A stretch of DNA of 64,000 nucleotides from Alphaproteobacteria bacterium (GCA_028289425.1 JANQPL010000017.1:1-64000), one strand, 5' to 3'; shown: positions 1-64,000, numbered from the stretch's first letter. Notes: generated by a model not told the origin, from the sequence alone. Numbers and translations are program-made.

Positions 1-467
1 TGTCCTTGGCCTTTTACCTGGCTTATCCGGAACGGGTTTCCGCGCTGATGCTATTCGATACCGGTCCGGGGTTTAAGAAGGACGAGCCACGGCAAAAATG
101 GAATGATATGGCTTTCGCCCGCGCCGCCTCACTTGAAAAGAAGGGGTTCGATAAATCGAAAGCCGGAGGCGCCGAAGTTCAGCTGGCGGAACATAGGTCG
201 GCAGCGGCCCTTGCCCTGGCGGCACGCGGCATGCTGGCCCAGGCGGATGGCCGGGTTATCAATTCACTTCCCCACATACAGGTTCCCACTTTAGTGTTGG
301 TGGGGGCAGATGACGCGCCATTCCTTGCGGCAACGAACTATATGGCAACAAAAATTCCGGGCGCCACCAAGGTGGTGATTGACGATGCGGGGCATGCGGC
401 AAATATTGATCAGCCCGATGCTTTCAATTCTGCGGTGAAGAAGTTTCTCGCTGACCTACCTGGTTGA
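1..467 (+). CDS. Alpha/beta hydrolase, C-terminal part (5' end outside window)
   Basis: The reading frame is open from the first bases, so the true start and probably the nucleophile elbow lie upstream. The visible part has the alpha/beta-hydrolase cap and C-terminal core. The stretch PTLVLVGADDAPF carries the likely catalytic Asp, and DDAGHAANIDQPDAF carries the likely catalytic His followed by the common P-x-x-F ending. The substrate cannot be told. It lies 22 bases before a 2-hydroxyacid dehydrogenase and an SDR on the same strand, so the three are probably one operon. Confident of the fold, not of the reaction. Confidence 0.8.
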   Translation, partial: SLAFYLAYPERVSALMLFDTGPGFKKDEPRQKWNDMAFARAASLEKKGFDKSKAGGAEVQLAEHRSAAALALAARGMLAQADGRVINSLPHIQVPTLVLVGADDAPFLAATNYMATKIPGATKVVIDDAGHAANIDQPDAFNSAVKKFLADLPG

Positions 468-489
468 CGAAATCAAAGACAGAGTAAAC

Positions 490-1479
490 ATGGATCTTCT
501 TCTTTTCGAAACGGCGTATGACCGCATAGCGGCCGATATTGCAGATTTGGCAGCGCAGATCGATATCTACCAGATGGCGAAAGATGGCCGCGTCCGTTTC
601 AATGGAAGCTCTGTCGCGGATAAAGAGTTGTCACCGGACCTTGCATGGCTTTCGTTGGATTTAATGTATCACCGGAAAGTGCCAGATTTCGCTGCAATCA
701 TCAGCAACTCAAGTACCTTGAAGTGGGTGCAGACGGCGAATGCCGGCCTTGATAACCCGATCTACAGAAGAATTGCGGCAACAGGTACGCGGCTGTCGAA
801 CAGCGATGCTCAGGCATTGCCCATTGCGGAATATGTATTGGCGCATGTGCTTCATTACTTTCAAGGAATTGAACAGAGGCTTGAGGCGCAACGGAACATC
901 AAATGGCGGTATCGGCCCTTCCGTGAAATCAGCGGTTCCACATGGCTCATCATCGGGTTTGGCAATATCGGGGAGCGTATTGCTGCCCGTGCCAAGCCGT
1001 TCGGCGCGACCATCATTGGTGTGCGACGATCAGGCCAAGATCATCCGCTGGCGGATCGTATGGTGACGCAAGAGAATGTTATGAGCGAACTGCCGGACGC
1101 CGACGTGGTGGTGCTGGCATGTCCCCTTAATGAGCAGACACGCGGCATGGCGGATGCGCATTTCTTCCAAGCCATGAAAGAAGACAGCATCTTGGTGAAT
1201 ATCGCCAGGGGTGATCTTATAGACGATGAAGCGCTCGTTGCTGCGCTTAAAACTGGGCGGCCCGGCTTTGCGGTCCTTGACGCCTTCTCGGAGGAGCCGT
1301 TGCCCAAGACACACCCATTCTGGAAACACCCGAAAATCATCGTGACGGCGCATACATCTAACGCCGGCAGTCGTGTGCTGGAGCGTGGGGATGAGCTTTT
1401 CGTTGAAAACCTGCGGCGGTTTCTTTCAGGCGACCCGCTGCGAAACGAAGTGGATCTCAAGGCCGAGTTTGGCGACTGA
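490..1479 (+). CDS. D-isomer specific 2-hydroxyacid dehydrogenase
   Basis: Cytosolic NAD(P)-dependent oxidoreductase that would interconvert a 2-oxoacid and a D-2-hydroxyacid. The 329 residues suit the family. The Rossmann motif GFGNIG is at 156-161. The expected catalytic triad is present: Arg240 in NIARGD, Glu269 in FSEEPLP and His288 in VTAHTS. The substrate is not set by the sequence. It sits between the hydrolase tail and an SDR that starts 9 bases after its stop, which suggests a shared transcript of small-molecule enzymes. Confidence 0.88.
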   Translation: MDLLLFETAYDRIAADIADLAAQIDIYQMAKDGRVRFNGSSVADKELSPDLAWLSLDLMYHRKVPDFAAIISNSSTLKWVQTANAGLDNPIYRRIAATGTRLSNSDAQALPIAEYVLAHVLHYFQGIEQRLEAQRNIKWRYRPFREISGSTWLIIGFGNIGERIAARAKPFGATIIGVRRSGQDHPLADRMVTQENVMSELPDADVVVLACPLNEQTRGMADAHFFQAMKEDSILVNIARGDLIDDEALVAALKTGRPGFAVLDAFSEEPLPKTHPFWKHPKIIVTAHTSNAGSRVLERGDELFVENLRRFLSGDPLRNEVDLKAEFGD

Positions 1480-1488
1480 AGGAGCTTT

Positions 1489-2352
1489 ATGAATCATGTG
1501 GTGGTGACCGGCGCCTCGACCGGCATCGGCAAAGCCTGTGTCGCCTATCTGACGGCGCGGGACTTCATTGTGTGGGGCAGTGTTCGCCGGGAGGAAGACG
1601 CCGATCGGCTTAAGCAGGAGTTCGGCGATGCCTTCCGGCCGCTTATGTTCGATGTGACCGACCAGACTGCGATTGTCTCCGCGGCCGCCGAAGTTGGCGA
1701 AGAAATCGGAGCAAACAACCTTGCCGGACTTGTGAACAATGCAGGTGTGGCGGAGTCGGGCCCTCTTAAAGACATCGACCCGGAAAACGTCCGGTCCCAG
1801 ATTGAGATCAACGTGATCGGGCCACTAATGGTATCGCAGGCTTTTGTGCCCTTACTAGGGGCGGATGGCGGGCGAAAGGGGTCTCCCGGCCGCATCGTCA
1901 ACATGAGCTCGGTTTCCGGTAGGCGGGCGATGCCGTTTTTGGGGCCTTACGCCATGTCGAAGTTTGCCCTGGAAGCCCAATCCGATGCCTTTCGCCGCGA
2001 GCTTATGATGTATGGCATTGACGTCATTGTCGTAGAACCCGGACCCATTCTGACACCGATTTGGGACAAAGCAGCCGAAATCGACGTGTCGGTTTATCAG
2101 CAATCGGATTACTTCAGCATTCTAGAAAAGTTTCAGGCGGCGACGCTGGAGCGTGCAAAACAGGGCCTTCCCGCGGAAGAAGTGGCGAAAGTGGTTTATC
2201 AAGCCCTGACCTTACGGACACCGAAGACGCGATATGTGGTGACCAAGAATAAATGGCTGAATTGGAGCCTTATGTCTTTGTTGCCGGACCGCGTTCTAGA
2301 TCGGCTGATCGCCAATCGGCTTGGCTTAAAACCAAACGCGCAGGGCGACTAG
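1489..2352 (+). CDS. Short-chain dehydrogenase/reductase (classical SDR)
   Basis: NAD(P)-dependent oxidoreductase of 287 residues. The cofactor motif TGASTGIG is at residues 7-14, NNAG follows in the fourth strand, and the catalytic pair is Tyr154 and Lys158 in YAMSK, with the active-site Ser in NMSSVSG. A GGAG precedes the ATG. The C-terminal tail after about residue 190 is longer than in minimal SDRs and is often seen in enzymes acting on retinoid- or steroid-sized substrates, but the substrate is unknown. It is the last gene of the plus-strand run and its stop overlaps the convergent gene at 2349 by four bases. Confidence 0.88.
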   Translation: MNHVVVTGASTGIGKACVAYLTARDFIVWGSVRREEDADRLKQEFGDAFRPLMFDVTDQTAIVSAAAEVGEEIGANNLAGLVNNAGVAESGPLKDIDPENVRSQIEINVIGPLMVSQAFVPLLGADGGRKGSPGRIVNMSSVSGRRAMPFLGPYAMSKFALEAQSDAFRRELMMYGIDVIVVEPGPILTPIWDKAAEIDVSVYQQSDYFSILEKFQAATLERAKQGLPAEEVAKVVYQALTLRTPKTRYVVTKNKWLNWSLMSLLPDRVLDRLIANRLGLKPNAQGD

Positions 2353-3002
2353 ATTTCTTGGCCGCCTTTTCGCAGCAGTTCGTCGATCAGCTCGCGTGCT
2401 ATTAGGTCCCGGCTGTCGCCTCCACCAAATAGCAACGCGCCCGATGAAAATGTCGTACCGAAGTTGCGGGCTAGATTGACCGTCTGACCGACCCCTGAAA
2501 TGAACTGCCGATCGTTCAACGGCGATAGCGGGTGAATATAGGTTGCCCAGACCATTCCTTGGGCGATGGCATACCGGGCATCGAGCGCTGAATCGAAATT
2601 CGCTTGCATAAGGCGCTCAAGGAGATCAGGCGTAAGGGTCGAAGTCTGTTCAATGGCGACAATGATGCGCATGCGATCCGCGTTTTGGTCGGTAATCACG
2701 CGCACCGGCACGTCGACCACAGAAAACTCCCACATATTTCGGTCGTTAAAAGCGACGTTTTCGCCGATCTTGCCGATGAGCTTATCAAGCCGCTCATTTG
2801 TCATTGCCTCCGGGCCGGTGACCAGCGGTTCGATCGTCGGCACCCCTTCAGAATCGCTGTCGGGCGAGGCATTTTCCTCAGGGCCACCTTCCAGGCGTTC
2901 TTCGATATCCGGCCTTTGGTCTTGAGCGCGTGCAATGCCGATGGCTGACAAAATCAAGGTGGCTGCCAAAAAGACCAGTGTCCCATTGCGTATACGGCGC
3001 AT
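2349..3002 (-). CDS. Exported protein of unknown function, possible CesT/YbjN-like fold
   Basis: The protein has 217 residues. A cleavable signal peptide is evident (basic start, hydrophobic stretch to about residue 24, cleavage near ARA-QD). An acidic, Pro-rich linker runs to about residue 65. The region from about 70 to 175 looks like a compact alpha/beta domain: FNDRNMWEFSVVDVPVRV, then a helix rich in DLLERLMQANFDSALDARYA, then a hydrophobic strand. That pattern recalls the CesT/YbjN chaperone-like fold, but this is a weak visual impression. An AGGAGGG ribosome-binding site precedes the ATG. It follows an SDR on the same strand with 98 bases between. Function unknown. Confidence 0.7.
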   Translation of the reverse strand: MRRIRNGTLVFLAATLILSAIGIARAQDQRPDIEERLEGGPEENASPDSDSEGVPTIEPLVTGPEAMTNERLDKLIGKIGENVAFNDRNMWEFSVVDVPVRVITDQNADRMRIIVAIEQTSTLTPDLLERLMQANFDSALDARYAIAQGMVWATYIHPLSPLNDRQFISGVGQTVNLARNFGTTFSSGALLFGGGDSRDLIARELIDELLRKGGQEI

Positions 3003-3100
3003 AACGGATCCCTCCTCGCTCTTCGGGCGAGCATAGTGAAGACGCGCTCATACCATCTGCGACACCGTGCGGGGTCAAATGAAGATTTGGTGAGGACGTT

Positions 3101-3880
3101 CTAGGCAGCGCCGGTGAGCTTGAGATGAAGCCGGTTCATGCCCTTGATCCAACGATCATAATCGTTGGTCTTACGCCTCATATATTCCAGGACTTCCGGA
3201 TGCGGAAGGATGACGAAGCGCTCTTTGCGCAAGCCTTCGATGACCACATCCGCCAAGTCGTCCGGTTCCATCATGCCGTCGGTCGCGGCAGCGCGGATAC
3301 CCGGATCATCCGCTTTCTCGGTCATGGCCGTGCGTACTGCCTGGGGGCAGAGCATCGATACGCGAATGCCTTGGTGTGCATAGGTGAGAGCGAGCCATTC
3401 ACCAAAGCCCACCGCTGCGTGTTTGGTGGTGCCGTAAGCGGCCCCGCCCACTTGGTTAAGCAGACCCGCTGCGGATGACGTGTTCAGAAAATAGCCACCG
3501 CCTCGCTCGATCATCTTAGGCACCAGATGGCGCGCCGCATAAACATGGGACATCACGTTTACGTCCCAACTGAGCTGCCAGTCGTCGTTGGGCGCGTCAA
3601 GGTCAGGCGCCCGGCCAATGCCGGCGTTTGAGCAGAAGAGGTCGATGGGACCAACCTCCGCTTCGGTTTTTTCGATAACGTTTTGGATGTCTGCTTCTCT
3701 GCCCACATCGGCCTTTTGGGCGGAGCCGCCATAGAGGGACACGGTTTCCTCGGCTCCATCCATGTTCATGTCGACGGACACGATGTGCTGCGCGCCTTCG
3801 CGCGCAAAGCGTTTTACCAGCGAACGTCCGATCCCGCTGGCAGCACCCGTCACCACGATCGTCTTGCCGTTGATTTCCAT
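3101..3880 (-). CDS. Short-chain dehydrogenase/reductase (classical SDR)
   Basis: The protein has 259 residues from the chosen ATG at 3880 (MEINGKTIVV), preceded by AGAGG at a 9-base distance. An upstream in-frame start at 3940 would add 20 residues that do not fit the family. TGAASGIG binds the cofactor near residue 12. SNAGIG replaces the usual NNAG. The catalytic residues are in NTSSAAG and YGTTK. The C-terminus is of the length seen in oxidoreductases for hydrophobic alcohols or ketones. It is followed on the same strand by the exported protein at 2349. Substrate unknown. Confidence 0.85.
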   Translation of the reverse strand: MEINGKTIVVTGAASGIGRSLVKRFAREGAQHIVSVDMNMDGAEETVSLYGGSAQKADVGREADIQNVIEKTEAEVGPIDLFCSNAGIGRAPDLDAPNDDWQLSWDVNVMSHVYAARHLVPKMIERGGGYFLNTSSAAGLLNQVGGAAYGTTKHAAVGFGEWLALTYAHQGIRVSMLCPQAVRTAMTEKADDPGIRAAATDGMMEPDDLADVVIEGLRKERFVILPHPEVLEYMRRKTNDYDRWIKGMNRLHLKLTGAA

Positions 3881-4285
3881 GGTCCACATCCTCTTCATGG
3901 CCGTTTGTTTGAGCGGCAAAATGGCGGATGGGCCCGTCAACCGTCAAGACCGTCGATTACCCCGCAAGGATTGAAGCGATGAAAAACAGCATCGCCGCTA
4001 GCCGCCCATCGAAAAAGGACGCTCTTTTCAACCGGCCCGGCGCTTTGGGTTTGCGCCCGGCGGTCGCTTGCTGCGTCGAACGGCTTGACCGATGCCCCAC
4101 ATCGCTTTTCGCCGTTCTCCTGGCGGATCGGACTGCCGGACCGCAAACAGAACTGATTCTATTTCACCGCACGCCGCTCTAGCTCATGGCGCCGGCGAAC
4201 CACTTCGATTCTGCCGGCGCCTTTCTGTTCTTTGCTTCTGCGGTTATTCTGTCGCGCCGTTTCCTTCGTCGGCGCCACCGCCTGT
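3881..4285. other. Intergenic stretch, nothing recognised
   Basis: About 400 bases upstream of the minus-strand SDR and downstream of the minus-strand secreted protein. No open frame here resembles a protein family, and no tRNA, clear terminator or strong repeat was seen. It presumably carries the SDR promoter. Confidence 0.5.
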
Positions 4286-4666
4286 TTATTCAGGAGACGG
4301 ACTGGTGAAGGTCTCGGGAAGACCACCTCCGCCGGGCACATACAGGACTGGAACTGGCGCCCTGCTGCCATCCATATAGGTGGCCGAATTTTCCTCGCAT
4401 CTGCCCTCGTAGAAAAAGAAGAGAACGTCACGATCAATTTCGTTCTTGAAGCAGCATTGCATGCTCTCGTCACCGGGATCCCGTACTTTGTGCCGCGCTA
4501 GGCAATTGAGAACGACTGCACCGTCCGACGGCGTTCCCGCTTCGAAATGATAGCAGGCGTCGTGTCCGTCGCGCTCGCAGGCGGCCTGTGCTGTGTTGGT
4601 GGAAATAAGTAAGGCTAAGGAAAGTCCGAAGGCGGCCCAAGCGCCCATAGATCTAGTTGAGAACAT
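4286..4666 (-). CDS. Small secreted Cys-containing protein of unknown function
   Basis: The protein has 126 residues. A signal peptide runs to about residue 28 (hydrophobic core AAFGLSLALL, cleavage near AQA-AC). The mature part has seven cysteines, including a CC pair, so disulfide-linked folding in the periplasm or outside is likely. The C-terminal 25 residues are rich in Pro and Gly (VPGGGGLPE). A run of six G precedes the ATG as ribosome-binding site. It is divergent from the lipoprotein at 4883 and may share its 216-base control region. No family recognised. Confidence 0.6.
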   Translation of the reverse strand: MFSTRSMGAWAAFGLSLALLISTNTAQAACERDGHDACYHFEAGTPSDGAVVLNCLARHKVRDPGDESMQCCFKNEIDRDVLFFFYEGRCEENSATYMDGSRAPVPVLYVPGGGGLPETFTSPSPE

Positions 4667-4882
4667 ATACCCCCCCTATTGTCTTCAACCCATCCAACAA
4701 CAACCTAGCACTAAAGAGTGGTGAAGCAAATCCGCTTTCCCGCCCGCCTCTACTGTCACCCATAAAATTCAAACAGGCCGATGAGATCTCACTCGCAGGC
4801 TTGCTTTGGACAGTCGTTTCGTATGATTATTTGAACATGTCCTCTTCGCTCTATGGTGAGGCGGACAAAGAGGGGGGAGAGT

Positions 4883-5986
4883 GTGCCGCGATATAGCGAC
4901 AACACACACCGGCGTCATGGGGGAGCCCGCGTCATTCGAACAAGAATCGAACGCCTAGCGCAGTATTTTTCGGGCAAGCGCTTGGTGATGATCGGTGTTG
5001 CATCGTTTCTGACCGCCTGCGCTTCCATATACGATTCCGAACGCGCCCGGAATGACGGTGGCACGGTCGATGGGCTTGTCTATTTCGTGCCCACCTCGCT
5101 TCTCAAAATTACGATGGGGCCCGGGGAGAATGACGGGGACGGATTATCGATCACGCTCGAAAATGTGACAGTGCCCGATCATTCGAAAGCCTATGAACTT
5201 AAATACCGTCCGTCAGCTTTCGCCAACGACGATATTTTCTTGGCGACGGACGCTAAGGGTTTGCTGACAACGGCAAACACCACCGCAGAAGACGCGACCG
5301 GAGATGTCATCCTAGCTCTTGCCAAATCGGCAACGGGTCTTGTGACCTTCGGGGTGCCTCCGTCGAGCCGGCGAGAAAAAAGCGCGAGGCCGGGGCGCCG
5401 GCCCTTGTGCAAGATGCCGTCATCTCGATGGACAATCGTCATTGATCCGCTGGACCGGCAGACTTGGCCTTATTGGCTCGACGATGCCTGCATTCAAGTC
5501 GACCCGGTTGGAGATGGTCCGCCCACTGACTTAGGCGTTTCGGCAGGTGCGCACGGTAAGCCGGAGAAAGCAACTTGCGATTCCGGCATTTGCTATCGCA
5601 TTGCCTATCCTTACCGGGTAACAGCCACTTTCAGTCCGGAGATGTACGAACAAGTCACGTTCGGGTTTTTGGGCGCCTCGCCGGTTTTTTCTTACGACGT
5701 GACGCGGGCACCGTTTATTCGGAAATCGGTCAGTCTTACCTTTGATGAAGGCGTGTTGACGGAAGTGGGCGTCAACAAGCCGAGCGTGGCGCTTGCTGTT
5801 GCCGAACTGCCATTGAACCTCACCAAGGCCATTCTCAGCGCGCCGGCCGAGATTCTGAAGCTCCGTTTGGATTACAATTCCACAAAGGAAGCGGAGATCA
5901 GAAGCCGGAAGCAATTAAGGGAAGAGCGCGAACGTTATCGTGAGTATCTGAGGGACAACGCCGAAGCGGCGGAAGAGGGAAACTAG
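4883..5986 (+). CDS. Putative lipoprotein of unknown function
   Basis: The GTG at 4883 is preferred over the upstream ATG at 4853 because AGGGGGGA lies just before it. The protein then has 367 residues. A hydrophobic segment ends in the lipobox FLTAC near residue 46, followed by Ala and Ser, so it is probably an outer-membrane lipoprotein. The mature part seems to be beta-rich with no recognised catalytic motif, and the last 30 residues form a highly charged helix (KEAEIRSRKQLREERERYRE). It faces the S1 protease at 6052 tail to tail. It belongs to a run of exported proteins, which hints at an envelope role. Function unknown. Confidence 0.65.
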   Translation: MPRYSDNTHRRHGGARVIRTRIERLAQYFSGKRLVMIGVASFLTACASIYDSERARNDGGTVDGLVYFVPTSLLKITMGPGENDGDGLSITLENVTVPDHSKAYELKYRPSAFANDDIFLATDAKGLLTTANTTAEDATGDVILALAKSATGLVTFGVPPSSRREKSARPGRRPLCKMPSSRWTIVIDPLDRQTWPYWLDDACIQVDPVGDGPPTDLGVSAGAHGKPEKATCDSGICYRIAYPYRVTATFSPEMYEQVTFGFLGASPVFSYDVTRAPFIRKSVSLTFDEGVLTEVGVNKPSVALAVAELPLNLTKAILSAPAEILKLRLDYNSTKEAEIRSRKQLREERERYREYLRDNAEAAEEGN

Positions 5987-6051
5987 AACAACTGGGTCAG
6001 AGGAGCCTTCGTTCATTCACCTTCCACCGTTTGATTGTGCTCTGAATTCGT

Positions 6052-7272
6052 TCACTCGTTTTGAGGTAGGTAGCTGCTAAAGACGTTGACGCGTGTCGAC
6101 ACCTCACCCGAGCAAATAAACTCACTGGGACATGCATCACCTTCACAGATTTCCTTGCATGTATAAGCCACGTTACATCCGCGCGCCTTGTCTTCGTGCT
6201 TTCTGAAATCTTGGGCACCTTCGACAAGAATACCCTCCACTTTATGTGTATGCAGATTGAATATCGGTGACCCCGAGTTTCCGCCGAACGTGTCAAGTGA
6301 CGCAACAAAATGGTTCGGATTGTCATCTTTATGGAGTATCCCGTCAGTCGCAATCTTTAGCGGCAACCCGGTCGGATGCCCGATCACGTAGAACGTCTGA
6401 TCTTCGGCAAAACTGTTCCCGGCGGATAAGGTCACCGGAGCAACGCCCACGACCGGCCGGTCAAGTTTCACCAGTGCGAAGTCAAGCGGCTCTTCAAGTC
6501 TGGATCCGTGGGCCAGGATTTCGACGCCGGTAAAGACTTTCTCCGGGCTGAAACTGGACACCACCAAATTTGGGTCCTCGTTTTGCATGGCGAAGCCAAA
6601 CACGAAGTAGGTGTTGTTTAGGCAAGCATATTGGGGGCCGCATCGTTCGGACAACGGGGCGTCTTCGATGCAATGGCCCGCCGTTGTCACAATGTCCGGC
6701 GCAACCAGGAAACCCGTGCAATAGGGACCGGTCGGCTGCCGTGCAAATTTCTGGTCTTCGCACAGTCCTTCAGCGGCTTGATACGTAACCGATTTGAGCA
6801 ATTTGAAGTCGGGGCTGGCCGCCGTTTGGTTCAAGTCAGTGTTGGCAAAGACCCCCATGACCGCAGGCACATTCTTGCTGATGCTTTCCCACTGGTCACC
6901 CAGAACATACGGGGCTTCCCAGATATCTATGCGGTTGTCTTCGCCGTAAATGACTTCACCCGCCGGATCGATGTATTCGCCGGTGACCGGATCGACTTCG
7001 ATGGTTCGGCCTCCTGGTCCTGCTGCTTGATCGGGTGTCGAAGTATTGTCGGCGGCGGCCGAACTCTGCTCATCTGGAGTATTCATTTTTGCGGTTTCAT
7101 CCGCCGCCTGCTGGACCGTCGTCGACGTCTCAGGTCCGCCGTCGCACGCAGACAGGCCGGTTGCTATGCCGGCAGCCAGCACGATCGACCGCAGTGCGGT
7201 AATCGCCTTGCATGTGTGGGTGGTTTGAGAACGGACTGACCGCGTGGATAGCGCCCAAAGGTGAGCAGACAT
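6052..7272 (-). CDS. Lipoprotein trypsin-like serine protease (S1 fold)
   Basis: The protein has 406 residues. The N-terminal hydrophobic segment ends in a lipobox, GLSAC, with Cys43 as the likely acylated residue, so it should be membrane-tethered and face the periplasm. A low-complexity linker rich in Thr, Ala and Asp spans about 45-90. The protease domain has the complete triad: His200 in TTAGHC, Asp264 in PLDFALVKL and Ser333 in GGNSGSP. Extra Cys residues occur around 185-217 and 366-387, including a Cys-rich C-terminal segment. It is divergent from the caspase-WD40 gene at 7388 across a 115-base gap that holds an inverted repeat, which suggests joint control. Natural substrate unknown. 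Confidence 0.85.
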   Translation of the reverse strand: MSAHLWALSTRSVRSQTTHTCKAITALRSIVLAAGIATGLSACDGGPETSTTVQQAADETAKMNTPDEQSSAAADNTSTPDQAAGPGGRTIEVDPVTGEYIDPAGEVIYGEDNRIDIWEAPYVLGDQWESISKNVPAVMGVFANTDLNQTAASPDFKLLKSVTYQAAEGLCEDQKFARQPTGPYCTGFLVAPDIVTTAGHCIEDAPLSERCGPQYACLNNTYFVFGFAMQNEDPNLVVSSFSPEKVFTGVEILAHGSRLEEPLDFALVKLDRPVVGVAPVTLSAGNSFAEDQTFYVIGHPTGLPLKIATDGILHKDDNPNHFVASLDTFGGNSGSPIFNLHTHKVEGILVEGAQDFRKHEDKARGCNVAYTCKEICEGDACPSEFICSGEVSTRVNVFSSYLPQNE

Positions 7273-7318
7273 TTTTTGACCCCCATCGAAACTTCGCTCA
7301 TAATTCTAAAGTGTGCCT

Positions 7319-7354
7319 CTTGATCAGGCAAATGTACCGTTGGGTGTGATCAAG
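7319..7354. promoter_or_regulatory. Inverted repeat in divergent protease/caspase promoter region
   Basis: The sequence CTTGATCA is repeated exactly in inverted orientation as TGATCAAG with 20 bases between. It sits in the short gap between the minus-strand S1 protease and the plus-strand caspase-WD40 gene, where a shared operator is expected. No regulator gene is adjacent, so the binding protein is unknown. Confidence 0.35.
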
Positions 7355-7387
7355 TAGCGTTGGGCAAGTCCGAAGGGGGAGGGCTGC

Positions 7388-10300
7388 TTGCGAAGTCTCG
7401 CGAACATTGCATTTCAAAAAACGTCGTCGTTCTTGTTGGCCGCATTCTGCATCGCCACGTGGTTCGTTTTCTTGTCCAACCAGCCGGCCAAGTCGGATTG
7501 GGCGCGGGTGGAACCGAATTTCGTCCAGCATGTGGGGCCCATTCGGCGCGCCGACATTGACGCCGCGCAACGCTTGTTGGCGACGGCCTCGGCGGACCGC
7601 ACGGTGCGGCTTTGGGATCTTGCCGACGGCAGTTTGTTGAAGGTGTTTCGCCCGCCACTGCGCAAAGATACACGGCGCTCGAGATACGCGACTGTAGCCA
7701 TTACGCCGGATGGCGGAATGATTGCAATGGGTGTTCCCGGTCTCCCCGACCGTGGCGACCTAATCTATTTTTTCGATGTGGCGACCTCCGAGATTGCTCA
7801 TGTCAAACCAAATCGAGATGCGGTACCTCAGGATCTCATGTTTGGACCCGACGGCAAACTGCTGGCGGTTGCGTTTCACGAAATTGACAGCAACGACAAA
7901 GCGGGTGGCCTGCAGCTCCTTCGGTTATCCGCAAATGGGAAGGAATCGGAGAAGATAGAAATCTCGGATCCCGGCGGCGTCGCTCGTTTTTCAGTACAAC
8001 CCACATGTGATGACGGCGATGAGGCATGTGAGCGCCGCGCGACAAAGATAGACATCTATGCGGAACCAACGAACGATCTTTTGCTGGCGGCGAGTTTTGG
8101 TGGGGGTTTAGGGCATGTCCGGTTTGTCCGTATTACCCAGAATGGCGAGGCATCCATTGTGCAGGATGTTCCACTACCTGATCTCTCATGCGGAGATGAA
8201 GAGCGTAGCGGTGCGTCAGGAACGCGACGGTCCGCCGGCGTGTTTTCGCCACATGGTGTCGCTTTTTCGGAAGATGGCGAGAAGCTTGCGGTTGGTGTTT
8301 TCGGAGAATGTGGACGGGTACTGGTCTATGAAAAATCAGTAAACGGAGAGTTTGTCCTTCAGGAAGGTCTGGCGGCCCGGGGCACGGCGTTCTTCGATGA
8401 AAACATGGGTAGAACGCAGGACACATCGACCGTCGCATGGCTTTCGGATGGCGATGCGGGCGAGGTGTCGATTGTGGCGGGCGGCCGCTTAGGTGAGGGC
8501 GTCACGCCAAGCGATCCGAAAACCGGGAGATCGCAACTGCGATTCATCAAGGGGTCCGGTTCCACCTTCGCTCGTCAAGACACAAAGCTGGACGGTATCA
8601 AGGACACCGTCATGGAACTGCTCCCTCTCAAAAACCAGCAGCTCCTAGTGGTGACGCAGGAGCCAAATTGGCATGTTTTGGATCTGTCCAAAGGTGCAGA
8701 AGACGTCGTGCCGATACGCGGTGCCGGTTCGCGTAACTTCGATTTTCGCACGTTCAAGCCTTCATTTAGCAGATATGCTTTGGAGCGTCTTTTTGCCACG
8801 CACTTTGCCCTTTGTGACAACGGGGCCTACGTAGAATTCGTGGAATACCAAAAGTCGGCGACACTGTTTGCGTTCAGTCTGGATGCACTTTCGTTGGCGA
8901 ACCTTACACGGGACCGCAAGCGCGATTGCCCGGCACAGCTCAAGACACATCCGGATTGGAACATCGAATGGCCGGATCGCCGCGGCGACCAGCGAATGAA
9001 AAAAGACGGTGAAGTTCTTTGGGAAAACCCAGTCGATCAGTACAATGATCATGCCATATCGACGAGCGGGCGCCTTCTGGCTGTGGGGTCGACTCGCCAT
9101 GTGCGCTTATATGGAGGGTCGAATCCGCCCCCCAAGCCAGTGGATAGTGAAGCCCTGCGCATCGCCATCAGCGAAGATGAACGCTTTGTCGTGGTCGCGT
9201 TTAAAGACGGGGCAATTCGTTGGTTTGACGCCGAGACATTGGACGTTCGGCTCACTGTTCAGATTGGCCGTGGTGCCGAGACATGGGGCGCCTGGCTTCC
9301 CGACGGCAGGTATCATGCGCCGCCCGGCAGCCATAACGATTTTGGTTGGCGCAATTCGGGCTTTTTTGGAAGCGAGGCTCACTGGATTCCCTTCGCCGCC
9401 TGCCACGAGCAACAAATCGACGATGAGGCTCTTCGAAACGCGCTCACGGGTTCGGCCGGCGATCAGGAAGCGCGCATTAAGGCGTGTCTGCAAAAGTCCA
9501 AGCGGCTCGCGGTCCCCAGGTTTTTTGCGCAACGGGACGACTTTATTGAGTTGGCCGTGGAGTTCCCCGAAAGGGTCGATGATTTGTCTTGGTCTGCGAA
9601 TGTGGACGGTCAGAAAGTACAAGCTTTGAAGGAAAAAAACTCGGCGACGGATCGGGCCGGGCGAACGGTTGCCGGCCGATGGGTTCGGCTGTTGCCCGAA
9701 ACGACGCGACGCAGCGGCTGGAACAGAACCTTGCTGTTCGCAGACAAAGGGGATGTTCGGTACCGCTCCGAAACAATTCTTACGCCGGTTCTGTCTTCCA
9801 CAGATCCGTCGCTGCTGCCGGACCTTACGGCCGTTGTTGTGGGCGTCAACGAATATGTGGATCAAGTGCCCTTGAAATATGCCGCGGCGGATGCCGTAGA
9901 GTTTGCACGGTCTCTCAAAGCGAAAGAGGGCTCCGTATTTGGAGCCGTTGACGTAACGCTGTTGTTAGACACTGCAAATCTTGCGCAAATCGACCGGGCG
10001 GCGCTTGAAGCGGAAGGTCTTAGTCTTGATTTTGGCGGGCGTGACCGCATCGTTGCCGCGTTGGAAGGCTTGGCGCAATCGAGCGTCAAGGAAAAGGGTG
10101 AGCCAAAGCCTCTATCCATCGTTTTTTTGGCGGGGCATGGAACGTCCGACAACCGAGAGTCCTTTTACTATTACGCCGCCGACCAAAACCGTGTTCCCAG
10201 CTCGGAGATTGCCGCACGTCTTTCCAACGTCGACGGCAATGTAATTGCATTCTTTGATTTTTGCCGCGTCAACGAAGTCGAATACAATTCGCCGGAGTTC

Positions 10301-10660
10301 GAAAAAGACGATGCCATGCATGTCTTCTTTTCTGCCGACAAAAATGAAAAGGCATGGGAGGCGGCGGATTGGGCGTTGGTGACACCGCGGCCACCTATTC
10401 CGCTTGTGGGTGGGATTACGACTCACGATGGGCACGGCGCATTTACATTTCACATATTGAATGCGTTGGAACGGCAAAGCGCATTCTTGGAGCATTGCGG
10501 ACAGCGCTGCGACACGGGCGTGAACACGGACCACGTGGCCGACTATGTGATTGAAAATGTGAAAAGCGCCGTCAAGCGGGTGCAGGTCGAAATTCAAACA
10601 CCGCGATATCTATCACCTACCGAGCGGGACTATATTTGGTTGGCGGAAGGGGCCGAATGA
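7388..10660 (+). CDS. WD40-like repeat protein with C-terminal caspase-like (C14/metacaspase) domain
   Basis: The protein has 1090 residues and starts at TTG. A hydrophobic segment at about 10-28 looks like a signal peptide or membrane anchor, so the bulk is probably exported. Propeller-like repeats follow; the clearest are TASADRTVRLWDLADGSLL near 66 and IRWFDAETLDVRLTV near 618. A domain that often bridges to the protease follows (WGAWLPDGRYH). The caspase-fold domain begins near 815 with AVVVGVNEY and has the catalytic dyad His917 in LAGHGT and Cys959 in FFDFCR. Such proteins cleave after basic residues in known metacaspases, but the specificity here is unproven. The next gene, an S1 protease, starts one base after its stop. 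The two are thus a translationally linked protease pair. Confidence 0.85.
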   Translation: MRSLANIAFQKTSSFLLAAFCIATWFVFLSNQPAKSDWARVEPNFVQHVGPIRRADIDAAQRLLATASADRTVRLWDLADGSLLKVFRPPLRKDTRRSRYATVAITPDGGMIAMGVPGLPDRGDLIYFFDVATSEIAHVKPNRDAVPQDLMFGPDGKLLAVAFHEIDSNDKAGGLQLLRLSANGKESEKIEISDPGGVARFSVQPTCDDGDEACERRATKIDIYAEPTNDLLLAASFGGGLGHVRFVRITQNGEASIVQDVPLPDLSCGDEERSGASGTRRSAGVFSPHGVAFSEDGEKLAVGVFGECGRVLVYEKSVNGEFVLQEGLAARGTAFFDENMGRTQDTSTVAWLSDGDAGEVSIVAGGRLGEGVTPSDPKTGRSQLRFIKGSGSTFARQDTKLDGIKDTVMELLPLKNQQLLVVTQEPNWHVLDLSKGAEDVVPIRGAGSRNFDFRTFKPSFSRYALERLFATHFALCDNGAYVEFVEYQKSATLFAFSLDALSLANLTRDRKRDCPAQLKTHPDWNIEWPDRRGDQRMKKDGEVLWENPVDQYNDHAISTSGRLLAVGSTRHVRLYGGSNPPPKPVDSEALRIAISEDERFVVVAFKDGAIRWFDAETLDVRLTVQIGRGAETWGAWLPDGRYHAPPGSHNDFGWRNSGFFGSEAHWIPFAACHEQQIDDEALRNALTGSAGDQEARIKACLQKSKRLAVPRFFAQRDDFIELAVEFPERVDDLSWSANVDGQKVQALKEKNSATDRAGRTVAGRWVRLLPETTRRSGWNRTLLFADKGDVRYRSETILTPVLSSTDPSLLPDLTAVVVGVNEYVDQVPLKYAAADAVEFARSLKAKEGSVFGAVDVTLLLDTANLAQIDRAALEAEGLSLDFGGRDRIVAALEGLAQSSVKEKGEPKPLSIVFLAGHGTSDNRESFYYYAADQNRVPSSEIAARLSNVDGNVIAFFDFCRVNEVEYNSPEFEKDDAMHVFFSADKNEKAWEAADWALVTPRPPIPLVGGITTHDGHGAFTFHILNALERQSAFLEHCGQRCDTGVNTDHVADYVIENVKSAVKRVQVEIQTPRYLSPTERDYIWLAEGAE

Positions 10661-10661
10661 C

Positions 10662-11987
10662 ATGAGACGCAGACAATTTTTGATCCGACATTCCGTCATC
10701 GGTTCGCTCTCCGTCAGTATCGCATTTTCAGCATTGTTCCAGTTGCCGTCAATTTCCGGCGCGGCTGCGCAGTCGTCTCTCAACGCCGAGGAGATGTACA
10801 CCCCTTTCATAGAGCGTGAGGAAAGAACATTCCCGACCCCGAAATTATTGCTGGCCCCCAAAAATGACGGCGATCTGGAAGGAGAGCCGGTTGAGTTGAC
10901 TTATGTTAGCGCGGAGACGCTTGCACCCATCTTGCGTGTCAGCGAAGCCGGCTCAACAGAGCCATTTGAGGTGCATGTACTGGACAGTATCTCCGGAAAT
11001 CGACTGCATCGCGTGAGCGGCTCAAGCATTGAGACGAAAGAGACCGTCCTTCCGTTCCTCGAAGCAACGCAGATAAAGATCTTTGCGGTTGCGGAGGATT
11101 TTTCCGAACTGCCTGACATTATGGTGACGGGGGTGCGCATCGCTTATGTACCGATGGAAAATCTGACGCAGCAATGGGATGAAGAGTCTCGGGCAACCAT
11201 TCCAAATTATCAGAGTATCACGCAAGCAGGTAACGATCAGGCCCTTGTTCGAGGTGTGAGCCCTTCAATCGCCAAACTGGAAATCAAGGGCGCAACATGC
11301 ACGGGATTCCTGTACCGCGAAAGGTACCTCATTACGAATTATCACTGTGTACGGAGGAGTGCAGACTTTCAACGTACCAGAAATCAGGACACTGCCGACT
11401 CTTGTGGCGACGTCGCCTATGGTTTTGATCACACCCAAGAAGGCAATGCGTTCAAACCAATGTCGATAACCGGACATTGTCAACGAGTGGCTCATTTTGA
11501 TCCGGGATTTGATTTGGCGGTTTTGGAAATTGAGGCGCCGCCACCGGCTGCGACAGGCCCCCGCAAAAGCCTTGAGTTCGTAACAGATCCCCTCACCGGG
11601 GAGGGAAAGGCAACGGTCGTCCACCATCCCCTCGGATTGCCGCAACAGTATCAAACTCGGGTGTGTACTGTGCGCTCCGATATTGACGATGATCAATGGG
11701 ACTTTGTTGAGAAGATCAATCTTCCGGCCCGATATGAACGTTCGAGTATGGTATTCCATGACTGCGACACGGAAGCGGGCAGTTCGGGATCTGCGCTCGT
11801 TTCGACGGAGACGGGCAAAGTGATTGCACTTCACGCTTGGTCGGCGTTCCCGATGCCGGCGGACGCATGTTCGCCGTGGCACAATCCGCACGTTCAACGC
11901 AAATACAAACGCCTGGGCTATGAGCCGAAGAATCGCGGCATTCCCGGTCACTTGATCGAAGCTCGGCTGGCGCAAGTGCTGGAATGA
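10662..11987 (+). CDS. Exported trypsin-like serine protease (S1 fold)
   Basis: The protein has 441 residues. An N-terminal signal (RRRQF then a hydrophobic stretch to about residue 36, cleavage near AAA-QS) sends it out of the cytosol; the arginine start is only loosely Tat-like. An N-terminal beta-rich region of about 150 residues precedes the protease domain. The triad is His228 in ITNYHC, Asp284 in GFDLAVLEI and Ser375 in EAGSSGSALV. The gene starts right after the caspase-WD40 stop, so the two are co-translated. The protease could activate, or be activated by, the caspase partner; this is inference from the pairing only. Confidence 0.85.
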   Translation: MRRRQFLIRHSVIGSLSVSIAFSALFQLPSISGAAAQSSLNAEEMYTPFIEREERTFPTPKLLLAPKNDGDLEGEPVELTYVSAETLAPILRVSEAGSTEPFEVHVLDSISGNRLHRVSGSSIETKETVLPFLEATQIKIFAVAEDFSELPDIMVTGVRIAYVPMENLTQQWDEESRATIPNYQSITQAGNDQALVRGVSPSIAKLEIKGATCTGFLYRERYLITNYHCVRRSADFQRTRNQDTADSCGDVAYGFDHTQEGNAFKPMSITGHCQRVAHFDPGFDLAVLEIEAPPPAATGPRKSLEFVTDPLTGEGKATVVHHPLGLPQQYQTRVCTVRSDIDDDQWDFVEKINLPARYERSSMVFHDCDTEAGSSGSALVSTETGKVIALHAWSAFPMPADACSPWHNPHVQRKYKRLGYEPKNRGIPGHLIEARLAQVLE

Positions 11988-12127
11988 CGTACCGGTAGGG
12001 CCTTTTCCAAAGATTCACGCTTGGAGCAGAAACCGACGCGCTGGCCTATTGAACAAGATGGGCTGTTGCATTATTCGAAAACCATTGGCCTTCACGCGTA
12101 AAACCAATCCCTGGACGAGCAAGCCGT

Positions 12128-12805
12128 ATGTCTATCTTCCCAAAATCCTTTCGTTTGGATCGTGTCGCCGCTTGTGCTGCAGCAGTAGCGATCACGGCCG
12201 GCCTTCAACTGACCTCGATTTCTGTGCCTCCGGTTTTGGGGTCGGATGCTTCAAAGGAAGCGGAAGAGGCAGGGTCTGAACCAAATGGTCAATTTGTCGG
12301 TCGGCTTGTGTTGGAAGCGTTGCCTGACGGCCGCAATCTGCGCCTGCTCGAACCCTTCGAATATGTGGATCCCCATGGCCACTCTTGGAAAGTACCTGCG
12401 GGCACGGAGGTGGATGGAGCCTCAATCCCGTCACCGCTTTGGAGCTTTGTGGGCGGACCATTCTCCGGCAAGTACCGAAGCGCGTCGGTGATCCACGACC
12501 ATTATTGTGCGGAGGAACATCTGCGCAAGATCTACCGATGGGAATCCGTACACAAAGTATTTTTGGATGCCATGCTGACCAGCGGTGTCGATGCTGCAAA
12601 AGCCAATGTGATGTATGCGGCGGTCTATCAGTTTGGCCCGCGCTGGGAGCATTGTCCGGGGTGTAAGTCCGGTCAGGGCCCCAAGGTTTATCAGAACGAG
12701 TTCGATCAAGAAGCGTGGGACAGGCTGCGCGAGCGGGTAGAGCAAGACGGCGTTACCGCCGACGACATTCCGGAAATCGCGCGTGATTTGGACGATGCCG
12801 ACTGA
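12128..12805 (+). CDS. DUF1353 family exported protein
   Basis: The protein has 225 residues. An N-terminal hydrophobic stretch at about 13-38 looks like a signal peptide. The middle, about 75-180, matches the DUF1353 pattern: FEYVDPHG, then VPAGTEVDGASIPSPLW, then a conserved VIHDHYC and a helix with AKANVMYAAVYQFGPRW. The invariant His, Asp and Cys suggest a metal or catalytic site, but no activity is established for the family. It follows the protease pair by 140 bases on the same strand and may belong with it. Confidence 0.8.
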   Translation: MSIFPKSFRLDRVAACAAAVAITAGLQLTSISVPPVLGSDASKEAEEAGSEPNGQFVGRLVLEALPDGRNLRLLEPFEYVDPHGHSWKVPAGTEVDGASIPSPLWSFVGGPFSGKYRSASVIHDHYCAEEHLRKIYRWESVHKVFLDAMLTSGVDAAKANVMYAAVYQFGPRWEHCPGCKSGQGPKVYQNEFDQEAWDRLRERVEQDGVTADDIPEIARDLDDAD

Positions 12806-12829
12806 CGTTGACCATTGGGCTGCGAAGGC

Positions 12830-12904
<75 letters not shown>

Positions 12905-13042
12905 CCGATATGTCCGACCGGTGACCCGGGAAACGCCTGCTATACCCCAGCTCTCGCCAGAGGGGAAGCCATGATCTCGCCGGATGTGACGGCCAATTTA
13001 TCTATAGTGCGCTTGCGTTTTTGGCGCGTTAACATGGTCTCC

Positions 13043-13243
13043 ATGACGGACAGTGGAAAAGACAGCACGGGCGGCCAAAAGGTGTCGCCGACGAAACAGG
13101 ACCGGCTGTCGGCGGCCTTGCGGGAGAATCTCAAGCGCCGTAAGGCGCAGGCACGGCAGCGTGAGGCTGACGTGCAACCGGAAAATGCGGCCACCGGGGC
13201 CAGTGCACCGGCTTCAAAAACGACGGAAAAGGACAAAAATTAG
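13043..13243 (+). CDS. Small conserved hypothetical protein upstream of murA
   Basis: The protein has 66 residues from ATG 13043; an ATG at 13034 would add three. It is very hydrophilic: a helix QDRLSAALRENLKRRKAQARQRE followed by a low-complexity Ala/Thr/Lys tail, with no membrane segment. Small proteins of this type sit before murA in many alphaproteobacteria. It has no known function and no domain I can name. Confidence 0.6.
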   Translation: MTDSGKDSTGGQKVSPTKQDRLSAALRENLKRRKAQARQREADVQPENAATGASAPASKTTEKDKN

Positions 13244-13365
13244 CGCTATTGAAGCCTTTTCTTTGCCCTAATTAGGTGGAATGAAGGGGCCTTCGCACCG
13301 GTTACCAAAGTCTTTACGGCCATCGTTGCCCTTTTCCCGGACATCACATCAGGTTAGGTAAGTTT

Positions 13366-14643
13366 ATGGACAGTATTTCGATCCGTGGCGGGGCGCGCCT
13401 GAACGGTCAAATCCCCATCAGCGGGGCGAAAAATGCCGCGCTTCCGCTGATGGCCCTCTCGCTGCTGACGCCGCGAGAGCTGTTTCTCGAAAACCTGCCG
13501 AGCCTGGCGGATACCCGGTTCATGGGCGAGCTTCTGGCAACCTTGGGCGTGGAAGTGGCTTACGGCGTCAATGGGGGCGGCCCCAGTTCCGTGCGCCTGC
13601 AGGCGCCAAAGCTGGTCTCCACATTTGCACCCTACGATCTTGTCCGCAAAATGCGCGCATCCTTCTATGTCCTGGGCCCGCTGTTGGCGCGGGCAGGAGA
13701 GGCAAAGGTGTCCTTGCCGGGCGGCTGCGCCATCGGCACACGCCCGGTAGATCTGCACCTCATGGCCCTTGAGAAGCTGGGGGCGTCTATTGAGCTAGAG
13801 GACGGCTATGTGCTGGCGGCCGCCCCGTCCGGTGGATTGACCGGCGCCGAAATTGAGTTTCCGTTTGTTACCGTTGGTGCAACCGTGACTGCCCTAATGA
13901 CCGCGACGCTGGCTCATGGGCATACCACATTGCTGAACGCGGCCCGCGAGCCTGAAGTCACCGACGTTGCCGACTGCCTGAATGCCATGGGTGCCAAGAT
14001 TTCGGGCATCGGCACCAGTACATTGGAGATCGAAGGGGTTGCCGCTCTTAAAGGTGCCACTCACCGTGTCCTGCCGGACCGGATCGAAACCGGCACTTAC
14101 GCTATGGCTGTGGCCATCGCCGGAGGCGAAGTGGATCTATTGGGGGCCCGGGGCGATTTGATTGAAAGCGTGATCGATGTGCTCTTGGAAGCGGGCGTCG
14201 AGATCTCGGAAACAAATGAAGGGTTGCGTATCGCTCGAAATGGTCATAGAGCCAGTGCCGCGAATGTGACAACAGAACCGTTTCCGGGCTTCCCAACCGA
14301 TCTTCAGGCCCAGTTCATGGCGTTTATGGCAACGGCAGAGGGTGAATCGACCATCAAAGAGACTATATTTGAGAACCGATTCATGCACGTACCCGAACTA
14401 AGCCGGCTTGGCGCCGATATCATTGTTGAAGGCCAGTCCGCTCGCGTAAAGGGCGTCCCGAAATTGAAGGGGGCACCAGTGATGGCAACTGATTTGAGGG
14501 CCTCGGTCAGCTTGGTGCTGGCGGGCTTGGCGGCCGAAGGCGAAACCATGGTGAACCGGGTCTACCATTTGGATCGGGGATTTGAACGGATCGAGGAGAA
14601 ACTGGGTGCCTGCGGCGCCGATATTACGCGCGTATCCAGTTGA
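13366..14643 (+). CDS. murA: UDP-N-acetylglucosamine 1-carboxyvinyltransferase
   Basis: First committed step of peptidoglycan synthesis: transfers enolpyruvate from phosphoenolpyruvate to UDP-GlcNAc in the cytosol. The 425 residues are standard. Lys22 and Asn23 are in the AKNAAL motif, and the catalytic Cys121 is in [11 protein letters not shown], the loop that fosfomycin alkylates in other MurA proteins. The C-terminus has the conserved [17 protein letters not shown] and [14 protein letters not shown]. It heads a tight run with the DUF2948 gene and hisD. Confidence 0.97.
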
Positions 14644-14659
14644 TTGCTAAAGGGCATTA

Positions 14660-15127
14660 ATGGCGGACAGACTAAATTTATTCATTCAGGATGGTGAGGA
14701 TCTCCAAGTCGTTTCAGCGCATCTGCAGGACGCGGTCGCGCGCATTGGTGATGTGACCTACCTGCCGGGCGAGCGGCGGTTTGTGTTGATGTTTAACCGG
14801 TTTCGTTGGGAGCAGGTGAACGATCGGGGCAGCGCCAAGCCGTCAGACAAAAAATTTGAACGTGTACGAACTGGTTTGCATTTTGACGATGTGCGGTCGG
14901 CGAAGTTGCAGGGCATCAGCCGCACAAATGACGATGCGGTTCTGGAATTACTGTCTCTCAAATTCGAAGAGGCGGAAGCGCCGTCAGGCGCCCTGCTTTT
15001 GACGTTTGCCGGCGGTGGCGCCATCCGCCTCGATGTAGACTGTCTTGAGGGACAAATGCGCGACATCAGCGACCCGTGGCCGGCAGCAGGCCTGCCTCAG
15101 CATGCCCTTGACGAGGCCGGGGAATAA
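14660..15127 (+). CDS. DUF2948 family protein
   Basis: The protein has 155 residues and no signal or membrane segment. Family features seen are the start LNLFIQDGEDLQVVSAHLQDA, the strand RFVLMFNRFRWE, and the end IRLDVDCLEGQMRDISDPW. This family is common between murA and hisD in alphaproteobacteria and has no assigned function. It lies 16 bases after murA and 2 bases before hisD, so it is in the same operon. Confidence 0.88.
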   Translation: MADRLNLFIQDGEDLQVVSAHLQDAVARIGDVTYLPGERRFVLMFNRFRWEQVNDRGSAKPSDKKFERVRTGLHFDDVRSAKLQGISRTNDDAVLELLSLKFEEAEAPSGALLLTFAGGGAIRLDVDCLEGQMRDISDPWPAAGLPQHALDEAGE

Positions 15128-15129
15128 AG

Positions 15130-16428
15130 ATGCCCTTCAAATTGGATTCGACATCCAAGGGATTTGCCGACCAATTCGCCGATCTGCTCACTCTGAAGCG
15201 GGAATCGTCCAGTGAGGTCTCTGACGTCGTTGCCGCGATCATCGCCGACGTGATAGACGAGGGTGATGAAGCGCTTTTTCGGTATACGGAGAAATTTGAC
15301 GGTGTTTCCCACACGACGGAGACGCTTGCGGTTGCGCCGTCGGAAATTGAAGATGCGTTGGCAGAGTGTGCACGAGAAACGTTGGACGCACTGGAGCTGG
15401 CTGCCGAACGGATAAAGTCGTTTCACGAACGGCAATTGCCCGAAGACGACCAGTTCATCGATCATGAAGGGGTTGGTTTGGGACAGAAATGGACGGCTGT
15501 CGGCGCCGTCGGATTATATGTTCCCGGCGGGCAAGCCGCCTATCCAAGTTCCGTGCTCATGAATGCAATTCCTGCACGCGTGGCCGGCGTTGACCGGGTG
15601 GCGATGGTGGTGCCCACGCCGAACGGCGTCTTGAATCCGCTGGTTTTGGCGGCAGCACACACTGCGGGCGTCACGGAGATTTTGAAGATCGGCGGCGCCC
15701 AAGCGGTGGCGGCGCTTGCCTACGGCACCGACTCCGTCGATCCGGTCGACAAAATTGTCGGTCCGGGAAATGCGTTCGTTGCAGCCGCCAAGAGACAGGT
15801 TTTCGGCAAAGTGGGCATCGACATGATTGCTGGGCCCTCGGAAATCCTGGTCGTTGCGGACGCCGAAAACAACCCTGATTGGATTGCGGCTGACTTGTTG
15901 AGCCAAGCCGAACATGATGCCTCAAGCCAATCTATTCTGATTACGGATGATGAGCCGTTTTGTGCGCGCGTCAGGGACGCGGTGGAGCGTCAGCTTGCGT
16001 CCCTTCCCCGTGGCGAAATCGCGCGGCAAAGCTGGCAAGACTTTGGTGCCACCATACTTGTGCCCTCTCTGGATGCGGCCGTGCCGCTGGTGGACGCGTT
16101 GGCCCCGGAACACTTAGAGCTTGCCCTTGCCGATGACGAGGCGCGACGGCTTTCGCAGGAGATCCGGAATGCCGGCGCCATTTTTCTTGGCCGGTACACG
16201 CCGGAGGCGATCGGTGACTATGTGGCGGGAACAAACCATGTGCTGCCCACGGCGCGCAGCGCCCGCTTTTCGTCCGGATTGTCGGTCTACGACTTTATGA
16301 AGCGCACATCGATCGTTCATTGCCGCCCCGACGGGCTTGCAGCCATTGGAGGCGCTGCTGTAACCTTGGCTGAAGCGGAGGGGTTTGACGCCCATGCGCG
16401 CTCCGTTGCTATCCGTCTCAATCGCTGA
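15130..16428 (+). CDS. hisD: Histidinol dehydrogenase
   Basis: Last two steps of histidine synthesis: NAD-dependent oxidation of L-histidinol to L-histidine, zinc-dependent, cytosolic. The 432 residues match the family. Recognisable blocks are YVPGGQAAYPSSVLMNAIPA, KIVGPGNAFVAAAKRQVFG, GPSEILVVAD, DLLSQAEHDASSQSILIT and NHVLPTARSARFSSGLSV with the catalytic and zinc-binding His residues. It is translationally close to the DUF2948 gene (2-base gap). Confidence 0.97.
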   Translation: MPFKLDSTSKGFADQFADLLTLKRESSSEVSDVVAAIIADVIDEGDEALFRYTEKFDGVSHTTETLAVAPSEIEDALAECARETLDALELAAERIKSFHERQLPEDDQFIDHEGVGLGQKWTAVGAVGLYVPGGQAAYPSSVLMNAIPARVAGVDRVAMVVPTPNGVLNPLVLAAAHTAGVTEILKIGGAQAVAALAYGTDSVDPVDKIVGPGNAFVAAAKRQVFGKVGIDMIAGPSEILVVADAENNPDWIAADLLSQAEHDASSQSILITDDEPFCARVRDAVERQLASLPRGEIARQSWQDFGATILVPSLDAAVPLVDALAPEHLELALADDEARRLSQEIRNAGAIFLGRYTPEAIGDYVAGTNHVLPTARSARFSSGLSVYDFMKRTSIVHCRPDGLAAIGGAAVTLAEAEGFDAHARSVAIRLNR

Positions 16429-16553
16429 TCCGGCGCCCGGCACCAAACTGTTAATGCATTATGACGTAATCTTTCTCACGAAAGAGAGCTGCCTTTAAGG
16501 TGACAATCCGCGAAGCGGTTCCTTTTGCGATTTTTCGGCCCGGTTCAATCACA

Positions 16554-17048
16554 ATGTCCGACACATCCGACCCGTCACGACAGAGCTTCAAGATCATTGA
16601 TTTGGTCTTGGACGAGAAGACTGTCGTACGCCGCGGACCGGACGTGGAACATGAACGCAAAGTGGCGATCTTCGATTTGTTGGAAGAGAACTTTTTCCAT
16701 CCCATTGGGTCCGACGGGGGGCCTTATGTGTTGCATCTGTCTATTGAAGAAAACCGTCTGAACTTTGATATCCATACGGAGCAGGACGAGCCTCACGGAA
16801 AGGTCATCCTGTCTTTGACGCCCTTTCGAAAAATCGTCAAAGACTACTTCCTGATTTGCGAGAGCTATTATGAGGCTATTCGCAATGCCACGCCGTCGCA
16901 GATCGAGTCGATCGATATGGGCCGCCGCGGATTGCACAATGAGGGCTCGCAACTATTGAAGGACCGGCTTGAGGGCAAGATTGACGTCGATTTCGATACG
17001 GCGCGCCGGCTCTTCACGCTTCTGTGCGTGTTGCACATCAAGGGCTAA
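16554..17048 (+). CDS. UPF0262 family protein
   Basis: The protein has 164 residues from ATG 16554; a GTG at 16500 in frame would add 18 residues not typical of the family. Conserved features include [36 protein letters not shown] and the ending [18 protein letters not shown]. This is a cytosolic, mainly alphaproteobacterial family with no known function. It lies between hisD and the phosphatase gene, 5 bases from the latter. Confidence 0.85.
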
Positions 17049-17053
17049 CAGCG

Positions 17054-17512
17054 ATGATGGACACCGAACACCGCGACATGCCCAACGCGGTGCTTTTCGC
17101 CTGCAATTTGAATGCGGTCCGGTCGCCGATGGCCGAAGCGCTGACCAAGCATTTTTTTCCAAACCAAATCTATGTGGATTCGGTGGGCGTGCGGGCAGGG
17201 GAGCTTGATCCCTTCGTGATATCGGTCATGCAGGAAATGGGCATCGAATTGTCGCGCCATCGGTCGAAGAGTTTCGATCAATTGGAAGACACGCTATTCG
17301 ATTTAATCATCTCGTTGACGCCGGAGGCCCATCACAACGCCCTCGAATTGACGCGGACCATGGCGGTGGAAGCGGAGTATTGGCCGACTCAAGATCCAAC
17401 GATCATTACCGGAAGCCGAGATCAGCGCCTTGAAGCTTATCGACAAGTGCGCGATGAACTGATGGAGCGAATTCGGAAGCGATTTGGGCGCCAACAACCG
17501 CCAAAACCCTAA
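17054..17512 (+). CDS. Low-molecular-weight protein-tyrosine-phosphatase family protein
   Basis: The protein has 152 residues from ATG 17054 (the ATG at 17057 is equally possible). The phosphate loop C-x5-R-S is present as CNLNAVRSPMAEAL near residue 17, and the general-acid Asp is in WPTQDPT near residue 117, so it should be an active phosphatase or arsenate-reductase-like enzyme. It lies in the conserved run hisD, UPF0262, phosphatase, infA. The native substrate is unknown. Confidence 0.88.
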   Translation: MMDTEHRDMPNAVLFACNLNAVRSPMAEALTKHFFPNQIYVDSVGVRAGELDPFVISVMQEMGIELSRHRSKSFDQLEDTLFDLIISLTPEAHHNALELTRTMAVEAEYWPTQDPTIITGSRDQRLEAYRQVRDELMERIRKRFGRQQPPKP

Positions 17513-17595
17513 AAACCGTACATTTTGGCCATTGAAGCTTGATTTTGGCGAATTTCGTCTGCATGGTCCCGCTCGAGTTGAACCAAGAGGAGCCA

Positions 17596-17817
17596 ATGGC
17601 GAAGGAAGAACTGTTAGAGTTTCCCGGCGTTGTGACGGAATTGCTGCCCAATGCAACGTTTCGGGTAAAGCTTGAGAATAACGACCACGAAATTATCGCC
17701 CACACGGCAGGTAAGATGCGCAAAAACCGCATTCGCGTGCTGGCCGGGGACAAAGTTCTGGTCGAGATGACGCCCTACGATCTTACCAAGGGGCGCATCA
17801 CTTATCGTTTCAAATAG
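17596..17817 (+). CDS. infA: Translation initiation factor IF-1
   Basis: The protein has 73 residues and a single S1/OB-fold domain that binds the 30S A site. The start is ATG 17596 ([11 protein letters not shown]), preceded by AGAGGAG; in-frame upstream codons are not family-like. Diagnostic segments are [29 protein letters not shown] and the ending [13 protein letters not shown]. The maf-type gene starts seven bases after its stop. Confidence 0.97.
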
Positions 17818-17823
17818 ACGATA

Positions 17824-18438
17824 TTGGCTGCCGACCGACCGGAGTTTGTGCTGGCGAGCGCATCGCCAAGGCGCCGGGCGCTGCTGGGGCAGATTGGGCT
17901 TGAGCCCGATACCGTCTCACCCACCAACATCGACGAAACGCCGATAGACGGCGAGGCACCGCGCGACCTTGCCCTGCGGCTGGCTGTTCAAAAAGCAGAT
18001 GCAGCAGCGCGCGACCGCGCCGGGACAGATTCAGATGCAATCGTTCTGGCGGCCGACACGGTGGTTGCCTGCGGCCGGCGCATCTTGCCGAAAGCGGAAA
18101 CGTCGCAACAGGCGCGCCGGTTCCTGGAACTCTTGTCCGGCCGTTCTCATCGTGTTTGGACGGGCATAGCAGTCGTTCGCGGCGACAGGCGCTGGTCCCG
18201 CCGCGTAGAAACCCGTGTCAAATTCGGACGCCTTCATCCGGATCAGATCGACGCTTATCTGGCGCTGGACGAATGGAAGGGCAAAGCAGGTGCCTATGCC
18301 ATCCAAGGTCATGCAGCCATTTTCGTGCAATCGATTCAAGGATCGTATTCGAATGTGGTTGGGCTGCCATTGCGGGAAACGGCCCATCTGCTCGAAGCGG
18401 CCGGCCTGCCAACGTGGCAAGCGCCACGCCGCCGGTAA
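17824..18438 (+). CDS. maf: Maf family nucleoside triphosphate pyrophosphatase
   Basis: The protein has 204 residues and starts at TTG. It hydrolyses non-canonical or excess nucleoside triphosphates to monophosphates. The family motifs are all visible: LASASPRRRALL at the N-terminus, NIDETP, LAADTVV with the catalytic Asp, and YAIQGHAAIFVQSIQGSYSNVVGLPL. It lies between infA and the RNase G/E gene, a common alphaproteobacterial order. Confidence 0.93.
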   Translation: MAADRPEFVLASASPRRRALLGQIGLEPDTVSPTNIDETPIDGEAPRDLALRLAVQKADAAARDRAGTDSDAIVLAADTVVACGRRILPKAETSQQARRFLELLSGRSHRVWTGIAVVRGDRRWSRRVETRVKFGRLHPDQIDAYLALDEWKGKAGAYAIQGHAAIFVQSIQGSYSNVVGLPLRETAHLLEAAGLPTWQAPRRR

Positions 18439-18502
18439 GGCCGGCGCGTCTCATTTTGCGGCCCCAAACCGAGCCGCTTCATAAATCCAAAGAAACACTC
18501 TA

Positions 18503-20050
18503 ATGTTTGCGGTCAGGCCTTGTGAGGATCGTTTCTTGAAGAATGAAATTCTAATAAATGTGGGGTTGGGGGAAACCCGGGTCGCGTCCGTCGAAGAGGG
18601 GCGGCTGTGCGAATTGCACATAGAAAGGCGGCCGGTCGACCGTGATCAGGATGCCACCGATGCCCGCGGCAGCAGTGTGCTGAATAACATATTCCTTGGC
18701 CGTGTGCAGCGGGTGCTTCCGGGGATGCAGGCGGCGTTCGTCGATATTGGACTGGCACGCGCTGGTTTTTTGGGCGCGCGCGAAGCGCAGTGCCTTGCTG
18801 AAATGTCGGCCATGAACGATGGGCAATTGCCGCCCATCAGTGCGTGCGTCCGCGAAGGCGAAGCGATCTTGGTGCAAGTGGTTAAAGATCCGATGGCGGA
18901 TAAAGGCGCAAGGCTGTCGGCCAACGTCACTGTGCCGGGCCGTTTGTTGGTGTACGTGCCAAATCAAAATGGTGTGGGCATGTCGCGCCGCATTGAAGAT
19001 GAACAAGAACGCCAACGTCTGACGAATGTTGTTGAGAAGCTCATCGCCGAAGCGTCTTTCGATGGCGGATTTATCGTACGGACGGCGGCCATGGGCCTCG
19101 AAGAAGATTTATTACGGGAAGACGCGCAAGAGCTGTTTGACAAATGGAAAACGATCGAACGTTTCCGTGCCAGCATGTCGCCGCCTGCGCTGATACATCA
19201 GGATGTGGATCAGATTTCTCGGGTGTTGCGCGATTTCGTCAATCGGGAAACATACCGTATACAGATTGATGATCTCAATTCCTACAAACAAGCGAAGCGC
19301 TATCAAGAGGCGCACCTAGCCGATCACGATGTGGATATTGATCTTTTCAAGGGTCCGGGATCATTGTTCGAGAGCCTTCAATTGGAAAGCCAAGTGGAAG
19401 CATGCTTCGATCCCCAGGTTTCGTTAAGATCCGGTGGGTGGATTACCATCGAGACGACAGAAGCGCTGACCGCGATTGACGTCAATTCCGGCAGCCTTAC
19501 CGAAGAAACCGGCCTTGAAGAAACCAGCGTACGGACGAATATCGATGCGGCGGATGAGATCGGTAAGCAGTTGAGGTTGCGGGGAATTGGTGGGCTCATT
19601 GTGGTCGATTTCATCCATATGAACGACCCGGACAACGCCGCCCGCGTCGTGCAACATTTGGAACAAAGCTTGGTGGGCGATCGCGTGCCATTCCAAGTGT
19701 CGCCCATGTCCGAATTCGGTCTTGTGGAAATGACCAGGAAACGCGTGCGCGAACCTTTGTCGCGCATGCTGACCGAAGGATGCCGCACCTGCTCGAGCCG
19801 TGGCCGGTTGCAAACGGCGGCGACCGTGGCGAATGACTTGTTGCGCGCCGTCGAGCGGGAAGCGCGGGACAATCCGGGCAAACCCCTGAAGGCCGTGGCG
19901 TCATCCGACGTGATCCGGTGGATCGAAGCGCGAGAGGATGGAGTGCGCGCGGCGCTCATGGAAAAGGGCATTGGGCCGGTCGTGTTCGAAAAGCAGGTGC
20001 CCTCGCCGCGCGACCGGTTTCATGTACATGTGATGGATGAGGTTGCGTGA
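18503..20050 (+). CDS. rng: Ribonuclease G/E family protein
   Basis: Endoribonuclease for rRNA and mRNA processing. It has 515 residues from ATG 18503, or 504 from TTG 18536, which gives the more usual start LKNEILINVG and has GAGG 8 bases upstream. The S1 domain is at the N-terminal end (NIFLGRVQRVLPGMQAAFVDIG). The magnesium-binding Asp residues are in TAIDVNSGSL and VVDFIHMND. The zinc-link Cys pair is in GCRTCSSRG. The short C-terminus lacks the long scaffold of RNase E, so RNase G is the better name. The stop overlaps the start of yacG. Confidence 0.9.
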   Translation: MFAVRPCEDRFLKNEILINVGLGETRVASVEEGRLCELHIERRPVDRDQDATDARGSSVLNNIFLGRVQRVLPGMQAAFVDIGLARAGFLGAREAQCLAEMSAMNDGQLPPISACVREGEAILVQVVKDPMADKGARLSANVTVPGRLLVYVPNQNGVGMSRRIEDEQERQRLTNVVEKLIAEASFDGGFIVRTAAMGLEEDLLREDAQELFDKWKTIERFRASMSPPALIHQDVDQISRVLRDFVNRETYRIQIDDLNSYKQAKRYQEAHLADHDVDIDLFKGPGSLFESLQLESQVEACFDPQVSLRSGGWITIETTEALTAIDVNSGSLTEETGLEETSVRTNIDAADEIGKQLRLRGIGGLIVVDFIHMNDPDNAARVVQHLEQSLVGDRVPFQVSPMSEFGLVEMTRKRVREPLSRMLTEGCRTCSSRGRLQTAATVANDLLRAVEREARDNPGKPLKAVASSDVIRWIEAREDGVRAALMEKGIGPVVFEKQVPSPRDRFHVHVMDEVA

Positions 20051-20253
20051 TGGCCACCACGGGCAACAAGACCTGTCCGATTTGCGGCAATGCGCGCCTC
20101 GATAGGTTTCGGCCTTTTTGTTCGAAGCGTTGCGCCGATTTGGATCTGGCCCGCTGGCTCGGCGGAACCTACAGCTTGCCGGCCGAGGAGCCGCCCGATG
20201 ACTTTGGTGCAGAGGGCGAGTTCTATGTGCCGGAGCCCGACAACGACCGGTAG
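20050..20253 (+). CDS. yacG: DNA gyrase inhibitor YacG
   Basis: The protein has 67 residues. The ATG overlaps the RNase G stop as TGATG; a GTG three bases earlier is also possible. The zinc finger is CPICG...CSKRC, followed by the conserved DLARWLGGTYSLP. Homologues bind gyrase B and coaA products in other bacteria. It is the last protein gene before tRNA-Phe. Confidence 0.92.
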   Translation: MATTGNKTCPICGNARLDRFRPFCSKRCADLDLARWLGGTYSLPAEEPPDDFGAEGEFYVPEPDNDR

Positions 20254-20409
20254 CCGGTCGCCTGGCCGCAGGCCATCCATGAGCGAAAGCCGCTGGAAAC
20301 TGCCGTTTCGCGCGCACCGGCCCGGCGCTGGACAGGGGGAGGATTTTCGCCTATACCCGGCGGCTCCGGCCCGTCCTTAACGGGGCAGCGCCGCCCCTCC
20401 TTCTTGTGG

Positions 20410-20469
<60 letters not shown>

Positions 20470-20485
<16 letters not shown>

Positions 20486-20669
20486 TTGGCCTTCCCGGTC
20501 ATTCTAAGTCGTTGATATCGTTAGACGTTGCCTCCGAAAAGTGTCCCACTTTTCGAAAGGTGGGACACTTTTGGCGTTTGCAACCGACTGATTTCGTTGA
20601 CACGTGTGATCCCCAGCCTGGATTGCGCCACTGACGAAGTCCCAATTGTTTTTGAAGATCTGTATACGG
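20470..20669 (+). repeat. Att-like repeat copy 1 (tRNA 3' end plus right arm)
   Basis: This copy comprises the last 16 bases of tRNA-Phe followed by a right arm that recurs after copies 2 and 3. Shared elements in order are a GTTGATATCGTTAGA-like segment, a GTGTCCCAC/GTGGGACAC hairpin followed by TTTTGGC, an ATCGTTGA-GTGTGAT-like block, and a terminal segment CTGTATACGG that matches GTCCGTATGCGG in the other copies. No left arm precedes it because the left side is the tRNA gene itself. Confidence 0.75.
20537..20572. terminator. Hairpin in right arm, possible bidirectional terminator
   Basis: AAAAGTGTCCCACTTTTCG is followed directly by a near-exact inverted copy ending in GGGACACTTTT, giving a stem of about 17 pairs with one G-T pair and T runs on both strands. 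It lies after tRNA-Phe and before the end of the minus-strand LysR gene, so it could stop transcription both ways. Related hairpins at 28762-28794 and 30781-30806 sit at the same place in the other att-like copies. Confidence 0.5.
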
Positions 20670-20807
20670 TATTATTTAGCTATTGGAGAGGTGGATGCGC
20701 AAGTCAAACCGAGTTTCGGGCGAGTTTGCATATCTTTTGTTACGTTGACCGTACTCTTTGGCGTTTTCGCTTTCATAAAATGCAGTATAAAGATCAATCT
20801 TTGGCCT

Positions 20808-21695
20808 CTAAGCGGCTACCTCTAAGCTCACCTTCTCAAAAATGGAAACCAATTGGCGTGCGAGCGGTGTTCCCAATGTTTCCGGACGAAGCAGTAAAGA
20901 ACTTTCCCAGTTTATGGACAAATCAACATCAATCTGCCGCAGGACCTTCGCTTCTAGCTCTTGACTGAAAATGGCTCTCGGACCCGCACAAATCGCATCT
21001 GTTGTGAGCAGTAGCTTTTTGAGCAGATCATAATTGTCAGAAACAATCCTTATGGCATCAAGTATGGGGCTGCCGGGAAGCGGCGTTGCTGACCCTTGTG
21101 TTTTTGGTGCGACCCATGGAAATTGAGCCAGGCGGGCCTCGTCGGCTAACTTTGACCGGAATATTGTATGCTTGTGGCGAGCGACAGCGATCACTTTGTC
21201 TTGCACCATTGGTACGCAGACAATGTTTCTGTTTTGCCAATCGGCTGATCGAAAGGGACCGACGATCACATCAACCTCGGACGCGTTCAACATTCTCAAA
21301 AGTGTTTCGTCATCCTCGGTGACGACTGACAAGTTCACCTTACCGACCGCCTCCAAGAAACGCGTCAATACTTGCGGCAACAGAACTTGTTCGATGATTG
21401 GCCCGACACCAAGATTGAGGTTCCCGAACTCGAACTGCGTCATCAGTTTGACGTGACGCTCGATCTCAACGACTTGGTCTCGCAGAGGTTCTGCCTTTGA
21501 AAGAATATAGTTCGTCACCTCAGTCGGGATGAGGCCCGTACTAGATCGATAGAATAGTTGGGCTTCCAGCTTATCTTCCAGCCGAGCCAGCTTCTTGCTC
21601 AATGTCGGCTGAGACATGTTCAATTGAGCGCATGCTTGGGTGAGGCTTCCTTCAATTCTTACCGTTCGGATGAGTTCGATATCTGATACATCCAT
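20808..21695 (-). CDS. LysR family transcriptional regulator
   Basis: The protein has 295 residues. The N-terminal winged helix-turn-helix is visible: ELIRTVRIEGSLTQACAQLNMSQPTLSKKLARLEDKL. The C-terminal half is the two-lobed effector-binding domain. It is divergent from the GST gene at 21805, with 109 bases between, the classic LysR arrangement, so it probably controls the cassette A catabolic operon in response to a substrate or intermediate. The effector is unknown. Confidence 0.93.
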   Translation of the reverse strand: MDVSDIELIRTVRIEGSLTQACAQLNMSQPTLSKKLARLEDKLEAQLFYRSSTGLIPTEVTNYILSKAEPLRDQVVEIERHVKLMTQFEFGNLNLGVGPIIEQVLLPQVLTRFLEAVGKVNLSVVTEDDETLLRMLNASEVDVIVGPFRSADWQNRNIVCVPMVQDKVIAVARHKHTIFRSKLADEARLAQFPWVAPKTQGSATPLPGSPILDAIRIVSDNYDLLKKLLLTTDAICAGPRAIFSQELEAKVLRQIDVDLSINWESSLLLRPETLGTPLARQLVSIFEKVSLEVAA

Positions 21696-21720
21696 GTCAA
21701 GTCCTCATTATTCCAAAAGT

Positions 21721-21738
21721 TTACATGGCCTAGTAAAT
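21721..21738. promoter_or_regulatory. Candidate LysR operator (TTTAC-N8-GTAAA)
   Basis: TTTACATGGCCTAGTAAA is an imperfect palindrome (14 of 18 positions) in the LysR-GST divergent gap, 26 bases from the LysR start codon. It contains the T-N11-A form used by LysR proteins. Assigned by position and symmetry only. Confidence 0.45.
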
Positions 21739-21804
21739 CTATTCATTTCCTTTCGTCCTCGATAGCCCCTAATTTCGCTCAAGAATAAAACCGAGGACGC
21801 ATCA

Positions 21805-22470
21805 ATGAATTTTTGGACCAAGAAAACGGCAGAATCCCCCGTGAAGATCTGGGGCGCGGGTACAGCCCGCAGCCTTCGTCCGATCTGGGTCGCGGAGGAG
21901 TTAGGCCTCGACTATGAGCTTGCCCCGATTGGACCCCGAACCGGGGAAACGCAAACCAAGGAATATACCGAGCTCAATCGAAAGCAGAAAATTCCATTCC
22001 TCGTAGACGGAGAGGTCCACTTATCTGAGAGCGTTGCCATTTGTCGCTATCTCATCATGGTTTATCCCAACGACCAGCTTTCATCCCCCGAAACTCTCCT
22101 GGAAAAAGCGAAAGAGGACGAGTGGGTCTCTTACATCTACGGCGAGATCGATGAGACGAGCCTTTATGTGATGCGCCGCCACCGGGACCTGGCAGATATC
22201 TATGGCGCGTCCGAAGACGTTGTCCAGTCTTGCTCAGCCTACGTTCAACGGCACTTCGGGGTTCTGGCAAAACACCTGGAACACCAACAATATCTCATGG
22301 AACGCGGTTTCAGCCTTCCTGATGTTTTGCTGACGTCATGTTTGGACTGGGCCATTCATTACGAAGTTCCTGTTCCCCAAGTTTTGCAAGACTATCGAAA
22401 TGTCATCGCGGAACGTCCCGCTTATCAGAAGGCGATGACAATCAACTACAAAGATCTGTTCGGAGGATAA
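21805..22470 (+). CDS. Glutathione S-transferase family protein
   Basis: The protein has 221 residues. The N-terminal thioredoxin-fold domain has SLRPIWVAEELGLDYELAPI, the cis-Pro segment KIPFLVDGEVHLSESVAICRYL and the ES pair that binds glutathione; the helical domain follows. It is the first gene of the cassette A operon, divergent from LysR and 2 bases before the CoA-transferase gene. With the SDRs and GMC enzyme nearby, a role in thiol-dependent ether or halide cleavage is possible but not shown. Confidence 0.88.
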   Translation: MNFWTKKTAESPVKIWGAGTARSLRPIWVAEELGLDYELAPIGPRTGETQTKEYTELNRKQKIPFLVDGEVHLSESVAICRYLIMVYPNDQLSSPETLLEKAKEDEWVSYIYGEIDETSLYVMRRHRDLADIYGASEDVVQSCSAYVQRHFGVLAKHLEHQQYLMERGFSLPDVLLTSCLDWAIHYEVPVPQVLQDYRNVIAERPAYQKAMTINYKDLFGG

Positions 22471-22472
22471 GC

Positions 22473-23660
22473 ATGGGACCGCTTGATGGAATAAAAGTGC
22501 TCGATTTAACAACGATGGTGTCTGGCCCGGTGGCGACAATGATGCTTGCCGATCAGGGTGCTGATGTTATCAAGGTGGAGCCGCTTCACGGTGAGCAGAT
22601 GCGCCATATTGGGCCACCTCATAACGATGTGGCTGCTGGGTTCTTTTCTTGCAATCGGGGTAAGAGGTCTCTCGCGCTTGATCTGAAATCCGATGAAGGC
22701 AAAGAGGTCCTATTCAAACTCATCGCGGAAACCGACGTGTTCATTCAGAATTTCCGGCCCGGCGCGATTGAGCGCATGGGTTTTTCTGAAGAAGCCTTAC
22801 GTGCGATCAATGAAAAACTGATTTATGTGTCGATTAGCGGGTTTGGCGAAAATGGCCCCTATGCTCACAAGCGTGTCTATGATCCTGTGATCCAAGCCCT
22901 GTCGGGCGCAACGGATATTCAGGCAGATCGGGCGACCGGCAATCCTCAAATGTTCCGGATCATTATCGCCGATAAGGTTACGTCGGTCACAACAGCGCAA
23001 GCCATATCGTCGGCCTTGTATGCCCGTGAGAAGACTGGTGAAGGCCAACATATTCGAATCTCTATGCTGGAAACCATGCTTGCCTTTTTCTGGCCAGAAG
23101 GCATGGCTGGTCTCACCTATGGCGAGCGTGAGATTGACGTCACGAAGTTCCAAGGGGTGATGGATCTCATCTATCCAACCAAAGATCGTTTCATCACTGC
23201 TGGCGCCGTTTCCGACAAGGAATGGGCGGGCATGTGCCGGGCACTCAATCGGGAAGACCTCATTGAGGATGCGCGCTTTAAAACGTCGACAGATCGATTT
23301 GTAAACTCCCAAGAGCGCAAGCAGATAACAGCAGATGAAATCGCCGCTTGGCAGAGCGACGACATTCTCAAGCGCCTCGATGAAGAAGGTGTTCCGTGTG
23401 CCCCGTTACTCTCACGCATGGAATTGATGGAGCATGAACAGGTCGTTCTCAACGACTCCATCCAGAAAATCGATTACCCAGGCTTTGGGGAAGTGCGTCA
23501 AGCGCGCCCAGCAGCTCGATTTGACAAGACACCAGCTGAAATCAAAGGGCCAGGTCCGAAGCTGGGCGAGCACAGTCGCGAGATCCTTTCCGATCTTGGA
23601 TATAGCGCGGAGGAACAACAAGTACTGATCGACGGACAAAAAATACTGACCGCCCGCTAA
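22473..23660 (+). CDS. CaiB/BaiF family (class III) CoA-transferase
   Basis: The protein has 395 residues from ATG 22473, preceded by GGAGGA at a 6-base distance; earlier in-frame codons fall inside the GST gene. It moves CoA from a donor acyl-CoA to a carboxylic acid in the cytosol. Family features are GIKVLDLTTMVSGPVATMMLADQGADVIKVE at the start, NRGKRSLALDLK, and the catalytic Asp in VYDPVIQALSG. It implies that the cassette A pathway activates an acid to a CoA thioester without ATP. Confidence 0.92.
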   Translation: MGPLDGIKVLDLTTMVSGPVATMMLADQGADVIKVEPLHGEQMRHIGPPHNDVAAGFFSCNRGKRSLALDLKSDEGKEVLFKLIAETDVFIQNFRPGAIERMGFSEEALRAINEKLIYVSISGFGENGPYAHKRVYDPVIQALSGATDIQADRATGNPQMFRIIIADKVTSVTTAQAISSALYAREKTGEGQHIRISMLETMLAFFWPEGMAGLTYGEREIDVTKFQGVMDLIYPTKDRFITAGAVSDKEWAGMCRALNREDLIEDARFKTSTDRFVNSQERKQITADEIAAWQSDDILKRLDEEGVPCAPLLSRMELMEHEQVVLNDSIQKIDYPGFGEVRQARPAARFDKTPAEIKGPGPKLGEHSREILSDLGYSAEEQQVLIDGQKILTAR

Positions 23661-23686
23661 TAGGGCGGATCGAAGGAGGAAATAAC

Positions 23687-24457
23687 ATGGCCAAAGTATG
23701 TTTGGTGTTAGGTGCCGGCGCAGGTATTGGCGGGAATGTGGGTAAGAAATTCGCACGCGAGGGATATCATGTGGCCCTGTGCCGCCGCAGTGATGAAGAA
23801 GGCCTCAACAAAATTGTTGCCGAGATTGAAGCGGAGGGCGGTTCTGCCAGTGGTCACCTTGTCAATGCAGTTAAAGAAGGGGCCATCGAGGATCTGATCG
23901 AGGCGGTAGAAGCCGGCATCGGTCCAATCGACGTTGTTCTTTACAATCTGGGGTCGCAGATTGGTGGACGATCTTTAGAAGACACGACACTCAAAGTGTT
24001 CGAGCTTGGCTGGCAAATGGCCACAATGGGGTTGTTTCGCGTTGCGAAAACCCTCTTTCCCCGGATGGTTGAACGTGGCAGTGGCACGCTTTTGGTAACG
24101 TCTGCGACCGCGTCGGTTCGTGGTAATGCCGGGCAGCATTCCCATGCAGGCTCAATGGGCGGTCGCCGCATGTTGTGCCAGACGTTAAATGCTGAATTTG
24201 CGTCTAAGGGCATCCATGTGGCGCACATTCTGATTGATGGTGCTGTTGATGCGCCAGACACATTGGGCAAGATGATGGGGGCCGATGCATTTCAGAAGCT
24301 TCGCGAGGCGCGCGGGCTCGAACATGATGGCTTGATGTTGCCTGAAAAGATGGCCGAGACTTACTTCCACGTCTCGCAGCAACATCGTTCGGCTTGGACC
24401 CACGAACTCGACTTGCGTGCGTTTTCGGATCTCGCTTGGTGGAATCACGCAGCTTAA
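23687..24457 (+). CDS. SDR-fold protein lacking the catalytic Tyr and Lys
   Basis: The protein has 256 residues. The dinucleotide motif GAGAGIGG is near residue 11 and a strand-4 motif YNLGSQIGG replaces NNAG. The region that aligns with Tyr-x-x-x-Lys reads HAGSMGG, so both active-site residues are replaced (by His and Met). The Ser site survives as VTSATAS. It is similar in sequence along its length to the SDR at 26785 in the same operon (for example KGIHVAHILIDGAV versus KGIHVAHVLINGGI), so they are paralogues and may form a mixed dimer. AGGAGG precedes the ATG. Confidence 0.82.
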   Translation: MAKVCLVLGAGAGIGGNVGKKFAREGYHVALCRRSDEEGLNKIVAEIEAEGGSASGHLVNAVKEGAIEDLIEAVEAGIGPIDVVLYNLGSQIGGRSLEDTTLKVFELGWQMATMGLFRVAKTLFPRMVERGSGTLLVTSATASVRGNAGQHSHAGSMGGRRMLCQTLNAEFASKGIHVAHILIDGAVDAPDTLGKMMGADAFQKLREARGLEHDGLMLPEKMAETYFHVSQQHRSAWTHELDLRAFSDLAWWNHAA

Positions 24458-24475
24458 TCCGGGAAGCAGGTCGAT

Positions 24476-25051
24476 ATGATTTCCAACGAACTGCCTAACG
24501 GCACAACTGAACAAGATCGGTTGTCACGGCGAGATTTTCTCGGCACGGTCGGCAAGACATCAGTTTTGGCCACAGCCACACTCTATTCGGCGAGCAGCCT
24601 CGCCGTCCTTACAAGCACTCGTTCTGGATGGGCGGCTGAGCCCCAATTCCTGATTTTAAGAGACGCTGATATCAAGTTGTTCGGCGCGCTCCTGCCCGCC
24701 GTTGTGCAGCAGGCGAACCCGAAAGTCGATAGTCAGAAGTTTCTCCAGTCGCTGGATTCGATTCTGGCTCATGCCGATGCGGAAACCGCCCAACTGATCC
24801 AGCAGCTGGTGGACTTGGTCACAGGTGCGCTCACAAGAGGCGCAATGACAGGCTCCTTGTTTTGGGATTGGCCCGATTTTGATGTTCAAACCGTCAACTC
24901 CATTTTGGAGTCATGGCGTGAAAGTTACTTTGAGTTGCCAAAGACGGTCTACGCCGTTGTGACCAGACTTACGGCAACTGCCTGGTACATGGTCCCCGAG
25001 AATCAACAAATTACCGGCTACAAAGGCCCTCCCAAAAAGATCGTAGACTGA
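24476..25051 (+). CDS. Tat-exported small subunit of a GMC-type dehydrogenase (gluconate 2-dehydrogenase subunit 3-like)
   Basis: The protein has 191 residues. A twin-arginine signal LSRRDFLG is at about 17-24, followed by a weakly hydrophobic stretch and a cleavage region near WAA-EP. The mature helical protein (FGALLPAVVQQANP, AETAQLIQQLVDLVT, WRESYFELPKTVYAVVTRLT) resembles the small subunit of membrane-associated gluconate and sorbitol dehydrogenases. It comes 31 bases before a GMC oxidoreductase with no signal of its own, which it probably carries through the Tat pathway as a folded pair. Confidence 0.75.
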   Translation: MISNELPNGTTEQDRLSRRDFLGTVGKTSVLATATLYSASSLAVLTSTRSGWAAEPQFLILRDADIKLFGALLPAVVQQANPKVDSQKFLQSLDSILAHADAETAQLIQQLVDLVTGALTRGAMTGSLFWDWPDFDVQTVNSILESWRESYFELPKTVYAVVTRLTATAWYMVPENQQITGYKGPPKKIVD

Positions 25052-25082
25052 TCGATGACGGAGAAAACAAGAGAAAAAAGCC

Positions 25083-26690
25083 ATGCAGCATGAAATTGAA
25101 GTCGCCGGTATAGAAGACCCGTATCGCAACGCTCAGGAAAAGGGTTGGAAGATCGTCAATGCGAGCATGCTCGATGACGATTTGGTGCTCGAAGCTGATG
25201 TTGTCGTTGTCGGCACAGGGTCGGGTGGAGGTACTGCGGCTGAAGTTCTAAGCGAAGCCGGTTTGCGGGTCGTCATGCTTGAAGAGGGGATGCTCAAATC
25301 GTCTGACCGCTTCAATATGGCTGAAGGCGAAGCCATTACCGATCTTTACCGCGATGCTGGGCTCCAATCGACAAAAGGCGAAGGTATCTATGTATTCCAA
25401 GGTCAGAATGTTGGCGGCGGCACGACAATCAACTGGTGTGCGAGTTTTCGGACGCCCACACAGACACTGCGTCATTGGGAACAGAATTTCGGCTTGAAGG
25501 GCTGTGGCGAAGACGATCTGGCTCCTTGTTTTGAGATTGCTGAAAAGCAGCTCAACATCATGAAGTGGCCCGCGCCGCCAAACAAAAATAACGAAATTCT
25601 AAAGCGCGGTGCGGAGAAATTAGGGTTTTCTTGGGGTGTCATTCCCCGCAATGTGGATGGTTGTTGGGATCTTGGATATTGCGGGCAAGGCTGTCCTGTT
25701 GATGCGAAAAAGTCGATGTTGGTCACGACCATTCCCAGCGCGCTTCAACAGGGGGCCAAGCTTGTTTATCGCGTCGCCGTCAACGCTCTTCTCCGGGAAG
25801 GGGACCGCGTTACCGGTGTAGAGGGTTTTGCTTATTCTCAGGATGACCGCCAGCGCACCGGCAAGAAAGTAACCGTCAGCGCTAAACATGTTGTGCTTGC
25901 CGCGGGAGCTATTCACACACCGGGCATATTGCTGCGCTCTGACGCGCCAGATCCATACAAACGTATTGGGAAACGCACTTTCTTGCACCCGGTCATCAAC
26001 TCATATGCTCAGTTTAAAGAGCAAATAGATCCGTATTACGGCGCACCACAATCCATCTATTCAGACCATTTTACGTGGCCCGAGGACGATGAAACACAAA
26101 TCGGATACAAACTTGAGGTGTTGCCTCTATTGCCAGGCACATACGCGACGTTGCAAGGCGGGCACGGCGCTGTGCTGCATGAGTCCATGACAAAGCTACC
26201 AAACACTCACGTCCTGATGGCGCTTATGCGCGATGGCTTCCATGAAGGAAGTCCGGGCGGTTCGGTTGAACTCTCCGAAAACGGCAGAGCCGTTCTCGAC
26301 TATCCGCTCACATCCTATCTGACAGACGGCATGAAACACGCCTTTGAAACCATGACAGAAATTCAGTTCGCCGCGGGCGCTGTTGCCACCAGGATCGGTC
26401 ATCGGGATTCTGCTTGGCACAACTCCCTTTCAGAAGCGAAAGAAGCGATCGGTCGCCTCCCCATCGAGTTGGGAAAAGCCAGCATATCCAGTGCCCATGT
26501 GATGGGCGGCTGCGCCATGGGCGAAGACGAGACGCAATGCGTCACGGACAGCGAAGGCCGTTTCCGTCATCTAGAGAACCTATCGATTTTTGATGGATCG
26601 CTCTTCCCAACAAGTTTGGGAGCCAATCCGCAGCTTTCTATTTTTGGAGTTTCGAGGAAGTTTGCCACCAAACTAGCTGAGACTCTGTAG
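25083..26690 (+). CDS. GMC family FAD-dependent oxidoreductase
   Basis: The protein has 535 residues. FAD binding is shown by VVVVGTGSGGGTAAEVL near residue 40 and a second GMC motif NVGGGTTINWCASFRTP near 117. The C-terminal active-site segment has His in SSAHVMGGCAMG and Asn in GANPQLSIFG. It oxidises a primary or secondary alcohol of unknown identity. With the Tat-signal small subunit just before it, it is likely a periplasmic dehydrogenase feeding electrons to the respiratory chain; the cytochrome c subunit of the classical three-part enzyme is not encoded in this window. Confidence 0.9.
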   Translation: MQHEIEVAGIEDPYRNAQEKGWKIVNASMLDDDLVLEADVVVVGTGSGGGTAAEVLSEAGLRVVMLEEGMLKSSDRFNMAEGEAITDLYRDAGLQSTKGEGIYVFQGQNVGGGTTINWCASFRTPTQTLRHWEQNFGLKGCGEDDLAPCFEIAEKQLNIMKWPAPPNKNNEILKRGAEKLGFSWGVIPRNVDGCWDLGYCGQGCPVDAKKSMLVTTIPSALQQGAKLVYRVAVNALLREGDRVTGVEGFAYSQDDRQRTGKKVTVSAKHVVLAAGAIHTPGILLRSDAPDPYKRIGKRTFLHPVINSYAQFKEQIDPYYGAPQSIYSDHFTWPEDDETQIGYKLEVLPLLPGTYATLQGGHGAVLHESMTKLPNTHVLMALMRDGFHEGSPGGSVELSENGRAVLDYPLTSYLTDGMKHAFETMTEIQFAAGAVATRIGHRDSAWHNSLSEAKEAIGRLPIELGKASISSAHVMGGCAMGEDETQCVTDSEGRFRHLENLSIFDGSLFPTSLGANPQLSIFGVSRKFATKLAETL

Positions 26691-26784
26691 CCACCAAAAA
26701 CAACGAGATCATTTTGTTGGGTGGCAACACGAAGCTTTGAACAGACAAACGTCAGTAAGAGAGATGACGGAAGAGAAACAGGAC

Positions 26785-27516
26785 ATGAAAGTCGCTCTGG
26801 TCCTCGGTGCCGGAGATGGGATCGGACGCGCTATCTCCAGCAGGTTTGCGTTGGGCGGTTATCACACTGTCATTGTGCGTCGTGATCCTTCCAAGTCAGA
26901 AGGTTTGATCCAAGAGCTTAAAAAGCAGGGCGCGACCGCAACAGTTCTCTCCGCTGACATTCGTAAAGAAGAAAGTATGAGCGATCTTTTTGCAAATGTG
27001 GAATCGGAAATCGGTGAGATCGATGTCTGCGTTTACAACGGCGGGGCGAATACGCTTGCGGCCTTAGAAGAAACATCCGCAAAACTTTTCCAAAAAGTAT
27101 GGGAGCTTTGTTGCTTAGGTGGTTTTCTTGCTGTTCGAGAGTCCGCAAAGGTAATGGGCCCAAGAGGTCGAGGCACGGTTATTTTTTCGGGTGCCACCTC
27201 TGGCATACGGGGCAAAGAAGGATTGTCGGCTTTTTCTAGTGGGAAGTTTGGTGTTCGATCTGTTGCCCAGTCCGCCGCCAAAGAACTTGCGCCAAAGGGT
27301 ATTCACGTTGCCCACGTTTTGATCAATGGCGGTATTCGGTCAGCCGACATTGCGCGCCTTTACAAGGAACGCGCTGATTTGGATATCGATGATCTCGACA
27401 ATGATTTGTTTATTGATGCGGATGCGCTTGCTGACGCTTATTGGTTTCTCTCTCAACAACCGAAAACCTGTTGGACGCACGAACTCGATGTCCGGACCTA
27501 CCGAGAAAAGTGGTGA
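26785..27516 (+). CDS. SDR-fold protein with Phe in place of the catalytic Tyr
   Basis: The protein has 243 residues from ATG 26785 (MKVALVLGAGDGIG), chosen because it aligns with its paralogue at 23687 and has GGAAGAG 9 bases upstream; a TTG at 26737 or ATG at 26764 could extend it. The cofactor motif is GAGDGIG. The Ser site is FSGATSG. The Tyr-x-x-x-Lys position reads FSSGK, so Tyr is replaced by Phe while Lys is kept. The two SDRs flank the GMC pair in one operon. Confidence 0.82.
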   Translation: MKVALVLGAGDGIGRAISSRFALGGYHTVIVRRDPSKSEGLIQELKKQGATATVLSADIRKEESMSDLFANVESEIGEIDVCVYNGGANTLAALEETSAKLFQKVWELCCLGGFLAVRESAKVMGPRGRGTVIFSGATSGIRGKEGLSAFSSGKFGVRSVAQSAAKELAPKGIHVAHVLINGGIRSADIARLYKERADLDIDDLDNDLFIDADALADAYWFLSQQPKTCWTHELDVRTYREKW

Positions 27517-27563
27517 GAAACAACCCGATTCTTGAATCATCTGCTAAATCTGGAGCACTTACG

Positions 27564-28400
27564 ATGACAAAAACAATCCGTGTAAAGCCTAGTGAACAAT
27601 CCTGCGGCGCCGAGGTAACAGGTGTGGATATCTCGGAGCCACTTTCGCCGGACGTTGTGAAGGAAATACGCGATGCATGGCTTGAACACCATGTGCTGGC
27701 TTTTCCGAACCAAAAGCTAGACCACGACCAGTTTGAAGCCTTCGCCAGTTTATTTGGTGAGTTTGGGGCCGACCCTTTCTTCAATCCATTGCCTGGCCGA
27801 AAATACATCGCGGCTGTACGGCGCGAAGCATCGGACACGAGCCCGATCTTCGCGGAAAATTGGCATTCGGACTGGAGCTTCATGTCGGAACCTCCTTCCG
27901 CAACGTTCTTGTACAGTGTCGACATACCGCCGGTGGGAGGTGATACGCATTTCTCAAACCAACACCTGTCGTTTGAAAACATGCCTCCCGAGATGAAAGA
28001 AAAATTCGAGGGTTTGACAGCCATTCATTCCGCTGTTTTGGGGTACTCGCCTGAAGGTATTTACGGCGATACGAGCAAGAATGGTAGCATGGACATCAAA
28101 CCGTCCGAGGAAGCTTACAAGCAAGAAAGACACCCGCTTGCACCGGTTCATCCAGAAACAGGAAGGCGCGGATTCCTAAGCGGGCTCTCTTACATAATCG
28201 GCTTTGAAGGCATGAGTGATGAAGAATCTCGCCCGCTCATCATGGAACTGAATGACTGGCAGTCAAAAGAGGAATTTCTTTACCGACATAAGTGGGAAAA
28301 CGACATGCTGGTTATGTGGGATAATCGCAGTGTCATTCACAAGGCAACAGGTGGCTATGAAGGGCACCGGCGTGAGCTGCACCGGATAACGATTTACTAG
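27564..28400 (+). CDS. TauD/TfdA family Fe(II)/2-oxoglutarate dioxygenase
   Basis: The protein has 278 residues from ATG 27564, with GGAG 9 bases upstream. It hydroxylates a substrate using O2 and 2-oxoglutarate. The iron-binding His and Asp are in WHSDWSF and the distal His is in the C-terminal HRRELHRITIY; the Arg in that segment would hold 2-oxoglutarate. Relatives act on taurine, phenoxyacetates and similar compounds; the substrate here is unknown. It is the last gene of cassette A. Confidence 0.9.
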   Translation: MTKTIRVKPSEQSCGAEVTGVDISEPLSPDVVKEIRDAWLEHHVLAFPNQKLDHDQFEAFASLFGEFGADPFFNPLPGRKYIAAVRREASDTSPIFAENWHSDWSFMSEPPSATFLYSVDIPPVGGDTHFSNQHLSFENMPPEMKEKFEGLTAIHSAVLGYSPEGIYGDTSKNGSMDIKPSEEAYKQERHPLAPVHPETGRRGFLSGLSYIIGFEGMSDEESRPLIMELNDWQSKEEFLYRHKWENDMLVMWDNRSVIHKATGGYEGHRRELHRITIY

Positions 28401-28603
28401 CACTCTGCGGTACACAGACCCTTGCAATCACGAAGGCTGGGGCAAAGCGAGATTCATATCAAATTTCGCTGCTAAGCTTCTGTCCTCTGAAGTGCCATTG
28501 TTTGATACAAATTTGTTTCGAGTGGTTAGCATAAAGCGTGGGGTACCTGACACCGGCTAAACCAGGTTCTGCAGATTTCGATTTGCATGAAAAATCGGCT
28601 AAC

Positions 28604-28891
28604 AGAAGTGGGACACCTGGAAAGAAAATAATAGAACGCTATAGGAAGGTTGCAGTGTCCCACCTTCTGCTAAGTCCTTGAAATTGTTCACTTGAGTGAC
28701 CCCGCCCCTGGGCACCAGACCTCCCATGAGCCATCGAAATTGTTGATTTTGTGCCCCGAGAAGAGTCCCATTTTTCATTTGGTGGGATACTTTTGGCATC
28801 GCTAACCCAATGAATACATTGAAAGGTGTGATTCTGTTTCGGGAGCACACTGCGAGCGACGTCGACACGGATTTTTAATGTCCGTATGCGG
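28604..28891 (+). repeat. Att-like repeat copy 2 (left arm, tRNA core, right arm)
   Basis: The left arm starts with AGAAGTGGGACAC and ends with GTGTCCCACCTTCTG, then AAGTCCTTGAAATTG. The core at 28702-28717 is identical to the last 16 bases of tRNA-Phe. The right arm has CATCGAAATTGTTGATTTTG, a hairpin around GTCCCA/TGGGA, and ends with AATGTCCGTATGCGG, which recurs exactly in copy 3. It separates cassettes A and B. The 200 bases before it, from 28401, hold no gene. Confidence 0.75.
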
Positions 28892-29002
28892 CCCTAACCA
28901 GACATAGGCTTACTTGGATTTTGCGTCTGCTTTGGGTCATAAAGTGGACATGGTCCATGCTGAACTAATGAGCGTAACAAGACGGCATATTCGCAATGCC
29001 GC

Positions 29003-29605
29003 TCAGTCGTCCATGTCTGTGAGTTTGAGCTTCACGAGGTCGATCAGTGTCCCCGCCTTCTTCTTGAGATCATTGACGCTGTTCGTTCCGCGTGCATACG
29101 CCCAGAGTCCTTGTGCCGAGACCGCCAGGAAACCGGCCAGCTCCGTGATCTCGATTTCTGCTGGAGACCGATCAATTTCGTTGGCCAGCGCGCGAGCGAA
29201 GCCGCTGGTCAGTCGATTATAGTGCGCGCGTACGGCTTTCGCGATTTCGGCGTCGTGTGCGCCCATTTCTGTCAGGGTATTCGCCATGAGGCACCCCCGA
29301 AACGGCAGCCCCCTCTCTGCAATGTCAGCCACACCATCGTTTAGATAGGCTTCAATGGCGGCAAGGCCGGCGCCATCTGCCTCCACAATTGCGAATGCTG
29401 GTGTGACGGCCGTGTCCCGAAAATGAGAGAGGCACGCGAGGAACAAATCCCGTTTGCCGCCGAAATCTGCGTAGATCGACCCGCGGCCGACACCTGTCGA
29501 GCGGACCAAGTCGTCCATCGATGTCGCTTCAAATCCGTATGCCCAGAACTGGTGCATGGCGTTTTCGACAAGCGTGTCCCGCGAATGTGATCTTGGTCGA
29601 GGCAT
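29003..29605 (-). CDS. TetR/AcrR family transcriptional regulator
   Basis: The protein has 200 residues from ATG 29605 (MPRPRSHSRDTL); upstream in-frame starts would run through the palindrome at 29621 and add residues foreign to the family. The helix-turn-helix is MDDLVRSTGVGRGSIYADFGGKRDLF at about 30-55. The C-terminal helical domain binds an unknown ligand. It is divergent from the GST gene and likely represses it and itself. Confidence 0.92.
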   Translation of the reverse strand: MPRPRSHSRDTLVENAMHQFWAYGFEATSMDDLVRSTGVGRGSIYADFGGKRDLFLACLSHFRDTAVTPAFAIVEADGAGLAAIEAYLNDGVADIAERGLPFRGCLMANTLTEMGAHDAEIAKAVRAHYNRLTSGFARALANEIDRSPAEIEITELAGFLAVSAQGLWAYARGTNSVNDLKKKAGTLIDLVKLKLTDMDD

Positions 29606-29620
29606 TTCTTGCTTGTATTT

Positions 29621-29632
29621 GAACGATCGTTC
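29621..29632. promoter_or_regulatory. Candidate TetR operator (GAACGATCGTTC)
   Basis: A perfect 12-base palindrome 15 bases upstream of the TetR start codon and about 140 bases upstream of the divergent GST. Its position fits autorepression. Palindromes with this AACGATCGTT core are common TetR-family sites, but binding is untested. Confidence 0.5.
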
Positions 29633-29790
29633 CATTACAAGAGAAAAGTGTCCCGCTACCAAGATTACTGTGGCTACGCCGACAGTACCGATCGACCGAA
29701 TCCTTCGAACCATAACGCATGCCCAGGCTGCGGACCTCTCAATAAGTCGGTCTGTCTTCTGTCAGTCAACGAATGGAAACGATGTCACCA

Positions 29791-30498
29791 ATGATTGATC
29801 TGTACACAGCATCAACACCGAATGGCTGGAAGGCCTCCATTTGTCTAGAGGAGTTGGGACTGCCCTACAATACGACGCATCTCGATTTCGCCCAGAACGA
29901 ACAAAAACAAGAGTGGTACCTCAAGATCAATCCCAACGGCCGCATCCCCGCGATCATCGATAGAGAAAACAACGATTTCGGAGTGTTTGAATCAGGCGCA
30001 ATACTGATCTACTTGGCTGAGAAAGCGGGGAGGCTGTTGTCAACGAACAACGAGAAACGTTCCGTCGCCCTGCAATGGCTCATGTTTCAAATGGGTGGGA
30101 TCGGACCAATGCAGGGTCAGGCGCTCGTGTTCATAAGAAACGTGCCGGAGAAAATGCCGTACGTGATTGATCGATACGTAAATGAAACCAAACGCCTCTA
30201 TCGCGTACTTGATCGCCGCCTTACTGCAGAGGAGTTTCTGGCTGGCGAATACAGCATCGCTGATATCGCATTATGGCCTTGGATCTATTGTGCAGAATGG
30301 ACAGGGATTGATCTTCAGGAAACCCCAAATCTCGCCCGATGGTTCGAATCTCTTTCGTCACGTCCCGCGGTTAAAAGGGGGCTAAACGTTCCGGAGCCTT
30401 TTGACATAAACGATATCATGAAAGATGAGGGCGAGGTCAAAGAAATCGAAAAGAGATGGAGCAAATTGCTAGGAAGCAATAACCCAGAAGACACCTGA
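29791..30498 (+). CDS. Glutathione S-transferase family protein
   Basis: The protein has 235 residues from ATG 29791 ([16 protein letters not shown]); ATGs at 29773 and 29782 are in frame. Thioredoxin-fold signatures are [23 protein letters not shown] and [12 protein letters not shown]. The pattern, with NGWKAS near the start and [23 protein letters not shown], is that of YfcG/YghU-like disulfide-bond reductases of the nu/beta type. It is the sole enzyme of cassette B. Substrate unknown. Confidence 0.9.
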
Positions 30499-30624
30499 CA
30501 CTTGATGTTCGCAATTGGCTGGACAGAGATGGTCTAGCCCTGTCCGTTGAGAAAATCAGCTTTGACGCCGAGAGCGACCACTAAATCAGAGAGTAGCCAA
30601 TTGGAAGATAAGTCGGGCAGGGGA

Positions 30625-30908
30625 GTGGGACACTCAGAACGAAAACGATGGAACACAACAGAAAACGGAGACTGTCCCGCCTTTGGCTGAGTCATTGATT
30701 TTGCTCACTTGGCGTGTCCCGTCCCCGGGGCACCATCGGTATCCTGCGGCATTGATATCGTGAGATTGTGTCCCGAAGAGTGTCCCACCTCTCCGATGGT
30801 GGGACATATTTGTTGGTTCTAACGGCGAGACATCGTTGAGTTGTGTGAATCCAATTCGGAATCACGCCACGAGTGGTGTCGCTAAAGATCAAAAATGTCC
30901 GTATGCGG
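30625..30908 (+). repeat. Att-like repeat copy 3 (left arm, tRNA core, right arm)
   Basis: The left arm starts with GTGGGACACTCAGAA (14 of 15 bases shared with copy 4) and contains TGTCCCGCCTTTGGC and GAGTCATTGATTTTGCTCACTT. The core at 30719-30735 is a slightly altered tRNA-Phe 3' end ending in GGGGCACCA. The right arm has GCATTGATATCGTGAGATTG, the perfect hairpin TGTCCCACC/GGTGGGACA, and AATGTCCGTATGCGG at 30894-30908. It separates cassettes B and C. The bases from 30499 hold no gene. Confidence 0.75.
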
Positions 30909-30928
30909 TTCAAAAGAGACTTTGATTG

Positions 30929-31585
30929 TTATTCAGTGATTGCCAAGTAGGCGGAAGTCATTTCGGTCAGTTCAGCAATCAGCTTCTTCATTTCCAGACT
31001 GTGCGTCTTCATATAGTCATTTTGGTTTTCGGCTGCTGCTTGGCCGGACAACAATGTGTCTCGAAACGTTGCTGTAGTAACTCTTAGAACAAACTTACAG
31101 CGCTTCTTAAGCTCTCTATCGCCGTAGGTGGACGTTTGCAGCAAACCGGCAAACCAGTCGGCAGTGAAATTCCGTGCGGCGATCATGAGGTCGAATGATT
31201 GTGGATCATTCAAAGCGTTCGCAGCTCTCATGAGATGGATATGATCGAGCGTGAACTGCAACGTGTTCTTATGCAGATTAGTGAGCAACTGCCGGTCTGA
31301 TAGAGAAGAATCGAATTGCTTTGCGTCGTGAACTGGTTTGTCCCTCGTTTGATCATAGAACCTTACAAATGCGGACCTAAGCAAGTCTTGCTTGTCGTCA
31401 AATCGACGGTAGATGGCTCCGGTCGTAACGCCAGCCTCAGCCGCAATTTCTGATACGGTTAGATCAAAAAAGGACTTTTCCTTCAGGAGAGTCTCGAAGG
31501 CGTCGAGAAGCACTTGTTCCGTCTTGATTGATCGCGCCTGTTTTGGCCGATGACCCGGCTTGGACGCTTCCAATGGAATCTCCAT
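30929..31585 (-). CDS. TetR/AcrR family transcriptional regulator
   Basis: The protein has 218 residues from ATG 31585 (MEIPLEASKPGH); a start 12 codons upstream is possible but unlike the family. DNA-binding helices: LLDAFETLLKEKSFFDLTVSEIAAEAGVTTGAIYRRFDDKQDLL at about 24-67. It is divergent from the enoyl-CoA hydratase gene, with a palindrome between, so it is the likely local repressor; acyl-CoA thioesters are common ligands of such regulators but this one is untested. Confidence 0.92.
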   Translation of the reverse strand: MEIPLEASKPGHRPKQARSIKTEQVLLDAFETLLKEKSFFDLTVSEIAAEAGVTTGAIYRRFDDKQDLLRSAFVRFYDQTRDKPVHDAKQFDSSLSDRQLLTNLHKNTLQFTLDHIHLMRAANALNDPQSFDLMIAARNFTADWFAGLLQTSTYGDRELKKRCKFVLRVTTATFRDTLLSGQAAAENQNDYMKTHSLEMKKLIAELTEMTSAYLAITE

Positions 31586-31624
31586 AAAAAAATGTCGAAA
31601 CACCTTGATACCACAATTCAATAT

Positions 31625-31645
31625 GATAATGCTATTAGCATAATC
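31625..31645. promoter_or_regulatory. Candidate TetR operator (GATAATGCTA-T-TAGCATAATC)
   Basis: A 21-base inverted repeat with 9 of 10 paired positions, centred in the short gap between the divergent TetR (start 31585) and enoyl-CoA hydratase (start 31662) genes. It lies immediately upstream of the hydratase ribosome-binding site, a position suited to repression of both genes. Confidence 0.5.
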
Positions 31646-31661
31646 TTAAATGGAGATAAAC

Positions 31662-32471
31662 ATGGAAAATGGACCATCACCATCAGGAAAGTTGATATTT
31701 GAGAAAAACGGTCCGATTACCCGGATCACGTTAAATCGACCGGACATTCACAACGCTCTGGATCGAGAGCTGTCTCAGGAACTGCAGGATGCGGTGCGTG
31801 CTGTTGATTTGGATCGTGAATGCCAGATCATGATTCTCACGGGCGCAGGCGATACATTTTGCACCGGCGATGACATCAAAGAATTCAACGATTGGAATCA
31901 GGAAGACACCGAGTGGCAAATTCGCCGATACCAACAAACCGTCAAATACCTCGAAAATCTTCGCCCCGTGACGATCGCACTGGTGGATGGTGTTTGCACA
32001 GGAGGTGGGCTGGAACTCACGCTCGCGTCGGACTTTGTCATTGCAACCACCCGCTCGCGTTGGGGAATGCCAGAAATAAATTGGGATATCACGCCCGGAT
32101 GGGGCGGCACGGGTAAAATCGCAAAGTTTGCCGGGCGCCGGAAAGCACTTGAATGGAATCTTTTAGGGACGTTGTTCAGTGCCCAGAAAGCCGAACGGTA
32201 CGATCTGGTCAATAGGCTGGTTGAGCCTGCACAACTTGAAGCGGAAGGCGAAAAATTGATCGAGATTTTGATGTCCAAAAACCCACGAACCGTCTATCTC
32301 ACAAAGTACTGCGTCAAAAACGGTTCGGACCTGGATTTTACCAAGGTAATGGCTTTCGAGGGGACGCCGCAAAGACTCCTATTGAAAGAGGCCATAGGTA
32401 TTGCGGACTTTGTCGAAACAGATTCTCGTAACAAACGACGCGAACTCTTAAGCGACTATTGGTTCGACTAG
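31662..32471 (+). CDS. Enoyl-CoA hydratase/isomerase family protein
   Basis: The protein has 269 residues from ATG 31662, with GGAG 6 bases upstream; ATG 31650 in frame is less suitable. Crotonase-fold signatures are ITLNRPDIHNAL, the oxyanion loops LTGAGDTFCTGDDIKEF and VDGVCTGGGLELTLASDFVIA, and WGMPEINWDITPGWGGT where the catalytic Glu residues usually sit. It acts on a CoA thioester of unknown acyl group. It is the sole enzyme of cassette C. Confidence 0.9.
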   Translation: MENGPSPSGKLIFEKNGPITRITLNRPDIHNALDRELSQELQDAVRAVDLDRECQIMILTGAGDTFCTGDDIKEFNDWNQEDTEWQIRRYQQTVKYLENLRPVTIALVDGVCTGGGLELTLASDFVIATTRSRWGMPEINWDITPGWGGTGKIAKFAGRRKALEWNLLGTLFSAQKAERYDLVNRLVEPAQLEAEGEKLIEILMSKNPRTVYLTKYCVKNGSDLDFTKVMAFEGTPQRLLLKEAIGIADFVETDSRNKRRELLSDYWFD

Positions 32472-32492
32472 AGAGTGATTTTACCGTCCTTG

Positions 32493-32523
32493 TTGACGCT
32501 CTTACCGTTGGTTTGAGCGTCAA
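32493..32523. terminator. Hairpin after the cassette C hydratase, possible terminator
   Basis: TTGACGCTC and GAGCGTCAA form a perfect 9-base stem with a 13-base loop, 21 bases after the hydratase stop codon. There is no clear T run after the stem, so terminator activity is uncertain. Confidence 0.35.
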
Positions 32524-32672
32524 GTTTCCGATCAATGGGAGTTGAACAAGAAAAATGTTTTTGAGGGTCGTCGGCGCCAAAATTGTGGTGGACCGATCGC
32601 AGACATTGCAGCGACATCTGGCGAACAACCGACTTTGCTCGGTCCAGGGAGGCTGAAAGGCAGAGGAGAGTA

Positions 32673-32782
32673 GTGGGGCACTCAGAAGGAATGCGATAGA
32701 AATCCATGGGAAGTTTAAAATGTCCCACCTAGCAGTAAGTCATTGAAATCACTGGACCGATGACCCACGCCCCTGGGCCCCA
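32673..32782 (+). repeat. Att-like repeat copy 4 (left arm and degenerate core only)
   Basis: The left arm starts with GTGGGGCACTCAGAA, contains TGTCCCACCTAGCAG and TAAGTCATTGAAATC like copies 2 and 3, and runs into the core CGCCCCTGGGCCCCA at 32768, one change from the tRNA end. The sequence after 32782 does not resemble the right arm of copies 1-3. This is the pattern of the outermost junction with older chromosome. Confidence 0.7.
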
Positions 32783-32881
32783 TCCATATGCCGACACGTT
32801 GCGCCGACACAAACGCGACTTTTCCGATGGCAGAGTTTTGTCCGACGTTTTGGATTTGCTGCAAGAGCTAAGACAATGAAA

Positions 32882-35800
32882 CTATTGGCTCAGAAGCCCG
32901 AGGGCCACCAAGTCGGTGAGGTATTTGTTGATCAAGTCTTTGTCCAAATGGGGAATGCCGCCGGCGGCTGGCAGGACCTCATCGACGGCGGCGCTGAAAA
33001 ATTCTGCAGACATCGAAGCGCCGGGGACCGCCTTATTCGGCCGGGCAAACATCTCGAGCACGGGAAGTGAAGACCGGGCTTTCACATCTTCCGGCAGAGC
33101 CCGTAAGGCCATCTCGAATCGCCTTAGCCATTCATCGTAGTCATCGATACGCTCGATGGGGATGCCGCTTTGTTCGATCCACTGAACGAAACTGTCCATC
33201 GAGATCCCATCATTATGCGGATTAAGCACGTGATAGGTTTGGTGTCCCGATCGTTCATGGTCGCTGATTGCGACCACCGTTTTGGCGATAAAATCGACGG
33301 GTAGGCCCTCATAATGGGCGTGGGCCGCTGCACCATTGTAGAAGCTTTGCGGCGCAATCCCGGTTCGTGCGACGCTCAGAACAAAGCGTGTAAAGACATC
33401 GGGAATATTGACCTGGCCGCGATAAGATCGGTGGGCGAGAATCATGTTCGATCGGAACACGTTCACAGGCAAGTCGAAACGCTCATTGGCCTCGCGAAGC
33501 AGAACCTCAGCCGCCCATTTGCTCGCTGCATACCCCACCGCATATCCGTCATTCAGTTCAAAATCCGGAATTACGGTGCGAATATCCGCCTCTTCACGGA
33601 TGGCGTGGCCATTTCTATCGAGCGCCGCGGCGACGGTCGAAATGTTGACGACCCTCTTCTTGCGTGTGGTCAGGGCGAGGGCAATGAGCCAGGCGGTGCC
33701 CGCCACATTCGGTTGAAACAATTGCCGATATGGCATTCTGTGGTTTACCAGTGCGCCCACATGGATGATGGCGTCGACTCGTTCCGCCAACTCCGCCCAC
33801 AGCTCGCTTGATAGACCCAGCCGCGGTGCAGACAGGTCGCCTGCAAGGCACACCAAGTGGTTTTTCGCGAACGCGTCGAACCGTTCCTCCAATGCCTTGT
33901 CGCCGGTGAGAAAGGCGTCGCGCAGCCGCACGCCGGCCGCTTCATCGTCGGCGCCACGACCCAGACAGATCAGTGTGCCCCCGTTCTGTGACAGTCGTTC
34001 CAACCATTCCAAAGCAATGAATCGCCCAAGAAAGCCGTTTGCACCGGTTAGAAGAATCGTTTTTGGATCGCCTCGGCTAGCGGGCGCCAGTGACTCTGCT
34101 GCGGCCAGGGTCTCGGCGTCGATAAATCCATCGAGAGTCAGATCCGTAGCGTGAAGGAGCTTGGCGTTTTTGCCATGGATGTCATCAGGGGTTGCGCGGG
34201 CAAAACTGTTTGTGTTTTTGGTGTGTTCGATCTTGCGCGCCAGATCCAAAAGCGTATGCGATGGATGGACAATATCGCCAACTTCGACAGTGATGTCGAA
34301 AACGTCCTCGAGCAACATGGCAAAGGAGAGGGCGGCAAGTGAGTCGCCACCTATCTCGGCAAAAGAGACGTCGCCGTCGTCTCGGATTTCGTCAATACCA
34401 AGCGAAATTTGCGCGGCTCTCAGGACGGTCTCGTCGACTGGCGCGTTTTGACTATTGGCTTTGAGGTTGCGCAGCGCGTCGTCCTGGCCGCGCGCCATCT
34501 CCGCATACATGGTTTCAAGCCGGTCTTGGTATTTCGCGTTGAAAGCGGGGCGCATATATTTGCCGACGCCAGCCAACAATCCATTTTCAACCGAGAAGGG
34601 TTCGGTCTCAATGATGATGTCGCGAGGAATTTCGTAGGAGTTTAGATTGTTAGTTGCAGCGATCTCTCGAATCGCGGTCATCAGTTGTTGTTTTGTCGCC
34701 TTTTCCTTTTGGCCGGCATCCAACAGATCCTGGTTCGGAACAACGACCCCAAGCAGATACGAGCGGGACGAGTTGCCGTAGAGAAACACTTGGCGAAGGA
34801 CGGGGTCGCCACCCGCATAAAGTGCTTCGAGATTTGATATTGCGACAAACTCTCCTTGCGCCAATTTGAGGACGCTATTGCGCCGGTCGAGAAAGCGGAT
34901 CTTGCCGGGTTCTACCTCCTCCATGATGTCGCCGGTGCGGTAAAAACCGTCCGCGTCCAACAGCTTCGCATTGAGCTCCGGGCGCTTGTAGTACCCGTCA
35001 ATCAACCGGCTTGTTTTGACCGCCAACTCACCGCGCGGATAGGGTTTGTCCGTCGTGAAATAGCCAAGTTCGGGAACATCGATCAGTTTGTGCGCGCTGA
35101 TCGGCGGGTTCTGAATAGTTCCGTTGACAGAAACACCACCGGTCTCCGTTGATCCGTAGGAATCGGTAAGCGGAAACCCAAATAGTTTTTCGGTGAAGTC
35201 TTGCAGCTCGGGCGAAAGCGGTGCGGAAGCAATCACCGCGGACTGCAGGCGGCCGCCGAGCAAGTCTTGACGCAATTGGGTGAAGTTATGCTCGCCATCG
35301 TGTGCAAGGTCGGCGCAGGCGCGCTGATACAGCAGTTCGCAGATGCGCGGTACGAGCCCCAAATCGGTCGGGCGCACGAGCGGTAAATCGTCCAGGAAAG
35401 AAGACAAATCGCTCAGCGCCGTAAAACAAAGCAGCCCCCCTCGGCCGAGCGTCATGAAGGTGTACGACGACCCGTAAGAATGGCTCATGGGCTGGTAGTG
35501 GAGGACGATGGCAGGCGGCGCATAAGGGGCGGACGCCCACGGAACAATCGCGTTCTGCTCCGTATAGATAGCGCCTTTCGGCGAGCCCGTGCTGCCGGAG
35601 GTATAAACGATCGAGACGATTGGGGCTTCCCCCTCAGCGGCAACAAAGGGCTCGACTTCCGGCAGGCCCGCGCCGCGGGAGCGGGTGTCTGCAAACGTTG
35701 TCAACGACACACGTGAATTAGACTCCGTCAACGTATTGCGTGCGGTCTTAAGCGCGGTGAGATGGCTCGGGTCATCCTCGTCCACATCAAAGATAAGGAG

Positions 35801-36310
35801 GTTCCGGACGTCTTTGCAGGCAAGAGTGCAGGAAACAGCTTTCTCGAGTTGCTCAACACTAGCCGCAATGCATTTCGGTTGGACCTCAAGAACAATGTCT
35901 TCCAGTTGTGTCGGCGGCGCATTGGACGGCAGCGGCACATAGGGCAAACCGTTGTATTGTACGGCAAGGAGCAGAGCGGCATAGTCGGGCCCGGCAAACC
36001 CAAGGGTCGCGACCATGTCCCCGGGCTCCAAGGCGATTTCAGGATCGTGGGCAAACGCCGACGAAAGAGATTTTACCTGCTCCCAGAGCTCATCATAGGT
36101 CAGATAAATGAAGTGGTCCGCCAGCTCTCCACGTAATTTGGGCCGCCAGCCCAAAGCCGGCCGGTCGCCATAGGACGTAAGCACGATACGGATGATCTGG
36201 GCGATCGAAAGTTCCGGCTGCGTGATGGCATCAATGACCTGTGGGTCGGCTGTTGGTATTACTGCTGCCGAATCCAGCTGTGTGCTCCTATCATCGGTTA
36301 CAAGCGCCAT
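32882..36310 (-). CDS. Carboxylic acid reductase (adenylation-PCP-reductase)
   Basis: ATP- and NADPH-dependent reduction of a carboxylic acid to an aldehyde. The 1142 residues are close to the usual 1150-1180. The adenylation domain spans about 1-640 with VYTSGSTGSPKGA near 235 and DSYGSTETGGVS. The carrier domain has the phosphopantetheine Ser657 in IGGDSLAALSF. The reductase domain from about 740 has the NADPH motif TGANGFLGRF and the catalytic Tyr and Lys in YAASKW near 928. It needs a phosphopantetheinyl transferase, not seen here. It is the last gene of an eight-gene minus-strand operon, 17 bases after an alcohol dehydrogenase, a natural partner for reducing the aldehyde. Such an enzyme is unexpected in a degradative operon. 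Confidence 0.93.
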   Translation of the reverse strand: MALVTDDRSTQLDSAAVIPTADPQVIDAITQPELSIAQIIRIVLTSYGDRPALGWRPKLRGELADHFIYLTYDELWEQVKSLSSAFAHDPEIALEPGDMVATLGFAGPDYAALLLAVQYNGLPYVPLPSNAPPTQLEDIVLEVQPKCIAASVEQLEKAVSCTLACKDVRNLLIFDVDEDDPSHLTALKTARNTLTESNSRVSLTTFADTRSRGAGLPEVEPFVAAEGEAPIVSIVYTSGSTGSPKGAIYTEQNAIVPWASAPYAPPAIVLHYQPMSHSYGSSYTFMTLGRGGLLCFTALSDLSSFLDDLPLVRPTDLGLVPRICELLYQRACADLAHDGEHNFTQLRQDLLGGRLQSAVIASAPLSPELQDFTEKLFGFPLTDSYGSTETGGVSVNGTIQNPPISAHKLIDVPELGYFTTDKPYPRGELAVKTSRLIDGYYKRPELNAKLLDADGFYRTGDIMEEVEPGKIRFLDRRNSVLKLAQGEFVAISNLEALYAGGDPVLRQVFLYGNSSRSYLLGVVVPNQDLLDAGQKEKATKQQLMTAIREIAATNNLNSYEIPRDIIIETEPFSVENGLLAGVGKYMRPAFNAKYQDRLETMYAEMARGQDDALRNLKANSQNAPVDETVLRAAQISLGIDEIRDDGDVSFAEIGGDSLAALSFAMLLEDVFDITVEVGDIVHPSHTLLDLARKIEHTKNTNSFARATPDDIHGKNAKLLHATDLTLDGFIDAETLAAAESLAPASRGDPKTILLTGANGFLGRFIALEWLERLSQNGGTLICLGRGADDEAAGVRLRDAFLTGDKALEERFDAFAKNHLVCLAGDLSAPRLGLSSELWAELAERVDAIIHVGALVNHRMPYRQLFQPNVAGTAWLIALALTTRKKRVVNISTVAAALDRNGHAIREEADIRTVIPDFELNDGYAVGYAASKWAAEVLLREANERFDLPVNVFRSNMILAHRSYRGQVNIPDVFTRFVLSVARTGIAPQSFYNGAAAHAHYEGLPVDFIAKTVVAISDHERSGHQTYHVLNPHNDGISMDSFVQWIEQSGIPIERIDDYDEWLRRFEMALRALPEDVKARSSLPVLEMFARPNKAVPGASMSAEFFSAAVDEVLPAAGGIPHLDKDLINKYLTDLVALGLLSQ

Positions 36311-36327
36311 TCTTTGTGGTTCCGGCC

Positions 36328-37371
36328 CTATAGCGTACTCATATCAATCACAAAGCGGTATTTCACGTCCGCTCGCTCCATGCGCTCAAATGCTTCGTTG
36401 ATGTCCCCCATGGCTATGATCTCGCAATCGGGAAGAATGTTTTTCTCCGCACAAAAATTAAGAAGCTCTTGCGTTTCAGGGAGGCCCCCCATCATGGAGG
36501 CGGTAAGGGATTTGCGCCCTGTCACAAGGCCCCCCGTATGGAAAGAGGGCAACATGTCGATCGCCCCGACCAATGCAACAACGCCGTCCAGGCCCACTAA
36601 GGCGAGATAAGGGGATACATCGTGCGCAACCGGGATCGTGTCGAGCACAAAATCGAAGCGTCCGGTCGCGGCGGCCATCTTTTCCTCATCTGTCGAAATG
36701 AGGACATCGTGCGCGCCAAGGGCAATCGCATCGCTTGCTTTGGAGGGGGACGTGGTCAGCACGGTGACGTCCGCCCCCAGACCAACCGCCAGTTTGACGC
36801 CGATATGTCCGAGCCCACCCAAACCGGCGACGGCCACCTTCGTCGTCGGTCCAACCTGCCAATAGCGCATGGGCGACCAGGTGGTGATCCCGGCACAGAG
36901 TAATGGTCCGGCGCGCTGCGGATCAAGACCCTCCGGAACTCTCAAGACGAAATCATCTTTCACGACAATCTTATTTGAGTAGCCGCCGAGTGTGTTTTCC
37001 CCGGACACCGGGTCGGGGCTGTTATAGGTAAGCGTCATGCCCTGCTCGCAATAGGGTTCAAGACCGTGCTCGCAGGGGGAACACTTGCCGCAACTGTCGA
37101 CCAGGCAACCCACGGCCACAGTGTCCCCAACACTATGTTTGGTCACGTCATCGCCGATGGCGGACACCTTTCCGATGATTTCATGACCGGGCACTAAGGG
37201 GTAGACCGTGTTGAAATAGTCATTGCGGGCGAAATGCAGATCGGTGTGGCAGACGCCGCAATAGAGAATGTCAATGGCCACATCGTCAGAGCGCAGCGCA
37301 CGCCGTTCGAACGAGTATGACGCCAGCGTCGACCCCTGCTCCAGGGCAGCGTAACCTTTTGCTTCTGTCAT
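36328..37371 (-). CDS. Zinc-dependent alcohol dehydrogenase (NADP-type, CAD/YahK-like)
   Basis: The protein has 347 residues of the medium-chain family. The catalytic zinc ligands are in CGVCHTDLHFARND and GHEIIGKV. The structural-zinc Cys residues are in DSCGKCSPCEHGLEPYC. The cofactor motif is GLGGLGHIG. This subgroup favours reduction of aldehydes with NADPH. Placed directly before the carboxylic acid reductase in the same operon, it likely completes an acid to alcohol reduction, or else handles an alcohol or aldehyde from the aldol cleavage. Confidence 0.9.
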   Translation of the reverse strand: MTEAKGYAALEQGSTLASYSFERRALRSDDVAIDILYCGVCHTDLHFARNDYFNTVYPLVPGHEIIGKVSAIGDDVTKHSVGDTVAVGCLVDSCGKCSPCEHGLEPYCEQGMTLTYNSPDPVSGENTLGGYSNKIVVKDDFVLRVPEGLDPQRAGPLLCAGITTWSPMRYWQVGPTTKVAVAGLGGLGHIGVKLAVGLGADVTVLTTSPSKASDAIALGAHDVLISTDEEKMAAATGRFDFVLDTIPVAHDVSPYLALVGLDGVVALVGAIDMLPSFHTGGLVTGRKSLTASMMGGLPETQELLNFCAEKNILPDCEIIAMGDINEAFERMERADVKYRFVIDMSTL

Positions 37372-37404
37372 AACTCTCGTCCTTCCCTGAATGATGGTTC
37401 AGTT

Positions 37405-38439
37405 CTATTCGGCCTTCTGTTTCACCAGGTCCAGCGCCACATCCACGATCATATCTTCTTGACCCCCCACCATGCGGCGTCTGCCCAGTTCTACAAGAAT
37501 CTCTCTTGTATCAAGATTATAGTCTTCCGCAGCTTTCTCCGCATGCCGAAGAAAAGACGAATAAACACCCGCATAGCCAAGGCTCAACGTTTCGCGATCC
37601 ACGCGGACGGGGCGATCTTGCAGCGGCCGCACGAGTTCCTCCGCCGCGTCCATCAATTTCATGACGTCGCACCCATGTTTCCATTTCTTGCGGTTGACGG
37701 CGGCGACGAAGACTTCGAGCGGTGCATTGCCGGCACCGGCCCCCATACCTGCTAAGCTTGCGTCAATGCGGACCGCGCCTGCTTGGGCTGCCACAATAGA
37801 ATTGGCAACGCCTAAGGAAAGATTGTGGTGCGCGTGAATGCCCCGTTGGGTTTCGGGCTTTAGAGCCTTGTCATAGGCCGTCATACGCTCGCGCACCCCA
37901 TCCATGTCGAGAGCACCGCCTGAATCGGTCACATACACGCAGTGCGCGCCGTAACTTTCCATTAGAACTGCTTGCTGTGCGAGCTCTTCAGGGCCGATCA
38001 TATGGCTCATCATAAGAAAACCGGAAACATCCATCCCCAGATCGCGCGCAATGCCAATGTGTTGTTTGGAAACGTCCGCTTCCGTGCAGTGGGTTGCGAC
38101 CCGAACCGAGCGGACACCGATGTCATAGGCGCGGCGCAGTTCTTCAACGGTTCCTACGCCTGGCAGGATAAGGGTAGTCAAGACGGCGTTTTGCAAAACG
38201 CCGGCGACCGCTTCCAACCATTCCCAATCCGTATGAGCACCAAAACCATAGTTAAAACTGGCACCTGACAGGCCATCGCCATGGGCCACTTCGATCGCAT
38301 CGACGCCCGCTGTGTCCAATGCTTCGGCGATCGCGCGCACATGATCGGTGCCATACATATGACGAATGGCGTGCATACCGTCGCGCAGCGTCACATCTTG
38401 GATGTAGAGTTTATCTTTTATTGGATCAAAGCGGGGCAT
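37405..38439 (-). CDS. 4-hydroxy-2-oxovalerate aldolase family protein (HsaF/DmpG-like)
   Basis: The protein has 344 residues. It splits a 4-hydroxy-2-oxoacid into pyruvate and an aldehyde; metal-dependent TIM barrel. Key features are [12 protein letters not shown] with the catalytic Arg and metal Asp, a metal-binding [11 protein letters not shown], and the C-terminal DmpG-type communication domain. The acylating aldehyde dehydrogenase is the next gene upstream (38-base gap), matching the usual channelling complex. In a steroid pathway it would release pyruvate and propanal from 4-hydroxy-2-oxohexanoate. Confidence 0.94.
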
Positions 38440-38477
38440 GGCGCACTTTACTTTTTGTGTTTCAATCTGTTGCTCGG

Positions 38478-39398
38478 CTACCCAATGCGTGCCGCCATGA
38501 GTTCGCCGGTCGCTTTTGCCGCTGCAGTCATGATGTCCAAGTTCCCCGAATACGGTGGCAAATAATCGCCGGCCCCTTCCACTTCCAAGAATACCGAACT
38601 TTTGATTCCGCTAAAGTCGCCCATCCCAGGGATATGCAGTCTGTTATTGTCGCCAAAGCGTTCAAACTGCACCTCCTGTTTCAAGCGATAGCCGGGGACA
38701 TAGGACTGCACCTTCTCGACCATCTCTTCGATGGAACGGCGGATCTGTTCCTCCGTTGCGCCCTCCGACAGTGTAAAGACCGTGTCGCGCATGATCATGG
38801 GCGGTTCTGCAGGGTTGAGAATGATGATGGCTTTGCCTTTTTTCGCTCCGCCGACGGACTCAATGGCATTGGCGGTCGTTCGTGTAAATTCGTCGATATT
38901 CGCCCGCGTTCCCGGCCCTGCAGAGCGGGACGAAACAGACGCAACGATCTCGGCATAATGCAGGTCGGCTACTTGAGAGACGGCCGCCACGATGGGAATG
39001 GTGGCTTGACCGCCGCAGGTTACCATATTGACATTGGATTCCTCCAAATGCTGTTCCATGTTGACGGGCGGGACCGTAAACGGGCCGATTGCTGCGGGGG
39101 TCAGGTCAATCACTCTTTTGCCGTCGGCGCGCAGGGCTTTGTCATGATCCGCATGGGCGTATGCGGACGTGGCGTCAAAAACGATGCGAATATCTTCGTA
39201 GACATCTAATGCGCGCAGTCCGTCTAAGCCTTCGTGGGTAGTCGCGATACCATGTTCCCGGGCCATGGCTAGCCCTTCACTGTTCGGGTCGATCCCGACC
39301 ATCGCGGCAAGTTCCATGTTCCGCGATAATTTGATCATCTTCATCATGAGGTCTGTGCCGATATTGCCGGACCCAATGATTGCGACTTTCACACCCAT
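38478..39398 (-). CDS. Acetaldehyde/propanal dehydrogenase, acylating (HsaG/DmpF-like)
   Basis: The protein has 306 residues. It oxidises the aldehyde from the aldolase to an acyl-CoA with NAD and CoA. The Rossmann motif [10 protein letters not shown] is at 7-16. The catalytic Cys128 is in [12 protein letters not shown]. The C-terminal region has the conserved [18 protein letters not shown]. It is co-transcribed with its aldolase partner. Product would be acetyl- or propionyl-CoA depending on substrate. Confidence 0.95.
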
Positions 39399-39411
39399 CT
39401 AAGAAATTCCT

Positions 39412-40200
39412 TTACGCGAAGCTGATGCTGCATCTACCAACGCCGCCCAGTTCCATTTCAAAACTATCGCCCGGTGATGCGGGTTCAAGGGGAACGAGGC
39501 TGCCCGATAAGATGATTTCGCCCGCCTTGAGTGGGACTTCATACCGGCCAAGTGTGTTGGCTAACCAGGCAACCGCTGTCAGTGGCGACCCTTGTACGGC
39601 AGACCCCACTCCCTTTGAAAGAAAATCACCGTTTTTGAAAACTTGCACTTCCAGGTTGGTTAGATCGAAACCCTTTGGGTCGACATGATCTTTGCCCAGA
39701 ACAAAAATGCCGCACGAGGCATTGTCCGCGATCGTATCGATAATGCCGATTTGCCAATCTTCAATTCGGCTGTCGACGATCTCAAAGCAAGGTACGATTG
39801 CCTCCGTTGCAGCAAGGACATCGTCTTCGTGAATGCCGGGTCCATTGAGATCACCTTTCAAGATGAAGGCAATCTCTGCCTCGGCCCGGGGCTGCAGCAG
39901 ATTTGTGCCGAGGACATCCACGGTTGCCCCGTCTTCCACTTGCATCCGATCGGTCAAAAAACCGAAATCAGGCTGGAATACGCCGAGCATTTCTTGCACG
40001 GGCTTCGACGTCACACCGATTTTCTTCCCGATGACTTTTTCGCCGTCCCGCTCTCGCCGCTTCAGGAAATCAAGCGAAATGGCATAGGCATCATCAATCG
40101 TCAGTGTCGGGTGTGACGCGACAAGGGGAGGGATCGGCGTTCGGTTGCGCAATGCCGTATACAGCTTTTCGCCAAGCGCAGAGATTTCGGAGGAACTCAT
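39412..40200 (-). CDS. 2-hydroxydienoate (2-keto-4-pentenoate) hydratase (HsaE/MhpD-like)
   Basis: The protein has 262 residues. It hydrates a 2-hydroxy-2,4-dienoate to a 4-hydroxy-2-oxoacid, the aldolase substrate. Metal-binding Glu residues are in RAEAEIAF and CFEIVDSRI; GKKIGVTSKPVQ and SGSLVPLEPASPGD are conserved. Its start overlaps the stop of the flavin reductase gene by 4 bases (ATGA). With aldolase and dehydrogenase it forms the standard meta-cleavage lower pathway. Confidence 0.94.
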   Translation of the reverse strand: MSSSEISALGEKLYTALRNRTPIPPLVASHPTLTIDDAYAISLDFLKRRERDGEKVIGKKIGVTSKPVQEMLGVFQPDFGFLTDRMQVEDGATVDVLGTNLLQPRAEAEIAFILKGDLNGPGIHEDDVLAATEAIVPCFEIVDSRIEDWQIGIIDTIADNASCGIFVLGKDHVDPKGFDLTNLEVQVFKNGDFLSKGVGSAVQGSPLTAVAWLANTLGRYEVPLKAGEIILSGSLVPLEPASPGDSFEMELGGVGRCSISFA

Positions 40201-40670
40201 AGATACCTGCCATCGAAATAGACAAGGGGTGCACCGATCTCATTCATCTGAATGCGAATGACATTTCCCACAACAATGCTGTGAGAACCGTATTCGATAA
40301 TCTTCTGTACGACGCAAAAGATATTGGCATGTGCGTCCGACAGGCAAGGGGTGCCATCTTTATCTTGACCCCAACTGCCGATGGCGAACTTGTCGTCACA
40401 CTTGATGACCTTGCCGAAAGCATTCGAGACGTCTTCATGACCTTCTTTAAGCAGGTTAATGCAGTAGCGATCACCGATGCTGAGACCAGGATGAATGCTT
40501 GCTTGTCTATTGACGCACGCGACCAGGGATGGTGGGTCCATGGACAGAGAACAAACGGCCGTTGCAGCGATCCCGGCCCATTCGCCGTTTACCTTGCAGC
40601 TGATCAAAGAGACGTTGGCTGCAAGACGTCTCATGGCTTGCTTGAACTGGCTTTGTATTTGGTGCGTCAT
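40197..40670 (-). CDS. Flavin reductase-like protein (HsaB-type)
   Basis: The protein has 157 residues from ATG 40670; a start 10 codons earlier is possible. The flavin-reductase domain is clear: MRRLAANVSLISCKVNGEWAGI, then SLSMDPPSLVACVNRQASIHPGL and NLLKEGHEDVSNAFG. It supplies reduced FMN or FAD to a two-component monooxygenase. The obvious partner is the HsaA-like oxygenase at 52614, transcribed from the other arm of the cluster. Confidence 0.9.
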   Translation of the reverse strand: MTHQIQSQFKQAMRRLAANVSLISCKVNGEWAGIAATAVCSLSMDPPSLVACVNRQASIHPGLSIGDRYCINLLKEGHEDVSNAFGKVIKCDDKFAIGSWGQDKDGTPCLSDAHANIFCVVQKIIEYGSHSIVVGNVIRIQMNEIGAPLVYFDGRYL

Positions 40671-40709
40671 CGCAGGTCCATTTTGCGCAGCGGTTCTCAA
40701 AGGTCTGAT

Positions 40710-41504
40710 CTACTTACCTGTGAGATTGGGCTTGGTGCGCTCCATCATCGCCTCGACAGCAATCTTGTGGTCTTCCATGAACATACTGACGTTCTCGAAA
40801 GCCGCAGATACATCAATTACCGCACTGGCTGTCACTTTCAGACCTGCGTTGATGGACGCTTTTGTCCATCTCACTGCGTATTTGGGCGTGTTCAAAAGTT
40901 TCTTGATCGTCTTGTCGACCGTGGCGTCCAAATCCTCTTCGGAAACAACATCCGTAATAAGACCAATATCCGCCGCGGTTTGCCCGTCGACAAAAGCTCC
41001 CGTAAGCAGGTATTTGCGTGCGCGTGCATAACCGATCAGCATGGGCCAAAGGTATGCGCCGCCGTCGCCCGCAACCAGACCCACCGCCACATGAGGGTCA
41101 GCGAATTGGGATTTTGGGGTTGCATAAACAAAGTCGCAAAAGAGGGCAAGCGAACATCCCAAGCCGACAGCGGGGCCGTTGACTTTAGCGATCATGGGCT
41201 TTTCCAAATCCAAGATCGCATTTTGGAGGATCCGATCCTGATGGATTCCTTTGGAAGTGGCCACGGCGTCGCGGTGCTGGTCGCGCAACATCGCTAAATC
41301 GCCGCCGGCGGAAAAAGCGCCGCCGTTCCCGGTCAATATGATGATGTCAATGTCATCGTCTTTGTTCACCTCCGGAAAAATCGACACAAGTTCTTTGTGA
41401 ACGGCGTCGTTGATGGCATTGAGCGCTTCGGGCCGATTGAAGGCAATCGTCAGAACGTTATTGTCTTTCGTAACTTGTAAGTTGGTGTATGTCGAATAGG
41501 CCAT
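40710..41504 (-). CDS. Enoyl-CoA hydratase/isomerase family protein
   Basis: The protein has 264 residues from ATG 41504 (MAYSTYTNLQ), which has AGGA 7 bases upstream; a start 10 codons earlier exists. Crotonase-fold signatures are AFNRPEALNAIND, ILTGNGGAFSAGGDLAM and VNGPAVGLGCSLALFCDFVYA. Located after the CoA ligase, it may act on the ring C/D acid once it is activated, as EchA-type enzymes do in actinobacterial steroid breakdown; that role is inference. Confidence 0.9.
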   Translation of the reverse strand: MAYSTYTNLQVTKDNNVLTIAFNRPEALNAINDAVHKELVSIFPEVNKDDDIDIIILTGNGGAFSAGGDLAMLRDQHRDAVATSKGIHQDRILQNAILDLEKPMIAKVNGPAVGLGCSLALFCDFVYATPKSQFADPHVAVGLVAGDGGAYLWPMLIGYARARKYLLTGAFVDGQTAADIGLITDVVSEEDLDATVDKTIKKLLNTPKYAVRWTKASINAGLKVTASAVIDVSAAFENVSMFMEDHKIAVEAMMERTKPNLTGK

Positions 41505-41546
41505 GACGTTTTCCTGTTCGTTTTCTAAGTGCACATTCTCAGAGAA

Positions 41547-43193
41547 TTATGGATTGTTGAGTGAGGTGATCAGTTGATCCCTCAATACGAATTTCTTGAT
41601 TTTGCCCGATGGCGTTGCGGGAAACTCGTTCACAAAATTGATGTGTTCGGGAATCTTCCACAGAGAAATGTTGTCCATGCACCACGCTTTTATCTCGTCA
41701 GCTGATGCGTGATTTTTCGCACGCGACCGAATGGCTGCGCAGACAATTTCACCATACTTCTGATCTGGAATGCCGAAAACGGACGCCTCGTCCACATCAG
41801 GGTGCTTCAAAAGGAAGTTCTCAATCTCCGTGGGCGAAATGTTTTCACCACCCCGGATTATGATGTCTTTCAAACGCCCCACAAGAGTGATGTACCCTTC
41901 CGCATCCATTGTGGCGAGATCGCCAGTATGGAGCCAGCCCTCATCGTCGATGGTCTTGTCATCTTCCAAATTGAGATAACCGAGCATCTTACCGGGACCT
42001 TGGTAGCAAAGCTCACCTTGTCGGCCGAGTTCGACGACGGAACCTTCGTCATCAATGACCTTGAGCGAGACGCCGGGAAGGGCTTTCCCACAGGTGGAAG
42101 ACTTTTTTTCTGTGCTGTCCTTGCTTCTAATGCACGTCATAGAGCCGGAACATTCTGTTTGTCCGTACCCATTGGCAATTTCGGCTTGGAAAGCCGTTTC
42201 GCATTTGATCACAAGTTCAGTCGGCACAGGCGCGCCGCCGACATTGATGAACCGCAGTGCAGAAAGGTCTCGCGAGGTAAACGTCTCATCTTCGAGCATT
42301 GCGATTAGCATCGATGGCACGCCCACAAAGCCGGTGCACCGTTCTCTCTCCAGGACATCCAGCGTTCTGCGCGCGTTAAAGACGACAAGGGGCAGCAGCG
42401 TTGCACCTGTCATCACCGAACCGAGAACACCAAATCCTGAGCCGCCAATGTGAAACAGCGGAAATCCGAGGCACACACGATCGCCTTCACCAAATCCGCA
42501 GGCGCGAAATCCATTGCGGCCGCTTGTGGTCACCGATCGGTGGCTAAGCTGCGGTGCTTTCGGCAAGCCGGTGGTACCCGATGTGTATTGGATCATCTGA
42601 ACGCTATCGGCCGAAACATTGTTCAGCAGTCCTTGGTCGACCGGTGCGTTCAGGTTGAATAGGTCTTCAATACCTTCCGTGAAGGAATGTTTGAATTTTA
42701 GGGAAGGCGCGTCTGCAGCTATGTCGTCGATCAGAGCAGCCACGCGTTCACCACGGATGATGTCCGCATGGAAAATACCTTTGGCCTGCGCTGTGTCCAG
42801 CGCGTAGATCAGCTCTCGAGATTTATAGAGGGGGTTCAAGGCAACCAGAATGAGGCCTGCTTTTGCGATGGCATATTCCAGCAAGATCCATTGGCGATGG
42901 TTGGCGCCCCAAACCGCAACTTTGTCGCCCGGCGCATATCCACTTTGAATGAGCGCTGCAGCCAGACGGTCTGAAAGTGCGTTGAGCTCAGAGAAGGTCC
43001 ACCGAGCGTTCTCGGTGTCCCCCTGGCAGGCGTAGACGACATATTCTTGATTGCCGAACCGTTCCGCAGCCTTCACGATCGCTTGCCCGACGGAGATTTT
43101 TTCCAAATCTCCGTCTTCAGGCGTGGCGGTCCAGATTGATTTCGTCGGGTGTGTGTTCAATGGTAATCGCCTGCTCTGTGACGTTTGCCTCAC
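41547..43193 (-). CDS. AMP-dependent acyl-CoA synthetase (FadD-like)
   Basis: The protein has 548 residues. It forms an acyl-CoA from an acid, ATP and CoA. The P-loop YTSGTTGLPKAPQLSHR is at about 202, GYGQTECSG carries the A5 region, LHTGDLATMD the A7 motif, and the C-terminal catalytic Lys is in PSGKIKKFVL. The start is uncertain; the first 12 residues are poorly family-like and TTG 43160 is an alternative. It leads the minus-strand operon. It could activate the steroid ring C/D propionate acid (FadD3-like role), which would fit the neighbours. Confidence 0.92.
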   Translation of the reverse strand: MRQTSQSRRLPLNTHPTKSIWTATPEDGDLEKISVGQAIVKAAERFGNQEYVVYACQGDTENARWTFSELNALSDRLAAALIQSGYAPGDKVAVWGANHRQWILLEYAIAKAGLILVALNPLYKSRELIYALDTAQAKGIFHADIIRGERVAALIDDIAADAPSLKFKHSFTEGIEDLFNLNAPVDQGLLNNVSADSVQMIQYTSGTTGLPKAPQLSHRSVTTSGRNGFRACGFGEGDRVCLGFPLFHIGGSGFGVLGSVMTGATLLPLVVFNARRTLDVLERERCTGFVGVPSMLIAMLEDETFTSRDLSALRFINVGGAPVPTELVIKCETAFQAEIANGYGQTECSGSMTCIRSKDSTEKKSSTCGKALPGVSLKVIDDEGSVVELGRQGELCYQGPGKMLGYLNLEDDKTIDDEGWLHTGDLATMDAEGYITLVGRLKDIIIRGGENISPTEIENFLLKHPDVDEASVFGIPDQKYGEIVCAAIRSRAKNHASADEIKAWCMDNISLWKIPEHINFVNEFPATPSGKIKKFVLRDQLITSLNNP

Positions 43194-43811
43194 AGTTTTG
43201 GATCGTCAAACCTCTGATCCTCCATCCAACCGGCTCGCGGGACATCACGTTTTTCGTGCAGGTCTGTGTTCCAACAACCGACTTATCGGAAATCGCGCTA
43301 CCGTCACATTTTCGAAAGACCACTCTCAGCTTGCCAGAAACTGCCAAGTGGAGTAATTCGCATATCGCTCGCATTTTGTTTGCGTCTTTATGCTAATTCT
43401 AAGACTGTGCAACTGCCAAAAACGCGCAAATGCAGTTAAAGGTTTCGGGTCGGGACTTGTGCTTTGCAAACCAGCGAGACCACTGTGTGGTGATATTTGA
43501 ACAGTATAGTCCTTTGACGGACTAAATGATGGCTTCGCCAATCTCGCCCGGCCGGTTCCGTATCGATTGTATGAGCCCAAACAGCCAAAAAACCCCGAAA
43601 TTAGGGGATTTCCTTGTACGCCCACCTAACATGACAATAAATGAGTAGAACGCGAGCTGATACTCAGTTTGTTCCATTTTATGGTTTTTAAACCGCGGCC
43701 CGTGGTGATGCGAGTACCTTTTTGCGAACATAACTGTGCGTTGGCGGTTCGAAGGCAAGCCAAAACAGTGCTTTCTTCGGGGTTATATAATTTACAAATG
43801 TAGGGGGAGGT
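43194..43811. promoter_or_regulatory. Divergent control region between the ligase operon and the TonB receptor
   Basis: A 618-base gap with no gene-like open frame. It must hold the promoters for the minus-strand hsa/CAR operon and the plus-strand receptor. An imperfect inverted repeat, CTTGCCAG-AAA-CTGCCAAG, lies at 43330-43348, a possible operator. The region before 43800 is AT-rich. No other structure was recognised. Confidence 0.5.
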
Positions 43812-46139
43812 ATGATGCGGAGTCCTCAAGGGCTGCTATCGGCGGTGTCCGTACTCGCGCTATGTGTCGCGTCTACGGCAGCGACAGCGCAAATTGACGA
43901 AATCTTGGTTACCGCGCAAAAACGCGAACAGAGTATTCGCGATGTTCCCATATCTATGGTGGCATTCCAGGGCATAGATATCTTGGATCAACAAATCACT
44001 GGTTTGGAAGATTTGGCATACACCTTGCCGAACGTTCATATTTCCAAAGACACCATCTCGAACAACATCTATATGCGTGGCGTCGGATCCGGGGTTAGTC
44101 CGGGCTTTGAACAGGCCGTCGCCATTTTCGTAGACGGAGCTTATCGGGGGCGGTCGCGTTACACCAATTCAACCCTCGTCGATATCGAACGCGTCGAAGT
44201 GCTGCGCGGCCCGCAGACAACCTATTTCGGGAACAATGCCATCGCTGGCGCGTTCAGCGTGACCACCAAAGGACCGGACCTGGACCAATGGAATGGGTAT
44301 GGTCAGGCGTCCTATGAATTTGTTGGAGAGGAGCCGGTGGTGGAGGCGGCGGTCGGCGGCCCAGTGGTCCAGGACCAATTTGGCATTCGCGTGGCAGGCA
44401 GGTTCTCGCGGCTGGAAGGCTTCCTGGATAACCAGGGAACCAACGGTCAAGATCCCACGATCAACGATAGATTTGGTCGTCTGTCCGCACTTTTGCAGCT
44501 TGCCCCCGAATGGTCGGCCGCGTTCAAGGCGGAGTATGGTCGGCAAACCTCCGATGGGGCATTTGCGGCGCAACTCTTCAATTGTCCCGCGCCCGGCTTC
44601 GCGCCTTCCGGGTCTTGCACGGCGGCCATCGCTGCCGGTCAAGAGGATGATCTCGATTTCAATCGTGTGTCCAATGGCGGCGAACGTGGCGAAATTGAGG
44701 CCTCAGAATTTATTTGGAACTTGAAGCGTGACAATGAAGTGGGTCATGGTTTTTTTGTTCAAGCCACTCATTCTCGCGGTGACTTCGTCATCTCCGGCGA
44801 TACCGACCTGACAACGGATGACCGGGTCACATTCTCGAACATTGAAGCGAATGAGCAGACGACAATCGAGGTGCGGCTGGACTCTCCGTCCGATTCGAAA
44901 CTGCAATACACACTCGGCGCTTACTACTTGGACAGTGAGTACCAGTTTAGCAGTAACTTCAACCTGCTTTTCTTGACGCCAACGGTCGTACCGTTCATCG
45001 CAGGCGGTCTGTTCTCTGCTGCTGCACCGTTTGCTCCGTTCACGGTAGACAGCAATATTTTCGCTGAGGAAACGGCCTTCTCTTTCTTTGGGTCTGCCAC
45101 ATGGCCCTTTACGGATGAATTCTCCGCCACCGTTGGGTTGCGGTACATCAATTCCGATAAGGCCGCTGTGCAGGATTCCCAACCGAAAAACACAAATGAT
45201 CGGTATGGTTTCTCCACCGACTTCATTACAGATCCTGCCGCGTTGGGCGCCGCTTCCGCGCTTACCCAGACGGTCGCACAGAGCCAACTAGGATCGGTTC
45301 AGGACGACGATATTTTGCCGTCTGTGACTTTGGCCTATGAGCCGAACGAGAACACGAATCTTTATTTCAAGTACTCGGACGGTTTCAAAGCGGGCGGTTT
45401 CGATCCGCTCGAACGGTCGGGTGTTGCAGGCCGATTGACATACGATCCTGAAACTGTTCACGCCTACGAAGTGGGCCTGAAGTCACTCTGGCTAGACAAT
45501 ACTTTGTCATTCAACGTTGCGCTGTTTCGCTCCGACTATACGGATCTTCAGCAAGCCGTCGTTCAATTCGCAGGCGGCAGCGCCTTTGTGGTCACTCAGA
45601 ATGTGGGCGGATTGACGTCCCAAGGCGCTGAAATAGAAGTGGCCTGGGAAGCCACCGAGAATCTGACATTCTCAGCTGATGCAGCCTTTCTGGATGCATA
45701 CTACAAAGACTATCCTAACGCGGGCTGTAACGCGTTCCAGCAAGTTGTTACGCCTGTCAATTGCGTGCAAGATTTGTCCGGTGTGGCACCGCCTTATGCC
45801 CCTAACTATGCAGGCATTGTTCGGGCAAGTTACGAACAGCCGATCGCCAATACTAACTTTGTCTTTATCGGTGATGTAGCTTTCTCCTTCTCAGATGGGT
45901 ACAGCTTGGCACCCGACAATGATCCGGTCGGACGGCAAGGGTCATGGCAGAAAGTCGATCTGCGGTTGGGCTTGTCTGATGCGGATGCAACCTGGTCCCT
46001 CGCCTTTATTGGTAAGAATCTGGCAAATGAGAAAGTGTTCGCAACTGCCAATGACGTGGTGGGGACGGCGGGTTCTTATTTCGCGACGATCGAAAGAGGG
46101 CGGTTTCTAGCACTGCAAGCGCGTTACAACTGGAACTAA
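43812..46139 (+). CDS. TonB-dependent outer-membrane receptor
   Basis: The protein has 775 residues. A signal peptide runs to about residue 26 (cleavage near TAQ-ID). The TonB box DEILVTAQKREQSIRDVPISM follows, then the plug (about 45-170, with EVLRGPQTTYFGNNAIAGA) and a 22-strand beta-barrel ending in the aromatic RYNWN. GGGGGAGG precedes the start. Placed at the head of the steroid-type cluster, it likely imports the hydrophobic substrate across the outer membrane. A terminator follows. Confidence 0.95.
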   Translation: MMRSPQGLLSAVSVLALCVASTAATAQIDEILVTAQKREQSIRDVPISMVAFQGIDILDQQITGLEDLAYTLPNVHISKDTISNNIYMRGVGSGVSPGFEQAVAIFVDGAYRGRSRYTNSTLVDIERVEVLRGPQTTYFGNNAIAGAFSVTTKGPDLDQWNGYGQASYEFVGEEPVVEAAVGGPVVQDQFGIRVAGRFSRLEGFLDNQGTNGQDPTINDRFGRLSALLQLAPEWSAAFKAEYGRQTSDGAFAAQLFNCPAPGFAPSGSCTAAIAAGQEDDLDFNRVSNGGERGEIEASEFIWNLKRDNEVGHGFFVQATHSRGDFVISGDTDLTTDDRVTFSNIEANEQTTIEVRLDSPSDSKLQYTLGAYYLDSEYQFSSNFNLLFLTPTVVPFIAGGLFSAAAPFAPFTVDSNIFAEETAFSFFGSATWPFTDEFSATVGLRYINSDKAAVQDSQPKNTNDRYGFSTDFITDPAALGAASALTQTVAQSQLGSVQDDDILPSVTLAYEPNENTNLYFKYSDGFKAGGFDPLERSGVAGRLTYDPETVHAYEVGLKSLWLDNTLSFNVALFRSDYTDLQQAVVQFAGGSAFVVTQNVGGLTSQGAEIEVAWEATENLTFSADAAFLDAYYKDYPNAGCNAFQQVVTPVNCVQDLSGVAPPYAPNYAGIVRASYEQPIANTNFVFIGDVAFSFSDGYSLAPDNDPVGRQGSWQKVDLRLGLSDADATWSLAFIGKNLANEKVFATANDVVGTAGSYFATIERGRFLALQARYNWN

Positions 46140-46164
46140 TTAGAGCCCAGCACGTAAAGATTAT

Positions 46165-46204
46165 TGGGAGCGCGCATTTGATGCGGGCTCCCATTTTTGT
46201 TTTG
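46165..46204 (+). terminator. Rho-independent terminator after the TonB receptor
   Basis: TGGGAGC and GCTCCCA close a stem whose inner part GCGCAT/ATGCGG pairs with one mismatch around a TTG loop, followed by a run of five T and then GTTTTG. It starts 25 bases after the receptor stop. Confidence 0.8.
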
Positions 46205-46237
46205 TAAAGCCGATGCGAGAAGCGAAGAATACTAAAT

Positions 46238-47896
46238 ATGGACGTCAATGATTCGAACTGGCATTCGCGGGTGAAGGAGCCGCGCCGGGAGACCTCGGCT
46301 GACGATACCAAATGGGATGACGAAGCCGACGTGGTCATTGTCGGTTTAGGTGGCGCCGGCATTTGTGCCGCTTTGGAAGCGCTTCACCGTGGCGCCAATG
46401 TGATTGCCATTGACCGGTTTCGCGGCGGCGGCGCAACGCGATTGTCCGGTGGCGTTTATTATGGCGGCGGCGGTACCCGCCACCAAATGGAGGCCGGCGA
46501 AAAAGACTCCCCCGAAGAAATGTTCAAATATTTGAAGCTGGAGGTGGGGGATGCGGTCACGGACCAAACACTCTTGGACTTCTGTCAGTCCAGCAACCAA
46601 AACTTGGAATGGCTTGAGCAACACGGCGTATCGTTCGGATCGGCGGTCGCGCCCATCAAGACGTCCTATCCGGCCGACAAGCATTTTCTCTACTATTCAG
46701 GAAATGAGGCGCAAGCCGATTATGTTAGCCGTGCCAAAACCGCTCGGAGGGGTCACCGAACATGCGGAAAGGGGCTAACCGGACACCTCTTTTTCGATGC
46801 TCTCTTTAGCTCGGCTATGAAACAGGGGCTGCGTCTGTATACGTTGAGCGAAGCGAGAAGATTCATTGTGTCGCCCGACGGCGCAATATCGGGCATAGAG
46901 GTTCAGCAAATCGATGAGGGGACACCCGCGGCGAAAGAATTGGACAAACTTTGCGACAAGTTTGCCGAACCGACCACATTGATGTTCCCTAAAGTGGCGC
47001 GCAAGATTGTCAAGCGAGCAAACGAAATCTCCGATACCGAAGGCGTGCCGAAAACGATAAAGATCGGCAAGGCGGTTGTTTTATCTGCCGGGGGCTTTGT
47101 GCAAAACAGGGAAATGGTCGCGCACCACGCACCAAAATACAAGGTGGCCACCGCGCTTGGAAGCATCGGTTGCGATGGGTCCGGCATTCGATTAGGCCAA
47201 TCAGTTGGTGCGAAGGTTGACCGGATGAATTATGTGTCCGCCTGGCGTCAATTTAATCCGCCGGCTGCTCTTGCAAGCGGCATTGTGGTCAACGGCAAAG
47301 GCGAACGTTATGTGGCCGAAGATGTTTATGGCGCCGTCATCGGGTACCACATGGGCGAAGAACATGATGGTGTGTCATACATCATCATCGATAAGAAGCT
47401 GCGAAAACAAGCGTTCTGGCAGTCCATGCCCTCTTCAAACATTAACTTTCGGGTGCAGGGCGCACCTGCCTTGCTGGGCATGTTTCGCTCGACGACAAAG
47501 GGGAAAACGATTGAGGACCTTGCTCGAAAATTGGCGATGGACTCTGAAAAGCTGAAGAGTTCCGTTGACCACTACAATCGTTCGTCACGGGGATTGGAAG
47601 AGCCCAAGTTCCGCAAGCATGAAGATTTTATCAGCACAATCGATGAGCCACCCTTCTATGCCATCGACATATCGCTTGGGAATCAGAAATACATTTGTCC
47701 GTCGATTTCGTTGGGGGGCATTGTGGTTGACGAAACAACCGGGCAGGCACTGGACGAAAACGGCCAACCGATCCCGAAGCTCTATGCGGCGGGAAAAAAC
47801 GCAGTCGGCGTGTCGTCGAACTTGTATGTGAGCGGATTGTCTATTGCGGACTGCGTCTATTCGGGACGCGTTGTCGGCCGGTCAGCAACTCAATAG
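46238..47896 (+). CDS. FAD-dependent oxidoreductase, 3-ketosteroid dehydrogenase/fumarate-reductase type
   Basis: The protein has 552 residues. The FAD motif VVIVGLGGAGICAALEALHRGA is at about 32, followed by DRFRGGGATRLSGGVYYGGGG. Ending PKLYAAGKNAVGVSSNLYVSGLSIADCVYSGR is the FAD end of the family. It lacks the YPGGG segment of the two KstD-like proteins at 49692 and 55741, so it may be a delta-4 or other ring dehydrogenase or a flavoprotein reductase. It lies 6 bases from the tail of the convergent SDR. Position in the cluster argues for a steroid-like substrate. Confidence 0.85.
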   Translation: MDVNDSNWHSRVKEPRRETSADDTKWDDEADVVIVGLGGAGICAALEALHRGANVIAIDRFRGGGATRLSGGVYYGGGGTRHQMEAGEKDSPEEMFKYLKLEVGDAVTDQTLLDFCQSSNQNLEWLEQHGVSFGSAVAPIKTSYPADKHFLYYSGNEAQADYVSRAKTARRGHRTCGKGLTGHLFFDALFSSAMKQGLRLYTLSEARRFIVSPDGAISGIEVQQIDEGTPAAKELDKLCDKFAEPTTLMFPKVARKIVKRANEISDTEGVPKTIKIGKAVVLSAGGFVQNREMVAHHAPKYKVATALGSIGCDGSGIRLGQSVGAKVDRMNYVSAWRQFNPPAALASGIVVNGKGERYVAEDVYGAVIGYHMGEEHDGVSYIIIDKKLRKQAFWQSMPSSNINFRVQGAPALLGMFRSTTKGKTIEDLARKLAMDSEKLKSSVDHYNRSSRGLEEPKFRKHEDFISTIDEPPFYAIDISLGNQKYICPSISLGGIVVDETTGQALDENGQPIPKLYAAGKNAVGVSSNLYVSGLSIADCVYSGRVVGRSATQ

Positions 47897-47902
47897 CCAT
47901 CT

Positions 47903-48676
47903 TTACAGACTAAAGCCACCGTCCAGCGTCAGCGTCTGTCCGGTGACGAAACGGGCCCGGTCCGACGCGAAGAAGACAACCGCGTCCGCCACCTCTTCCG
48001 CGGCCCCTAGCCGTTTGAGGGCAGAATTTTGGATGGCCGCCGTCATGTATTTTTCATCGTAATGATCGGCGAGCTTTTGGAACAGTCCCGCATCTATCAG
48101 TCCGAGTGCAACCGTGTTGGCGCGTATGCCGAACCGTCCTTCTTCTTTTGCGATGCCGGTCATGAGCGCGTCGATTGCTGCTTTTGGCGCCACGGACAGC
48201 ACGTCCCGGGTCGGCCAGCGCTTCAAACCAGCCGTGCTGATGGTCACATAAGAGCCCCCGCTTTCGCGCATGTGTGGCAGGGAGTAGTGGACAATGTTGA
48301 AAAAGCCATTGGCGTCGCTGTCCATCACCGCGCGCCATTCCTTTGGTGTCAATTGACTGATCCAAGGCATCGTAATGTGAGCGCCCGTTGCATTGATGAT
48401 CGTGTGAGGGCACCCGTGTTTGGACAGCAGAATCTGGAAGAACTCTTTGACTTGGTCTTCATCATCTATGGCCAAGCTGTAATAATGCGCTTCTTGGCCG
48501 TGGTCTGCAATTTTTCCGGCGACGTCTTTCGCCTTCGCCTCATTGCTTCGATAGGTAAAGGCGACATCGGTGCCCGCTTCCGCCAGCTTTAAGCAGATGG
48601 CTTCACCGATGCCGCCGCTGCCCCCAACCACAAGCGCAATACCCTCTTTCGATTCAAAGCCTGATGCAATGGGCAT
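47903..48676 (-). CDS. SDR-fold oxidoreductase with atypical active site
   Basis: The protein has 257 residues from ATG 48676 (MPIASGFESKEG), with GGGAGG 6 bases upstream; the further upstream start is not family-like. The cofactor motif is VVGGSGGIGEA. The Ser is in VTISTAG. The stretch for Tyr-x-x-x-Lys reads VLSVAPKAAIDAL, where Lys is present but no Tyr is visible at the usual spacing. It ends TLDGGFSL, typical of FabG-like enzymes. It is the only minus-strand gene inside this plus-strand block. Confidence 0.85.
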   Translation of the reverse strand: MPIASGFESKEGIALVVGGSGGIGEAICLKLAEAGTDVAFTYRSNEAKAKDVAGKIADHGQEAHYYSLAIDDEDQVKEFFQILLSKHGCPHTIINATGAHITMPWISQLTPKEWRAVMDSDANGFFNIVHYSLPHMRESGGSYVTISTAGLKRWPTRDVLSVAPKAAIDALMTGIAKEEGRFGIRANTVALGLIDAGLFQKLADHYDEKYMTAAIQNSALKRLGAAEEVADAVVFFASDRARFVTGQTLTLDGGFSL

Positions 48677-48945
48677 AGGCGCCTCCCAATGATCCGTATG
48701 CCGTCCATTCCCGTGACGGGAAACCGGCGGGGTTCTCTCCAGCATCAATTTACCGAGGGATCCAGCTCATTTTGAACTCGCTTTGAGGTGTGGCGTCGCT
48801 CGAAAGAGGAATGGTCGTTTTGGGACTGTAGCCAGAGCCCGAATAGGCTGATTCTGCAAGTCATTCAGAGGGGTTACGAGAGAATGCGAGTGAATTGTGA
48901 GCGCCAATGCGTACTACACTCGTCCTCTAAAACGAAGGGTGAATT

Positions 48946-49251
48946 ATGGTTGTTTACTTTCTTGGTGAGCTCCAAACCTCCGGCTGGGATTGGTACAGGG
49001 AGTACAAGGAAAAAAGCGAGCCGTTGGTTATGAAACACGGGGGCAAATATCTGATCAAGGGTGGCAAGAGTACTAAATTGGAGGGAACGGGAGAGCTGCC
49101 GAGCGCTTATGTCTTGCTGGAATTTCCCGATGAAGAGAGCGCACGCGGTTTCTACAATGATCCGGACTACGCACCAATGATCAAGTTGCGCCAGGCGAGC
49201 GGGGTTGAAACAGATGTTGTCATCATCGACGGGTTCGAAGAGTCGGCGTAG
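48946..49251 (+). CDS. DUF1330 family protein
   Basis: The protein has 101 residues and forms the small ferredoxin-like barrel of the DUF1330 family. Conserved blocks are WYREYKEKSEPLVMKHGGKYLIKGG, LLEFPDEESARGFYNDPDYAPM and the ending DVVIIDGF. Members are often encoded in catabolic clusters; no reaction is established. AAGGG precedes the ATG and the next gene starts 26 bases after its stop. Confidence 0.88.
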   Translation: MVVYFLGELQTSGWDWYREYKEKSEPLVMKHGGKYLIKGGKSTKLEGTGELPSAYVLLEFPDEESARGFYNDPDYAPMIKLRQASGVETDVVIIDGFEESA

Positions 49252-49277
49252 GGTGAAACCAAGGACAGGAAGTTGGC

Positions 49278-49655
49278 GTGGATCGCACCGTATCGAATTT
49301 CGTTGACGACTATGTCGAGGCTTACAACGCCCGCGATGTTGATCGCATCGTAACTCTGTATACAGAGGATGCAACGATCGAGGACCCAGTCGGGTCGTCC
49401 GCCAAACGGGGGCATGAGGAAATAAGGTCGTTCTGGCGAGAGGCGGTTCAGTTCGACATGTCCCTCACAAAGGGGGCGCCAATCTTTATCTGCGGAAATG
49501 AAGCTGCGATCAGCCTCAATGTGAAGATTGGCACGCCCGATGGATCGCAGGACCTGGGCATCATTAACATCGCAACGTTCACAGATGATGGCCGACTGAC
49601 AAGTATGCGTTCGTTTTACGACGTGGACGCCATGGCGAAAACGTTGCGGCTGTAG
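49278..49655 (+). CDS. Ketosteroid isomerase-like (SnoaL/NTF2 fold) protein
   Basis: The protein has 125 residues and starts at GTG. By hand alignment to Comamonas delta-5-3-ketosteroid isomerase, the segment VEAYNARDVDRIVTLY and ATIEDPVGS match almost residue for residue. Tyr12 aligns with catalytic Tyr14 and Asp36 with catalytic base Asp38. The residue aligning with Asp99 is Asn97. It should shift a 3-oxo-5-ene steroid to the conjugated 4-ene, possibly at reduced rate. It lies between DUF1330 and a KstD-like gene. SnoaL-like function on another substrate remains possible. Confidence 0.82.
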   Translation: MDRTVSNFVDDYVEAYNARDVDRIVTLYTEDATIEDPVGSSAKRGHEEIRSFWREAVQFDMSLTKGAPIFICGNEAAISLNVKIGTPDGSQDLGIINIATFTDDGRLTSMRSFYDVDAMAKTLRL

Positions 49656-49691
49656 CTTGGGGATGTGGGAAGCCATAGGGCTCTTGAACTA

Positions 49692-51389
49692 ATGGAAAGC
49701 GGAACTTTTGATGTCATTGTCGTAGGATCGGGGGCCGCGGGGTTCCTTGCAGCCATCCGTGCGGCCGATTTGGGCGCCAGCGTCGCGATGATTGAAAAAG
49801 AGCCGCTCTTTGGTGGAACCTCCGCCATGTCCGGTGGCGGCATTTGGGTTCCAAACAATCGTGACATCGGGTCTGCCGGGGTGTCCGACAGTGCCGAAGA
49901 AGCCTTCGAGTATATGCGCCACGTCATTCCGGAAAACCAGGTGAGTGACGAGACGATACGGACGTACATCACTTCCGCCCCGGAAATGATTGAGTACATG
50001 GAAAAGATTGGTGTGAAGTACGTCCCCGTAGCAGGGTATGCGGACTATTACCCAAGTGCCCCCGGCTGGAAGCCCGGCGGCCGAACCATGGACTGCATGT
50101 CGTTTGACAGCCGTTTGCTCGGCGAGGAGTTCCTTCAGCTTCGCGATACCCAGCCCCAAAACAAAGTGTTCGGTCTGACCAACATGCGGATCAGCGAAGT
50201 AACGGTGATTCAAGCACAAGCCCAAAACTGGCAGTGGATGGCGTCAAAGATCATGTTGGGCTACATGGCGGATCTCAAAGGGCGCCTCAAAGGGTGGCGC
50301 GATCGGCGCTTGACCATGGGTGGGGCTCTGGTCGGCAGTCTGAGGTATCAAGCGATTAAGCGCGGCATACCGCTTCATCTTAGAACGCGGGTTCGAGAGT
50401 TCACCCGCGATGAAGACAAGATCACCGGCGTGATCGCAGAGGACCGAGACGGGAACAAGATCGAGTTTGCCGCCAAGAAAGCCGTGGTCTTAACGTCGGG
50501 TGGCTTCGAACACAACGACGATCTGCGGCAGCAACATCTGCCCGGTCCGACCCGAGAGATCTGGTCCGCCGGCGCGTCTGGGAACACAGGCGATATGATT
50601 GCTGCCGGCGAAAAGGTCGACGCCGCCTTCGGCCTGATGCACGAAGCGTGGTGGGCCCCCACCGTCAGGTGGGGAGATAGAACCAATGTGTTGTTCTTCG
50701 AAAAAGGCAAGCCGAACTTGATAATCGTCAATCAAGAGGGACAGCGCTTTATGAACGAGTCCATCACTTACAATTCATATGGCGACTGCATATACGGGGC
50801 GAAAGACGCACGATCTCCGCAGTTTCCAGCCTTTGTCATATTCGACAGCACGTACCGCAAGAAGTTTCCGTTTGGGGAGCTTTTGCAGTCCTCCATAACG
50901 CCAGATTGGATGCGGCCGTCGGCGTTTGGCCCGGATGGTTTGCTGACGAAAGCGAACTCACTGGAAGATTTGGCCGGCGAACTGGGTATCGAGAAAGACG
51001 GTTTGTTGGCGACCGCCGGTCGCATGAAACGGTTCGCGGAAACAGGCATCGATGAAGACTTCAGTCGCGGCAGCGATGAACACGATCGCATGTATGGCGA
51101 TCCAACGGTAACACCCAATCCCTGTCTTGGCCCGATCGAAACGCCGCCATTCTATGGCACACAATTATTCCCCGGCGACATCGGCACCAAGGGTGGTTTG
51201 GTGATCGACAATGACGCGCGGGTTCAGGGCAAGTCGGGCGGGCCCATAGATAATCTGTATGCGGCGGGAAACTGCACCGCGTCCATCATGGGGGACAAAT
51301 ATCCAGGTGCAGGCTGCACCTTAGGACCAGCGCTCACGATGGCGTATCGCGCGGCAAATCACATCATGGCAAACGGCGCGGCGCACTGA
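49692..51389 (+). CDS. FAD-dependent 3-ketosteroid dehydrogenase-like protein (KstD-like)
   Basis: The protein has 565 residues from ATG 49692; an upstream TTG at 49665 adds nine residues. The FAD motif VIVVGSGAAGFLAAIRAADLGASVAMIEKEP is at the start, and GGTSAMSGGGIWVPNN follows. The catalytic region shows YADYYPSAPGW, FMNESITYNSYG and GDKYPGAGCTLGP, which correspond to the Tyr, Tyr and Tyr-Pro-Gly segments of 3-ketosteroid-delta-1-dehydrogenase. Delta-1 dehydrogenation of a 3-ketosteroid-like compound is the likely reaction. The Rieske oxygenase is next, 73 bases on. Confidence 0.88.
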   Translation: MESGTFDVIVVGSGAAGFLAAIRAADLGASVAMIEKEPLFGGTSAMSGGGIWVPNNRDIGSAGVSDSAEEAFEYMRHVIPENQVSDETIRTYITSAPEMIEYMEKIGVKYVPVAGYADYYPSAPGWKPGGRTMDCMSFDSRLLGEEFLQLRDTQPQNKVFGLTNMRISEVTVIQAQAQNWQWMASKIMLGYMADLKGRLKGWRDRRLTMGGALVGSLRYQAIKRGIPLHLRTRVREFTRDEDKITGVIAEDRDGNKIEFAAKKAVVLTSGGFEHNDDLRQQHLPGPTREIWSAGASGNTGDMIAAGEKVDAAFGLMHEAWWAPTVRWGDRTNVLFFEKGKPNLIIVNQEGQRFMNESITYNSYGDCIYGAKDARSPQFPAFVIFDSTYRKKFPFGELLQSSITPDWMRPSAFGPDGLLTKANSLEDLAGELGIEKDGLLATAGRMKRFAETGIDEDFSRGSDEHDRMYGDPTVTPNPCLGPIETPPFYGTQLFPGDIGTKGGLVIDNDARVQGKSGGPIDNLYAAGNCTASIMGDKYPGAGCTLGPALTMAYRAANHIMANGAAH

Positions 51390-51462
51390 TGGCTCGAAGA
51401 TATCCAACGGCGCCGAAATGCCGATGTAACGAGATCTAGCAAAAAAACGCGAAGTAGATTCA

Positions 51463-52560
51463 ATGGTTTCCTCTAAAGACTATAATATGGGTGAGTTCGA
51501 GTTCCCGCGCGGTTGGTTCATGATCGCGGAGCTGTCGGAGATCAAGGAACAACCCTTGGCCCTGCGTTTCTTCGGTAAAGAGTTTGTCCTCTATCGCGGT
51601 AGGGAAACGGGGCGACTGGTCCTTCTCGATGCCCACTGTGTTCACATGGGTGCGCATCTTGGGCGTGGCCGTCAAACATCCATCGTGACACACGATGAGC
51701 AAATAGATGGCGACGGGATCCGCTGTCCATACCATGGGTGGCGCTACAGCGCCGAGGGTGATTTGGATGATGTTCCTTACTTCGATGGTCCTTGCCCGAC
51801 CGGCGTCAAAATAAACTCTTACACGGTTGTCGAGAAGTACGGCGCTGCCATGATGTGGCATGACCCGGAAGGCGGTGAGCCGAACTTCGAGCTTCCGGAC
51901 CTTGCCGAGTGGGACCGGCCGGAATGGATTGCAGGACAATATGATCACTTAGGTGAGTTGAACATTCACCCGCAAGAGATTCTCGACAATATGGCGGACG
52001 CAAACCATTTCGGCCCCACCCATGGCTTGCAGAACGAGTATTTCGAAAACGACTACGTCAAACAGGTCTATATCCAGCGGCAAGGCGGGTTTCGTGACGA
52101 ATACAACGCCTACTTGACCACTTACACTTTCTACACCGGGCCTGGACTTCTCGTCTCCCGGCAACGTATTGGAGAGATTCAGGCGATCGAGTTCATTTTC
52201 AACACTCCCATCGATCAGGGGGTGACCAAGGTTTGGCACAACAATCTGTGGAAAGCGTCCACTGCTCAGCCGACGGAAGAAGATCGACAACAGGCCAAAG
52301 ATTTCCAAGCAGAAATATTATCGGCGTTCGCGCAGGATTTCGATGTTTGGTCCAGCAAAAAACCGGCACTCAACATCCTTTCGCTTCCAATCGAGAAAAA
52401 TTTTGCGCTGGGGCGCACGTGGCACAAGCAATTCTACAATCCGCGCGTGATGGAAGGCGAGTTTCACTCAAAACTGCCAGAGCGCTACTGGCCTCAGCAC
52501 AAGGAACCTGCCGGAGAAATTGCGACCGAATATGAGGCAACGTTCAAAACACATATCTGA
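51463..52560 (+). CDS. Rieske non-heme iron oxygenase, 3-ketosteroid 9-alpha-hydroxylase oxygenase (KshA)-like
   Basis: The protein has 365 residues. An in-frame ATG at 51487 (MGEFEFPRG) is an alternative start. The Rieske centre ligands are Cys59, His61, Cys88 and His91 (CVH and CPYH). The mononuclear iron site is D179-x2-H182-x4-H187 in NMADANHFGPTHG with a C-terminal Asp in QDFDVW. The ending, with RTWHKQFYNPR, resembles the KshA C-terminus. 9-alpha hydroxylation plus delta-1 dehydrogenation opens ring B. No reductase (KshB) partner is encoded in the window. Confidence 0.88.
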   Translation: MVSSKDYNMGEFEFPRGWFMIAELSEIKEQPLALRFFGKEFVLYRGRETGRLVLLDAHCVHMGAHLGRGRQTSIVTHDEQIDGDGIRCPYHGWRYSAEGDLDDVPYFDGPCPTGVKINSYTVVEKYGAAMMWHDPEGGEPNFELPDLAEWDRPEWIAGQYDHLGELNIHPQEILDNMADANHFGPTHGLQNEYFENDYVKQVYIQRQGGFRDEYNAYLTTYTFYTGPGLLVSRQRIGEIQAIEFIFNTPIDQGVTKVWHNNLWKASTAQPTEEDRQQAKDFQAEILSAFAQDFDVWSSKKPALNILSLPIEKNFALGRTWHKQFYNPRVMEGEFHSKLPERYWPQHKEPAGEIATEYEATFKTHI

Positions 52561-52613
52561 GACTGATGGAAATAGTCCGATTGATGATGCGACGAGACGT
52601 ATAAGGAGGAAAT

Positions 52614-53783
52614 ATGTTGACCAAGAGCAAGGTTAGCGAGAATTTGGACGGTCGGGAATCGATCAATGTTCTGCCTCATCTCGAAAAAATATCGGAATTG
52701 GCCGACGCCGGCAGGAAGAATAGATGTGTCTTGAAAGAAGTTGTGGAGTCACTTGAAGAGGCCGGCATTTTCCGCGCCATGGTGCCAAAGAAATACGGTG
52801 GTATGGAAGCGACACCAGCAGACTTTTTGCGCGCACAGATTCAGATTTCTGAGGCCGACATGAGCGCCGGATGGATCACAGGCGTTCTTGGTGTTCATCC
52901 TTATCAGATTTCGCTGATGAGCGATCAGGCGGTCAAAGAAGTTTACGGCGATAACCCGGATGCGCGTGTCTCCAGTTCCTATAATCCCGTGGGTGCAAAA
53001 GCAGAGCGCACGGAGGGGGGCATCATGCTCAGCGGCCGGTGGGGCTGGAGCTCTGGCAGCCCCCATTGCGAGTGGGTCTTGTTGGGCGCCATTGTCGATA
53101 AACAGCCCTACATTCACACCCTTCTGGTCCCACGCTCACACTATGAGATTGAGGACACCTGGCATGTGCTTGGCCTTCAAGGCACGGCGTCGAACGATAT
53201 CGTGATTGATAAGCCGGTATTCGTGCCAGATCACCGTACGCACAGTGCGATGGACGGTTTCAATTGCGTCAATGTTCAAGACAGCGCTTTGTACAGCCTG
53301 CCGTGGGCGCAATTCTTCGCAAGCTGTGTTGCAGCTCCTGGAATCGGGGCGGCGAAACGGGCGTTGAAGATCTTTGCCGACAAAGCGTCTTCCAGCAGTA
53401 CCGATCCGAGCAAGCTCGGCACCGACCCCGATATTGCGCGACGTATCGGTGAAGCTGCCAACGCGATCGACATTGCGGAAACAACACTCTTCCGCAACCA
53501 TGCAACGATGCTGGATTTGGTGATCCGCGGAGAGGAGATACCTCTTATAGATCGGGCCAAATATCGCTATCAGACCGGCAGTATACTGAGTAATATGTTG
53601 ACAGTGGTGGATCAGTTGTTTGATGTGGCTGGCGGCCGCAGCGTCTTTCTCGGTTCGGAAATCCAGAATATCTGGCAGGACATGCACACGGCGCGTGCCC
53701 ATATTGCGAACAATCCGGTGCCGCTGCTTCGGAATTGGGGACGCATGATCCTTGGCGCTGAAACACAAGACACTTTCATCTAG
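52614..53783 (+). CDS. Flavin-dependent monooxygenase, acyl-CoA dehydrogenase fold (HsaA-like)
   Basis: The protein has 389 residues. Its fold is the group D flavin monooxygenase type: FRAMVPKKYGGMEATPADFLRAQIQISEADMSAGWI, then a mid beta domain with GRWGWSSGSPHCEWVLLGA, and a helical C-terminus. These use reduced flavin from a partner; the HsaB-like reductase at 40197 is the obvious one. In steroid breakdown HsaA hydroxylates the aromatised A ring to a catechol. AAGGAGG precedes the ATG. It is 20 bases before the hydrolase gene. Confidence 0.9.
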   Translation: MLTKSKVSENLDGRESINVLPHLEKISELADAGRKNRCVLKEVVESLEEAGIFRAMVPKKYGGMEATPADFLRAQIQISEADMSAGWITGVLGVHPYQISLMSDQAVKEVYGDNPDARVSSSYNPVGAKAERTEGGIMLSGRWGWSSGSPHCEWVLLGAIVDKQPYIHTLLVPRSHYEIEDTWHVLGLQGTASNDIVIDKPVFVPDHRTHSAMDGFNCVNVQDSALYSLPWAQFFASCVAAPGIGAAKRALKIFADKASSSSTDPSKLGTDPDIARRIGEAANAIDIAETTLFRNHATMLDLVIRGEEIPLIDRAKYRYQTGSILSNMLTVVDQLFDVAGGRSVFLGSEIQNIWQDMHTARAHIANNPVPLLRNWGRMILGAETQDTFI

Positions 53784-53803
53784 CCGTCAGAAGGGACAGA
53801 AAA

Positions 53804-54619
53804 ATGACAGCACCCCCAAAAGGCCAGGTGTCGAAGATCGGCGATTTCGAGGTTCACTATCTGACCTATGGCGAAGGCGATCCTGTCGTCTTTCTGCATG
53901 GCAGCGGCCCCGGCGCCAGCGGCTACAGCAATTTCAAGCATAACATCGACAACATTGTTCAAGGCGGCCGCCAAGCAATTATTGTCGATATGATCGGGTT
54001 CGGATATTCGAGCAAGCCTACGGATATTGACTATACGCTTGAGCTGTTCAGTGAGACCGTCGTTTCCGCCCTTCAGAAGGCGGGTGTTGATAGGTTCGAT
54101 TTGGTTGGAAACTCTCTCGGCGGAGCAGTTGCAATTCAGACGGCGCTCGCTCATCCAGACAAAGTGAAATCACTTATCATGATGGCGCCCGGAGGCATTG
54201 AAGAAATGGACGTGTACCAGTCCATGCCAGGCATCGCGAAGATGACAAAGCTCTACATGGGAGAAGAGGTCGGCCGCGACGCTCTGGGCAAAATTCTGCA
54301 GATGCTGGTCCATAAGAAGTCCGTTGTGGATGACGCCTTAGTCGATGAGCGGTTTGCGATTTTTGAATCGCAGCCCCCGGAAGTGCTCTCCAGGCTCAGG
54401 GCGCGAAATATGGAGAACGAACTTAAGAATATTCAGTGTCCGATCCTTGGTTTTTGGGGACAGAAGGACGAATTTACACCTGTTGAAGGTGCAAAGAAAT
54501 TTCTCGACCAATGCTCAAATGTAAGTTTCACAATCTTATCGGACTGCGGACATTGGGTGATGGTCGAACACGCCGATTTGTTTAATCACCACGTCAATTA
54601 CTTTTTGAGCAACAGGTGA
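53804..54619 (+). CDS. Meta-cleavage product hydrolase (HsaD/BphD-like alpha/beta hydrolase)
   Basis: The protein has 271 residues. It hydrolyses the C-C bond of a ring-opened meta-cleavage product to a dienoate and an acid. The oxyanion segment LHGSGPGASGYSNF is near 28-41, the nucleophile Ser104 in VGNSLGGAVA, the acid Asp in GFWGQKDEFTP near 228 and the base His in SDCGHWVMVEHAD near 256. This is the HsaD/BphD/MhpC signature. It is flanked by HsaA- and HsaC-like genes and overlaps or abuts the latter. Confidence 0.93.
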   Translation: MTAPPKGQVSKIGDFEVHYLTYGEGDPVVFLHGSGPGASGYSNFKHNIDNIVQGGRQAIIVDMIGFGYSSKPTDIDYTLELFSETVVSALQKAGVDRFDLVGNSLGGAVAIQTALAHPDKVKSLIMMAPGGIEEMDVYQSMPGIAKMTKLYMGEEVGRDALGKILQMLVHKKSVVDDALVDERFAIFESQPPEVLSRLRARNMENELKNIQCPILGFWGQKDEFTPVEGAKKFLDQCSNVSFTILSDCGHWVMVEHADLFNHHVNYFLSNR

Positions 54620-54624
54620 TCGAG

Positions 54625-55509
54625 ATGGCGGTGTCGCGATTGGGGTACATCATACTTGGTACCCAAAATCCATCTGATTGGGAAACCTTCGGCCGAGATA
54701 TCTTGGGGACGATGGCGCATGTTAATGACTCCGGAGATGTCGGATTGAAAATCGACGACCATCCATTTCGCATTTTGGTGTCTGAAAGCGCGCAGGACAG
54801 TTTGCTCTCAACTGCTTGGGAAGTTGATGACCTTGACGCCTACGAGAGCATTTTGAAGAGGCTGAGTGACGGCCGGGCCGAGGTTGAACTGGGAACCGAC
54901 GCCGATGCGGCCAAGCGCTGCGTATCACAATTTTTTCGATCGACTGATCCGGCGGGAAACGGTTTCGAAGTTTACCACACGCGGACCAACACGGGAGAAC
55001 CCTTCCGATCTGCCTTGGATGTTCCGGAGTTCGTTACGGGCGAGATGGGAATGGGTCACGTGGTCGTTCCGGCGCCGAACTTGGATGAAACGCGCACTTT
55101 TTATGAAACAATGTTGGGCCTTCGGCTGAGCGATGATTTGACGATGCCCGGTGGGCCGGAAGGTGCGCCCGACATTCGGATTTACTTCTTCCATGCAGAA
55201 AACCCACGGCATCACAGCCTCGCATTGTTCAATCAGCCTGTTCCTTCGAAAATCGTCCACTTCATGTTGGAAGTATCTAACGTTGATGAGGTGGGCAAAT
55301 GTTTGGATCGGGTGAACGCAGCAGACATACCATTGATGGCGACGCTTGGCCGTCATTGCAATGACAATATGCTTTCGTTTTATGCGTTCGGTCCCGGTCA
55401 AATCCCAGTCGAGTATGGTTTTGACGGGTATCAACTTGACTTAGAAACGTTTGAGCCAACGGTCAGCACCAAAGGTGATCATTGGGGGCATGTCTATAAT
55501 ATGCCCTAG
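54625..55509 (+). CDS. Extradiol ring-cleavage dioxygenase (HsaC/BphC-like, VOC fold)
   Basis: The protein has 294 residues from ATG 54625 with AGGTGA just upstream; GTG 54616 overlaps the hydrolase stop. It opens a catechol ring next to the diol with Fe(II) and O2. The second of the two VOC modules carries the iron ligands His145 in MGHVVVP, His197 in RHHSLAL and Glu263 in PVEYGFDG, the pattern of HsaC/BphC. It is the last gene of the plus-strand operon before a strong terminator. Confidence 0.93.
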   Translation: MAVSRLGYIILGTQNPSDWETFGRDILGTMAHVNDSGDVGLKIDDHPFRILVSESAQDSLLSTAWEVDDLDAYESILKRLSDGRAEVELGTDADAAKRCVSQFFRSTDPAGNGFEVYHTRTNTGEPFRSALDVPEFVTGEMGMGHVVVPAPNLDETRTFYETMLGLRLSDDLTMPGGPEGAPDIRIYFFHAENPRHHSLALFNQPVPSKIVHFMLEVSNVDEVGKCLDRVNAADIPLMATLGRHCNDNMLSFYAFGPGQIPVEYGFDGYQLDLETFEPTVSTKGDHWGHVYNMP

Positions 55510-55647
55510 TCGTGAATGCTGTAGATTATGTGAGCCATATGCGAATATTCTTGCTGTCGGAAATGCGCTAAACCCAATGTGGTTCTCGGAACTGAGCGGA
55601 AACCGTTTGGTAGCGTCCTCCCAGACTGACGGTGTTTCCTCCCTGTA

Positions 55648-55684
55648 ACGGACTAACGCTCACATGGCGTTAGTCCGTTTTTTT
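55648..55684 (+). terminator. Rho-independent terminator after the extradiol dioxygenase
   Basis: A perfect 12-base stem, ACGGACTAACGC with GCGTTAGTCCGT, a 7-base loop and a run of seven T. It lies between the HsaC-like gene and the KstD-like gene at 55741, so the latter probably has its own promoter. The terminator may also work weakly in reverse. Confidence 0.93.
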
Positions 55685-55740
55685 GTGGCGGGTCAAAAAG
55701 CAACAATAAGAGAAGCCATTTCGGTCATCGAGACAGAGCT

Positions 55741-57441
55741 ATGGATGAACGTGTCGACGTAATTGTTTGTGGATCTGGGGCGGCGGGTCTCGTCGCGGCG
55801 GTTCGGTTAAGCGATTTAGGGCTAAAACCGCTGGTGATCGAAAAAACCTCCCGGTATGGCGGCACGTCGGCGACTTCGGGGGGTGGTATTTGGATTCCTA
55901 ACAACGGTCTGAGTTCTCAACCCGATAGCAAAGAAGGGGCTCTGCGGTATTTGAGCCATGTTAGCAACGGCGACTTTCGCCGGGATAAACTTGAAGCGTA
56001 TGTGGAAGCGGCGCCGCAAATGCTGGACTATTTGCAGTCTCTTGGTGTCGCATTTGTTTCCGTCCCAGGATTCCCAGATTACTACTCACAGGCCCCGGGA
56101 GCATCGACAGACCGATCTCTGTTTCCAGTGGAGATGGATGGCGCTGAGCTGGGAATTGATTTCTTCTATATGAGAGAACTGCCATCGATCTTTAAGCTGT
56201 TTGATCGGTATTCGTTAGATCTGGAACAATCCTTCGCATTGTCAGCAAAAGAATTTGGGTGGCAATGGGTCGCTGCCAAACTCATTCTAAAATACTGGAC
56301 CGATTTTGCGTGGCGCCGAAAAACATCCATTGACCGTCGTTTGACCCAAGGCCGCGCACTCATAGGTGGGCTGCGAAAAGCAATGCTTGATCGAAATATT
56401 CCGCTTCGCCTGAATACGGGTGTCACGCGGCTGCTTGAGACGCAGGGCAAGGTTCACGGCGTGGAAGTCATTTCCAATATGCACACCCGTCAAATTGAAG
56501 CCAGCCAGGCGGTCGTATTGGCGGCGGGCGGGTTCGAGCAAAACCAAACTTTGCGGGATAAGTTTCTGACGGTTCCTACAAAAAGTTGCTGGAGCTTGAC
56601 GCCGAAATCAGCAAACACCGGAGACGCTCTTAAGGCGGGAATAGCTGTTGGTGCCGACACGGAAAGCATGGGATGTGCGTGGTGGGCGCCCAGCATGCAG
56701 ATACCGTCGCTTTCTGTTCCCAATGTTGATGAAGTGCAGCCGCTTTTCTTCGACTACTACCACCCTCATAGTTTGTGCGTGAACCGCCGGGGTGACCGGT
56801 TCGTCAACGAGAGTTGTCCCTACGATCAGTTCGGCCAGGCGATGGTTCGCGACCAACAAAAGTCCGGCGCCAATGTCCCCTGTTGGTTGATATTCGATTC
56901 TACTTTCCGGCGTAAATACTCATGCGGACCTATATTACCGAGTTTCGTGATGCCGGATGATCGTCTTCCCAAGGATTGGTGGGAAGGGTATTTGATTCGT
57001 GCACGAAGTATTGGTGACCTGGCCGCGGAAATCGGCATAGATGGAGACGTGCTTGCCGACACCATCACTAAGTTCAATGGGTTTGCCCACACTGGAAAGG
57101 ATGCTGATTTCGGCCGGGGTGATGGTGGTTTCGATAGGTATTTCGGCGACCCTGATTGCGCACCGAACCCCTGTCTTGGGCGGGTCGAGGCACCTCCATT
57201 CTACGCCGTAAAGATCGACTTGGGCGATCTTGGAACGAAAGGCGGATTGAAGACGGATTCGGATGCACGTGTTTTGAACACAGAAGGCGCAACTATCGAG
57301 GGGCTCTATGCAGTTGGAAACAGCGCTGGTTCCCCATTCGGGGATTGTTATCCTGGGGGAGGAGGGACGCTAGGCCCTGCAACGATTTTTGCGTATATCG
57401 CTGCTCGCCATATTGCCGCGGGCGCGGGAAAGAACTTGTAG
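55741..57441 (+). CDS. 3-ketosteroid-delta-1-dehydrogenase (KstD)
   Basis: The protein has 566 residues. The FAD motif VIVCGSGAAGLVAAVRLSDLG and GGTSATSGGGIWIPNN open the protein. Three Tyr-bearing segments match the KstD active site: PDYYSQAPGAS near 112-122, ESCPYDQFGQ, and DCYPGGGGTLGPA near the C-terminus. The second and third match KstD more closely than the 49692 protein does. It removes hydrogens from C1-C2 of a 3-ketosteroid. It stands alone between a terminator and a convergent TetR gene. Confidence 0.92.
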   Translation: MDERVDVIVCGSGAAGLVAAVRLSDLGLKPLVIEKTSRYGGTSATSGGGIWIPNNGLSSQPDSKEGALRYLSHVSNGDFRRDKLEAYVEAAPQMLDYLQSLGVAFVSVPGFPDYYSQAPGASTDRSLFPVEMDGAELGIDFFYMRELPSIFKLFDRYSLDLEQSFALSAKEFGWQWVAAKLILKYWTDFAWRRKTSIDRRLTQGRALIGGLRKAMLDRNIPLRLNTGVTRLLETQGKVHGVEVISNMHTRQIEASQAVVLAAGGFEQNQTLRDKFLTVPTKSCWSLTPKSANTGDALKAGIAVGADTESMGCAWWAPSMQIPSLSVPNVDEVQPLFFDYYHPHSLCVNRRGDRFVNESCPYDQFGQAMVRDQQKSGANVPCWLIFDSTFRRKYSCGPILPSFVMPDDRLPKDWWEGYLIRARSIGDLAAEIGIDGDVLADTITKFNGFAHTGKDADFGRGDGGFDRYFGDPDCAPNPCLGRVEAPPFYAVKIDLGDLGTKGGLKTDSDARVLNTEGATIEGLYAVGNSAGSPFGDCYPGGGGTLGPATIFAYIAARHIAAGAGKNL

Positions 57442-57500
57442 CTAAGAGACATTGGAAGGGTGTGGACCCAAATGTGTACGGGCGTCGCGTTGAAATCTGA

Positions 57501-58115
57501 TCAAGTTTTTTCTGACGGTTGATAAGTCATGTAGGATACGAAAAGTCGTACCATCTCGTCGATGAACTGCTCACGAGACATGTTGGTGGGGTTCTCCCGG
57601 ACAAAACTCTCAATGTTTCTCAAGGTGGCAACCGTAATCACATGGTACGCAATGTCCAAATCTTTGGCGGTAAAGTCTTTTTGATGTTGCTCCATGAAAC
57701 TGAGATTCGTAACGTGCATGAACTTTTCAAGCGCAAGTCCTACATCGTCATGGCTCTGTTTCTTTAGTTTTTCCGGCAACACATAAAGCGCAAACTGGTT
57801 TTCTTCGAAGATTTCGAGAAGAGCCAAGTTGATTTTCCGGCTGGCTTCCTCGAGAGGCGCCTCCAGCAGGTCATGCAGCGTCTGTCTGGCTTTGACAGCC
57901 GCAGCAGAGATCGTCTTTTCGATTAAAGACGTTGCGATCGCTTCCTTGTCTGGGAAGTATTGATATAGAGACCCAATGCTAACGCCGGCCACTTCCGCAA
58001 TGCGATTAGTGTTGGCCTGTTCATAGCCCTCCTTGAGCATTATTTTTTCAGCGGCTTCCAAGATGGCATCTGCCGTTACTTTCGCACGCTGCTGAACGGG
58101 CTTCTTGCGTCGCAT
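57501..58115 (-). CDS. TetR/AcrR family transcriptional regulator
   Basis: The protein has 204 residues. DNA-binding helices are ILEAAEKIMLKEGYEQANTNRIAEVAGVSIGSLYQYFPDKEAI at about 18-60. The ligand domain is helical. It is convergent with the KstD gene and may be the cluster regulator, in the manner of KstR-type regulators, but the sequence does not identify the ligand. The 384 bases upstream hold its promoter. Confidence 0.93.
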   Translation of the reverse strand: MRRKKPVQQRAKVTADAILEAAEKIMLKEGYEQANTNRIAEVAGVSIGSLYQYFPDKEAIATSLIEKTISAAAVKARQTLHDLLEAPLEEASRKINLALLEIFEENQFALYVLPEKLKKQSHDDVGLALEKFMHVTNLSFMEQHQKDFTAKDLDIAYHVITVATLRNIESFVRENPTNMSREQFIDEMVRLFVSYMTYQPSEKT

Positions 58116-58499
58116 TTGGGCTGATCATTCCTCCCTTTTTTGCAACAATATAGGAGCAAATAGTCAAAAAAGTCTATCGTCGAAATACGGCGTCCCGCCC
58201 TCGACGGCAACGCACTCTGCGACAGGTATGAGCAAATTTTGGGGGCAGGTTGAATTGGAAAATGTGGGCGAACAGCAGGCAAATGGTCCGGCGAAAGGTC
58301 TGCGTTGGTGATCGCTGAGGGCCCGGTCGAGCCGTCGAATGTGCCTGATAGATTGGGACTGCAAACTCAATCGATTTGCGAGTAAGAATTGAACGGCATG
58401 CTGGCCCATTGCTCCTGTTCGCCAATGGACAGTCTGCTTTTCCGTCACCAGATTAGTGAGCTGATGTGGGGACAGCCTGGCGTTTGATGAGTGAAGCAA
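58116..58499. other. Intergenic stretch, nothing recognised
   Basis: Between the TetR start and the end of the acyl-CoA dehydrogenase. A loose inverted repeat, ATAGTC-AAAAAA-GTCTAT, lies at 58160-58177 close to the TetR start and could be an operator. The longer open frames here have no recognisable family features. Confidence 0.4.
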
Positions 58500-59663
58500 C
58501 TAGCGTGGTAGTTTCATTCGATTGCAGATGTTATTTTTTTGAATGGCAGACGATCCGCCTAAGATCGGCATTACGAGAACGTCCCGAACCAAACGCTCCA
58601 TGTTAAAATCCGTGACATAGCCATAGGCCCCCAACACTTCTTGGCACTTCAAGACGATGTCTTTGGCGGTTTCCGTCACGAACAATTTGGTCATCGACGT
58701 TTCGACCGTCGCGTCGGCATTTTGGTCCAAAAGGGATGCAGCGTGATAGGTCATGATGCGGCACGCGTGCAATTGCGTCTGTACATCGGCAAGGATGTGG
58801 CGGATTGATTGGAATGTGCAAATGGGTTTGCCAAACTGAACACGCTCCTGGGAGTATTCCCAAGCTTCTTTAACAGCCGCCGCCGCAATTCCTAAGGCCA
58901 TGCCGGCAACCTCGACTTTTTCAATATCAAGACCGGGACCAACCAGCATTGGCCAGGCGTTGTTCCAGGCTTCTTCGCCACCGACCAGGTTTTCGATCGG
59001 AACCTCCACATCGTCGAAGGACACATCGTATGTGCCGCCGCCTTTGAGGCCCAAGGTCTGCTGCTGGGAAAGCGTAACGCCTGGGCTGTCCGGGGATATT
59101 AGAACCAGGGACAGGTTCCGATATCTTTCCTCTTCGCTGCCGCTGCGAACGAGCGTGTAAATGTAGTCGGAATGGGCGGCGCCTGAACAGAACCGTTTGC
59201 TGCCATTGACGATCAGCGTATTGCCATCCCGCTTTGCCGTTGTCCGTACACTAGCTAAATCAGCGCCAACGTCCGGTTCGCTGAAACCATAAGCGAAAAT
59301 GAGCCCCTCATTGGCCACTTTCGGCAACAGCTCTTCTTTCTGTTTTTCGCTGCCGACTTCGGCGATGTTCAAGCCAGCGTAACAGGTGGACTGAATATAC
59401 ATTCCGCCTACGGATAGGCTGCGCCCACAGAGTTCTTCGATCACAGTGATCGTCGATTGTATGTCTCGTCCGGTACCGCCATACTTTTCGTCGATGGTAA
59501 GGCCTGTCAGACCAAGCTCGACAAGTTTCATATGGACATCTTTGGGGAAGTGGCAGTCCCGGTCCCAGGCTTGTACCCGTTCGTTCGGCATCTCTTTTTC
59601 GACGAATCGCGCAATCGTGTCTCTCAGCATTCGCGTGTGTTCTGCTTCGCCGTATGAAAGCAT
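58500..59663 (-). CDS. Acyl-CoA dehydrogenase
   Basis: The protein has 387 residues. Typical blocks are LGLTGLTIDEKYGGTGRD, AYGFSEPDVGADLASVRTTA, GSKRFCSGAAHSDYIYTLV and the C-terminal ECQ-type QEVLGAYGYVTDFNMERLVRD. It introduces a double bond in a CoA thioester with FAD. In the usual place of the catalytic base it has the sequence LGAYGYV, where the general base is commonly at an earlier Glu, not resolved here. It probably serves side-chain or ring C/D steps. Confidence 0.92.
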   Translation of the reverse strand: MLSYGEAEHTRMLRDTIARFVEKEMPNERVQAWDRDCHFPKDVHMKLVELGLTGLTIDEKYGGTGRDIQSTITVIEELCGRSLSVGGMYIQSTCYAGLNIAEVGSEKQKEELLPKVANEGLIFAYGFSEPDVGADLASVRTTAKRDGNTLIVNGSKRFCSGAAHSDYIYTLVRSGSEEERYRNLSLVLISPDSPGVTLSQQQTLGLKGGGTYDVSFDDVEVPIENLVGGEEAWNNAWPMLVGPGLDIEKVEVAGMALGIAAAAVKEAWEYSQERVQFGKPICTFQSIRHILADVQTQLHACRIMTYHAASLLDQNADATVETSMTKLFVTETAKDIVLKCQEVLGAYGYVTDFNMERLVRDVLVMPILGGSSAIQKNNICNRMKLPR

Positions 59664-59940
59664 CGGGCGTTTCCTTGACCTTGTAGAATGTTCAGTGACG
59701 CTGTTTCGACTTGGGGCCGTCCGGAGTGGTTGCGCGTATCCGGATTCCTATTCAGAACGTCTAAGCAATTAGGCCGTTTCGCTTCAGCAATAGGCAACTC
59801 ACATATTGCTCGTTTTTTTGTTTGGGGCGGGAGACGCCAAACAGGTTCTGCTTTGATGCGAGTGCAATATGAGTTTGGGAAGTCGCAGAATGCGTAAGGA
59901 CCAACCGAAGGCTGACCATGTGCCAGGGGGTGGAAGGATT

Positions 59941-60696
59941 ATGAAGGACAAAATCGCCATCATAACGGGGGCCGCGTCGGAGATCGGTATCGGTTTTGCG
60001 ACGGCGCGCAGGCTGGGGCAAGCAGGCGCGCGTATCGCGATCACAGATATCGACGAAGCGCGTCTTCAAGACCGCGTATCTGATCTTAAGGGCCTAGACA
60101 TCGAAGCGATTGGGTTCAGTCACGACGTAACAAGCGAAGAGAATTGGGATATGGTTGTTGCAGGAACGCTTTCCCAATTCGGAAGGGTTGATGCGCTCGT
60201 CAACAATGCGGGCGCGGTGCATCTTAGTCCGACCTTGGAGTATTCTGTCGATCAGTGGCACGAGCAAATTGACACCAATCTTTCTAGTGCTTTCTTGGGG
60301 TGCCGCAGAGTGATCGCCGAATTCGTGCGTCAGAAGTCAGCTGGTTCGATTGTCAACCTGTCCTCCATCGCAGGATCTGTCGGCATTATGCACGGCGCGG
60401 CCTATTCGGCGAGCAAAGGCGGTGTGAGGCTCTTGACAAAATCACTTGCGTTGGAGTTTGCAAGAGCAAACATCCGCATCAACTCCGTCCACCCAGGTGC
60501 CATTACAACGGAAATATCGCAACGCGCAAAGACGTTGGCGCCTGAGCAAATGGAGGCGTTTGCGGACGCCATACCCATGGGACGCGAAGGCGAACCGGAA
60601 GATGTGGCCGCTTTGATCGCGTTTCTTGTCTCAGATGATGCCAAGTATATTACGGGTGCAGAGTTTTGCGTCGATGGCGGCCTAACTGCGCAATAG
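59941..60696 (+). CDS. Short-chain dehydrogenase/reductase (FabG-like)
   Basis: The protein has 251 residues from ATG 59941, with GGAAGG just upstream; earlier in-frame codons (59869) extend into non-family sequence. The cofactor motif TGAASEIGIG, the NNAG in LVNNAGAVH, the Ser in LSSIAGS and the canonical YSASK are all present. The ending YITGAEFCVDGGLTAQ is FabG-like. It is divergent from the acyl-CoA dehydrogenase and may oxidise a hydroxyl on the substrate. Confidence 0.9.
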   Translation: MKDKIAIITGAASEIGIGFATARRLGQAGARIAITDIDEARLQDRVSDLKGLDIEAIGFSHDVTSEENWDMVVAGTLSQFGRVDALVNNAGAVHLSPTLEYSVDQWHEQIDTNLSSAFLGCRRVIAEFVRQKSAGSIVNLSSIAGSVGIMHGAAYSASKGGVRLLTKSLALEFARANIRINSVHPGAITTEISQRAKTLAPEQMEAFADAIPMGREGEPEDVAALIAFLVSDDAKYITGAEFCVDGGLTAQ

Positions 60697-60750
60697 AAAT
60701 GCGATCGGTGATTGGCGTGTCCGTCGTGTGTCTCCTGGCACTATTCAGTT

Positions 60751-61518
60751 TCAGGCACTTTTGCGAAGGGCGCGTTTTTCGTATCCAGCTAGGACCTTCT
60801 CAATCGGTCCATCTTCGGTGATGCGCCCCTTTTCCAATAAGATCGCTCTGTCACAAAGGCGGCGAACAACACCAATGGAATGCGAACCGATCACGACGAT
60901 GCTGGATCGGTCCATCATCCTAGTCATCCGGTGCTGCGCACGCTCTTGAAAACGTGCGTCGCCGGTGCTGAGGTTCTCATCTGTGATCAGAATAGTTGGG
61001 TTAAGTGACGTCACCGTTGCGAAAGCAAGTCGCATGGTCATGCCCGAGGAGTAGGTCGCGACAGGTAAATCCAGAAAAGCGCCCAGCTCGGTAAACTCCG
61101 CAATATCGGGAATGAGCCGATTGGCCTCGCGTTGGCTCAAGCCCGCCAACAGACACAGATTTCTTACGTTTTCACGACCCGTAAGTGACATGTTCAATCC
61201 GACAGATGGATTGATCACGGATACTGTTTTGCCTTCTCGGCGGATTTTACCGGATGTGGGCGGGTACAGCCCGGCCATCACGCGTAGCAGCGTCGTTTTA
61301 CCGGAGCCGTTGTGACCAATGATTGCCACCCGCTCGCCATCGCCGATGTGGAGTGAAATGTCTTCCAGCGCCCTGACATGTGATGCACGTCCGCTGTTGC
61401 CCGTTGAGGCAAGTTCTCCGCCGGTATATGCCGTTGCGGTCAAGTCGCGCAGTGTTCGTTGGTTGGCGTGTAAAACCGGATACTCCAAATGTACATTCTG
61501 TAGCGAAATCAATGCCAT
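60751..61518 (-). CDS. ABC transporter ATPase, polysaccharide export type
   Basis: The protein has 255 residues from ATG 61518 (MALISLQNVHLEYPV); a start five codons earlier overlaps the permease. The Walker A motif GHNGSGKTTL, the signature TYSSGMTMRLAFA and Walker B ILITDENLSTGD are intact. The C-terminus resembles the Wzt/KpsT family but lacks the extra glycan-binding domain of some Wzt proteins. It pairs with the permease at 61524. Confidence 0.92.
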   Translation of the reverse strand: MALISLQNVHLEYPVLHANQRTLRDLTATAYTGGELASTGNSGRASHVRALEDISLHIGDGERVAIIGHNGSGKTTLLRVMAGLYPPTSGKIRREGKTVSVINPSVGLNMSLTGRENVRNLCLLAGLSQREANRLIPDIAEFTELGAFLDLPVATYSSGMTMRLAFATVTSLNPTILITDENLSTGDARFQERAQHRMTRMMDRSSIVVIGSHSIGVVRRLCDRAILLEKGRITEDGPIEKVLAGYEKRALRKSA

Positions 61519-61523
61519 CCAAA

Positions 61524-62348
61524 CTACAACCAAAAAACCAGACGGTTCTTCACACCGCCATATGCGGCTACTGCTAACGCAAAAATGGCAGCAGCTATTA
61601 TCGAAACAATTGCTACAGAAAGCGTGGGAGGCGGGTGACCCAACAAAGGTTCCCGAACAATCGCGAGAAAGTGCGCAAACGGATTATAATCGACGATAAA
61701 AGAGCGGGATGCCAGCATGCTCGGCTGCCAAAGCACCGGTGTTACTAAGAAAAAAATGAGCATCACGGGCCCCATCAATTGTTGCATATCTCTGAATCGA
61801 GTTCCAATGGGTCCGAAGAAAAGGCACAATGAAAATCCAATCACTAGGTACAAGAGCAGACTGGGCACGACGTACAATAAGTTCCAAGTCGGCGCCAAAC
61901 CGACCCAAAGCGCTGCGCCAGCAAAAACAATGAATTTGAAACACAATTCGACAAAGATACTGACTGTATACCTGTAGACAGAAAACGAGAGAGGCAAAGC
62001 AACCTCTCTAATAACGCCTTGATTGCGGTTGAAGACAGTTAGTCCCCCATTTGTGGAGCCTGTTACAAAAAACCAGAGAACCAAACCGGCGGCGATATAA
62101 GGAAAAGCGGTTTCGTTGTCCATGCCGAACATCGAGCCATAGACGTAGCCCAACGCAACTGTCGTGATGCCAGTCCCCAACAATGACCAAAAGGGTCCTA
62201 AGAGCGTGCCTCGAGATTGATTGAGGAAGTCGCGATATCCAAGAACCGTCCAAATGCGCCAAAGCTTCAATCCGGCCCAGAGATCGATGAGACCGCTCAT
62301 GTAAAGCGCACGGTGATCGTTCGAATCGCAGATGTAGCTGTCTGTCAT
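61524..62348 (-). CDS. ABC-2 type transporter permease, polysaccharide export type
   Basis: The protein has 274 residues. It has about six transmembrane segments and the conserved N-terminal YRDFLNQSRGTLLGPFWSLLGTGI, typical of Wzm/KpsM permeases. With the ATPase, it forms an exporter for a lipid-linked polysaccharide or teichoic-like chain across the inner membrane. It precedes the ATPase in one operon. Confidence 0.92.
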   Translation of the reverse strand: MTDSYICDSNDHRALYMSGLIDLWAGLKLWRIWTVLGYRDFLNQSRGTLLGPFWSLLGTGITTVALGYVYGSMFGMDNETAFPYIAAGLVLWFFVTGSTNGGLTVFNRNQGVIREVALPLSFSVYRYTVSIFVELCFKFIVFAGAALWVGLAPTWNLLYVVPSLLLYLVIGFSLCLFFGPIGTRFRDMQQLMGPVMLIFFLVTPVLWQPSMLASRSFIVDYNPFAHFLAIVREPLLGHPPPTLSVAIVSIIAAAIFALAVAAYGGVKNRLVFWL

Positions 62349-62865
62349 TGCGGTGCCGGACTAACCCTCAGATGACGGAAGAACATGCACCGGACGCCCA
62401 GCGCCACTCTTTTGATGGCGACGGATTTGTTGGTCGCGAAACAACGGAAGAGTGCGATAACACGAATCACCATTCAATCGGTCTTAAGCCCTCCAAAAGG
62501 ACAATACAAGACGGTCGTTTTGTCTTTGGGGCGGTCAAGCAGTTATTTGATTGCGCACCGCTGCGTGCGGAGCGAAAAGTTTGAAAACGAAAAAGTACTG
62601 ACGCGACTTGACTTATGCCGAATCACTCAAGAAATTTTTGACACACACAAAAAATTTGCGGCACATCATTCTTGTGGGCTCTTCAATGTATTGTAGCCGT
62701 CCACATACACTGTAACGTTCGTAAGCTGGTTTGGCGCTATTGCTAATGTCTGCAGATGTAGTCTTCGGCGTTCATCACCTCTACAATTCAGGGCGCTTTT
62801 GAGGCATTCGGCTATGGTGCCACCGCGTCTTCCAACTGAATGAACCATATGACAAAACACTCTTA
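62349..62865. other. Intergenic stretch, nothing recognised
   Basis: A 517-base gap upstream of the permease and downstream of the phosphotransferase, all on the minus strand. It presumably carries the exporter promoter. The open frames it contains do not look like genes, and no clear repeat or RNA gene was seen. Confidence 0.5.
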
Positions 62866-63906
62866 TCAAAGGGGATTTTCGTATCGGCTTAGCATTGTTC
62901 TGGCCTTGGCCAATTGCTGAGGCCGTGCACTGAATTGACTGGCGCCATTTGCTTGGCGGTCGATCCGATAAGTGTTTAGAAGGATCAGCGTCCACCTCAA
63001 AACGTAGAGTGGCAGCAGTCTCTCTAAACGGTCGAGGAATGCCGAGGTGGGGGAAAGTTCGGTGGCGATTGCCTCTACGACCTTAAGCTTATCATGGCGC
63101 GTCAGGGACATTGCAGGATGCAATAGAAAATCTGCCACCAGCTTTACCGGGTCGTCCCAGCCAAAATATTCAAAATCGAAAAACCGAAGTCGACCGTCCG
63201 CCTGCCGAAGTGCATTGTGAAACCCAAAGTCGGCTGCCACCAAACGTCTGTGTTTCAGTGGTAAATCGGTTGCTTGGCCGTCAAGGTCGTTGTTGGATAA
63301 ACACCAATGTTCTAAACGTGGTAAGAAGCTCTGCTCCAGAAACACCTCAAGTTCTGCGTCGGTTATAAACATATTCAGCCGATTTTGAATCTGTACTAGT
63401 ATCCGGCTTTCTGACAGACAGGCCTCCACGTCGGTTCCAAAAGATTCTTGACTGGCGTTTTCCGAGCTTTTGAAAACCGATGCCACAAACGTCAGGGCCT
63501 GGGCCAAATCAGAGTCTGAGTGACGTGATATCCGTACGCCATCGATCCATTCCATCACCAATATCTGGCGGGCATCATCTCGGTGGTGGGGCCGGGGGGC
63601 TGACGATATTCCTTCGGACTGTAGAAACGACAGTGCACACCATTCTGCGTCGAGGCGGTTGCGGCGATTGTCGAAGTGCGGCGGAAACAGCTTCACGGCC
63701 ACCGTCTGTTTGTCGGTTATGGCCTTGTAAACACTACTGTTGGCGCCTGCACCGATCATCTGGAACTCGCGCAATGGTGCGTGCAAAATCGCTTCCGCTG
63801 CAGATCTTGCTTCCTCGAGAATGCGTGCGGCGGACCGATCCACATCACTGAAAATTTCTGAATTCGGATTGGTCGCGTTGGCCACTGGGTGGACCTCAGG
63901 CCGCAT
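62866..63906 (-). CDS. Aminoglycoside phosphotransferase/choline kinase fold protein
   Basis: The protein has 346 residues. The kinase-like fold is shown by GAGANSSVYKAITDKQTVAVKLFPP with the ATP Lys, ILVMEWIDGVRIS, the catalytic loop LVAADFGFHNALRQ, and FFDFEYFGWDDPVKLVADFLLHP with the metal Asp. The catalytic Brenner motif is HxDxxxxN in most members; here it reads ADFGFHN. Such proteins phosphorylate small hydroxyl substrates. Its start overlaps the end of the upstream gene. Substrate unknown. Confidence 0.85.
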   Translation of the reverse strand: MRPEVHPVANATNPNSEIFSDVDRSAARILEEARSAAEAILHAPLREFQMIGAGANSSVYKAITDKQTVAVKLFPPHFDNRRNRLDAEWCALSFLQSEGISSAPRPHHRDDARQILVMEWIDGVRISRHSDSDLAQALTFVASVFKSSENASQESFGTDVEACLSESRILVQIQNRLNMFITDAELEVFLEQSFLPRLEHWCLSNNDLDGQATDLPLKHRRLVAADFGFHNALRQADGRLRFFDFEYFGWDDPVKLVADFLLHPAMSLTRHDKLKVVEAIATELSPTSAFLDRLERLLPLYVLRWTLILLNTYRIDRQANGASQFSARPQQLAKARTMLSRYENPL

Positions 63907-64000
63907 CCACTTGTTTCCGGTCTGAATCTCCCGAGTCGCTTTTGGCAGGCAAAGCGACGGACGTGTCTCGGTCTACACGGCGCTTTTGCTCAACGGATGG
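63896..64000 (-). CDS. C-terminal end of an unidentified protein (start outside window)
   Basis: On the minus strand the frame is open from the window edge for 34 codons to a TGA at 63896. The last residues are hydrophilic and charged (SDSGDSDRKQVDAA). The stop overlaps the start of the phosphotransferase gene by 11 bases, as is usual for genes in one operon. Too short to name. Confidence 0.5.
   Translation of the reverse strand, partial: PSVEQKRRVDRDTSVALPAKSDSGDSDRKQVDAA

Follow-up and report, generated by a model that had tools for sequence, protein, structure and literature searches.

Aerobic steroid breakdown by the 9,10-seco pathway involves the kstD, kshA and hsaABCDEFG genes, or the tes genes of Comamonas. 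It is generally drawn as oxidative to HIP-CoA and beyond. Mycobacterium and Rhodococcus degrade HIP via EchA20 and IpdAB; in actinobacterial ipdAB and echA20 mutants HIP metabolism is toxic and CoASH is depleted, and homologs of the ring C/D enzymes have been reported in all characterised steroid degraders (PMC5380842). Neither a steroid cluster containing a carboxylic acid reductase (CAR) paired with an alcohol dehydrogenase (ADH), nor a CAR in steroid catabolism, is described in the open-licence literature searched. This agrees with the original prediction, in which the pair was not known from any described steroid cluster.

CARs reduce an acid to the aldehyde with ATP and NADPH. Most of them prefer aromatic or medium/long-chain acids, and they are weak on very short ones. 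CAR requires phosphopantetheinylation, usually by an Sfp-type enzyme. Aldehyde reduction by the YahK/CAD class, which includes E. coli YahK/Ahr and the plant CADs, is NADPH-dependent. An adjacent CAR and YahK-type ADH occurs, as in the window, on Sphingobium Tom plasmids (e.g., AP027325.1).

Of the present locus it can be concluded that: (i) the enzymes are of known kinds; (ii) as far as the literature searched shows, a steroid ring-cleavage operon in which the two have a fixed place is undescribed; (iii) since it stays with the gene set in both other carriers found, the pair is probably a dedicated, undescribed side branch of steroid breakdown.

The operon and its divergent steroid cluster

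The window, i.e., the whole stretch of 64,000 nucleotides analysed, is contig C12:1-64000 of a 5.42 Mb genome (99.75% complete). It contains homologs of KstD, KshA, HsaA, HsaC and HsaD together, as well as HsaE-, HsaF- and HsaG-like genes, in two divergent units (Table 1). CAR and ADH are added to this 9,10-seco set. The HsaA, HsaC, HsaD and KstD proteins are homologs that score under the equivalog cut-offs of the pathway.

The minus-strand unit has eight genes in the order CoA ligase, crotonase, HsaB-like, HsaE, HsaG, HsaF, ADH and CAR, with successive gaps of 12, 9, −4, 13, 38, 33 and 17 bp. Since the genes are closely spaced, co-transcription of the whole unit is likely. No promoter-like site was found in the HsaF-ADH and ADH-CAR junctions by a promoter/terminator scan, the counts of which are close to the shuffled expectation. 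The measured gaps before ADH (33 bp) and between ADH and CAR (17 bp), like the position of the pair at the operon end, are those originally proposed. The intergenic region is probably the control region of both divergent units. Three genomes share short blocks within it, some resembling AATTCGCATATCGCTCGCATTT and others GAGTAGAACGCGAGCTGA, which are possible operators. A second catabolic-looking unit lies at 20808-28400 of the window: a LysR gene, then a GST, a type III CoA transferase, two SDRs, a 191-aa unmatched protein, a GMC oxidoreductase and a TauD dioxygenase.

Table 1. Features of the steroid locus in the window, with strand and basis of assignment.
Feature	Coordinates	Strand	Basis or remark
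Carboxylic acid reductase (CAR), A-PCP-R, 1142 aa; last operon gene	32882..36310	-	profile, Pfam, solved-structure matches, motifs
YahK/CAD-type zinc alcohol dehydrogenase (ADH; aldehyde reductase), 347 aa	36328..37371	-	profile, Pfam, solved relatives, motifs
HsaF-like 4-hydroxy-2-oxovalerate aldolase	37405..38439	-	TIGR03217 571 bits, cut-off 286
HsaG-like acylating aldehyde dehydrogenase	38478..39398	-	TIGR03215 462 bits, cut-off 282
HsaE-like 2-hydroxydienoate hydratase	39412..40200	-	TIGR03220 366 bits, under equivalog cut-off 409
HsaB-like flavin reductase	40197..40700	-	profile + Pfam
Crotonase (enoyl-CoA hydratase/isomerase)	40710..41534	-	profile + Pfam
Acyl-CoA ligase, operon head	41547..43193	-	profile + Pfam
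Divergent intergenic region	43194..43811	.	three genomes share blocks here (e.g., GAGTAGAACGCGAGCTGA at 43643)
TonB-dependent receptor	43812..46139	+	
FAD-dependent (KstD/flavocytochrome c-like) dehydrogenase	46238..47896	+	
SDR	47903..48748	-	kept in all three clusters
3-ketosteroid delta1-dehydrogenase-like	49665..51389	+	
KshA-like Rieske oxygenase	51463..52560	+	three best solved relatives all KshA
HsaA-like monooxygenase	52614..53783	+	
HsaD-like hydrolase	53804..54619	+	
HsaC-like extradiol dioxygenase	54616..55509	+	best solved relative 2zi8/2zyq
Second KstD-like FAD protein	55741..57441	+	
TetR regulator (candidate regulator)	57501..58115	-	80-81% conserved in both other genomes
Acyl-CoA dehydrogenase	58500..59663	-	80-85% conserved in both other genomes

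The CAR, the only one of the window genome, scores 1358.8 bits with NF041592, the NCBIfam equivalog for «carboxylic acid reductase», and thereby passes its curated cut-off of 1300. It is matched end to end by the solved CARs 5msc, 5msp and 5mso (E down to 0). AMP-binding, PP-binding and NAD_binding_4 Pfam domains follow in one chain, i.e., the full-length A-PCP-R architecture of the Nocardia, Mycobacterium and Segniliparus CARs, and the motifs are also shared: YTSGSTG (236-242), MSH (275-277, His) and the A10 Lys (584) in the A domain; GGDSL (654-658) with the phosphopantetheine Ser657 in the carrier; GYAASK (926-931), i.e., Tyr927 and Lys931, in the reductase domain; and the NADP loop. With all of the catalytic motifs present the CAR is intact, and the Ser657, Tyr and Lys of the original prediction are confirmed. 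The AlphaFold2 model of the CAR alone is unusable (pLDDT 34.7).

The best solved relative of the ADH is E. coli YahK (1uuf, E 7e-107), followed by 10-hydroxygeraniol dehydrogenase and cinnamyl alcohol dehydrogenase (plant). It belongs to the zinc MDR family and has the zinc motifs and the nucleotide loop (GLGGLGH) in common with YahK/Ahr and the plant CADs, which agrees with the zinc alcohol dehydrogenase expected beside the CAR. It reaches 301.6 bits with the Ahr equivalog NF047908, under the cut-off of 470, and it is thus called YahK-like and not Ahr.

Conservation and probable transfer of the pair

A congener has the same operon, gene for gene, and likewise the same divergent KstD/KshA/HsaA/D/C cluster. 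Both are also kept in a Parvularculaceae MAG (labelled Marinicaulis, JANQOV010000061), the operon of which has an extra pimC/pimD-like acyl-CoA dehydrogenase pair between crotonase and HsaB. Had the pair been apart from the hsa genes in every relative, the original prediction would have been contradicted; the opposite is seen, the pair being linked to them in both relatives found. Since both keep it, the linkage is no accident of the window genome. The ADH-CAR gap of the MAG is 105 bp, so that a CAR promoter of its own is possible there. Overlapping samples of 59 relatives, 385 class-level and 398 phylum-level genomes, and 299 genomes from the order of the MAG, yielded no further CAR at E <= 1e-100.

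Identity to the window is 66% (CAR) and 81% (ADH) in the congener, and 71% and 80%, respectively, in the MAG. For CAR, pN is 0.18-0.22 vs. a near-saturated pS of 0.69-0.75, and for ADH pN is 0.12-0.14 (window vs. each of the two genomes). These values indicate purifying selection on both genes in both genomes. The CAR motifs and reading frame are kept across 29-34% protein divergence. Chance ORFs were rejected as a reading of CAR and ADH because both genes are conserved under such selection; a pseudogene reading was likewise considered, then dropped. A recent foreign insertion of the CAR was also set aside: GC and GC3 of CAR and ADH barely exceed those of most neighbours.

The MAG and the window genome apparently belong to different orders, since among the relatives of the window genome its own order is represented by the congener only, while the order of the MAG supplied 299 genomes. 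AcpS and LepB are 87% and 80% identical to those of the window genome in the congener, and 72% and 48% in the MAG. The cluster proteins, on the contrary, are about equally similar to the window in both. In the CAR tree, window and MAG pair with the congener outside (support 93/94). This pairing, the nearly equal cluster identities and the 80% vs. 48% for the housekeeping LepB suggest that the steroid cluster is transferred as one unit, and CAR and ADH with it.

The operon CARs form their own branch with respect to known bacterial CARs (stem of 0.83 changes per column, support 100/100). Near the catalytic His of the A domain they have SHS[YF]G[ST]S, whereas solved CARs have SHxxGR and Sphingobium CARs NHTSGR; this change fits an altered acid pocket, a hint drawn from the alignment. 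The Sphingobium CARs, found on nine Tom plasmids, are a separate branch (100/100), with low support (42/47) for their relation to the operon CARs. Both Tom plasmids inspected (TomTYG46, TomMM7A) have an adjacent ADH after the CAR, with 45% (CAR) and 54-56% (ADH) identity to the window. Unlike that of the window, the Tom pair lies outside the hsa operon, in reverse gene order, and a full ipd set is on the same plasmid. On pTomTYG46a, hsaE-G-F and a complete set of the ipd/scd type lie some 11 kb away from the pair, while on the other Tom plasmids CAR and hsaF are far apart. A general CAR-hsa linkage in Sphingobium was thus rejected, the two being close in just one of the compared plasmids. The words «carboxylic» and «reductase» occur nowhere in the text of the tomatine-Sphingobium paper. 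The window CAR is inside a steroid operon; the three actinobacterial plasmid CARs inspected are outside any, with neither hsa genes nor an adjacent ADH beside them.

Two side observations concern these replicons. AP027325.1 (TomTYG46) has two copies of the ipd/echA20 cluster, at W01:44-66 kb and about 544-559 kb (EchA20 100%, IpdB 78% identical). The MAG has a second hydratase-HsaG-HsaF-hydratase module at contig C53:9683-13120, the HsaG and HsaF of which share 87-88% identity with those of Sphingobium.

Ring C/D genes and activation of the CAR

The Sphingobium IpdB and EchA20 proteins and the Pfam family CoA_trans (PF01144) were used as ring C/D probes, with a Sphingobium plasmid as positive control; all three matched it. 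IpdB has zero matches in the window genome, the congener and the MAG. No EchA20 ortholog was found in the three genomes, where only distant crotonases occur (about 30% at best). PF01144 has no match in the window genome and the congener; its two matches in the MAG are on contig C18, away from the cluster, and IpdB finds nothing there. Recognisable IpdAB and EchA20 are absent from all three operon genomes, so that an acid left over from rings C/D is plausible.

Beside the cluster of the MAG there are a nitronate monooxygenase (NMO)-family protein (35% to Sphingobium IpdC), an SDR, a MaoC hydratase, a thiolase and acyl-CoA dehydrogenases. The adjoining beta-oxidation set (contig C53:91680-107392) has five crotonases and a PF13336 acetyl-CoA hydrolase/transferase, and is a candidate for a non-canonical ring C/D pathway. 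Two of these extra genes have likely orthologs in the window genome, an NMO (73%, C12:394.7 kb) and a crotonase (58%, C19:286 kb); for most of them no close ortholog was found in the ~0.8 Mb of that genome that were read. The extra beta-oxidation genes of the MAG weaken the reading that rings C/D are not degraded at all. Together with the CoA ligase and crotonase at the start of the operon and the acyl-CoA dehydrogenase pair of the MAG, they make ring C/D degradation by another route possible.

Separately, at C19:280001-300000 of the window genome a squalene-hopene cyclase is found beside a crotonase, an acyl-CoA dehydrogenase, a CoA ligase, a GMC oxidoreductase, a P450 and an MFS gene, an unusual mix of terpenoid synthesis and breakdown.

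As to the phosphopantetheinyl transferase (PPTase), AcpS is the only one found in the window genome (143 aa, beside lepB, contig C2, about 122.7 kb) and in the congener. The MAG has AcpS and a 253-aa Sfp-type PPTase, with which nothing was found in the two other genomes. For these two, activation by AcpS, a divergent PPTase that escaped the search and an inactive CAR are the three possibilities.

A putative reductive branch and its alternatives

The chances are about even that CAR and the YahK-type ADH are a fixed reductive branch of the steroid cluster, reducing a steroid-derived free acid to an alcohol. In such a branch, a free acid from steroid breakdown would be adenylated, loaded on the carrier and released by CAR as the aldehyde (ATP and NADPH), which ADH would reduce to the primary alcohol (NADPH). 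Given that these genomes lack the known hydrolases of rings C/D, the likeliest substrate would be the bicyclic propanoate left after HsaD cleavage (HIP/9,17-DOHNA) or a compound closely derived from it. Whether excreted or retained, the alcohol would prevent the acid from tying up CoA; the HIP toxicity and CoASH drain of ipdAB and echA20 mutants (PMC5380842) offer a motive. The CoA ligase and crotonase of the operon may represent a parallel oxidative fate, with CAR as a possible overflow. Several findings go against this branch: the CoA ligase and crotonase at the operon start and the beta-oxidation genes of the MAG, with which rings C/D may be degraded otherwise; the coexistence in Sphingobium of a CAR-ADH pair and a full ipd set, and the distance of CAR from hsaF on other Tom plasmids; the 105-bp ADH-CAR gap of the MAG; and the usual CAR activator, an Sfp-type PPTase, which was found in the MAG but not in the window genome and the congener, a difficulty for any role of the CAR. 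Of the original prediction, the enzyme identities and the operon membership stand; so does, from family knowledge, the expectation that acid is turned into alcohol and that ATP and two NADPH are spent on it. Competition with the CoA ligase is a possibility, as are detoxification, excretion and wax synthesis as roles; the steroid origin of the acid, the reductive flow in vivo and the purpose are what we infer.

The genes beside the cluster of the MAG (NMO-family protein, SDR, MaoC, thiolase, acyl-CoA dehydrogenases, five crotonases, PF13336), two of them with likely orthologs in the window genome, would fit a complete non-canonical pathway for rings C/D in which the pair is an ordinary step and its aldehyde or alcohol is degraded onward by crotonases, acyl-CoA dehydrogenases and a CoA hydrolase yet to be assigned. 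This is unlikely: spending ATP and two NADPH on an alcohol is an odd start for beta-oxidation, the operon already has a CoA ligase for the direct route, and most of the extra genes lack a close ortholog in the part of the window genome read. It is rather improbable that the CAR only happens to lie in the operon and acts on non-steroid acids, fatty or aromatic, either to make storage wax or to detoxify acids from a host or from plants. The general preference of the family and the fatty alcohols obtained with CAR and an aldehyde reductase in engineered strains would agree with that role, but the CAR is in the hsa operon of every operon-bearing genome, moves with the ring-cleavage genes and was otherwise not found in the sampled genomes.

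An inactive or relic CAR in the window genome is very improbable. It would account for the detection of AcpS alone in two genomes, but AcpS may serve or a divergent PPTase may have been missed, and the strong conservation of the CAR (motifs and frame, pN well under pS) argues against a dead gene. Propanal is the product of HsaF and the substrate of HsaG, the genes directly followed by ADH and CAR, so that ADH could scavenge the propanal released by HsaF and CAR could handle propionate (giving propanal for HsaG, or propanol). However, aldehyde channelling by HsaF and HsaG is known, very short acids are poor CAR substrates and direct activation of propionate by an acyl-CoA synthetase would be cheaper, and such scavenging can be given hardly any weight.

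For the reductive branch preferred here, a bolder form is possible but doubtful, i.e., a truncated aerobic steroid pathway in which rings A/B would be consumed, rings C/D would not be opened by known enzymes, and the bicyclic propanoate would be reduced by CAR and ADH to a neutral alcohol that is released, this reductive exit being transferred among Alphaproteobacteria as one unit. A reductive pair conserved within a ring-cleavage operon, in genomes where the known hydrolases of rings C/D are missing, suggests a branch not yet described, and possibly also partial degraders that release bicyclic remnants. If true, a CAR suited to bulky alicyclic acids would be on offer. Since acids of the HIP type are candidates for refractory molecules in seawater (PMC10100752), an acid-to-alcohol route would matter for the fate of steroid carbon.
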